Below, one piece after another: positions 1 to 31,060 of a stretch of 31,060 nt of DNA (within the stretch, counting starts at the first letter, position 1; every line of letters begins with the position of its first letter). The notes beneath the pieces were generated by a model. That model was not told the DNA's origin. It did no database searches and was given only the letters and a program-made list of their open reading frames with translations. The position numbers and the translations under genes are program-made. Source of the DNA: a virus; IMG/VR virus record IMGVR_UViG_3300027747_001637, positions 1 to 31,060 of that record; one strand, given 5' to 3'.

Positions 1-202
1 AACAACCACCAGTTGAACAACCACCAGTTGAACAACCACCAGTTGAACAACCACCAGTTGAACAACCACCAGTTGAACAACCACCAGTTGAACAACCACC
101 AGTTGAACAACCACCAGTTGAACAACCACCAGTTGAACAACCACCAGTTGAACAACCACCAGTTGAACAACCACCAGTTGAACAACCACCAGTTGAACAA
201 CC
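1..202. repeat. 15-bp perfect tandem repeat encoding QPPVE
   Basis: The 15-bp unit AACAACCACCAGTTG is repeated 13 times with no visible mismatch, followed by a 7-bp partial copy. In the reading frame of the gene that continues to 1448 it encodes Gln-Pro-Pro-Val-Glu. The window begins inside the array, so the true copy number is unknown. Perfect identity between copies suggests recent expansion by slippage or recombination, or assembly collapse at a contig edge. There are no spacers, so it is not a CRISPR array. Confidence 0.97.
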
Positions 203-1448
203 TAATAATATTCCGTCGAGCACATTAGACACAATAGTAAAAATTAATAATCAGGCTTTAGAAACCGCGCATGAAACTGGCGACCCAAATTTAATCACTG
301 CTGTTAATAATGGTAATAGTGATGTTATAGTAGCATTATCAAACGGTGATGTTGATACAGCAAAAACCATTGTGAATACTGATATGGGCGCAACTACTGG
401 TGGTGGATTGGATGTTATAACTAATAATACGGGAACGACCACTGGTAATGGGTTAGATACTACAAACGGTGGTGGTTTAAGTGGGCTTGACATAGGAACC
501 GTAGGTGGTACTACAGATGGTACTGTAGGCGGTACTACAGATGGCAATATTGGTGGTACTACAGGTGGTACTACAGGTGGTACTACAGGTGGTGGTGGTG
601 GTGGTGGTGGTTTGGGTGGGCTCGATGCTGGTACAATAGTTGTGGAAGCAGAAAAACCTAAAAAAGAAGAAGACATACCTGAAATAGTTGTAGAAGCAGA
701 AAAACCGAAAAAAGAAGAAGCTGTTACACTGCCAACTCCTGTTAACCCACCAACGCCAGTAATAAATTTACCAACACCTATTAAACCACCAACACCTATT
801 ACAACGCCAACACCTATTACAACACAGGCACCAACATTTGGAACAAATATGGCAACTACAAAAACTCCCCCAAAAGCAACACTAATAAAAGGTAGTCAAA
901 TTGCTTCTCCCTTAGCCAGTTCATATGTTGTTCCAACAAATACGTATCAAACACCCGCAGTAGATCCGCATCAATTAGAAGAAATACAAAATGCTGCAAA
1001 TGGTGGTATAATACATATGGCAACCGGTGGTGATTTACCCATGAAAGCACGACAATTACGTGGTCAAACTGCACAACACAATAACTTAACAGCGTGGCAT
1101 GGTGCTCAATTGTTTGCAAATGGCGGTCAACCTACGCCGAATGGGCACAACCCGCAGTTTTTTAGTGAAGGTGGGTTAAATTCAATTCATCACCGTTATG
1201 TGACAGGTGATGGTGATGGTACAAGTGATAGTATTCCAGCTATGTTGGCTAATGGTGAGTTTGTTATACCTGCTGATGTAGTTTCTAGTTTAGGAAATGG
1301 TAGTAATGATGCAGGCGCTGAAGTATTAGATGAGTTTATGAAAGTTATTAGAGCGCATAAACAAAATCATGATGCAAAAAATTTACCGCCTGATAGTAAA
1401 GGCCCATTGGCTTATTTAAAACAAGCAAAACAAAAAGTGAGAGCATAA
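3..1448 (+). CDS. Repeat-rich phage virion protein, 5' end outside window
   Basis: The frame is open from base 3 with no stop, giving at least 481 residues; the start lies left of the window. In order it shows QPPVE repeats, a short mixed segment, Gly/Thr-rich repeats (about 490-620), two copies of a block ending EAEKPKKEE (about 637-720), a Thr-Pro-rich linker (about 725-830), and a folded-looking C-terminus with GGIIHMATGG, ANGG and SEGG turns. The last 90 residues contain GDGDGTSDSIPAMLANGEFVIPA (given here as motif pieces: TSDSIPA, then NGEFVIPADV). This motif is frequent at the C-termini of tail/tape-measure-like and internal virion proteins of environmental phages (family knowledge). 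The stop is one base before the next ATG. Role inferred: virion component, possibly DNA ejection. Confidence 0.75.
   Translation, partial: QPPVEQPPVEQPPVEQPPVEQPPVEQPPVEQPPVEQPPVEQPPVEQPPVEQPPVEQPPVEQPPVEQPNNIPSSTLDTIVKINNQALETAHETGDPNLITAVNNGNSDVIVALSNGDVDTAKTIVNTDMGATTGGGLDVITNNTGTTTGNGLDTTNGGGLSGLDIGTVGGTTDGTVGGTTDGNIGGTTGGTTGGTTGGGGGGGGLGGLDAGTIVVEAEKPKKEEDIPEIVVEAEKPKKEEAVTLPTPVNPPTPVINLPTPIKPPTPITTPTPITTQAPTFGTNMATTKTPPKATLIKGSQIASPLASSYVVPTNTYQTPAVDPHQLEEIQNAANGGIIHMATGGDLPMKARQLRGQTAQHNNLTAWHGAQLFANGGQPTPNGHNPQFFSEGGLNSIHHRYVTGDGDGTSDSIPAMLANGEFVIPADVVSSLGNGSNDAGAEVLDEFMKVIRAHKQNHDAKNLPPDSKGPLAYLKQAKQKVRA
490..615. repeat. Gly/Thr-coding degenerate short repeat
   Basis: Imperfect 12-bp units built on GGTACTACAGGT, ending in a run of GGT triplets, lie inside the virion gene and encode GGTT-type low-complexity sequence. 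They are more degenerate than the 15-bp array at the left edge, so probably older. The array is likely a flexible linker. Confidence 0.8.
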
Positions 1449-1449
1449 A

Positions 1450-2439
1450 ATGGCAGGAACATCAAATTCTTCTGGATTAAATAATTTACTGACTGATACT
1501 CAAGAAGTACAAACTACGTTACCATCTTGGATGAATACCGCGCAACAGAATGTTGCAAATCAAGCGAGTACTGCACTTTCAGCCGCCCCAACGTTTTCTA
1601 ATACTGCTGCACAAGGTGTGGTTAATACTCTTCAAGGTTCTAACAATCCTTTTTCTCAAGCACAATCAAGTTTAAATACAATTGCATCTGGTGCAGCTAA
1701 TCCGTGGATTACTGATCCTAATACTGGTGCCGTAACGCCAAACACAAACACTGCAATGGGTGGATTGTTTGCGGCGCAAAGAGATCAGTTAAACCAAATG
1801 CTGCCGTCATTAACTTCAGGCACAGAAGCTGGTGCTATTGGCTCTGGCAATTTTGGTAGCCTTCGTGGTCAAACTGCGGTGGATACATCAAAAGCAAATG
1901 CACTATCAACACTGGCAGCACAGCAAATGCAGTCAGCATTACAAAACCAACAAACTGGCGCAACTGCCGCGGGTACATTAGGTAATGTTGGTGCACAAGG
2001 AGTTACAGCTGGATTGACAACGGGTGCCGCACAAATGAATGCACCGTTCCAAGGTGCAACTAATTACGCTAACTTAATTAACTCAATTAATGCACCAGCT
2101 ACGGTATCGCAACAAAATCAAATGTCTCCATTGTCTATGGTAGGTTCATTGGCAAATGCTGGTAGTGTTGGTAAGAGTTTATTAAAAGATTTAGGTCTTT
2201 CAGATTCCGTTTTAGGTAATATAGGTAAATCAATAGGCAGTTTATTTAATTCACCTACGTATGATAGTCAAAATAATTTAATTGATAGTAGTGGTAATGT
2301 TATACGAAACGCTGGAAGTGATACTGTTACGGGATGGACACAAGACAGTTTAGGTAATACATATAAGGATGGTGTTCAAACTAGTATACCAACTGGCTAC
2401 ACAATTGATCAAAACACTGGCGAACTAATACAGGAATAA
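1450..2439 (+). CDS. Ala/Gly/Asn/Gln-rich putative virion protein
   Basis: 329 residues, rich in Ala, Gly, Asn, Gln, Ser and Thr, with few charged residues and no recognisable enzyme motif. The first 210 residues look helical and repetitive (AAQ, GAA and TAG patterns). The last 70 are Asn/Asp/Gly-rich with short beta-like repeats such as DSQNNLIDSSGNVI. The ATG follows the previous stop by one base and the gene ends three bases before the next ATG, so it is in one operon with its neighbours. Low-charge Ala/Gln-rich proteins in this position are often internal virion or DNA-transfer proteins in podoviruses. That role is an inference from position and composition. Confidence 0.65.
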   Translation: MAGTSNSSGLNNLLTDTQEVQTTLPSWMNTAQQNVANQASTALSAAPTFSNTAAQGVVNTLQGSNNPFSQAQSSLNTIASGAANPWITDPNTGAVTPNTNTAMGGLFAAQRDQLNQMLPSLTSGTEAGAIGSGNFGSLRGQTAVDTSKANALSTLAAQQMQSALQNQQTGATAAGTLGNVGAQGVTAGLTTGAAQMNAPFQGATNYANLINSINAPATVSQQNQMSPLSMVGSLANAGSVGKSLLKDLGLSDSVLGNIGKSIGSLFNSPTYDSQNNLIDSSGNVIRNAGSDTVTGWTQDSLGNTYKDGVQTSIPTGYTIDQNTGELIQE

Positions 2440-2442
2440 ATT

Positions 2443-4509
2443 ATGGCAGAAAATGAAGAATTAAATCCGTTAGATACATTAAAAAATACAGTTAAAGATG
2501 AACCTTCTGTATCTACTTCTGTAACCTATAAACCTGGCACTGGCAAACAATTAGGCTCTTTTTCTGCGCCTAAAGGTACTGTTATGAGTTCAAGTGATAG
2601 CAAAAGTATACTTGAAAATATGCAGAAGATGTTAGCTGAGTATGATAATCCAATGAATAAATTCCAAAACTCTTTGCAAAAAGCACATGCTTGGACTTTA
2701 TATGATAAACAACCAGCATTTAAAAATATTCAAGAACAAGAAGAGCAAGATCGTTCTAATAAATACAATATTATGCAAAACATGGCGGCGTTTGGTGCCA
2801 GTCAAAATGCAGCAAAAAGAAAGCTAGAATCATTACAAAACCTTAGTACCCCTAGTGCTGGTACCCCTAGTGCTGGTACCCCTAGTGCTGGTACCCCTAG
2901 TGCTGGTACCCCTAGTGCTGGTACCCCTAGTGCTGGTACCCCTAGTGCTGGTACCCCTAGTGCTAGTGGTAATGATAATTTAAATTTCATGAATGCACCA
3001 GCCAAAGCAGTGTTTTTTAAATTGTTAAATGAAGGTAAAGCAGACGAAGCTGAAGAGTGGTTGAGAAAACAAATTTCAACATATAGCAATGCTATGTACA
3101 CAGCACAGGCTGACAAAGAAAAACTTCCAGAATCAACAAAATTGTTTCAATACATTATGCGTCAAAAAGAACCAGAAAAAAGTATTCTTCTTCGTCAGCA
3201 TTATCCAGAAATTTATAAACCCACTCCCGAAATTGTTACTTCTGGTCCACAAGAAGGTGAAACAATTAACAAACCATCTTTTATGCAACAACAAACTAGT
3301 GGAATGCCTCCACCACAAACTAGTGGAATGCCTTCACCACAAACTAGTGGAATGCCTCCACCACAAACACCTCAAGGTAATTTACCGCCAGGTGTTTCTA
3401 GTGGTGTTGGGTATCGTATTAACCCGATTACAGGTAAATCAGAATACCATGCAGGGCATGATATACCTTTAGCTGCAAATACCCCAGTAACAGCAAAAAC
3501 ACACCAATTATTATCACCTATTATAGGTGGCAAAGTTATGGAAGTTACACCAACTAATTTATCTGGTGGGTTTGGCAACACCGCAGTTATTCGTGGTGCT
3601 GATGGAAAAGATTATCGATTAGCACATTTTAATGATGTTAATGTTAAACCTGGCGATACCATTACTCAAGATACAGTAATTGGGGCGGCTGGTAATACAG
3701 GTAAATCAAGAGGCAACCATTTACATATTGAAGAAATTAAAGCAAAACAACCTAGTCAAACTACCAAGCAAGGTGAAATTCCTACTGTACAAAGTATGGA
3801 AAGAGAAAAACAATTTGCAGAAGCACAACTAAAAGAAGCTGGTGTTGAAACTGGTAAACGTCGTGCTGCTTTAGAAAAATCAAAAAGCGAAATTTCTGAT
3901 AATAAAAGAGATGCCCTTACTATATTAAATATTTTAGATAAAAGCCCAAAATCTGTTGGTTTAACTTATGGAAACCCACTAACTGGAACTTTATCAGAAG
4001 GAATTAAATTTGTAACTGGTAAAGATATTGAACCGCTTTTAGAAAGACAAATGCTTACGCCAGATGAAATAAAAAATCGTAAAACATTTGAAGCTTCAGC
4101 AGAAAAATTAGCACTTGCATATAGAAGTTCTGTATTTAAAGGGACAGGTGCTGTTTCCGACATGGAAACATTAGCTGCTAGGAAAGCAAGCGGATTAGAA
4201 AAAGAAAATCCTGCAGAAGCTAATAAATATTTTGCCACACTTTATGCAGAAAATTTTAGAGCGCATGAAAAATTAATTACTGCTTGGGATGATTATCAAA
4301 AAAATAATGGTGGATCAAAAGCAGATTACGGTAAATTTGAAAGAACCGATGATTACAAAAATGTATTCAAAGAAAAAGAAGAAAGATTAAAAAGCCATTT
4401 TCCAGAATTATCATCATCATCGGGAATTGGTTTTGGTGAGAAAAAACAAAATACTGGACCTTCAGAAGCGGAATTAAAAAATTGGAAAAATCGATATGGC
4501 ACAAAATGA
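2443..4509 (+). CDS. Virion-associated M23 zinc metallopeptidase (peptidoglycan hydrolase)
   Basis: 688 residues. The N-terminal 130 residues are charged and helical, followed by eight TPSAG units (residues 136-175), a helical segment, three QTSGMPPP-type units (about 284-307), then an M23/lysostaphin-type domain at about residues 315-435. The M23 zinc ligands are visible: H336-x3-D340 (YHAGHD) and H426-L-H428 (NHLHIE). Residues 440-688 are a helical, charged region. M23 domains cleave peptide cross-bridges in peptidoglycan; inside a large virion protein this usually means local wall digestion during DNA entry rather than lysis. The gene is in the structural operon and overlaps the next gene by 14 nt. 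No holin or signal peptide is visible, which favours a virion role. Confidence 0.85.
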   Translation: MAENEELNPLDTLKNTVKDEPSVSTSVTYKPGTGKQLGSFSAPKGTVMSSSDSKSILENMQKMLAEYDNPMNKFQNSLQKAHAWTLYDKQPAFKNIQEQEEQDRSNKYNIMQNMAAFGASQNAAKRKLESLQNLSTPSAGTPSAGTPSAGTPSAGTPSAGTPSAGTPSAGTPSASGNDNLNFMNAPAKAVFFKLLNEGKADEAEEWLRKQISTYSNAMYTAQADKEKLPESTKLFQYIMRQKEPEKSILLRQHYPEIYKPTPEIVTSGPQEGETINKPSFMQQQTSGMPPPQTSGMPSPQTSGMPPPQTPQGNLPPGVSSGVGYRINPITGKSEYHAGHDIPLAANTPVTAKTHQLLSPIIGGKVMEVTPTNLSGGFGNTAVIRGADGKDYRLAHFNDVNVKPGDTITQDTVIGAAGNTGKSRGNHLHIEEIKAKQPSQTTKQGEIPTVQSMEREKQFAEAQLKEAGVETGKRRAALEKSKSEISDNKRDALTILNILDKSPKSVGLTYGNPLTGTLSEGIKFVTGKDIEPLLERQMLTPDEIKNRKTFEASAEKLALAYRSSVFKGTGAVSDMETLAARKASGLEKENPAEANKYFATLYAENFRAHEKLITAWDDYQKNNGGSKADYGKFERTDDYKNVFKEKEERLKSHFPELSSSSGIGFGEKKQNTGPSEAELKNWKNRYGTK
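2848..2967. repeat. 15-bp tandem repeat encoding TPSAG, 8 copies
   Basis: Eight in-frame copies of ACCCCTAGTGCTGGT; the last differs by one base (TPSAS). It makes a Thr/Pro/Ser/Ala/Gly linker between helical segments of the M23 virion protein. The same unit length as the QPPVE array in the upstream gene suggests copy-number change without frame loss. Confidence 0.97.
3292..3363. repeat. 24-bp tandem repeat, 3 copies, before the M23 domain
   Basis: Three near-identical in-frame copies starting CAAACTAGTGGAATGCC encode QTSGMPPP or QTSGMPSP. They form a proline-rich hinge directly upstream of the peptidase domain of the same protein. Confidence 0.93.
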
Positions 4510-5416
4510 AAAAATTGATGAATTATATAGCCAGTTAAGAGAAGCCGATAGTTTAGCGCAAAAGGGTGATAAACAAGCCGCCACCGACGCTCAACAAATT
4601 TATAATTATATTCAAGAATTAAGTCGTGAAAATTTTGTCGAGACACCCCGAATTTTAGGTGGTGCAATTGGTGTTGGAGCTGGTGCTGGCGTAAAAGGTT
4701 TACAAATGATTCCAACAGGTATTTCTAAAGCTGGTCAATTATTTGGACAAGCCGCAGCAAAAGAGATGCTTGCTAGCGGTATGTCGCCAGATGCAGTTGA
4801 AAAATGGTATTACAATAGTAGCAATTACAAAAAATTTGGCATACCGTATCAAGAAGCTATAAATTACAAGCATGCGCATGCATTAGCTCAACCACAAGTA
4901 AATGCATTTTTAGACGCAAAAAAATTAGAGCCTTTAAATGCTTTGTTCCCCACACTTCCACCAACAATACCAACAACTGGTGCACCACCTAGTGCTCCAC
5001 CAATAACTAAACCATCTATGGTAAATAGCATCATGAATGCTCCCATGCGTGGATTAGAAAAAGTTGGTTCTGCTGTGGCTCCCTATGCATCTGCGGCTGG
5101 AAAGTTTTTAAACCCAATGGCTGCTTTAGGTGGTGCTGGTTATGCCGGTGTGGATATGTATAATCGTGGTAAAACTGGGGATACAACGGGTGAAAATATT
5201 GCCATGGTTGGTGCACTTGGATCATTAGCATCTATGGCACCTCACCCACTTGTAAAAGGTGTTGGAACAGGTGTTGCATTAAGTGCAGAAGCCCTCAATG
5301 CTTATCGTGATAAATTACGCCGCGGTGAAATTGTTCATGGTGGGGCACAACAAAACGTCGATGCATCTGGCAATGCTTACTCAACTGGCGGATTAGTGCA
5401 TCTGAAGAAAAAATAA
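4496..5416 (+). CDS. Gly/Ala-rich putative virion or membrane-interacting protein
   Basis: 306 residues. The N-terminus (1-45) is charged and helical. Residues about 52-85 and 200-265 are Gly/Ala-rich and hydrophobic (LGGAIGVGAGAGV, GVGTGVALSAEAL), compatible with membrane insertion or tight helical packing. A Pro/Thr linker lies at about 152-175. The C-terminus ends TGGLVHLKKK, resembling the GG-x-h turns of the first structural gene. The ATG lies inside the end of the M23 gene (14-nt overlap), so translation is probably coupled. No family is recognised. Last gene of the + strand operon; an ejected internal protein is plausible but unproven. Confidence 0.65.
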   Translation: MAQNEKIDELYSQLREADSLAQKGDKQAATDAQQIYNYIQELSRENFVETPRILGGAIGVGAGAGVKGLQMIPTGISKAGQLFGQAAAKEMLASGMSPDAVEKWYYNSSNYKKFGIPYQEAINYKHAHALAQPQVNAFLDAKKLEPLNALFPTLPPTIPTTGAPPSAPPITKPSMVNSIMNAPMRGLEKVGSAVAPYASAAGKFLNPMAALGGAGYAGVDMYNRGKTGDTTGENIAMVGALGSLASMAPHPLVKGVGTGVALSAEALNAYRDKLRRGEIVHGGAQQNVDASGNAYSTGGLVHLKKK

Positions 5417-7330
5417 TCACTTCCTATAGCGTTTACCATACCACCCCTCAGCCGCAAGTGGGAAGTCACTAGCCCATGATGGTGGTGTGGTCATGATGCC
5501 TATCACTTCATCCATAGCAGATTCACCATGTTGTTCATCAACTAGGAGTAATACTTCATCATGTATGGAATTCACCAACTCATAGCCAGCCTCTTCAAGA
5601 TTGAGCATACTGTTCGCCAAGAAGTCCCGAGCAGTGCCCTGAACAGCGGATTGGAAGATACTACTGCCAATCAACTGGTTCCTACTCCAGCCTCGAGTAT
5701 AGGTGTTTTGACTATGGACGGTGATGCCCTCCTTAGTACTACCCCAAGGTGTCATGAGCAACTCGAGTTGTGGCCGTTGCCAACAGATCAGTCTACCACT
5801 CGGTAGTTGCATCCAAAGTGCACTTTTTGCACATTTCAAAACAATCTTGTTCCCTGCCCTAAAAGGCAAATTGGGATTATTCACAGCCTCAATCGCGGCT
5901 TCTTCACACTGATACCACAGTTCTTTTACCCTAGAGTATGACGAACGATAGTTCTCCACAGCCGCTTTAGCCTGTGCTTCGGATATTTTGACTCCCATTC
6001 CCTCAGCATACTTAACAAGTCCTTTAGCCCCTTGTCCGAACATTGCTCCAAGAACTGCCGACTTGGAAACCTGCCGTTGATCCTTCGTAACTGCATCATA
6101 AGGCACATGATATAAACTTTCCGACGCAAATACCTTGTACTCATCTAGTCCCTTTCTGAAGAGCTCAACCTTGTCGTTTTGTCCTGCGAGCCATACTCCG
6201 ACCCTATTCTCGATGGATGAAAAATCCACGTCAACGAAGGTCTGCTCCATAGGAGCCCTAATCGCACTTCGCACCAATGAGGAAAGTTCTCGCATAGTAC
6301 CAACTCCTTGACTAAAGACTCTTGGTATTGCATCCTCAATCTGTCTGTCTTCAATGCTAGGCCGTGCGATATTCTGTAAATTAAGTCCACCACGACTAGC
6401 CCAACGACCAGTAGAAGCCCCATGGTAGACCAACGTATTCCTAATTTTTCCATCTCTCTGTATCTCCAACATTTTAGCGTACTTAGCCACGCTAGTCTGG
6501 CTTCCTTCTTGTCTTAATTCTAACACCCTACGAACCTTTGAGTCTATGTTGCACTGCAACATTTTTTCAACCGTCTCAGCTGTCAAATTGTCCAACTTGT
6601 CCAAATTGTTTCTGTTAATCCAGTCCAGCAATTTAGCCCGCTCAGAGGGCTTGCAGCCTGTCAGTGATACCAACTCATCATCTAGTGCCTTTTGTGCGCT
6701 TAGAACGGCTTTTACGGCGTTTTGGAGTTCTTTTGGATCTACTGGCACACCGCGCAAATTAATACGCTGGGTTAATTCCCAGATTGCCTGCTCGCTGTCA
6801 GACAGCGGACGCAGTTTGGAGACGATGGACATCTCAGTTCGCACGTCTTGTTTACAGTACTCATACAACTGTCTGAGCAGTTCTGGGTCATTATTAAACT
6901 CACCATTCTTGTTGGGTTTGCATAACTTCTGAATCAACTTAGCACCAATGGGGTCTTTCTTATGGGTTGCATCCATAAATAAAGCCGCGTCACCAAGACT
7001 CTGTGGTATGTTATTGGCTGCCGCTATCGCCATACTGTCAATGCACTGGCTGAGTTTGAGTACTGGCCAGCCGTACTTTGGCACACAGACACAGTTCCAA
7101 ATGGCGTACTCAAACATGGCGTTCCATGCTTGTATCTTGCCACCGTTGGCAACGTGCTCCACTAAGGCGCCTGGGGTTTTTCTACTTGGTACATAAAGGC
7201 CTATGGCATTTGGCGACGTGCCGAAGGCAACGCACAGTACCTCGGTTGATGGGTCGTTGGCATATACATCCAAACCCCTATCAGTTAAATCAATAATGCT
7301 ACGTGTCTCAAAGTCAATGCTAAAAATCAT
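5417..7330 (-). CDS. polA: Family A DNA polymerase with 3'-5' exonuclease
   Basis: 637 residues, a phage-type replicative Pol A without a 5'-nuclease domain. Exonuclease residues: D6 and E8 (SIDFET), N70-x3-E74 (Glu where many family members have Asp), Y158-x3-D162 (YCKQD). Polymerase motif A is D369-FSSI-E374, motif B is R419/K423/F431 followed by G, and motif C is H590-D591-E592. Phe at 431, the Pol I F762 position, predicts discrimination against dideoxynucleotides, unlike T7 with Tyr. It synthesises phage DNA, presumably with the DUF2815 protein and primase-helicase encoded upstream. Its stop codon abuts the stop of the opposing virion gene. It has its own promoter at 7373-7401, just after a terminator. 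Confidence 0.96.
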   Translation of the reverse strand: MIFSIDFETRSIIDLTDRGLDVYANDPSTEVLCVAFGTSPNAIGLYVPSRKTPGALVEHVANGGKIQAWNAMFEYAIWNCVCVPKYGWPVLKLSQCIDSMAIAAANNIPQSLGDAALFMDATHKKDPIGAKLIQKLCKPNKNGEFNNDPELLRQLYEYCKQDVRTEMSIVSKLRPLSDSEQAIWELTQRINLRGVPVDPKELQNAVKAVLSAQKALDDELVSLTGCKPSERAKLLDWINRNNLDKLDNLTAETVEKMLQCNIDSKVRRVLELRQEGSQTSVAKYAKMLEIQRDGKIRNTLVYHGASTGRWASRGGLNLQNIARPSIEDRQIEDAIPRVFSQGVGTMRELSSLVRSAIRAPMEQTFVDVDFSSIENRVGVWLAGQNDKVELFRKGLDEYKVFASESLYHVPYDAVTKDQRQVSKSAVLGAMFGQGAKGLVKYAEGMGVKISEAQAKAAVENYRSSYSRVKELWYQCEEAAIEAVNNPNLPFRAGNKIVLKCAKSALWMQLPSGRLICWQRPQLELLMTPWGSTKEGITVHSQNTYTRGWSRNQLIGSSIFQSAVQGTARDFLANSMLNLEEAGYELVNSIHDEVLLLVDEQHGESAMDEVIGIMTTPPSWASDFPLAAEGWYGKRYRK

Positions 7331-7372
7331 AAATGCTCCTAGGCAAGCAGACGTATCTGCGATTAAAAATAC

Positions 7373-7401
7373 ATCATAACATGCTTTATGTTATCGTGCA
7401 A
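7373..7401 (-). promoter_or_regulatory. Sigma70-type promoter for DNA polymerase
   Basis: Read on the minus strand: TTGCAC (7396-7401), 17-bp spacer, TATGAT (7373-7378). The start codon is about 43 nt downstream. The spacer is similar to that of the promoter at 10445-10472 (GATNNCATAAA-like, then GCATG), so the two promoters look duplicated. The -35 box is immediately downstream of the terminator T-tract at 7403. Confidence 0.7.
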
Positions 7402-7402
7402 T

Positions 7403-7425
7403 AAAAAAAGGGCACCGAAGTGCCC
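7403..7425 (-). terminator. Rho-independent terminator after RNR-HNH genes
   Basis: On the minus strand GGGCACTTCGGTGCCC (7410-7425) forms a 6-bp GC-rich stem with a CTTCGG-type tetraloop, followed by seven T (7403-7409). It ends transcription of the ribonucleotide reductase-HNH unit just before the polymerase promoter. Confidence 0.9.
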
Positions 7426-7449
7426 CTAAATACCACCATGTGAAATAGT

Positions 7450-7914
7450 TTAAAATTTATTACTTTTGCTTCTATTTTTAGACTTTTCTATTATTTGCAA
7501 ATTCCAAGGGACGTGCAATCCAGAAACATTAGCCCCTTGTAAAGGGATAATATGATCTACTTCACAATCAAACCCTTTTTGCCTTAAATATTTTGCTTCA
7601 GAATAATAACATCTCATAACCATAAAATGACAAGAATTTAACCATTTTGGGGTTCTTTGCAAAGTTGCTGCTCTTCGTTTAGCTTTATTTGCATAATAAT
7701 CAACTTTATTTTTTTGATAATATTCTCGTCGTTTAGTTCTTTCATTTTCTAAATTGCTTTGGTAAGTCTCACTACGATTTTGTGAATTATAGCGAGACTT
7801 ATCATATTTTGCTCGGCAAGATTTGCAATGGCTGTGGTATCCATCTTTATTTTCTTTTTTAATAGAAAACAAAGTTAAACTTTTTACTTCACCGCAACGA
7901 CTACAAGTTTTCAT
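7450..7914 (-). CDS. HNH endonuclease (free-standing, next to RNR)
   Basis: 154 residues. An N-terminal zinc-finger-like module has CSRC at 4-7 and CKSC at about 35-38. A long basic helical region follows. The C-terminal HNH core reads CEVDHIIPLQGANVSGLHVP, followed by WNLQII and a basic tail, with the catalytic DH pair, central Asn/His and late Asn recognisable. The start overlaps the RNR stop (ATGA). Free-standing HNH nucleases of this type are often mobile homing-like elements sitting beside phage RNR or polymerase genes. Whether it is a homing enzyme here, with the RNR gene or a neighbouring phage as target, is inference. Confidence 0.88.
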   Translation of the reverse strand: MKTCSRCGEVKSLTLFSIKKENKDGYHSHCKSCRAKYDKSRYNSQNRSETYQSNLENERTKRREYYQKNKVDYYANKAKRRAATLQRTPKWLNSCHFMVMRCYYSEAKYLRQKGFDCEVDHIIPLQGANVSGLHVPWNLQIIEKSKNRSKSNKF

Positions 7915-9785
7915 ATTTCACAAGCCCCCGCAACGCATGCTAACATTTGACTTCCTTCCACATTATCAGTTTGTTCTTTAAACTGTAACCAATCAATTAA
8001 GGGTACCTGAGCTTTTAATGCCAAATACTCTTCTTCAGTACATTCCTCATAAGGCGCCTGGCGATAAGAATGTTCTGAATATGGTAAAAAAGAAACTCCG
8101 CTAAGTTCTTCAAAATTCTCAAACACCCACGCCCCAACTTTTGGCCATTCGTTTTCAGAAACTGAAACCGTGATAGAAGGTTTGTGTTCTGTAAATTTGC
8201 GCTGATACGTAAGCCACAGTTCGAGGTGTGAGATTGGATCAACGTCCTCTCGAGTGAGTCCGTCAGGTGCTCGTTGGGGGAAAGAGAATACTGTCGTTTG
8301 TTCGGGTTTGTAGACGCATGGTTCATTTGGTATGCCTTGTTGAATTAAAAATTGGGTAAGTGGGTCTTTTGAATCGCCTCTAACTCTGCGGATGTAGAAT
8401 TTAGAATGTCTTGGGTGGATTCCAGAAGCACTATCAACGAGTTGGCTGACGGTACCGCTCGGTTTAACGCAAGTAATCGCAGTGCTTGTAGGGATACCAA
8501 GCAGGTCTGCAAATTCTGTATTTGTTCGTCTAGCTTCCTCTCTAAGCTGGGTAAGTAAGTCATCTAGTTGTTCTCCTCTTGTACATGTGAGTTGGTTGTC
8601 GTAAATGCCAGTGAGGGAGACACCCAGAAGCCGTTCATCTTCAGTATTTCTCTGCCACACCTTCCGCAGATAGGGGAACTTTGTAAAAGTGGCTTGGATG
8701 GTGCCAAGGATAGATGCGAGCCGCACTTTACGCAGCAAAGATTCTCTTGTGTCGTCATGGCGTATTACTACCTCTGTAAGGTTACAAAATTGGTATGGCC
8801 GAAGAACAATCTCTGAGCAGGGGTTAGTCCCGAACTCAAAGTTAGGATCACGAAAACCGTACTTCTCCACGGTTTTACGCGCAGCGTCACGGTTGAAGAT
8901 TCCACGCTCTCCGCTATGTGAATTGTATAGAGACAACCACTCCTCCATAAACTTTCCAACGGTAGGAGTTTCATTATAAACCGCGCTATTATTGGCGAGC
9001 GCACGGTGAGGTGCAGTCTCCCACCACGGTCCAGCTTTAGCATGTCGAATCCTTTCATCATCTAGGTCTGACAGTGAAATCATAGCCGAGCGGCGCACGC
9101 CACCCACAACCACAACCTCACCAATTTTACACATCAAGTCGTGGCACTCAAGTGAGTTTAACTTACGACCCTTTGCATTCTTAAACATTGCCACAGTAAA
9201 CGCAAACAAGTCCTCTAATGGTTGGGGCCCTGAAGCCCGTCCGCCAAATGTTTTGAGTCTTGTTCCGGCAGGTCTAACCCCAGAAGTGTCCCAGCGTGGA
9301 ATCTCTCCTGCGTATAGGTGTGCAATGATAAGTCGAAGGGCCTTTGCCCATCCTTCTTTGGAGTCGTGCACTCGGATAGCGTGCTCGCTTGCATAGAGGT
9401 TGTCTGGCACCTCGGGCAACTGAGAGATGTATTTGGATTCAACTGAGAACCCAACGCCAGTACCGCAGAGCAAGATGAACATAGCTTCGTCGAAGGACTT
9501 TGGGTCATCGACTGGTAGATACGAGCAATTATAGATACAGGTGTTATCACGGTCAGCTGCCTTTCCAGCGGTCATTACTGCCCTCATCGAAGGCATTACT
9601 TCGTGGTTTAAAATTGCGGAGAATAACTCTTTTTTCAACGCACTATTTGCGGAGATTATCGGTGTTCGTGTAAAAACGTAATCAACAAAACGTGTTACTG
9701 TTTCATCCCAGGTTTCACGTCTGCCCTTGTCGTCGATAAAACGGGCATATCTGCTTGCTGCAATATATTCTCTATATTGATCCAT
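7911..9785 (-). CDS. nrdJ: Class II adenosylcobalamin-dependent ribonucleotide reductase
   Basis: 624 residues, matching the monomeric RTPR type known from Lactobacillus leichmannii (739 aa), but shorter. Expected residues are present: C87 and C334 (redox-active pair), N321/C323/E325 in NPCSEI (thiyl-radical cysteine and active-site acids), and a C-terminal CVAGACEI with C617 and C622 that would re-reduce the active site. It reduces ribonucleotides to deoxyribonucleotides for phage DNA synthesis and needs coenzyme B12 from the host or medium. It lies just after a terminator with only 28 nt before its ATG, so it probably depends on read-through or a promoter I cannot see. HNH gene is translationally coupled downstream. 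Confidence 0.95.
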   Translation of the reverse strand: MDQYREYIAASRYARFIDDKGRRETWDETVTRFVDYVFTRTPIISANSALKKELFSAILNHEVMPSMRAVMTAGKAADRDNTCIYNCSYLPVDDPKSFDEAMFILLCGTGVGFSVESKYISQLPEVPDNLYASEHAIRVHDSKEGWAKALRLIIAHLYAGEIPRWDTSGVRPAGTRLKTFGGRASGPQPLEDLFAFTVAMFKNAKGRKLNSLECHDLMCKIGEVVVVGGVRRSAMISLSDLDDERIRHAKAGPWWETAPHRALANNSAVYNETPTVGKFMEEWLSLYNSHSGERGIFNRDAARKTVEKYGFRDPNFEFGTNPCSEIVLRPYQFCNLTEVVIRHDDTRESLLRKVRLASILGTIQATFTKFPYLRKVWQRNTEDERLLGVSLTGIYDNQLTCTRGEQLDDLLTQLREEARRTNTEFADLLGIPTSTAITCVKPSGTVSQLVDSASGIHPRHSKFYIRRVRGDSKDPLTQFLIQQGIPNEPCVYKPEQTTVFSFPQRAPDGLTREDVDPISHLELWLTYQRKFTEHKPSITVSVSENEWPKVGAWVFENFEELSGVSFLPYSEHSYRQAPYEECTEEEYLALKAQVPLIDWLQFKEQTDNVEGSQMLACVAGACEI

Positions 9786-9812
9786 GGCTTCTCTTTATTG
9801 TTATTAGTTGAT

Positions 9813-9843
9813 AAAAAAGGGCTGACCAGTTTCTAGTCAGCCC
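9813..9843 (-). terminator. Rho-independent terminator after DUF2815 gene
   Basis: On the minus strand GGGCTGAC (9836-9843) pairs with GTCAGCCC (9819-9826) around a 9-nt loop, followed by six T (9813-9818). It lies 20 nt after the DUF2815 stop and would separate that abundant product from the RNR gene. Confidence 0.9.
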
Positions 9844-9863
9844 GCTCACTACATGAGCACTAC

Positions 9864-10379
9864 TTATACTGCGAAATCTGCTGCTGCGGAAGAAACACCA
9901 CCTAACTTCTCACCATCTTCCAACTTCTGTAAGTTATTCAAACCGCACGCAATACCCTTAGAACCTGCTGCATTGTATGGGTAGAATGTAACTGAGGCAC
10001 GACCATAACAGCCACTATAAAAATCAGTTGTATCGTACAGTGCTTCACGATTAGCATCAACGATGTCTGGCTTTTGTGCTGAGTTAGCATTGATAAAATA
10101 ATGACCAGCATATGCTTCGTCTTCTTTCTCAACATCACCATCACGTAAACCACCTTTTAACATCTTAGGCACAGAACCGCCAAAGAAAGCCGCGTTGGTT
10201 GCTTTACATTCTTCAAATGCTTTTTGAAGTTTAGCAACACCTTCTTTATCTGACTTTGGAATTAAGATAGATACAGAATACTTTGGTGTGCCACCATCCA
10301 TACCAGCTTTTGGAACAAACACATTGGCGTATGAAAAACGTACTTTGCCAGTTACGATTTTAATTTTGTTTGACTGCAT
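9864..10379 (-). CDS. DUF2815 family ssDNA-binding-type protein
   Basis: 171 residues with the start of the family visible (GKVRFSYANVFVPKA), a central KYSVSILIPKSD strand, and AGHYFINANS and CYGRASVTFYPY blocks. DUF2815 proteins are OB-fold-like and act as the phage single-stranded DNA-binding protein in the Pol A/DUF2800/VRR-NUC cassette (family knowledge; function partly predicted). The acidic DGDVEKEDEAYAG segment and Ala-rich tail fit an SSB. It has a strong SD (AGGAG, 8 nt), its own sigma70 promoter and terminator, so it is a monocistronic unit, as expected for a protein needed in bulk. Confidence 0.88.
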   Translation of the reverse strand: MQSNKIKIVTGKVRFSYANVFVPKAGMDGGTPKYSVSILIPKSDKEGVAKLQKAFEECKATNAAFFGGSVPKMLKGGLRDGDVEKEDEAYAGHYFINANSAQKPDIVDANREALYDTTDFYSGCYGRASVTFYPYNAAGSKGIACGLNNLQKLEDGEKLGGVSSAAADFAV

Positions 10380-10401
10380 TTTAAGACTCCTATTAACATT
10401 A

Positions 10402-10428
10402 GAACTAGACTTGAGTCGGGGCTAGTTC
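10402..10428 (-). promoter_or_regulatory. Leader hairpin / operator-like inverted repeat before DUF2815
   Basis: GAACTAG (10402-10408) and CTAGTTC (10422-10428) form a perfect 7-bp inverted repeat, with a nested GACT-TG-AGTC inside. It lies between the promoter at 10445 and the SD, so it would be in the 5' leader. It could stabilise the mRNA or be a protein-binding operator; the sequence alone does not decide. Confidence 0.5.
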
Positions 10429-10444
10429 GTCTACCCGTAAAACT

Positions 10445-10472
10445 ATTATACATGCTTTTATGAATCGTGCAA
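10445..10472 (-). promoter_or_regulatory. Sigma70 promoter for DUF2815 gene
   Basis: On the minus strand TTGCAC (10467-10472), 16-bp spacer, perfect TATAAT (10445-10450). It overlaps the end of the upstream gene. Core and spacer resemble the polA promoter at 7373-7401. Confidence 0.78.
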
Positions 10473-10715
10473 CAAACCATGTATTTCTAATGCTCTATGC
10501 ACAGCCAACGCATTAACAAAATCGCTTCTACACTCATAATCCTCAAGGGCTTCTGGGTTTTCTGCTATGTAATCAAGTACCTCATATACATTATTGCGTA
10601 AATACAACACTGAATTTCTTTGCCCACTTCCTGGCAATCCTTCAAAATCTTTTGTGTACGAAGTAATTAAATGCTCTGGAACTTCTAATCTTTTTCCTAA
10701 ATATTCAACGTACAT
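10458..10715 (-). CDS. Small acidic phage protein, unrecognised
   Basis: 85 residues from ATG at 10715; an AAAGG SD is upstream and the preceding small membrane gene ends 11 nt before. An in-frame upstream extension exists but lies antisense to nothing and crosses the membrane-protein gene in another frame, so I take the downstream ATG. No family is recognised; the C-terminal half (YEVLDYIAENPEALEDYE) is helical and acidic. The 3' end carries the promoter of the next gene. Confidence 0.65.
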   Translation of the reverse strand: MYVEYLGKRLEVPEHLITSYTKDFEGLPGSGQRNSVLYLRNNVYEVLDYIAENPEALEDYECRSDFVNALAVHRALEIHGLLHDS

Positions 10716-10726
10716 AGGTGCCTTTC

Positions 10727-10876
10727 TTATGTTTGTAATGTCACCATAACCAATCCTACATTTCCTAAAGCATAACCAAGAAATGAGATCCCCATGCCTA
10801 CTTGGCCTTTCATTATAAATTGAATTGCTACAAATAAATAAACTAAACCAATTAAGCCAATTAACCAAGCGTTCAT
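10727..10876 (-). CDS. Small two-helix membrane protein
   Basis: 49 residues from ATG at 10876, overlapping the DUF2800 stop by ATGA. Residues about 3-20 (AWLIGLIGLVYLFVAIQF) and 28-47 (MGISFLGYALGNVGLVMVTL) are two hydrophobic segments joined by MKGQVG. Similar tiny membrane proteins occur beside replication genes in other phages, from memory. Function unknown; possible membrane anchor or superinfection factor. This is a better reading of 10727-10876 than the longer overlapping frame. Confidence 0.75.
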   Translation of the reverse strand: MNAWLIGLIGLVYLFVAIQFIMKGQVGMGISFLGYALGNVGLVMVTLQT

Positions 10877-12027
10877 TTGAAATCCTCTTTAGCAGTTTCT
10901 TTAACACGAACTAACTTAGGTTGTCCATCTGGTCGAATAATTAAATCACCTAACCAAGCCGCAACTTTTCCTTTAGGTCCAATCTTTTCTAATGCAGCAA
11001 CTGATTTTAATTTAGGTGTTTCCCAAAGTTGTTCTTTTGATAAACCATGTTCAATCAATACGGTGGCAGCAAGTTCATTATCAACAATTTTACGGTGCGT
11101 TACTGTGGTTGATAATTTATAACCATTTGGTATTTTGTTTTCCTCTACGGCTTTGGTGAGCGCGTACTCTTCAACATCATTTACCCACGTTTTTAGATCT
11201 TGGGCTTTGGCAAGGACGTTGATGATTTCTTCTTCACTAAGGAGCGGGGGGTCTTTGAAGTCTTGTTTGGCAAGTTCTGTGTTGAAGTCAGAGCGGGCAC
11301 GGCACTGGGCTTTTGCTCTACAGAATTGACACCAGTCGCCTGGGAGAAATTCGCCGGAGCCCGCCCACGCCTTCTTGGCTTTTGGTTTGATGAAGTAATC
11401 CGCCCAGTCGAGGAGTTTCGCAATGGTCGTGCCATCGGTACTGATCGAGTCGAGTCGGGGTTGGTGGATGGTGTAACTGACGTCTTTGATGTTGGGGTAT
11501 TCGTCTTTGAATTTGGAATAGGCTCCGAGAGCGTAGAGTCTGAGTTGGGAGTTGTCGGTTGCGGAAACGGGTATTCCTTTTCCAAACTTGAGGTCGATGA
11601 TGCGAATGGAGCGCTCAGAAAGTATAACCACATCGGCTGTACCAAATCCGTCAGGAACCCAGTCAGAGAAGTCGACACGTTGTTCAAATAACGGTGTGTC
11701 GCCGTCACCGATTTGGGAACGGACATAGAGAACGTAATTGTTGACGTTTTCCTCGAAATCCAACTGCTCTTCCTTCGTATATGTTTGGTATATCGGGTGC
11801 GCTTGAATGGATTCATATTCATCGTTGTATTCCTGTTGACTAATTTGACCAAAATAGATTTTTAAGCGTATTTCGCTTAATGTGTGAGCCAATGTGCCTT
11901 CCGCAGAGAAATCAATCCCCTTGGTATTTCTTTTAGGTTCTGGGAGGGTTGCTTCAAGTCTTGCTGAGGGTGTGCATGATATCCATCGTTTAGAACTGGA
12001 GGCACTTAATAGGGCGTGAGCTGTCAT
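10873..12027 (-). CDS. DUF2800 PDDEXK nuclease (Cas4/RecB-like, Fe-S)
   Basis: 384 residues beginning with the DUF2800 signature HALLSASSSKRWISC. Nuclease core: E115, D132 in GTADVV, D145-x-K147 (IDLKFGKG), and Q161 (SQLRLYALGAY), matching the RecB/Cas4 order. Four Cys in the AddB/Cas4 arrangement, C18 plus C233-x2-C236-x5-C242, likely bind a 4Fe-4S cluster. It probably acts as the phage recombination exonuclease, paired with the DUF2815 SSB. Bases about 11170-11720 are more GC-rich than the gene ends and create long spurious frames on both strands. Promoter motif at 12054-12087, SD-like GAAAG upstream of the ATG. Confidence 0.9.
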   Translation of the reverse strand: MTAHALLSASSSKRWISCTPSARLEATLPEPKRNTKGIDFSAEGTLAHTLSEIRLKIYFGQISQQEYNDEYESIQAHPIYQTYTKEEQLDFEENVNNYVLYVRSQIGDGDTPLFEQRVDFSDWVPDGFGTADVVILSERSIRIIDLKFGKGIPVSATDNSQLRLYALGAYSKFKDEYPNIKDVSYTIHQPRLDSISTDGTTIAKLLDWADYFIKPKAKKAWAGSGEFLPGDWCQFCRAKAQCRARSDFNTELAKQDFKDPPLLSEEEIINVLAKAQDLKTWVNDVEEYALTKAVEENKIPNGYKLSTTVTHRKIVDNELAATVLIEHGLSKEQLWETPKLKSVAALEKIGPKGKVAAWLGDLIIRPDGQPKLVRVKETAKEDFK

Positions 12028-12053
12028 GATATTCTTTCAATTCGGTTTAACTG

Positions 12054-12087
12054 TATATATACTAATGCAAAAAATCGCACAAGTCAA
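12054..12087 (-). promoter_or_regulatory. Promoter for DUF2800 gene with shared 16-bp motif (copy A)
   Basis: Minus strand carries ATTTTTTGCATTAGTA followed by TATATA (12054-12075). It is one of three identical 16-mers in the window, each placed before an operon. This copy can also be read as a sigma70 promoter: TTGACT (12082-12087), 17 bp, TAGTAT (12059-12064). Confidence 0.65.
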
Positions 12088-12105
12088 CCCGAATTAAAAA
12101 AATAT

Positions 12106-12501
12106 TTATTTGAGGGCGGAAAGTAATTCTGCTATTTCTTTGTTGAAATCAACCACAACTTCCTGTTTAATATTCGCTTTTATTTCACGATTATCTTTGT
12201 AGTCATCGGGATATTGACCCCGTAATGCGATTTCTGCTACCCGAGAATTAAAAGTTCTATTATCAACGTTCGCCAACATCATATTTTCCCAATATGCTTG
12301 TCCATAAGTGGTGGCTAAATCCATGGTTTCTTTAAATTCTGGATCTTCTTCTTTCCATTTTGCTGCGGTGGATTTACTAATATTAACTGCGGCATACATC
12401 GATTTTTGGGACGCACCTTGCTTACCCAATTCTAAAATTGTGTTCGCCATTTCTTTTGTAAATACTTTTTTATTTGCGGGTGGTCTGCCTCTAGTAGCCA
12501 T
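12106..12501 (-). CDS. Probable terminase small subunit / HTH DNA-binding protein
   Basis: 131 residues from ATG at 12501, sharing one base with the preceding stop (TAATG). N-terminal MATRGRPPANK, then a helix-turn-helix (residues about 15-55: ILELGKQGASQKSMYAAVNI, SKSTAAKWKEEDPEF), a central acidic-aromatic stretch (ATTYGQAYWENMMLANVDN), RGQYPDDYKDN, and a C-terminal FNKEIAELLSALK helix. This layout is that of many phage small terminases, which bind the packaging site and recruit the large terminase (family knowledge). No large terminase is in the window. A TTG start four codons upstream is possible but less likely. Confidence 0.65.
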   Translation of the reverse strand: MATRGRPPANKKVFTKEMANTILELGKQGASQKSMYAAVNISKSTAAKWKEEDPEFKETMDLATTYGQAYWENMMLANVDNRTFNSRVAEIALRGQYPDDYKDNREIKANIKQEVVVDFNKEIAELLSALK

Positions 12502-12770
12502 TAACAGTTCCAATTTTTTAATGATGCTTTTGCTCGGGGTGCGTCACCTTTAGCATGCTTAACCACACCTTCCATACGCGCACAGAACGATGCTTTACGA
12601 CCCTTATCAGATTCTGTCTTTGGGTTTGGAGCTGGTGCCTTTAAATTGCTACCGTTCTTGGCGTTGTATTGTGCTCGACCTTTGGCAGTCATACCAGCAC
12701 CTTGTTCGGTTTTGTTGTATGTCTTGCCAATACCAGTAGTTTTTTTGGGGATTGCTTTGTCGTGTGCCAT
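12501..12770 (-). CDS. Small basic phage protein, DUF6321-like
   Basis: 89 residues, strongly basic. Recognisable blocks: MTAKGRAQYNAKNGSNLKAP, KKASFCARMEG-type (here GRKASFCARMEGV), and a C-terminal KNWNC. These resemble the DUF6321 proteins common in environmental podoviruses, recalled from memory rather than checked. Function unknown; charge suggests nucleic acid binding. Shares one base with both neighbours (TAATG). Confidence 0.72.
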   Translation of the reverse strand: MAHDKAIPKKTTGIGKTYNKTEQGAGMTAKGRAQYNAKNGSNLKAPAPNPKTESDKGRKASFCARMEGVVKHAKGDAPRAKASLKNWNC

Positions 12771-12922
12771 TATTTTGGTTTCTTTGCAGTTTTAGCTGAG
12801 TCTTTAAAGTCTTTAGCCGATGGAGCACCTTTTGCCCCTACCTTGCGCATTTTTTCACCAGAGCCAGCCTTGATGCGCTCTTGCTTTCGGTGAATATTTT
12901 CGTATAGTCCTGGCTTTGCCAT
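12770..12922 (-). CDS. Small basic phage protein (MAKPGLYENIH family)
   Basis: 50 residues, from ATG at 12922 with SD AAGGAG. MAKPGLYENIHRKQERIKAG and a Lys/Ala-rich tail (AKDFKDSAKTAKKPK). Very similar small basic proteins accompany the preceding protein type in environmental phages. The in-frame extension upstream to 13003 runs through the promoter motif and is rejected. First gene of the unit with the terminase-like gene. Confidence 0.75.
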   Translation of the reverse strand: MAKPGLYENIHRKQERIKAGSGEKMRKVGAKGAPSAKDFKDSAKTAKKPK

Positions 12923-12978
12923 GATATCTCCTTGAATTGGGTAGGTTTCAAAGCGTCTCCCGACGAGTTTTACTCCCT

Positions 12979-13000
12979 TATATCTACTAATGCAAAAAAT
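12979..13000 (-). promoter_or_regulatory. Shared 16-bp promoter-like motif (copy B)
   Basis: Minus strand ATTTTTTGCATTAGTA followed by GATATA, 57 nt before the ATG at 12922. Identical 16-mer to copies A and C. No good sigma70 -35 stands at the right distance, which argues for a dedicated promoter class. Confidence 0.6.
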
Positions 13001-13014
13001 CAACTAAAACCGCC

Positions 13015-13236
13015 CTAGTTGGGCATGATAATAGTTTTCTTTTTTGGTGACGGTGGGGTTTTATTTGCTGCTTGATTGGCACGAAGCACCTCATTGAGCA
13101 TCATTTTAGTCATTGCCATGGCTTTTTCTTGATGTTCAATTTCCTGTTGTTGCGAAGTTTGAACAGCCTTACGCTCAACTTCAGCAATAATATCGTTACT
13201 AATTCCCGCTTTTTTCAGTAGTTGTCTTAGATTCAT
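13015..13236 (-). CDS. Small coiled-coil-like phage protein
   Basis: 73 residues: an N-terminal helix (MNLRQLLKKAGI), a Gln/Glu-rich helical middle (TSQQQEIEHQEKAMAMTKMM) likely to form a coiled coil, and a basic Pro/Lys tail. It overlaps the upstream gene by 38 nt in another frame, and ends 15 nt before promoter copy B. No family recognised. Confidence 0.6.
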   Translation of the reverse strand: MNLRQLLKKAGISNDIIAEVERKAVQTSQQQEIEHQEKAMAMTKMMLNEVLRANQAANKTPPSPKKKTIIMPN

Positions 13237-13429
13237 CTTCTGCCTTTTTATTTAACTCTTCAATCTGTGGGGCGCACTGATCTTGAATATTCACGATAAG
13301 GTTTGCCCAAGCCATTACGGGTGTTGTGAGTGGCTTGTTCACCATGTTAATAATGTCATTAATTTGTTCGATGGTATATTGCAGTACTACTACCTTATCA
13401 CTTAATGGGTTTTTTATTTCCTCAGTCAT
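13199..13429 (-). CDS. Small phage protein, unrecognised
   Basis: 76 residues from ATG at 13429, which lies inside the end of the preceding gene (8-nt overlap) with AAGG upstream. Sequence is helical, with IEQINDIINMVNKPLTTPVM and an acidic/polar tail. Small helical proteins of this kind occur in phage early clusters; function unknown. Confidence 0.6.
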   Translation of the reverse strand: MTEEIKNPLSDKVVVLQYTIEQINDIINMVNKPLTTPVMAWANLIVNIQDQCAPQIEELNKKAEDESKTTTEKSGN

Positions 13430-13700
13430 CTTTATTTTTACCTTTCTTAAAAAACTCTTCATCCCATTTACCAAAATGACCAGCTTTAATCATTATTTCA
13501 AACCCTTCCCACAGACGCTCGCACTGCAATTCATGGACACGCATAATACCGTCAAGGTAGTTTGCCACCTCGTCTTCATCCATTATGCGTGGTTTGTCTA
13601 TGTATTGACGAATAAATTCTTTCATCAACTCAGCAGTGTTCCACATCTTAATGATGTCTTGCTCTAAATCAAATCGGTCGTACTGACTAAATAATTTCAT
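13422..13700 (-). CDS. Small acidic helical phage protein
   Basis: 92 residues, acidic, predicted mostly helical (LEQDIIKMWNTAELMKEFIR; DEDEVANYLDGIMRVHELQ). The ATG overlaps the previous stop by ATGA. No family is recognised. Confidence 0.65.
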   Translation of the reverse strand: MKLFSQYDRFDLEQDIIKMWNTAELMKEFIRQYIDKPRIMDEDEVANYLDGIMRVHELQCERLWEGFEIMIKAGHFGKWDEEFFKKGKNKDD

Positions 13701-13924
13701 TTCTTTTTCCTTTTTGCTTTTGCTTCTTTAACCTTACCTTTAAAATCATAAAAAAACCATGTTCCCAATACTTCAATAGCTGCAACTACGTTTTGATAAA
13801 TCTCTTTATCATCGTCGTCCAAATTTTTACCACTTTTTAAATCTTCTGATAGGTTAAGGTAGGTTTCCATTAGGGCGCCCCTTACTATCTCATCACCAAA
13901 CTCATCATCAATTTCAACCATCAT
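13697..13924 (-). CDS. Small phage protein, unrecognised
   Basis: 75 residues from the ATG that overlaps the DUF3310 stop (ATGA). Acidic first half (EIDDEFGDEIVRGALMETYL) and a strongly basic C-terminus (KVKEAKAKRKKK). A GTG three codons upstream is in frame but lacks support. Function unknown. Confidence 0.62.
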   Translation of the reverse strand: MMVEIDDEFGDEIVRGALMETYLNLSEDLKSGKNLDDDDKEIYQNVVAAIEVLGTWFFYDFKGKVKEAKAKRKKK

Positions 13925-14190
13925 TTTCCGCACTCCCCATACTTACTCCGTTTAGTAATCTCTCGGTTGATATACCAAGCCGCCTTTCGTAAATCCTGGA
14001 CTGCGTTGTCTTTAAGATCCGCTCGCCATATATACTTAACGGCATTACCAAGATTAAATCCCATGTGCTCGGTAATTTGGATACACTCGACACCGCTTGG
14101 GTGTGCTGTGTAATGTTTTGGCCTATTAACATTGTCTTTTTCTCGCTCAAGTAATTCACACATTGAAGGTATTTCATAATTACATGTCAT
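13921..14190 (-). CDS. DUF3310 family protein
   Basis: 89 residues containing the DUF3310 core: NRPKHYTAHPSGVECIQITE, then HMGFNLGNAVKYIWRADLKD and LRKAAWYINREI. The family is widespread in phages and is often labelled nucleotide kinase on slender evidence; no Walker A motif is visible here, so I do not assign kinase activity. Part of the ATGA-linked run between the helicase and promoter B. Confidence 0.88.
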   Translation of the reverse strand: MTCNYEIPSMCELLEREKDNVNRPKHYTAHPSGVECIQITEHMGFNLGNAVKYIWRADLKDNAVQDLRKAAWYINREITKRSKYGECGK

Positions 14191-14359
14191 TTAACTTCTC
14201 CCTTTTAATTTCACAAACAACCATTAAAACTTCCATCATATTTTCACAAAAGAAAATCTTCTTAATAGGTTCAAACTGCGTCGTATCAATTTCATCTACA
14301 TCAATTAGTACTTGTAAATGATAAGCACCACCTTTTTCATGCTCAATAACTAAATGCAT
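14180..14359 (-). CDS. Small phage protein, unrecognised (59 aa)
   Basis: ATG at 14359, one base after the preceding stop; stop overlaps the DUF3310 start by 11 nt. The product starts MHLVIEHEKGGAYHLQVLID and alternates beta-like and helical segments, with KIFFCENMMEVLMVVCEIKR near the end. The tight fit between neighbours, lack of stop codons and GGAGA SD for the next gene near its 3' end support a real gene. No family recognised. Confidence 0.65.
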   Translation of the reverse strand: MHLVIEHEKGGAYHLQVLIDVDEIDTTQFEPIKKIFFCENMMEVLMVVCEIKREKLNDM

Positions 14360-14360
14360 A

Positions 14361-14666
14361 TTATATCCCCAATTCTTTTTTTAAAAATTCAATCCCAGAT
14401 AAAAAATGATGTCGCCAATATTTTTCACTCATATTCAAATCATTATACGATAAACCTTGTAAAAATGCATTAAAAATTTCTCGTTGTTTTTCTTGCATGC
14501 GCGTATCAATTAGGCGTTTTATATCTAATATGTCGTCACTATCCCATAAAAGCCAACCACTGCTCTCAATAATGCTTGATGAAATACCTTCTGTTTCATC
14601 TTGCTCAATTGGATCAGGATCTTCGTCTGATAGTCTTGGTGCTACTGCTTGTATTTTTGATGTCAT
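14361..14666 (-). CDS. Sigma region-4-like / HTH regulator
   Basis: 101 residues. The first half is acidic. Residues about 57-98 (MQEKQREIFNAFLQGLSYND then LNMSEKYWRHHFLSGIEFLK) resemble sigma-70 region 4 or ArpU/RinA-type phage activators: a R-E-I-F helix, GLSY start of a second helix, then a recognition helix with basic/aromatic residues. The linker between helices is a few residues shorter than in typical region 4. Overlaps the helicase stop by ATGA. It could be a late-gene activator or the missing region 4 partner of the truncated sigma factor at 22124. Similarity judged by eye only. Confidence 0.5.
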   Translation of the reverse strand: MTSKIQAVAPRLSDEDPDPIEQDETEGISSSIIESSGWLLWDSDDILDIKRLIDTRMQEKQREIFNAFLQGLSYNDLNMSEKYWRHHFLSGIEFLKKELGI

Positions 14667-15991
14667 AGTTTTAGTGATTCCAATAATGCGTCTTGTAAAT
14701 TAATCTTACCTTCTAATACTTCTACTACTTTTTGGTCAATGCTGTTATTTACAATCAGGTGGTGTATGACAACAGGTTTTTCTTGCCCTTGGCGGTATAC
14801 CCGTGCATTCGCTTGGATGTAGTTCTCTGAGCTCCAAGGTAAGTCGAACCAGACCGTCTGTGCAATTTCTCCACTGTTGCACTGTAAATTAATCCCGATT
14901 CCCCCCGATTGTGGGTGTGCGAGCAACATACGAATCTTCCCACTACGCCACGCCTCAATGTTGTCATCGTCCAGCACCACGGCGTACGGGAAACTGAGGC
15001 GAATCCTCTGTAGACTGTGCTTAAAGTGATAGAAGACGAGTGTCGGAGCGGAAGATTCTTCCATGATCGACTCAAGGTATTCCATTTTAGAACGGTGTAT
15101 TTCGTGTGTTGTTCCTTCTTCTTTGTAAACTGCGCCGCTAGTGAATTGGAGTAACTTGCCCGCCAACGCGGCTGCTGTTGGAGCCGTGATGTTCCCCGTA
15201 TCTGTACTAAGGACCATGTCTTTTCTAAGTTCGTCATATTGCTTCCTTACGTTAGTGTCAATTTCAATTTGATGGTAAATGTTACTTAATGTCGGTAATT
15301 GTAAATAATCACCTGCTTTTAGTGACAAGCATATGTCATTTATTTTATTCTGTATAAGTAAACTACTGGTTGGCTTTGGTACCCAATTATAAACCACGCC
15401 AGTGTGTCTGTTACGTTGACCTGGCTCCATATACTTATCCCTAAACTTTGTTAGGCTCGTCTCCAGCCTCTGGCCTAAGTCTAAAATGCCAACCTGGCTC
15501 CATAGGTCTTGTAAACCTTGCGGCGACGGTGTCCCAGTTAGAATCAACCTTCTCTTGAAACTTTTTAGGTGTTTCTTCAGTGCTTTGAATCGCTTCGTTG
15601 CCGGATCCTTGAACCGACTGCTCTCGTCGATGATAAGATAGTCGAACTCCTTCTTCTGTTCTAACAACCACACTAAATTCTCTAGATTGGTCACATAGAT
15701 GTTTGATGAACTTTCTAATGCTATCTGCCTTTGCTTCGGTGTCCCCATCACTTTCGCCACCTTGAAGTGCTTCAAATGCTCCCACTTCTGACATTCCTGA
15801 GCCCATACCGACTCCGCCACTCGCTTCGGTGCCACGATGAGGGTTGTCCCCTTCGGTGCCTCCGAGATGATGGTGAGCGCCGTCACAGTCTTCCCCAAAC
15901 CTGGCTCCATGAACAGCCCCATGTGCGGGGTTGTCTTGGCTTTCTTGATGACTTCCAGTTGGTATTGGTGTAGGTTGGTTTTGTTTAACAT
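14663..15991 (-). CDS. SNF2-type DEAD-like helicase
   Basis: 442 residues. Motif I MEPGLGKT (31-35 GLGKT), Ia LIVAPKRVAESVW, II IDESSRFKD (D122-E123), III LTGTPSPQG (151-159), then the C-terminal RecA fold with GGIGINLQ and QANARVYRQGQEKPV (motif VI). This is the phage SNF2-like ATPase that normally accompanies VRR-NUC, used in replication or recombination as a DNA translocase/helicase. The ATG at 15991 lies deep inside the endonuclease VII frame. Bases 15560-15960 (N-terminal ATPase core) have much higher GC at third positions than the 3' part. Confidence 0.93.
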   Translation of the reverse strand: MLNKTNLHQYQLEVIKKAKTTPHMGLFMEPGLGKTVTALTIISEAPKGTTLIVAPKRVAESVWAQECQKWEHLKHFKVAKVMGTPKQRQIALESSSNIYVTNLENLVWLLEQKKEFDYLIIDESSRFKDPATKRFKALKKHLKSFKRRLILTGTPSPQGLQDLWSQVGILDLGQRLETSLTKFRDKYMEPGQRNRHTGVVYNWVPKPTSSLLIQNKINDICLSLKAGDYLQLPTLSNIYHQIEIDTNVRKQYDELRKDMVLSTDTGNITAPTAAALAGKLLQFTSGAVYKEEGTTHEIHRSKMEYLESIMEESSAPTLVFYHFKHSLQRIRLSFPYAVVLDDDNIEAWRSGKIRMLLAHPQSGGIGINLQCNSGEIAQTVWFDLPWSSENYIQANARVYRQGQEKPVVIHHLIVNNSIDQKVVEVLEGKINLQDALLESLKL

Positions 15992-16268
15992 GATATTCTA
16001 TATAAAGTGCAGCAAATCGTAAAAGTTCGGGTGAGTCTTTGAATTTACCTAGTCCAGTGTTACATAACCTACAAAGAACGCCGCGTAATTTTTTGGTTGT
16101 GTGGCAATGATCAACGTTGGTATCTAGTTTGTTTTTAAATGGTTCACGACAAATTGCACAGACATTATTTTGTTTAGAAATGATGTCATTTTTTTGTTGT
16201 GCCTCAATTCCATATCGATGACGTAAATTATATGTTTCCCTAGTTTGCTTCAATGAATGCCTCCACAT
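15441..16268 (-). CDS. Endonuclease VII family nuclease with overprinted C-terminal extension
   Basis: 275 residues. Residues 37-85 carry the recombination endonuclease VII/HNH core: C37-x2-C40, D53-H54-x-H56, C66-x2-C69-N70, TGLGKFKDSPELLRFAALY, equivalent to the T4 endonuclease VII zinc site (C-x2-C...C-x2-C) and catalytic D/H/N. It would resolve branched DNA before packaging. A typical family member ends near residue 95; here the frame continues for 180 more residues across 551 nt of the helicase gene in another frame. That extension (Gly/His/Glu-rich) has no recognisable fold and may be a by-product of local GC content or a lost stop codon. Start overlaps VRR-NUC end by 29 nt. Confidence 0.82.
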   Translation of the reverse strand: MWRHSLKQTRETYNLRHRYGIEAQQKNDIISKQNNVCAICREPFKNKLDTNVDHCHTTKKLRGVLCRLCNTGLGKFKDSPELLRFAALYIEYHVKQNQPTPIPTGSHQESQDNPAHGAVHGARFGEDCDGAHHHLGGTEGDNPHRGTEASGGVGMGSGMSEVGAFEALQGGESDGDTEAKADSIRKFIKHLCDQSREFSVVVRTEEGVRLSYHRREQSVQGSGNEAIQSTEETPKKFQEKVDSNWDTVAARFTRPMEPGWHFRLRPEAGDEPNKV

Positions 16269-16512
16269 CTTCTTTTGATTTTAACACATGCACTGGAAAA
16301 CCATGTTGTTTAAGTTCGTCGAATACGAGCACTTGTCTTGGGCTTAGTTTTCCCGTTTCCGTTTTTAGTTCTACTAGGTGTACTTTTTGGTTTAGAAACA
16401 CTAGCCTGTCCGGCACCCCCGTCACTGTCGAGAGCCATTTGTAACATAGTCCCGACGATTGCTTGATTCGTTTCATTAGATACTTTTCTATTTCTTTTTC
16501 TAGCACTTTCAC
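16240..16512 (-). CDS. VRR-NUC domain nuclease
   Basis: About 90 residues. I place the start at GTG 16512 because GGAGG stands at 16522-16526, 9 nt away; ATG 16521 and ATG 16533 are alternatives with no usable SD. Core: EKEIEKYLMKRI, GVPDRLVFL (PD catalytic), VHLVELKTETGKLSPRQ (E-x-K), LVFDELKQHGFPVHVLKSKE, DVEAFI. This is the minimal PD-(D/E)XK VRR-NUC of phages, related to the structure-specific nuclease FAN1, and a partner of the SNF2 helicase. About 200 nt of it are also read as the C-terminus of the HExxH protein gene. Confidence 0.88.
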   Translation of the reverse strand: MKVLEKEIEKYLMKRIKQSSGLCYKWLSTVTGVPDRLVFLNQKVHLVELKTETGKLSPRQVLVFDELKQHGFPVHVLKSKEDVEAFIEAN

Positions 16513-16915
16513 GGTTGTCATCCTCCGTTGCATAAATCGCAAATACCTGTTTAAAAATATGCTCTCCCAAATACGAGCGAGATTCATCACCAATTTTAGC
16601 CTCATCTTCACCAATATATTGAAACACATGGGTGGTGGTGTGTGATACTTCATGGTAAATAATACCCATCCGCTCCAGAGCATCTAGTTTTTTCATTTCT
16701 TCATAATTAAACACAATGCCCAACATAGAGTGCAATGTGCCTTCTTGCTGAATATAATGTGACTCTGCAATACCAAGATCGAGAGCACTATGTTTAGTTG
16801 TTATTTTGGAGTTCCTGACGGCTTGTTGAAAAGCCTCGTCAGAAAAACACACCTTTATTTTTACATTAAAGTGGCCAGTATCTGCTTCGTAGTAAAGTAA
16901 TTGTTCGATAGTCAT
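16310..16915 (-). CDS. HExxH zinc-metallopeptidase-like protein with overprinted tail
   Basis: 201 residues. GIIYHEVSHTTTHVFQYIGE contains H88-E89-x2-H92, and DESRSYLGEHIF supplies a candidate third ligand E111, as in the small phage metallopeptidase-like proteins with a later E-x-x-AY motif. Substrate and role unknown. Residues 1-133 are the conserved-looking part; from about 135 the frame overlaps VRR-NUC and yields a Ser/Thr/Lys/Pro-rich tail (KPKSTPSRTKNGNGKTKPKT). ATG overlaps the upstream stop (ATGA). Confidence 0.72.
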   Translation of the reverse strand: MTIEQLLYYEADTGHFNVKIKVCFSDEAFQQAVRNSKITTKHSALDLGIAESHYIQQEGTLHSMLGIVFNYEEMKKLDALERMGIIYHEVSHTTTHVFQYIGEDEAKIGDESRSYLGEHIFKQVFAIYATEDDNRESARKRNRKVSNETNQAIVGTMLQMALDSDGGAGQASVSKPKSTPSRTKNGNGKTKPKTSARIRRT

Positions 16916-17262
16916 GTTATCTGCGGCTCACTTTTTGGTTGATATTTGTCTAAAATGTTAGCCATGTCGCACATTTCTAATGACCCACCCTGTTCTTTGA
17001 GTTGCTTTTCAAAGTCCACATATACTTGCGCGGTATGTGCACTCATGCCTTGTGACTTTTTGTGACATAAATACACACTGCCTGACTCATTGTGTATTTC
17101 GTAATGATTATCATTCTCAATTACCTTGACGATGCCCGAGCTGAGTCGCCAATTATCTGATCCCAAGAAGCCGCCGTACCAACTACCCATCACTTTGTCG
17201 ATGTCCAGTTCGTCTATTTTTAAGTTTACAACCTGCCACCTATCCGGTATATATTCTGCCAT
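16912..17262 (-). CDS. Conserved-looking phage protein, unrecognised
   Basis: 116 residues; strong SD AGGAGG 5 nt before ATG. The N-terminal 65 residues look like a beta-rich domain with aromatic residues (VMGSWYGGFLGSDNWRLSSG, YEIHNESGSVYLCHKK), the C-terminal part is helical. No motif identified. It is the first gene of the HExxH-nuclease-helicase run and follows a 97-nt gap with repeated TCGTACA sites. Confidence 0.68.
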   Translation of the reverse strand: MAEYIPDRWQVVNLKIDELDIDKVMGSWYGGFLGSDNWRLSSGIVKVIENDNHYEIHNESGSVYLCHKKSQGMSAHTAQVYVDFEKQLKEQGGSLEMCDMANILDKYQPKSEPQIT

Positions 17263-17292
17263 AATTCCTCCTTTTCAATATGAAACACAAAA

Positions 17293-17349
17293 TCGTACAA
17301 TTACTTGGAAACTCAAACTTTTTCGTACACTTACACACTTTTTCGTACA
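17293..17349. promoter_or_regulatory. Three TCGTACA sites in the leader of the nuclease operon
   Basis: TCGTACA occurs at 17293, 17323 and 17343, two within the longer shared CTTTTTCGTACA. Spacings of 30 and 20 bp put the sites on the same face of the helix. They lie in the 97-nt gap before the gene at 17262, where a promoter is expected. Candidate protein-binding sites; no clear -35/-10 pair. Confidence 0.4.
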
Positions 17350-17358
17350 AATCTACAC

Positions 17359-17535
17359 TTACCCTAACTTTTCTTTCAACAAACTAATCTCTTCTCGCAA
17401 TACACCAATCATATGTCCTGCTTCGTTCAATTCGGCTTCTTGTTGACGTAGCATGGTGGCGGCTAATTTAATATCTTCATAATCTGTGCCTGTATAAATC
17501 TCATCCAATTTATAAGCTAATTCATTTGCTGTCAT
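17359..17535 (-). CDS. Small helical phage protein (58 aa)
   Basis: Start ATG 17535 with GGAGG 6 nt upstream, inside the previous gene (14-nt overlap). MTANELAYKLDEIYTGTDYE then a Leu/Glu heptad-like C-terminus (AGHMIGVLREEISLLKEKLG) that probably forms a coiled coil. Similar short ANELA-type proteins occur in other phages. Function unknown. Confidence 0.68.
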   Translation of the reverse strand: MTANELAYKLDEIYTGTDYEDIKLAATMLRQQEAELNEAGHMIGVLREEISLLKEKLG

Positions 17536-17713
17536 CTTCATCCTCCACAACAAAGTCCAAGTGTCCTTCAAATACAAAACCACAGCCACGCAAGAAGTCT
17601 TCAAAATGTAGTACAACTTCGCCTAATTCAACAGTCTCAAACTCCATGCCAAAGTTAGCATGATGTTCTTCATATACTGTGTTGTTACGTTCTTTTGCAA
17701 ATGTAAATATCAT
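17522..17713 (-). CDS. Small acidic phage protein (63 aa)
   Basis: ATG overlaps the upstream stop (ATGA). Contains VVLHFEDFLRGCGFVFEGHL followed by DFV, a pattern I recall from short conserved phage proteins that end in an HF-x2-FL-x-G-x-GF...LDFV motif. Acidic tail. Function unknown. Confidence 0.68.
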   Translation of the reverse strand: MIFTFAKERNNTVYEEHHANFGMEFETVELGEVVLHFEDFLRGCGFVFEGHLDFVVEDEDDSK

Positions 17714-17814
17714 TTCTCACCCCCTTCAACCATATAAACAATACCGCCAATTAAAATTAATAAACAAATAACAGAGCCAAACATACCAACTAAAAACCAC
17801 AAAACTTCATTCAT
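17710..17814 (-). CDS. 34-aa single-span membrane peptide
   Basis: ATG 17814 overlaps the upstream stop and its TGA overlaps the next ATG. The product is MNEVLWFLVGMFGSVICLLI then LIGGIVYMVEGGEK: one hydrophobic span with short polar ends. It is a convincing tiny gene because both junctions are ATGA. Function unknown. Confidence 0.68.
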   Translation of the reverse strand: MNEVLWFLVGMFGSVICLLILIGGIVYMVEGGEK

Positions 17815-17996
17815 TGTTCTCTCGCTTTCATCATTGCGTCTGCAATTACATAACAGTCTTTTGCATCTTTGATTTCTTCATTTTTATGCCATGTCATTAT
17901 GTTCATCGCTTGACAAGCAAAGTAATCTCTTAAATCCATGCCTTGATGTGGGTCATCCCATGAATCTAATGGTTTTGTTGTTGGAAATGCTTTCAT
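17811..17996 (-). CDS. Small conserved phage protein (GMDLRDYFA motif)
   Basis: 61 residues from ATG 17996 (ATGA overlap). GMDLRDYFACQAMN and the terminal YVIADAMMKARE match a small domain that is common in phages of Proteobacteria (from memory: DLRDYFAA...AYxIADAMLxARE). Function unknown. Confidence 0.76.
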   Translation of the reverse strand: MKAFPTTKPLDSWDDPHQGMDLRDYFACQAMNIMTWHKNEEIKDAKDCYVIADAMMKAREQ

Positions 17997-18175
17997 TTCT
18001 TCCTCGCTTCCTTTTGTTCTGCTAAGTAATCCGCCTTCCATTTGCGATAACCTTCTTGGCATTTTTCACATTCACATTCAAACGTAACCATATCAGGGTC
18101 AACAAGCATACCCTCGCCTTTAATTGGTGCTAAACCAAATGGATTTTCTAAACTCATAAGTTCTTTTTGTTTCAT
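17993..18175 (-). CDS. Small phage protein with cysteine pair
   Basis: 60 residues from ATG 18175, overlapping the upstream stop (ATGA) with GAGGA nearby. Central FECECEKCQEGYRKWK has three cysteines (C-x-C-x2-C) that could bind metal. Basic, Lys/Glu-rich C-terminus. No family recognised. Confidence 0.65.
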   Translation of the reverse strand: MKQKELMSLENPFGLAPIKGEGMLVDPDMVTFECECEKCQEGYRKWKADYLAEQKEARKK

Positions 18176-18345
18176 TTCTTCCTCGCTATTCTGCAATCTG
18201 CTTTCTGTTGTGGTGTGAAATCAGGGCTAATCTCTGACAGCTCACAGTCCCGTATCTTCCAGTGAGTCGGATCGTTTGGAATGATTGTCACAACCAAAAC
18301 GAACCCACAAATAAACGTCGCTATTAATCCAGCCAGTGTTTTCAA
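18172..18345 (-). CDS. Small membrane-anchored protein, TTG start
   Basis: 57 residues. No ATG is present, but AGGAGG stands 7 nt before TTG 18345, and the frame is bounded by ATGA-type overlaps on both sides. N-terminal hydrophobic segment LAGLIATFICGFVLVVTIIP (anchor or signal), then WKIRDCELSEISPDFTPQQK and a basic end. Cysteines C34 and C51 could form a disulfide outside the membrane. Spanin-like or lipoprotein-like small phage proteins look similar, but no lipobox is present. Confidence 0.66.
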   Translation of the reverse strand: MKTLAGLIATFICGFVLVVTIIPNDPTHWKIRDCELSEISPDFTPQQKADCRIARKK

Positions 18346-18527
18346 AATGGTGCCTCCTCGACTTCATAAGTTTTAAACTTTTGTGGCAGTTCTTTAATGC
18401 TTAAACTCGAATCACTACCAATAAAGTTTTTTGCTTGAGCTTTGGTATGAAACCCGCGCAGTGATTCATTGTTCTCATCCACCACCATAAAACGAGTTGC
18501 CGTATACATTGGAATGTTTAACACCAT
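18342..18527 (-). CDS. Small phage protein, unrecognised (61 aa)
   Basis: ATG 18527 lies two bases after the primase-helicase stop, with GAGGAGG 9 nt upstream inside that gene's end. Beta-like N-terminus (TATRFMVVDENNESLRGFHT) and acidic end EVEEAPF. No family recognised. Confidence 0.65.
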   Translation of the reverse strand: MVLNIPMYTATRFMVVDENNESLRGFHTKAQAKNFIGSDSSLSIKELPQKFKTYEVEEAPF

Positions 18528-18528
18528 A

Positions 18529-20856
18529 TTAAAATACCTCCTCACTAAAAGATTCAATACTCGCAATATACTTCATCGCTTTTGGATTTAATTTAACACC
18601 ACGATATATGTGTATTCTACCACCGTTTGATCTGTCAATGTCAACATCAATCTGATGTTCTTGTGTTGCAGCCAAAAAGCGACGTTTAAATGCCAGTTCA
18701 GTGCCAGGGGGCAATGATTTTGCTAAAGCCCATCGTTTATAGCAAGCGAATACATCATCCTTCGCCACAGTTCCAATTGCATCAAACACTAAGGCATCCT
18801 CACAGAACGAACCAATTGGATTACCCAGTTCAGCCATCAAGTCTAATAAGTTACGACCAGACTTAGGTTGTATAAAATGTCCACCCCTTTCTAATCGACG
18901 TTTCAGCCCTTCCATCGCCCAGTTAAAGATGCCCGACAACTCTTTTGACAATCTTGAAAACAGTTCAGTATCTTCGCCATCATAAAAGGATTTTGTCATC
19001 TTGAGTACCACCATACGACCAGTCAAAGCGTTGGAGTTTTCAGTCAACTGCAACACCTCATTGGAATACACTATGATTCGTGTTGGGAGATAGCCGTTCC
19101 ACGACTCCTTGTTCTTTCGATTGACTGTAACAGTGTCGCCGCCAACAATTCTAAGGAGTTGAGAGACAACAGCACTACGGTTACGCTCAGGGGCACGGGC
19201 ATCGGTGAAAGAAGCGAGTAACTTACCCAACCAAGGTTGAAGACCAAAAGTATCACAGAGTTCCTCCAATTGTGGTGCTACTGTATTGTGTTGACCAAGA
19301 AGTTCAACGAGCACCTTGTTAATCGTTCCCTTGCCCGAACGACGTGGGCCAATGATATTAAAAAACTTCTGTTGCCTTGTATCTCCACTGATGACGTACC
19401 CAAATATCTCTTGCAGTGTTTCAATTGACTCTGGATCAGCACCCCAAATGGATTCTAAAAACTTCATCCACTCGGGACACAATGCCTTCGGGTCATAAGC
19501 AAATGGTAATGAGTTTGGTGTAAAGAAACCAAGTGAATGAGGCAACACTACATAGTCTTTCAAATGAAACAATCCATTTTTAAGTGAGATTAAATCTCTT
19601 GCATCGGGTTGGTTGTTGGCATAACTCTCTAACCAAATCGGTGGCTTAGTGTTAGGATGGTTTGGTAAGTGGGTGATTGACTTCACTGCATCCAATGCCG
19701 CGGACACACTTGCCGGTGAGGGGTTGAACGAAACCAATTGACCCTTCTTATCAAACTTCTTACACTTATCCAAAAAAGTATACAATTTAGAACGAACGGT
19801 AGCCTCTTCAATAATCTCATAATGTGTGCCAACGTGCGAGTAAAAGTCCTCAGCATAATGCACTAACGAATATCCCTCTTCGTTGGTAAACAAACTATCA
19901 AGAAAAATCCTCGCATGATTCATCGTGCCTTGGTCTAACACAATCTCACCTCGCTCCAAGGCTTCTTGACGAACTTTAGAGTTTACCTTGTAAATGAGTG
20001 ATCGCAATGTGTAAATTCCAAGGTTGTTTCTTTTAAATGTCTTCCATTTCTCAAAACACGAATTTGGACCCGTTGCCTGGTATGATGACACCGAACCATC
20101 TGCATACGACCACCTATCCCACAACTCACACGCTTCGGGATCACCTTTAAATTGATGATGTAATGCACATCCAATGTTCAGCCAGTCTTGATACCCACAA
20201 TTTGGGTCTAATTGGGTGAGTAATTGGGTTTCTACCCTTGCCAAATCCCAGTCTGGGATGGGTGGCTTGTAATCAGCAAAATCATCGCCAGTGATATGTA
20301 CTGTTCTATCGGGAATTACGTTTGATAGGTCTTGCTCTTCACTTGGAATTGTGCCTTTTAAATGTTGTCCAGTTACCGTAAAGTACCTACCGTTTGGATA
20401 GGCCTCAAACCCAATCGAATGGTCAACGTGGGCAGACTTTAAATTACCCCTTGTAAATATCTTTACACCAGTTCCTGATGGACTTACTTCCATATACCCA
20501 TCGATGGATGTGGCAATTTGTTGCAGTGCAACATTTGTGAAACTCTTCAAATCTGCATCGTAGCAATCATCCAAGTCCACACCAATTAGATTATCTTCTT
20601 CGCTAAAGACAAAGCCAATTCCACTGAAATGATGGGGGTTTTTCTCATACGCAGCTTGGACAGTTAGGAAGTCTGTCCAGGTGCTTGGGTTTGTTGATGA
20701 GGCAGATTGCCCACTGGTTTGAACTGGTAACTTACTCCACTTTTTGTTACCCTCAGATCCCACTTCGGTATGATTCCACAAAACCCATCGTGGGATTTGC
20801 TTCAGTTCCATGGGTATGTTTGAAAAATTAACTGGTAATGCTGTTGGCTTTTGCAT
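18529..20856 (-). CDS. Primase-polymerase / D5-like SF3 helicase
   Basis: 775 residues. The N-terminal 170 residues form an archaeo-eukaryotic-type primase: GVDLDDC (D94, D96, D97 candidates), EVSPSGTGVKIF, and E151...RYFTVTG. A PriCT-2-like region follows (LDPNCGYQDWLNIGCALHHQ). The C-terminal half is a D5_N/SF3 helicase with Walker A GPRRSGKGT (503-511), then SFTDAR, VGGDTVTVNRK and a sensor-like RIIVYSNEV. It unwinds the origin and primes synthesis for the Pol A. It is the first gene left of the origin-like region 20857-21174, with SD AAAGGA. Related to phage P4-type and VapE-associated primases. Confidence 0.93.
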   Translation of the reverse strand: MQKPTALPVNFSNIPMELKQIPRWVLWNHTEVGSEGNKKWSKLPVQTSGQSASSTNPSTWTDFLTVQAAYEKNPHHFSGIGFVFSEEDNLIGVDLDDCYDADLKSFTNVALQQIATSIDGYMEVSPSGTGVKIFTRGNLKSAHVDHSIGFEAYPNGRYFTVTGQHLKGTIPSEEQDLSNVIPDRTVHITGDDFADYKPPIPDWDLARVETQLLTQLDPNCGYQDWLNIGCALHHQFKGDPEACELWDRWSYADGSVSSYQATGPNSCFEKWKTFKRNNLGIYTLRSLIYKVNSKVRQEALERGEIVLDQGTMNHARIFLDSLFTNEEGYSLVHYAEDFYSHVGTHYEIIEEATVRSKLYTFLDKCKKFDKKGQLVSFNPSPASVSAALDAVKSITHLPNHPNTKPPIWLESYANNQPDARDLISLKNGLFHLKDYVVLPHSLGFFTPNSLPFAYDPKALCPEWMKFLESIWGADPESIETLQEIFGYVISGDTRQQKFFNIIGPRRSGKGTINKVLVELLGQHNTVAPQLEELCDTFGLQPWLGKLLASFTDARAPERNRSAVVSQLLRIVGGDTVTVNRKNKESWNGYLPTRIIVYSNEVLQLTENSNALTGRMVVLKMTKSFYDGEDTELFSRLSKELSGIFNWAMEGLKRRLERGGHFIQPKSGRNLLDLMAELGNPIGSFCEDALVFDAIGTVAKDDVFACYKRWALAKSLPPGTELAFKRRFLAATQEHQIDVDIDRSNGGRIHIYRGVKLNPKAMKYIASIESFSEEVF

Positions 20857-20984
20857 GGTTTCCTTTCTAATTTGTTACTAGTGTACAAGTTTTTTTAAAA
20901 AAGAACAACACCATTATCATTTTTTCACAACTGTTAACGTTTTTTCCATTTATTAAACATTTATGACACTCTGGAGATGACTGC

Positions 20985-21014
20985 AAGTTAACCGAAGTTA
21001 GCCGAAGTTAACGT
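20985..21014. repeat. Three 10-bp iterons (AAGTTARCCG)
   Basis: Three abutting copies: AAGTTAACCG, AAGTTAGCCG, AAGTTAACGT. A GTTAACGT also occurs at 20933-20940. The 10-bp period puts each copy on the same helical face. Adjacent to the primase-helicase gene and to an AT-rich tract, which is the usual layout of a phage replication origin. Confidence 0.65.
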
Positions 21015-21019
21015 ATAGA

Positions 21020-21134
21020 GTACTAGTAGGATGGGTTGTACCCCTTACTTTGTTTATTTTTTTATTTTTTTAAAAGAATAAAATAAAATAAAGAAAAAGA
21101 GTAAACATACCCATACTACCCATCCTACTGGTAC
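21020..21134. repeat. Large imperfect inverted repeat around an AT-rich loop
   Basis: GTACTAGTAGGATGGG (21020-21035) and CCCATCCTACTGGTAC (21119-21134) pair with one mismatch. The interior 21049-21108 is nearly pure A/T. The right arm with its extension, 21109-21134 (26 nt), is an exact reverse complement of 30996-31021; TTGTACCCCTTAC (21036-21048) also recurs at 30918-30930. With the iterons this makes the 425-nt gap 20857-21281 a candidate origin. Confidence 0.75.
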
Positions 21135-21174
21135 AAATTTAGGTTTATTTTTGGTAATGGGGCGAATTAATGCT

Positions 21175-21196
21175 ATTTTTTGCATTAGTAGGTATA
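21175..21196 (+). promoter_or_regulatory. Shared 16-bp promoter-like motif (copy C)
   Basis: Plus strand ATTTTTTGCATTAGTA followed by GGTATA, about 86 nt before the HNH start at 21282. Same 16-mer as at 12054 and 12979 but on the other strand, matching the strand of the gene it precedes. Confidence 0.6.
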
Positions 21197-21281
21197 GAGG
21201 GGACAGTGTGTCGACAACATTGTTCTTGCTAGTATCAAGAACTTACCCTCCAATTTCAAATTATCATACTAGGATATCAAA

Positions 21282-21635
21282 ATGCCAACAAACAACAATA
21301 CCAAAAATGGTAGAATATCTAATATTCTTACTACTGTTAAAGCTCGAGCAAAAAAGAAAAATTTACCATTTAACTTAACTCAAATTTATCTAAAATCAAT
21401 TGTCACAGATTCTTGCCCTATTTTTGGTTTTCCTTTAATGTGGGAAAGAAAAACTTCAAACACTCATCGAGCAGCATATTTTGATTCGCCGTCATTAGAT
21501 AGATTAATTCCAGAAAAAGGATATGTTGAAGGAAATGTTGTTTGGGTATCTATGAAAGCAAATTATATTAAAAGCAATGCGACTTCAGAAGAACTTATTA
21601 AAGTAGCAGAATGGTTGAAAACTAAAGATTGTTAA
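21282..21635 (+). CDS. HNH-type endonuclease, only + strand early gene
   Basis: 117 residues with AGGA 8 nt upstream. Motifs: basic helical N-terminus (ILTTVKARAKKKNLPFNLT), CPIFGFPL, then SPSLDRLIPEKGYVEGNVVW, VSMKANYIKSNATSEEL and VAEWL. This CP-h-FG-h-PL...SLDRI/L-P-x-x-GYV-GNV pattern is a frequent free-standing phage HNH nuclease. It runs against the surrounding genes and carries its own promoter copy C, as expected for an inserted mobile nuclease. Ends 4 nt inside the convergent gene. Confidence 0.82.
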   Translation: MPTNNNTKNGRISNILTTVKARAKKKNLPFNLTQIYLKSIVTDSCPIFGFPLMWERKTSNTHRAAYFDSPSLDRLIPEKGYVEGNVVWVSMKANYIKSNATSEELIKVAEWLKTKDC

Positions 21636-21832
21636 TTGATAACCTCAAAACCTAGGCTTTTTGCCATATGGCCAGCCCATTCCCTAAACTCTTCTCTCTT
21701 TTCATGGGTTTGCTCATCATTTGGATCCCATACTGCTTGGAATTGGAATTCACTGGTTGTTTTATCCAAAAACTCAATTTGCAGTAAATTACCATCTTTG
21801 TCATAAATATCAACGGGATAGACTTTTATCAT
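21632..21832 (-). CDS. Small phage protein, unrecognised (66 aa)
   Basis: ATG overlaps the upstream stop (ATGA); 3' end overlaps the convergent HNH gene by 4 nt. Beta-like start (MIKVYPVDIYDKDGNLLQIE) and a helical, charged end. No family recognised. Confidence 0.62.
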   Translation of the reverse strand: MIKVYPVDIYDKDGNLLQIEFLDKTTSEFQFQAVWDPNDEQTHEKREEFREWAGHMAKSLGFEVIN

Positions 21833-22140
21833 AACTCTTTCGCCTTGTTTGCTTTATCTTCCCAATTGTCTTGAGTGCCATAATCCCCTCTAGATGCTCG
21901 CATACGCTCTTTTTGTCTGAACTGAGGCTCTACCATTAACCATGCATCAAAAGCGTCCTGGTACTCGATATAATCGGTATTAGGCACATATAGGGGATGA
22001 TTGAGTCCTTGCACATCGATGGTATGTTCAATCACCGAAGCCCTTACCCACTTCTTGCCATTCCTTACTCTGTCCCTCGCGGCAATGAATCTGTTGTAAG
22101 CTTTTGTTTGTTCGGGATTTAGTTCAATCCTCTGTGTCAT
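21829..22140 (-). CDS. Small charged phage protein, unrecognised (103 aa)
   Basis: Overlaps the end of the sigma gene by 17 nt, in a different frame, so translation is likely coupled. Highly charged: PEQTKAYNRFIAARDRVRNG, TDYIEYQDAFDAWLMVEPQF. Could be an accessory or antagonist of the adjacent sigma factor, but only position suggests it. Confidence 0.62.
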   Translation of the reverse strand: MTQRIELNPEQTKAYNRFIAARDRVRNGKKWVRASVIEHTIDVQGLNHPLYVPNTDYIEYQDAFDAWLMVEPQFRQKERMRASRGDYGTQDNWEDKANKAKEL

Positions 22141-22693
22141 CTGATAGCCTTTCTGTGTTTAAATTATCGATGGAAATGGGTTCTCTACTAAGATGGTTTT
22201 TTAATTCAACAATTTTCTTTTCTGAGACTTGCATGATGTCAGCCAGTTCTCGGTTCTTTGGTTCTCGACCTAAGATTTGGGTGAGTGTGCGTTCGTTATA
22301 TTTGAGTCGTTTGATTGCTTCCATGATGTTAACTGGAAGTCGAATCATATTGGATGTGTTGTCCAGTTCCCTACGCACACCTTTTAAGATAAATGGCTTG
22401 GCATAGGTGGCAAATTTAGAATTATTTTTTGGTTTCCAACGCATTGCCGCGGTGAGCAAAGCCGAGTTTCCAATGGCAACAATGTCCTCGACTGAGGCAC
22501 TACCATGATTCCAGGCAGTCATCTGCCGAACCAAATAGACTACAAATCTAAGATTATGTGTGACTAATTTATTAAGGGCATCCTTATCGCCAGTCTGTAT
22601 ACGTTTGGCTAATTGATGTTCTTCTTGGGTAGATAATGGATCAATACCATACAAAGATTGTAGGTAATCACTTAAAACATCATTGTCAATCAT
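22124..22693 (-). CDS. Sigma-70 family factor lacking region 4
   Basis: 189 residues. Region 1.2/2.1: DPLSTQEEHQLAKRIQTGDK, LVTHNLRFVVYLVRQ. Region 2.2-2.4: EDIVAIGNSALLTAAMRWKP, KFATYAKPFILKGVRRELDN, MIRLPVN. Region 3: YNERTLTQILGREPKNRELA, VSEKKIVELKN, then REPISID. It stops there, where region 4 (which contacts the -35 element) should begin. So it could redirect host RNA polymerase to extended -10-type phage promoters, or pair with another protein supplying region 4. The AUG lies at the edge of a 12-bp hairpin. Candidate targets are the three 16-bp motif promoters. Confidence 0.85.
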   Translation of the reverse strand: MIDNDVLSDYLQSLYGIDPLSTQEEHQLAKRIQTGDKDALNKLVTHNLRFVVYLVRQMTAWNHGSASVEDIVAIGNSALLTAAMRWKPKNNSKFATYAKPFILKGVRRELDNTSNMIRLPVNIMEAIKRLKYNERTLTQILGREPKNRELADIMQVSEKKIVELKNHLSREPISIDNLNTERLSDDTED

Positions 22694-22723
22694 AGAGTCC
22701 CAATTTGTTATATTGAGACTCTA
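22693..22723 (-). promoter_or_regulatory. Hairpin over the sigma start site
   Basis: As minus-strand RNA, 5' arm UAGAGUCUCAAU (22723-22712), 7-nt loop AUAACAA, 3' arm AUUGGGACUCUA (22704-22693). All 12 pairs form, one as U-G. The only SD-like GGGA and the A of the AUG are inside the 3' arm. No T-run follows, so it is not a terminator on this strand. Confidence 0.7.
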
Positions 22724-22733
22724 TTTTACCACA

Positions 22734-24221
22734 TTATGAAATTTGTGCAATCCTTTCTCCAATCCATTTCATACATGGAACTGCCATACTGTTACCCATT
22801 GCTTTGTATCTTGGACCATCGGGTGACTCAAGTTTCTTTCTCCAAGGTATATTGGTGTAGTCATCGGGAAAACCTTGCAGTCTTTCACACTCAATCGGTG
22901 TCAATCGTCTGACTGCCATATTGGCAAATAACTGTTGGTCTTGAGTTGTTGATATGGTAAATGTCTTTTCATCGCTCCCAAGATATCCTTTACCACCATC
23001 ACCACCACCCCCACGAATCTTAAAGGTGTGTGCAACGGCAGTTTGATTATCACCCATATTGGCACGAAGGGTAGGTGTTAACTCCTCAACAAACCGATTA
23101 GGTTCACCCTCACGTTTAGCAATGCCAGGCTCGAAGCCATAAGCCACTGCGTGTTTATCTACTGTCGTTAATGTAAACATCGGGTCTTCAGCATTACCAA
23201 CACCTAAACCATTACCTTTACCATCATTATTTCTTGTCTTACCACCACCCTCGAATAACTGTGCTTGAGGGTGTATTGGATAAACAACGGCATGAGTAGT
23301 TCTTACATCACCCACATCAAATGTGTTGATGGTGTTAGCAATGCCATCATTCACCCATGTTTCGTGATCTGTTGTTGACTGTGCCCTACGAGACTTCCTA
23401 TATGCTTCTTGCACAAAGGGCACATTGCCACCACCAGTACCCCAACGACTGGTAACTGTGGTGCAAGTGTCGCCCATTTCTTTCACTCGAGAGTCGTTTG
23501 GATGGTTTTCATACACTTTGGGTTCTAACACCAAACCACGACCATCATTTAAATCTTGGTTTCCGATTCCTTTGTAGTCTCTTGCGAGGAGTGTTCCGAT
23601 AGTTGTATCCCCATTTGGAGAGCGACTTTCAATGCTTCGGGCAATTGCTTGCCCCTTACTTCTGCTCTTCGGAGGATTCCCGAGCAAGCTTTCGGGCTCA
23701 AATAGAACCTTGGATGCACCGATTGCGTCTCCAAGACATCCGACAACAAAGACTCTTCTGCGTCTTTGTGGAACTCCGAAGTGTTGAGCGTCCAACACTC
23801 GGTATGCGAACCCATACCCGAGTTCAGCCAACGCCCCGAGGAAGGAACCAAAATCCCGTCCTCCATTTGAACTGAGGACACCTGGCACGTTTTCCCATAT
23901 GCACCATTTTGGCTTAAACTTGTCAAGAATTCCAATATAGGTGAGAGCGAGGTTGCCTCTTGGGTCTTCGAGTCCTTTTCTGAGTCCAGCAACTGAGAAG
24001 GATTGGCATGGTGTTCCACCAACGAGAAGGTCAATTGATTCATTTAAATTCCATTCTTTATATTTAGTCATATCCCCAAGATTAGGCACATTGGGATAAT
24101 GATGTGCGAGTACTGCTGATGGGAAGGGTTCAATCTCACTAAATGCGACTGGATTCCACCCCATTTCATGCCAAGCAACTGTTGCTGCCTCAACTCCACT
24201 ACATACAGATAAGTATTTCAT
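22734..24221 (-). CDS. DNA cytosine-5 methyltransferase
   Basis: 495 residues. Motif I SVCSGVEAATVAWH, motif IV GGTPCQSFSVAG (C72 catalytic), VI WENVPG (E110), VIII PQRRRR (Q152-R156), and C-terminal motifs IX-X RRLTPIECERLQGFPDDY and KAMGNSMAVP. Between VIII and IX lies an unusually long variable region (about 230 residues) with recurring short modules (GTLLARDYKG, DTCTTVTSRW, IANTINTFDVGD, MFTLTTVDKHAV, PTLRANMGDN, FTISTTQDQQ). It likely methylates phage DNA against host restriction. No cognate nuclease is adjacent. Region 23560-24050 has distinct codon use. ATGA overlap with the upstream gene. Confidence 0.95.
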   Translation of the reverse strand: MKYLSVCSGVEAATVAWHEMGWNPVAFSEIEPFPSAVLAHHYPNVPNLGDMTKYKEWNLNESIDLLVGGTPCQSFSVAGLRKGLEDPRGNLALTYIGILDKFKPKWCIWENVPGVLSSNGGRDFGSFLGALAELGYGFAYRVLDAQHFGVPQRRRRVFVVGCLGDAIGASKVLFEPESLLGNPPKSRSKGQAIARSIESRSPNGDTTIGTLLARDYKGIGNQDLNDGRGLVLEPKVYENHPNDSRVKEMGDTCTTVTSRWGTGGGNVPFVQEAYRKSRRAQSTTDHETWVNDGIANTINTFDVGDVRTTHAVVYPIHPQAQLFEGGGKTRNNDGKGNGLGVGNAEDPMFTLTTVDKHAVAYGFEPGIAKREGEPNRFVEELTPTLRANMGDNQTAVAHTFKIRGGGGDGGKGYLGSDEKTFTISTTQDQQLFANMAVRRLTPIECERLQGFPDDYTNIPWRKKLESPDGPRYKAMGNSMAVPCMKWIGERIAQIS

Positions 24222-24493
24222 ACGATATCTCCAATTAATCGAAACTGTTTTTTAGGTAAAACACGAACCGAGTTATCCTCTAATATAAAAAAGATATTAG
24301 CATCACGAATTAAATAACAAGCAAATGTTTTCACATCTTTATCATTCGTGGCATATGCCTCCATCAATTCTCTATTATACCTACAAACTCGATCTGTTAA
24401 TACTGTTTTACCACCAATAATGTTATCGGTATATGCTAAATTCTTAGCATTACAACTGAAAGCAAATGTCAAGCAAATTAGCATTTTATTCAT
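24218..24493 (-). CDS. Small exported-looking protein (91 aa)
   Basis: ATGA overlaps both sides. MNKMLICLTFAFSCNAKNLA looks like a signal peptide with a hydrophobic core and possible cleavage after NA. The mature part has C37 and C59, able to form a disulfide. No family recognised; periplasmic role inferred only from the leader. Confidence 0.62.
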   Translation of the reverse strand: MNKMLICLTFAFSCNAKNLAYTDNIIGGKTVLTDRVCRYNRELMEAYATNDKDVKTFACYLIRDANIFFILEDNSVRVLPKKQFRLIGDIV

Positions 24494-24807
24494 AGTGCAT
24501 TGTCTCTCACATATTGGCTTGAGTATACAATTTCAAATGACCATTTTGATGGTATCAAATAACTATCATGCAAGCGTAAGCGATCCTCAATCGCATCACT
24601 ATCATCCTCCATCATTACCTTTTCTGTAATGCTGTGGACAATAGTCATACAATACTCATCCTTACCTTTTTTAAACAATCCAGTTTCAAAATTACCATAC
24701 CAGACTTCAATCTTGGGCTTGGATTCCCATGCCAGGCTGACTGGTTCATTCCATAAATTGTTTTCTACCACATATGCAACTGCATCTTTTACTGTGTCAA
24801 ATTTCAT
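24490..24807 (-). CDS. Small phage protein, unrecognised (105 aa)
   Basis: ATG 24807 overlaps the upstream stop (ATGA); an upstream in-frame ATG at 24819 is less likely. MKFDTVKDAVAYVVENNLWN, then a Trp/Tyr-rich beta-like middle (WESKPKIEVWYGNFETGLF). No family recognised. Confidence 0.64.
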   Translation of the reverse strand: MKFDTVKDAVAYVVENNLWNEPVSLAWESKPKIEVWYGNFETGLFKKGKDEYCMTIVHSITEKVMMEDDSDAIEDRLRLHDSYLIPSKWSFEIVYSSQYVRDNAL

Positions 24808-25004
24808 AATCGCTCCCATATTTGGTTAACTTCTACTTCACTATCAAAAATCTTATTATATATTTCAAATGTTGGATGTTTCGGTGTATCCACAGAAAAC
24901 TTACCATATGTCACAAAGTTAGCAAATTGTTGGCAAGCCATTAATTCAAATTCACAATCTACTTTTTTGTCACACCCAACACATGGGTTTGGTGTCATAA
25001 TCAT
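24804..25004 (-). CDS. Small cysteine-motif phage protein (66 aa)
   Basis: C8-x2-C11-x5-C17-x6-C24 (PCVGCDKKVDCEFELMACQQ) is a likely metal-binding knuckle, followed by FANFVTYG. Short C-x-x-C phage proteins with a following F-A-x-F-V-x-x-G are widespread, from memory. ATGA overlaps. Confidence 0.66.
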   Translation of the reverse strand: MIMTPNPCVGCDKKVDCEFELMACQQFANFVTYGKFSVDTPKHPTFEIYNKIFDSEVEVNQIWERL

Positions 25005-25195
25005 TGCGTTTCCCCTTTAATTCGATTCTGCGTGCCACATACTAAACAACATTGGTCATAGTGTGGAGTTCTATCTTCACATGGAATACAGTCGCACCAG
25101 GCATCTGCTTTTAGTATATTGTTTTCAACGGCATCGTAAATGGCATACTGCCCACCTTTTTCATAAATCTCTAGTGCTTTTTCGTAGTTATTCAT
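25001..25195 (-). CDS. Small zinc-ribbon-like protein (64 aa)
   Basis: Helical N-terminus then cysteines at WCDCIPCEDRTP and QCCLVCGTQN, enough for one zinc site. ATGA overlaps. Function unknown. Confidence 0.64.
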   Translation of the reverse strand: MNNYEKALEIYEKGGQYAIYDAVENNILKADAWCDCIPCEDRTPHYDQCCLVCGTQNRIKGETQ

Positions 25196-25425
25196 ACTGC
25201 CTCCTTTTTTAATATTATATCGTGGTCACGATAGCAAAAACCAATAAGCCTATCCTCAATCCAAATATCATCGTCATACCACCAATGTTTTTCATCGGTA
25301 TTATATTCCGCGGCATGGTTCTTTAAACCTTCTAATAAAACTTTTTTTGCTTCATCATGTGTCAAACCAATTGCCTCGAATGAAAAGTTTCTTGAATCAT
25401 AATGTGCTACTGCGACTCGTTTCAT
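25192..25425 (-). CDS. Small phage protein, unrecognised (77 aa)
   Basis: ATG 25425 chosen because AAGGA stands 7 nt upstream; another ATG at 25440 is in frame. KRVAVAHYDSRNFSFEAIGL, a helix (DEAKKVLLEGLKNHAAEYNT), then an Asp/Trp-rich HWWYDDDIWIEDRLIGFCYR. Function unknown. Confidence 0.62.
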   Translation of the reverse strand: MKRVAVAHYDSRNFSFEAIGLTHDEAKKVLLEGLKNHAAEYNTDEKHWWYDDDIWIEDRLIGFCYRDHDIILKKEAV

Positions 25426-25426
25426 A

Positions 25427-25591
25427 TCAATGTCCTTCATAAAGTAAGTAATCCAAAATATCAGTATAAAAACTGTTCAATGAATATTCCTCATTGACAA
25501 TCTCCACCAGTACATCCAATAGATAATCCACATTCAGATTATCGCTACCAATCCATGCTCGCATGGCATCCTTTGTAATTTTAGTATTCAT
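25427..25591 (-). CDS. Small acidic helical protein (54 aa)
   Basis: ATG 25591 with GAGG 6 nt upstream, overlapping the previous gene by 11 nt. KDAMRAWIGSDNLNVDYLLD and DVLVEIVNEEYSLN resemble small phage domains that end in LLxxL helices. Function unknown. Confidence 0.6.
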   Translation of the reverse strand: MNTKITKDAMRAWIGSDNLNVDYLLDVLVEIVNEEYSLNSFYTDILDYLLYEGH

Positions 25592-25802
25592 TGCCATCCT
25601 CGTCTGTAATTGAATGCACATATGATTCTGTATTGGTTATTTTAAACTGCCTGGATAACAATCCATCAATACATATTAAACCTATGTTCATGGTGTTACG
25701 AATATCCCTTATTCCCAACTCGATATCGTCACTATATTCAGCGATATCACGACCATCGATTTCTACAATCAATTCAAATTTGTATATGTCTTTAATCATC
25801 AT
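25581..25802 (-). CDS. Small acidic phage protein (73 aa)
   Basis: Starts with two ATG codons, the first overlapping the upstream stop. Beta-like, acidic (YKFELIVEIDGRDIAEYSDD), ending DEDGNEY. Function unknown. Confidence 0.6.
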   Translation of the reverse strand: MMIKDIYKFELIVEIDGRDIAEYSDDIELGIRDIRNTMNIGLICIDGLLSRQFKITNTESYVHSITDEDGNEY

Positions 25803-26014
25803 GAAATCCTTTTAAATGTGAAAGTATCATTCATAAAAAAATCAAACGAGTAAACTGCATTGACATTCATGTTGGCAACATTGTCTATTAATTCGTCCAA
25901 ATCACCACTCTCACCATCGTTTTCAAATACTTCTAGTATTTCTCTAAAAGACATTTGACGATAATAATGATTGGTTTCATGCCAACGACCACTACACTTG
26001 ACTATAAATTCCAT
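25799..26014 (-). CDS. Small phage protein, first gene of a sub-operon (71 aa)
   Basis: AGGAGG 4 nt before the ATG. Basic/aromatic N-terminus then an acidic helix (ILEVFENDGESGDLDELIDN). It follows an 83-nt gap with an AGGG-N4-CCCT palindrome, so it probably starts a transcript. Function unknown. Confidence 0.62.
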   Translation of the reverse strand: MEFIVKCSGRWHETNHYYRQMSFREILEVFENDGESGDLDELIDNVANMNVNAVYSFDFFMNDTFTFKRIS

Positions 26015-26071
26015 ATTACCTCCTTTGTTAAACTACATTAATAATGACATCAATCTAAGGATTTTCATACC

Positions 26072-26084
26072 AGGGAAAACCCTT
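26072..26084. promoter_or_regulatory. AGGGAAAACCCT palindrome before gene at 26014
   Basis: Same family as the right-end palindromes, again with TTGTTGCA adjacent (CCTTAGTTGTTGCAC). It sits between the end of the 26098 gene and the SD of the 26014 gene; it may be an operator or a weak hairpin. Confidence 0.5.
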
Positions 26085-26097
26085 AGTTGTTGCACTA

Positions 26098-26490
26098 TTA
26101 CAATTCAGCAGTAAATCCACATCGACCATTTTCTTGGATGCATTCAAAAATCTTTTTACCCAAGTAATACCGAGCGTACCATGCAAGCATGGTGCGAATC
26201 TCACCCTCATCAAAAGTCATACTGTACTTTTCTTTGTACCAGTCGTTGAGCATCTGATCATTATATCCATCATGGGCATCAAAAAATGCATCAAGATATT
26301 CTAAGTTTCTACCTAATGCAAATTGGCATTTTTCTAACCCATATTTGACATCGATTAAATTTTCTTTTTCAAAATAATAATCCACATAATTTGGTTCAGT
26401 ATGAGTCACACCAAAAAAGTCTGCATCGGTTGATGACTGCACAGCAAACCAAAATTTGCCCTCTATATCGCCATGATAATAACGTCCCAT
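26098..26490 (-). CDS. Phage protein, unrecognised (130 aa)
   Basis: Starts MGRYYHGDIEGKFWFAVQSS; ATG shares a base with the preceding stop (TAATG). Aromatic-rich, acidic, with LNDWYKEKYSMTFDEGEIRT and a terminal CIQENGRCGF cysteine pair. The opening is reminiscent of phage/plasmid proteins of unknown function recalled as GRYYxGDIEGKFWFxVQ. No enzymatic motif. Confidence 0.7.
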   Translation of the reverse strand: MGRYYHGDIEGKFWFAVQSSTDADFFGVTHTEPNYVDYYFEKENLIDVKYGLEKCQFALGRNLEYLDAFFDAHDGYNDQMLNDWYKEKYSMTFDEGEIRTMLAWYARYYLGKKIFECIQENGRCGFTAEL

Positions 26491-26633
26491 TATTTACTCT
26501 CTTTCAATTTTTGTAAAACATCGTTTAACTGCGAAAATTCCTTCTCCCAGGCTTGGTTATGCTTAATTGCGTTATACCAATAGTCAATCAACATATCATC
26601 GAGCATACGTTTTTGTAAGTCAGTTAGTTTCAT
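26490..26633 (-). CDS. Small helical phage protein (47 aa)
   Basis: ATG 26633, one base after the upstream stop TAA, and TAATG overlap downstream. The product begins MKLTDLQKRMLDDMLIDYWY and ends QLNDVLQKLKESK, fully helical. The junctions and charge pattern support a gene. Function unknown. Confidence 0.62.
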   Translation of the reverse strand: MKLTDLQKRMLDDMLIDYWYNAIKHNQAWEKEFSQLNDVLQKLKESK

Positions 26634-26634
26634 T

Positions 26635-26829
26635 TTAATCCTCCATGTAATCGGGTTCAACATCAATCACCTCTAAGTCATGGTGTTTCCAATCGTCTTT
26701 GGTGATATCAAATTCATTTAATGCTTCTTCTATTGCTGCTTCGTCATCAAAACCACCAACATAAATGGTTTTACGAATTACTACTGCAATGGTTACAGAA
26801 TGCCCTATAACATTTCCATAATAACTCAT
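26635..26829 (-). CDS. Small acidic phage protein (64 aa)
   Basis: Beta-like start (SVTIAVVIRKTIYVGGFDDE), an acidic helix and EVIDVEPDYMED. ATGA overlap with the upstream gene. Its sequence pattern resembles that of the neighbour at 26826 (both a strand pair, then an acidic EAxxxA helix), suggesting paralogy. Function unknown. Confidence 0.62.
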   Translation of the reverse strand: MSYYGNVIGHSVTIAVVIRKTIYVGGFDDEAAIEEALNEFDITKDDWKHHDLEVIDVEPDYMED

Positions 26830-26996
26830 TTGTTTTCCTCCACAATAATATCGTCTTGAATATCACCATTGGCATTTGCCCAATCAAGTTCAAAGCCACC
26901 ATTGTCTATTTGCTCATACGCATCATCAATCGATTCTGCCTCAATTTCTGTAGTTAAAAAAATGGTTCTAGTTGCAACTATTCTATAGGTTGTCAT
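26826..26996 (-). CDS. Small acidic phage protein (56 aa)
   Basis: ATG 26996 and TGA 26826 are both in ATGA overlaps. MTTYRIVATRTIFLTTEIEA, ESIDDAYEQIDNGGFELDWA, acidic tail. The strand-strand-helix order matches small phage proteins with an A-x-s-xx-A/E-A helix. The SD of the next gene (GGAGGAAA) lies in its last codons. Confidence 0.64.
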   Translation of the reverse strand: MTTYRIVATRTIFLTTEIEAESIDDAYEQIDNGGFELDWANANGDIQDDIIVEENK

Positions 26997-27154
26997 ACTG
27001 TCTGCTCCTTAAACTGTTTCATCCAGGCTTGCAAAACTGTTGATGCTTCTTTGCGAGTCATCTCAAACTCACGTTGTAAATAAGGGCAAGCACCAAACAT
27101 ATTGGTTTTACCACTATCTCTAAGTGCATCTAAATAATCAAAATACTCTTGCAT
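26993..27154 (-). CDS. Conserved small phage protein (YFDYLDALRDSGKTNMFGA)
   Basis: 53 residues, ATG 27154 with AAGGAG upstream. The EYFDYLDALRDSGKTNMFGA block and terminal helix (EASTVLQAWMKQF) belong to a very widely distributed small phage domain recalled from many genomes. Function not known. Confidence 0.78.
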   Translation of the reverse strand: MQEYFDYLDALRDSGKTNMFGACPYLQREFEMTRKEASTVLQAWMKQFKEQTV

Positions 27155-27168
27155 TTTTAAATCTCCTT

Positions 27169-27375
27169 TTAAAGTGAATCATCAAAACCATACGAAAAAT
27201 TAACATGATGTAACAACTCTACATCGGTATTTTTTAATCCATAATGCTCCCATGGATTAACTGCAAATCTCCCACATTCTGACATCATGGGATTGTAAAT
27301 CAACGTGCCATTGATATTAAATGCATAGACTGGATTGTCATTGCAATTAGTGGATAACTCAATTAAGTATTTCAT
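27169..27375 (-). CDS. Small phage protein, start of a sub-operon (68 aa)
   Basis: ATG 27375 with GGGAGG 5 nt upstream, preferred over ATG 27387. MKYLIELSTNCNDNPVYAFN, then an aromatic WEHYGLKNTDVELLHHVNFS. Preceded by a 113-nt gap with a terminator-like hairpin of the AGGG family. Function unknown. Confidence 0.62.
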   Translation of the reverse strand: MKYLIELSTNCNDNPVYAFNINGTLIYNPMMSECGRFAVNPWEHYGLKNTDVELLHHVNFSYGFDDSL

Positions 27376-27433
27376 AAAACCTCCCATATAAAATTGATAC
27401 TTCTATTGTGAATAAACTACTTACTAAAAACTA

Positions 27434-27487
27434 CTAGGAAAAACCCTAATGTTGCCTGGAAACAACACAAGGGTTTGCCCTAATGTT
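27434..27487 (-). terminator. Terminator-like hairpin built from two AGGG palindrome halves
   Basis: Minus strand: AACCCT(TG)TGTTG, loop TTTCCAGG, CAACA(TT)AGGGTTTTT. The stem pairs CAACA/TGTTG and AGGGTT/AACCCT and ends in a T run, directly after the gene at 27489. The same words (AGGGT, TGTTG, CTGG) compose the right-end repeat family. Confidence 0.6.
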
Positions 27488-27488
27488 T

Positions 27489-27791
27489 TTATAATTCCTC
27501 CATCATGGTGTACCAATCGTTACCCATTGCTTTTTTAACATATTCGATTGAACCGACTGATTTTGATGTGACTTGAAAACGTGACGGTATGATGTTTCCA
27601 TAGTAGTCTGTAAATTGTTTTTTACCTAAGAGGCAATAACCATTGTCAATAGCATCCATCATGACGCGACCATATGAACCCTGGAGCGACCACATACCAT
27701 CATTGATAGCACGTTGTATCGAGCGATAAAACTCTTCGTCCTCGATACAATCATCGTTTTCTATATTGTCGATATCTTCTACAGTAAACAT
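27489..27791 (-). CDS. Conserved-looking phage protein (100 aa)
   Basis: Acidic N-terminus, then MWSLQGSYGRVMMDAIDNGY, CLLGKKQFTDYYGNIIPSRF and a C-terminal helix. The LQGSYGR...MDAIDxGxCxLG pattern is known to me from phage hypothetical proteins. Stop separated from the hairpin by 1 nt. Function unknown. Confidence 0.68.
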   Translation of the reverse strand: MFTVEDIDNIENDDCIEDEEFYRSIQRAINDGMWSLQGSYGRVMMDAIDNGYCLLGKKQFTDYYGNIIPSRFQVTSKSVGSIEYVKKAMGNDWYTMMEEL

Positions 27792-27792
27792 T

Positions 27793-28023
27793 TTATAATC
27801 CTTTCACATCGATAATGGTTTGACGATTGATAGCACGATAACCCTTGTTTTGCATATCGTAAACAGTAATATACTCATTCGGATTTAATGTTGACTCACC
27901 CCCTTTTAAATGTTTTGTCACACCTAAGCGACAATTCATTACTCTAGTAGTGCCATCTTTTTTGGTGAAAGTCACAGTAAATATTTTTCCCTTACTGTTT
28001 AGGATTTTTTCTATATGATTCAT
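27793..28023 (-). CDS. SH3-like beta-barrel phage protein
   Basis: 76 residues from ATG 28023 (GGGAG 9 nt upstream). KIFTVTFTKKDGTTRVMNCR, LGVTKHLKGG, NEYITVYDMQNKGYRAINRQ. This is a common phage family usually labelled SH3 beta-barrel fold protein; it may bind nucleic acid. Upstream lies a hairpin, so it probably heads or follows an attenuated unit. Confidence 0.76.
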   Translation of the reverse strand: MNHIEKILNSKGKIFTVTFTKKDGTTRVMNCRLGVTKHLKGGESTLNPNEYITVYDMQNKGYRAINRQTIIDVKGL

Positions 28024-28066
28024 TTTGTAAACTCCCAAGTTAATTGATTATCAAAATTAATAATCC

Positions 28067-28093
28067 AATAAGGCACTCTATGAATGCCTTATT
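28067..28093 (-). terminator. 9-bp hairpin between early genes
   Basis: AATAAGGCA and TGCCTTATT form a perfect 9-bp inverted repeat with a 9-nt loop, just after the stop of the 28099 gene. No strong T-run follows (GGATTATTAATTTT), so it is a weak terminator, attenuator or processing site. Confidence 0.5.
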
Positions 28094-28098
28094 AAGTA

Positions 28099-28290
28099 TT
28101 AATCAACTACTTTTGTGACAACTTGAGTAGATTCTGAGAAAATTACTTGTTTATGTTCTTTATATTCCATGCAACTTTTATTGCTATAAAAATTAAATTC
28201 TGATAATGCAACTTCTTTATCTTTTGCAAAATAAATTGGAACTAAACAATCATCATCATTCACAATCATTACTGAGTACCATTTTTCCAT
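28099..28290 (-). CDS. First gene of the leftward early cluster (63 aa)
   Basis: AAGGGG SD upstream. MEKWYSVMIVNDDDCLVPIY, FAKDKEVALSEFNFYSNKSC, then a polar tail. No family recognised. It is the first gene downstream of the 660-nt promoter/operator array 28291-28954, so expressed very early if that array is active. Confidence 0.64.
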   Translation of the reverse strand: MEKWYSVMIVNDDDCLVPIYFAKDKEVALSEFNFYSNKSCMEYKEHKQVIFSESTQVVTKVVD

Positions 28291-28446
28291 GTTAACCCCT
28301 TAAATTAATTAATAAAATTTACTACTCTTTTATTTTCATGCATTGCAAGCATTTTTTATATAGGTACATACCCTATTAGGGTATACCCCAGGGGCTTTGA
28401 GATATTTTGGTTTTTCGTGGAATAACATAAAACCATAATCGATTTT

Positions 28447-28557
28447 AAGGGCATTTTTAGGCGTTTTGAGACGTTTTTTAACGACTTGGGGTAAGTGGGT
28501 TAGGACGTGTCTAATCGTTCAATACAAGCCGTTCTGAGAGTTAGGGTTTACCCTAAT
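28447..28557. repeat. 111-bp imperfect direct repeat, copy 1
   Basis: Aligns without gaps to 28757-28867, exactly 310 bp away. The last 51 nt differ at only about five positions and share GTCTAATCGTTCAATA and TTCTGAGAGTTAGGGTTTAC; the first 60 nt are more divergent (shared GGCGTTTT, AGTGGGTTA). Confidence 0.82.
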
Positions 28558-28565
28558 ATAAATTC

Positions 28566-28625
28566 ATTATTTTGGTGCGATCCAGATTTGTCAATTAGGG
28601 AAAACCCTTATGTTGTATTTATGCA
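28566..28625 (-). promoter_or_regulatory. Operator-promoter module U4
   Basis: Minus strand: TGCATAAATACAACATAAGGGTT-type palindrome (28596-28608), then TTGACA (28589-28594), 17-bp spacer with TCTGG and GCACC, and AATAAT (28566-28571). Best sigma70 match of the leftward modules. Confidence 0.6.
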
Positions 28626-28637
28626 ACGGCCGAAAAA

Positions 28638-28712
28638 GTCAATAGGTGTTTACCCTAGTGTTGCCAGATCACCACACTTTTGTTGTCAATAGGTGTTTAC
28701 CCTAATATGTTG
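28638..28712 (-). promoter_or_regulatory. Operator-promoter modules U2 and U3
   Basis: Two near-identical cores reading GTCAATAGGTGTTTACCCTA on the plus strand at 28638 and 28685. On the minus strand each gives AGGGTAAACACCTATTGAC. -35 boxes are clear; -10 boxes are poor (TGGCAA for U2), so these may serve mainly as binding sites. Confidence 0.5.
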
Positions 28713-28756
28713 TTTTTATGCAATTCCAGGCTGCACTAATATGATGCATCCACAAT

Positions 28757-28867
28757 AAGGGGCTTTTTAGGGGCTTAGAGGCGTTTTTACTTGAGTTGGA
28801 ACTAGTGGGTTAACCCATGTCTAATCGTTCAATATAGGGCATTCTGAGAGTTAGGGTTTACCCTAAT
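28757..28867. repeat. 111-bp imperfect direct repeat, copy 2
   Basis: Second copy of the repeat at 28447-28557. Together the copies bracket modules U2-U4. Both end in the AGGGTTTACCCT palindrome. Confidence 0.82.
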
Positions 28868-28873
28868 CCAGGT

Positions 28874-28927
28874 GCACCAATATGGTGCTGAATTAGGAAG
28901 TCAATAGGGGTTTACCCTATGTGTTGT
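28874..28927 (-). promoter_or_regulatory. Operator-promoter module U1
   Basis: Minus strand: ACAACACATAGGGTAAACCC, TTGACT (28899-28904), 16-bp spacer, TATTGG (28877-28882) lying inside the palindrome GCACCATATTGGTGC (28874-28888). A protein bound to the second palindrome would cover the -10. Confidence 0.55.
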
Positions 28928-28954
28928 TTTGCTGCAACGATCTGGAATAGGGGT

Positions 28955-28983
28955 AAAAAAAACCCCTAGATAAACTAGGGGTT
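28955..28983 (-). terminator. Rho-independent terminator of the AT-rich block
   Basis: Minus strand CCCCTAGTTTATCTAGGGG (28963-28981) followed by eight T (28955-28962). It ends the transcript of the genes 30220-29008 before the promoter array. Confidence 0.9.
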
Positions 28984-29007
28984 ATAAAGTACTGCTAGGG
29001 TTTAAAT

Positions 29008-29241
29008 TTATAGCATAGATTTTAATTCTAATTTTAATCTTTTAGCATCATCCCCTTTAAATGTACTAGCATTCGCTAAAAAATATCTTACTATTGATTT
29101 TCCATCATCATACATATACATATCATTAACGGTATGCAAATAAGTCATTGCTTGTAAATATGGTATCGCTCCAAAATATGGCTTTTTCCATGTGGATAAT
29201 ATCTCATATGCAATAGTATTCACTTGTCTTTTATCATTCAT
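29008..29241 (-). CDS. Conserved small phage protein (77 aa)
   Basis: NTIAYEILSTWKKPYFGAIP, YLQAMTYLHTV, GKSIVRYFLANASTFKGDDA, KRLKLELKSML. The AxPYLxAM...YFLxNAxxFxGxxAxxxKxEL pattern is shared by many small phage proteins of unknown role. SD AGGGG. Strongly AT-rich codons. Ends 25 nt before the terminator. Confidence 0.76.
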   Translation of the reverse strand: MNDKRQVNTIAYEILSTWKKPYFGAIPYLQAMTYLHTVNDMYMYDDGKSIVRYFLANASTFKGDDAKRLKLELKSML

Positions 29242-29242
29242 A

Positions 29243-29389
29243 TTAAACCCCTAATCTTTTGGCATATTGTTTTAATTCATTATCATTTAATGATTCTAAA
29301 AAATCCCTTGATACTTTTAAATATTCACTTAAATAATATATACATTCATTACGATTAATAAATCCATTATCTTTATAATTCCAGTCCAT
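29243..29389 (-). CDS. Small phage protein (48 aa)
   Basis: ATG 29389 with AGGGG upstream; stop 1 nt before the next ATG. Starts MDWNYKDNGFINRNECIYYL and continues helical to KQYAKRLGV. No family recognised. Confidence 0.6.
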   Translation of the reverse strand: MDWNYKDNGFINRNECIYYLSEYLKVSRDFLESLNDNELKQYAKRLGV

Positions 29390-29422
29390 AATATAACCCC
29401 TATAAATTAAATTAATAAAATG

Positions 29423-29473
29423 ATTAATATAATATTAATCCTATAACCCACTATATTAATATAATGGATTATA
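29423..29473. promoter_or_regulatory. AT-rich hairpins between 29389 and 29482
   Basis: Palindrome ATTAATATAATATTAAT (29423-29439) and inverted repeat TATAACCCA (29442-29450)/TGGATTATA (29465-29473) around ATATTAATAT. In a 92-nt gap; may be attenuator, processing site or operator. Low sequence complexity makes chance palindromes common. Confidence 0.4.
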
Positions 29474-29481
29474 AAGTAATA

Positions 29482-30108
29482 TTAATACTTTTTAACTTTT
29501 TCAACAATAGTATTTACTTCATTATGTGTATAACATAATAAACAGTTTTTACATTGTTGACCAGTACAATTTTGTAATTCTATATATTCACTCTCTAATA
29601 CATTATTAAATGTTTTATCAAAATATATTGGAGGTTTATCCATTACTTTTGATATTTTAGAATTAGAGTAAATCAAAATAAGATTACTAGGTTTATTTAA
29701 TGGATTAGCACCAAAATATTTACTGATAATATCATTTCTTTTAGTCCATAATGCAAAATTAACTTTAGGGTTTTTAATTGCAATATTAACTAAATTAATT
29801 AAATGAATATCATTAATTAATTCCCCATGTGCATTAAATCGAAAATATAAATCCATTATTAATGGTAAATCATTATTAGATAATATCTCTTTAGATAATG
29901 CTTGAGAGTTTCGCTCTAATGGTGCTTGCATATTCTTTCTATAACTGTTTAGCATTGTGTGAGAATAACACTTAGTGCATATATTAGAATCGTCACCACT
30001 TGCATTTTGTTTAATACAATAGGGGTTTGTGACGGTATTACTAGATATGGATTTAAATCCGTCAAGTTTACCCGTCATTTTGCTAATATGAATTGTTGAT
30101 ATTTGCAT
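29482..30108 (-). CDS. GP88-like cysteine-rich phage protein
   Basis: 208 residues. N-terminal ISTIHISKMTGKLDGFKSIS, cysteine motif ICTKCYSH (C44, C47), LERNSQAL, then MDLYFRFNAHGELINDIHLI, NIAIKNPKVNFALWTKRNDI, and a C-terminal cluster NCTGQQCKNCLLCYTHNEVN. The order CxxCY... N... FRFNxxGE... NPxxxFALWTKR matches the mycobacteriophage Gp88-type family and relatives as I recall them. Five to seven cysteines suggest a Zn or Fe-S cluster; function is not established. SD AAGGGGG. Composition is far more AT-rich than the replication genes. Confidence 0.6.
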   Translation of the reverse strand: MQISTIHISKMTGKLDGFKSISSNTVTNPYCIKQNASGDDSNICTKCYSHTMLNSYRKNMQAPLERNSQALSKEILSNNDLPLIMDLYFRFNAHGELINDIHLINLVNIAIKNPKVNFALWTKRNDIISKYFGANPLNKPSNLILIYSNSKISKVMDKPPIYFDKTFNNVLESEYIELQNCTGQQCKNCLLCYTHNEVNTIVEKVKKY

Positions 30109-30109
30109 A

Positions 30110-30220
30110 TTATTTAACCCCCTTTAATGGTTTGTTGATTTTATTCTTTAGAATAAATAAGTTATATTGCCATGCCGTATAGAAGTAATGTACTTGATTG
30201 TTATATCTAATTGAATACAT
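30110..30220 (-). CDS. 36-aa phage peptide, possible leader gene
   Basis: ATG 30220 with AAAGGG upstream; stop 1 nt before the GP88-like ATG. Starts MYSIRYNNQVHYFYTAWQYN and ends basic. Spacing fits the operon. It could be chance in AT-rich DNA. Confidence 0.5.
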   Translation of the reverse strand: MYSIRYNNQVHYFYTAWQYNLFILKNKINKPLKGVK

Positions 30221-30297
30221 AATTTAAACCCTTTATATTTAATTAATTAATAAAAGACTACATATATATTATCGTCATTTATTGTATGTAATTAGAT

Positions 30298-30310
30298 AGG
30301 GATAAACCCT
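30298..30310 (-). promoter_or_regulatory. AGGG palindrome upstream of the AT-rich block, with promoter-like sequence
   Basis: AGGGATAAACCCT on the plus strand, 78 nt before ATG 30220. Reading left from it on the minus strand, TTACAT, 17 bp and TATATA form a weak promoter. Same palindrome-then-promoter order as modules U and R. Confidence 0.45.
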
Positions 30311-30351
30311 AATATTACTAATAGTTATTAATAATGCATCCTTTATAACAC

Positions 30352-30366
30352 GCACCATTATGGTGC
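30352..30366. repeat. GCACCATTATGGTGC palindrome
   Basis: Perfect 7-bp arms around a central T. Same family as 28874-28888 and 30622-30636. Stands alone here in a non-coding stretch. Confidence 0.7.
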
Positions 30367-30530
30367 AAATCGAGATAATTAAAAGTTAATAGTAAACCCC
30401 CATAATCTATTAAAACGTCTTATACGCTCGTTTAATGCCCTTAGAATTGATTATAGGTTTAATACTCTATTCATACGGTAAAGTGTAGTATTTACGCCAT
30501 ATCACCACCCCACCATATCGCGTGTGCGTA

Positions 30531-30706
30531 AATACAACAACACAGGGTTTACCCTTATTGACTTCCTGGTTTTGTATTAATACAACAACATAGGGTTTAC
30601 CCTTATTGACAGTCTGGCTATGCACCATATTGGTGCGCTGGTGTTGCAGCAATACAACAACATAGGGTTTACCCCTATTGACAAGCCAGGATTGCACCAC
30701 TATGTT
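30531..30706 (+). promoter_or_regulatory. Three rightward operator-promoter modules R1-R3
   Basis: Direct repeats of about 39 bp at 30531-30569, 30579-30617 and 30651-30690: AATACAACAACA, then YAGGGTTTACCC, then YTATTGAC, then a CTGG/CCAGG word. R3 makes a good sigma70 promoter: TTGACA (30678-30683), 17 bp, TATGTT (30701-30706). R2 has TTGACA with TATTGG inside palindrome GCACCATATTGGTGC (30622-30636). They point out of the window to the right. Confidence 0.62.
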
Positions 30707-30832
30707 AGTGAATACTCACTTCGGCCTGGCTATGTGAGTGAGTGCTTACTTCGCATCCCACATGGTGAAACGGTTTGCCACATTGCAGCATAGGGGGCTT
30801 TTTTATATGCCAATCACCCCTTTTTGAGCCTC

Positions 30833-30858
30833 CCCGGCAGGCTGCGGCCCGGGGGGAG
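30833..30858. repeat. GC-rich hairpin island
   Basis: CCCCGG and CCGGGG arms around a GC-rich loop (CAGGCTGCGGC), flanked by AGCCT and GGAGCC. About 80% GC within DNA that is about 30% GC. No T-run directly after. Possible structural, packaging or mobile-element remnant. Confidence 0.6.
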
Positions 30859-30995
30859 CCCAAACCACAAGTTATTACAAATTCCCAGATTTTTTTATTT
30901 TTTTGTACCCATACAATTTGTACCCCTTACGTGAAACATTGCGTGAAACATTATTGCTCTAACATATTGATTTGTAACCAGATAAAAAAAGTCGT

Positions 30996-31021
30996 GTACC
31001 AGTAGGATGGGTAGTATGGGT
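30996..31021. repeat. 26-bp exact inverted copy of 21109-21134
   Basis: Starts GTACCAGTAGGATGGG and ends GTATGGGT; exact reverse complement of 21109-21134. As at the first site, about 9 nt later a T-rich tract begins (25 T, then AAAAA at the window end). Confidence 0.9.
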
Positions 31022-31029
31022 CTATCTGT

Positions 31030-31060
<31 letters not shown>

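Follow-up and report, generated by a model that had tools for sequence, protein, structure and literature searches.

Putative bipartite promoters and two candidate sigma factor pieces in a group of uncultured, mostly freshwater phages

The window and its three motif copies

The window analyzed here, a 31,060-nucleotide stretch of viral DNA (IMG/VR record IMGVR_UViG_3300027747_001637, positions 1 to 31,060), is a phage fragment carrying tail and peptidase genes on the plus strand and a leftward region that comprises genes encoding DNA polymerase A, ribonucleotide reductase, an Enc34-type single-strand binding protein, and a DUF2800 exonuclease, together with SNF2 helicase, primase/helicase, methylase, and sigma factor genes (Table 1). 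Directly before the single-strand binding protein gene, the DUF2815 RNA (Rfam RF03084) scores above its gathering score at 10377-10437 (-), and a 15-bp tandem repeat of seven units (CTAGGGGTACCAGCA) lies inside the M23 peptidase ORF at 2855-2960. The palindromic repeat TAGGGTTTACCCTA is matched 21 times in the window (2.8 expected), clustered at 28377-30676, mostly in non-coding DNA of the right-hand end and within TTGACA/TTGTCA-17-TATGTT-like units, which are possibly early promoters with a repressor operator.

The window contains three exact copies of the 16-mer ATTTTTTGCATTAGTA, copy A at 12060-12075 (-), copy B at 12985-13000 (-), and copy C at 21175-21190 (+), and in each case TATA follows after two further bases. 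As the preliminary description of this DNA had noted, every copy lies on the coding strand of the gene downstream, namely the DUF2800 exonuclease gene, the terminase-small-subunit operon, and an HNH/endonuclease-like ORF. Its claim that such a triple match is not due to chance held up, as no non-simple 16-mer reached three copies in 100 dinucleotide-preserving shuffles of the window. The remaining 16-mers found at least three times in the window are members of different repeat families, of which several are tandem; the 16-mer AACAACCACCAGTTGA occurs 13 times. When three mismatches were allowed, the pattern gave four matches against 1.33 expected in the window, which is not significant, and the strength of the three-copy observation therefore lies in the exact identity of the copies.

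Table 1. Positions of the putative promoters and associated genes in the window
Feature	Position	Strand	Description
Promoter copy A	12054-12090	-	GGG-TTGACT-N17-TAGTAT-A-TATA; exonuclease-type hybrid with a sigma-70 -35 (putative)
Promoter copy B	12979-13015	-	GGGCG (13015-13011)-N15-TTGCATTAGTA (12995-12985)-GA-TATA; bipartite pattern, 0 mismatches (putative)
Promoter copy C	21160-21196	+	GGGCG (21160-21164)-N15-TTGCATTAGTA (21180-21190)-GG-TATA; bipartite pattern, 0 mismatches (putative)
DUF2800 exonuclease	10873-12027	-	First gene of the copy A operon
Copy B operon	12106-12922	-	50-aa gene (ATG at 12922), 89-aa gene, terminase small subunit-like gene (12106-12513)
HNH/endonuclease VII-like ORF	21282-21635	+	Downstream of copy C; phrog_3322, E 9e-31
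Region-4-like protein, 101 aa	14361-14666	-	Conserved; stand-alone helix-turn-helix resembling sigma region 4 in the C-terminal half
Phage sigma factor, 189 aa	22124-22693	-	Regions 1.2, 2, and 3; no region 4

A usable sigma-70 -35 hexamer is present only in copy A, again as first described, with TTGACT (12087-12082) separated by 17 bp from the -10 hexamer TAGTAT (12064-12059). In the copy A operon, the DUF2800 gene is followed by the genes encoding the Enc34-type ssDNA-binding protein, ribonucleotide reductase, and DNA polymerase A. The predicted transcription starts lie near 12052 for copy A, approximately 25 bp before the DUF2800 ATG, near 12977 for copy B, and near 21198 for copy C. A short GNRA-type hairpin (CGTCGGGAGACG) follows copy B.

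Anatomy and distribution of the bipartite element

Scanning viral contigs for TTTTTTGCATTAGTANNTATA yielded at least 118 stretches, and in an alignment of 86 non-redundant copies among the matches listed, the motif was joined by an upstream GGGCG and a purine-rich start, usually GG. The full element is GGGCG-N15-TTGCATTAGTR-NN-TATA-G. A relaxed-pattern search, which found 17 non-redundant copies with one mismatch, 13 with two, and 12 with three, reduced the core to TTGCATTAGTR-NN-TATA, with the T run dispensable and TTGCATTAGT conserved; the reversed control pattern gave no copies up to three mismatches. The 16-mer is part of this larger element, and its leading T run is not kept in relatives; the preliminary description had seen only half of a bipartite element and missed the region-4-like protein considered below.

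The spacing within the element is unusually rigid: within 60 upstream bases, GGGCG was found at one exact position in 82 cases and elsewhere in two. It lies at about -38 to -34, some 3-4 bp upstream of where a sigma-70 -35 would be; this offset and the rigid spacing count against the two-piece sigma reading proposed below. Nineteen copies form a subclass in which TTGAC, at a fixed position, replaces GGGCG, and those inspected precede the exonuclease gene. The last -10 base is T (TAGTAT) in all 19, and the start is mostly CA, whereas in the GGGCG copies this -10 base varies and the start is mostly G. Since the TTGAC subclass always carries TAGTAT, TAGTAN can be taken as the -10 hexamer and the exonuclease promoter as a hybrid with a sigma-70 promoter. 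Transcription is predicted to start at the G approximately seven bases after TAGTAN.

These features bear on three other ways of reading the element. It might act as RNA or as an intrinsic terminator, with a U run after a GGGC...GCCC hairpin, and several exonuclease-type copies (e.g., in L005 and L031) do form perfect hairpins directly before TTTTTT. Over 153 GGGCG copies, however, the hairpin was no better than when the 3' arms were dealt out among the copies (8.41 vs. 8.27), the T run is not conserved whereas TTGCATTAGT is, and no Rfam match was found in 11980-13060, so that we rejected this reading as highly improbable. The continuous core ending in TATA followed by GG recalls promoters of single-subunit T7-type RNA polymerases, in which TATA precedes a +1 G. 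This origin appears equally far-fetched to us, as the invariant GGGCG at -38 and the presence of a sigma factor gene do not fit it; PF00940 matched none of 16 contigs, which weighs little because the control was likewise silent. In the sigma-54 consensus, the GG-to-GC distance is about 10 nt. Reading TTGCA as part of a sigma-54 promoter was rejected, since that distance is 20 nt here.

In the window and five large contigs, motif copies are nearly all intergenic, with two inside ORFs as called, and the distance to the following gene is mostly 15-111 bp, a few copies being further off or overlapping the called start. Genes downstream of the motif include those encoding the exonuclease, the portal protein, virion and tail proteins, and the terminase-small-subunit operon. 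Contigs of 30-68 kb carry about two to eight copies each, and the reversed control has almost no matches. Downstream of the motif in L053, L014, L025, and L152, there is a long conserved leader (GGAAGA...CTTCCCGGTGAGACGACTCAGAGACAGTTTGGGAT...CCCAC), which is likely a structured 5' leader RNA; in L152 it precedes a putative virion gene, and in L053 an Rfam match was obtained only at chance level.

Bacterial genomes are essentially free of the motif: the bipartite element was found on only two contigs of the GTDB collection, one of them phage-like, from a betaproteobacterial MAG, and sharing the leader sequence, the other with what looks like a chance match in coding DNA. Contigs G001 and G006, each with a single exact 21-mer match and neither a bipartite copy, the sigma factor, nor the region-4 protein, were treated as chance matches and discarded as carriers. 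The element is therefore found as members of a phage sigma-dependent promoter class are, conserved, repeated before phage operons, and absent elsewhere, and it appears to be used as a dedicated start-of-transcription signal by a large, uncultured, mostly freshwater phage group.

Candidate readers of the element

The sigma factor encoded in the window belongs to the sigma-70 family, with Pfam Sigma70_r1_2, r2, and r3 all above cut-off and a match to phrog_351 (E 9e-30). Among PDB entries it resembles primary sigma factors, with SigA matched at E 4e-31 over profile positions 6-175, and its predicted model matches sigma structures in Foldseek (E 3e-10). No region 4 was found on the chain, which ends after region 3, as do all 12 aligned homologs. 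These data make it a candidate reader of the -10/extended -10 part of the element.

A search by protein, not by motif, retrieved 191 sigma relatives from viral contigs. Within the DNA examined, 63 of the 80 best of these loci carry the bipartite motif (85 matches vs. none in the reversed control), although the sigma-selected loci overlap the motif-selected sample, some of them coming from contigs already found by the motif. The sigma family is present on every contig longer than 40 kb with the bipartite element, and no sigma factor was found on two contigs with only a chance 21-mer match. An antisense promoter facing the sigma gene occurs in only 2 of 69 loci and was rejected as a general means of autoregulation.

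Sigma factor and promoter have also changed together. Residue 96 of the sigma factor lies within a FATYA stretch that aligns with FSTYA of SigA region 2.3. Sigma factors with T at this site go with a G at promoter position 12 (the G of TAGTA) in 107 of 123 pattern matches; the other matches have no GGGCG and look like chance. In the clade that carries G at residue 96, position 12 is T in 13 of 14 matches and never G, the fourteenth looking like chance; a single sigma sequence with A at this site goes with T or A at position 12. All genuine promoter copies in the residue-96-G genomes changed together. Natural sigma factors thus include a FATYA type and a FAGYA type (contig G043), and natural promoters include GCATTAGT and GCATTATT. 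The residue-96-G sigma factors form one nested clade on the tree, and the change therefore counts as one evolutionary event.

The suggestion that the motif marks a dedicated phage promoter class emerges from these comparisons as the best explanation, given its intergenic recurrence before operons, including virion operons, in many related phages, its co-occurrence with a phage sigma factor, and its covariation with a sigma region-2 residue. Alternatively, all copies could be host sigma-70-type extended -10 promoters modulated by a phage activator, with the phage sigma factor serving other promoters. Copy A and its orthologs are good sigma-70 promoters (TTGAC, 17 bp, TAGTAT), but a -35 hexamer is missing from most copies, in which the -10 often does not end in T, the core co-changes with a phage sigma residue, and the motif is essentially missing from bacterial genomes; we consider this reading improbable.

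The N-terminal half of the 101-aa protein is acidic, and its C-terminal half follows the pattern MPxKQRxVLxAFLxGLSYNDIxVTEKYWRYHFxKGIEFIKKEL. Its sole Pfam match, Sigma70_r4_2, is sub-threshold; the AlphaFold model is confident only in the C-terminal half, and its Foldseek matches in the PDB are mostly sigma-4 domains but with E > 0.5. In profile-profile comparison, the protein matched region 4 of ECF sigma factors with 91-96% probability (E down to 5e-9), compared with 26% for GerE/LuxR and 0.2% for the reversed control; a LuxR/GerE helix-turn-helix, weaker than region 4 at equal depth, was rejected. The region-4 assignment thus rests on profile-profile comparison, with the single-sequence Pfam and Foldseek matches sub-threshold, and the protein is regarded as a candidate reader of GGGCG.

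In a shared-gene comparison, the 101-aa protein was universal among six contigs. It is encoded on 26 of 32 large contigs; of the other six, two have no bipartite motif, one is a fragment that lacks the sigma factor, and three end before the syntenic stretch. Searching with this protein alone retrieved 485 viral contigs. In all 49 loci that extend far enough, the motif follows the region-4 gene on the same strand at a distance of 1.5-2.1 kb (0 in the control), and this promoter is the one that matches copy B. No fusion of the region-4 protein to the sigma factor was found among the open frames (101-133 codons) of the loci examined. At L199:8876-9181 (+), a second, divergent region-4-like copy (38% identity) shares the locus of the usual one. 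Other candidates were discarded: a 56-aa ORF resembling sigma region 4.2 (L132:17515-17682 (-), contig G003), just upstream of a conserved 201-aa gene and present only in that contig, and the 116-aa and 201-aa neighbors in the same gene block, in which no domain was found.

Another possibility is that the sigma factor reads TTGCATTAGTR and GGGCG is an operator of another activator or of the host alpha subunit, with the 101-aa protein serving not as half of a sigma factor but as a coactivator or, in the manner of T4 gp33 or AsiA/MotA, as a sigma-appropriation factor. The weak Foldseek E-values of the 101-aa model would agree with this, and T4 gp33 offers a precedent in that it clamps the flap like region 4 while being structurally unrelated to it (PMC7892883). 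Profile comparison, however, favors region 4 over the GerE/LuxR fold at equal depth, the 101-aa protein is as widely conserved as the sigma factor, and the shared genes yielded no further universal candidate for DNA binding. We regard this alternative as unlikely, although less so than the others.

The sigma factor, the region-4 protein, and the motif are inherited together within one phage group, and their co-occurrence is therefore partly due to shared ancestry. The cultured relatives Caulobacter phage RW and Caudoviricetes sp. MW202545, which have the portal protein in common with this group (52-54% identity), the former also having DUF2800, DUF2815, and DNA polymerase genes, encode neither the sigma factor nor the 101-aa protein and have no motif within five mismatches. 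In the comparison with related phages proposed in the preliminary description, relatives keeping some replication and head genes but lacking the sigma factor thus also lack the motif, as is expected of a sigma-dependent promoter. Our searches found neither the motif nor the 101-aa protein in any cultured phage.

Proposed mechanism and comparison with known systems

The element probably marks a class of promoters used by host RNA polymerase after reprogramming by a two-piece phage sigma factor, which would switch transcription to the replication, packaging, and virion operons. From the anatomy, placement, and distribution of the motif, its co-occurrence with the two genes, the domain content of their products, and one sigma-promoter co-change, all of which were observed, we infer binding, assembly into one holoenzyme, timing, and start sites as follows. 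Early genes, including those for the sigma factor and the 101-aa protein, both in the motif-free part of the leftward region, would be expressed first. The sigma factor (regions 1.2-2-3) would load on host RNA polymerase and read TTGCATTAGTR through regions 2 and 3. Because it lacks region 4, GGGCG would be read by the separate 101-aa protein, probably docked on the polymerase flap, and the two together, as a two-piece sigma factor, would turn transcription to the replication, packaging, and virion operons. In the exonuclease promoter, the motif core appears fused to a sigma-70 -35, and this promoter may therefore also fire early with the host sigma factor.

We consider it somewhat more likely than not that this phage group combines two separately encoded sigma pieces of different origin (SigA-like regions 1.2-3 and an ECF-like region 4), a non-sigma-70-like -35 (GGGCG) in a rigidly spaced promoter, and an early-to-middle hand-over at the exonuclease promoter; no description of a split sigma factor of this kind in phages was found in the literature searched, the coverage of which was incomplete. 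The analysis provides a promoter code and two candidate readers for a phage group represented by at least 118 contigs with the motif, 191 with the sigma factor, and 485 with the region-4 protein, and with this code operons and expression classes become predictable from sequence. If the two-piece sigma factor is real, it would show regions 1.2-3 and region 4 acting as separate proteins in nature, and the change of residue 96 and the -10 base would offer a natural specificity switch for testing base choice by region 2.

Phage sigma factors acting with a partner are familiar from SPO1, in which gp33 and gp34 act as a pair. The SPO1 gp28/gp34 system is similar to the one proposed here in being a phage sigma cascade for middle and late genes (PMC9429907), but differs in host group and promoter sequences. 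T4 late promoters contain only a -10-like element. The T4 late gp55/gp33/gp45 system resembles the present one in pairing a small phage sigma factor with another small phage protein at the flap of the polymerase; gp33 has no structural relationship to region 4 and by itself does not bind DNA (PMC7892883), whereas the 101-aa protein matches region 4 and the element here is bipartite.

Also comparable are phiEco32 gp36 and Salmonella phage 7-11 gp47, phage sigma factors that redirect host RNA polymerase to a few promoters before middle and late operons. The former lacks region 4 and uses one-element promoters, whereas the latter contains region 4 and uses bipartite promoters (PMC8948821), so that a bipartite promoter together with a region-4-less sigma factor calls for a second reader. 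The element here is not a gp36-type single-element promoter, as GGGCG stands at a fixed distance, and it resembles 7-11 promoters in being bipartite; gp47, however, carries region 4 itself, whereas here region 4 appears to be on a separate protein, and the promoter sequences differ from those of both systems.

The domain division recalls Bacillus subtilis SigO-RsoA, in which sigma domains are divided between two polypeptides (PMC10141391), as they appear to be split over two genes here. SigO-RsoA is a bacterial stress sigma factor, whereas both pieces here are phage-encoded, approximately 8 kb apart, the large one SigA-like (regions 1.2-3) and the small one ECF region-4-like.
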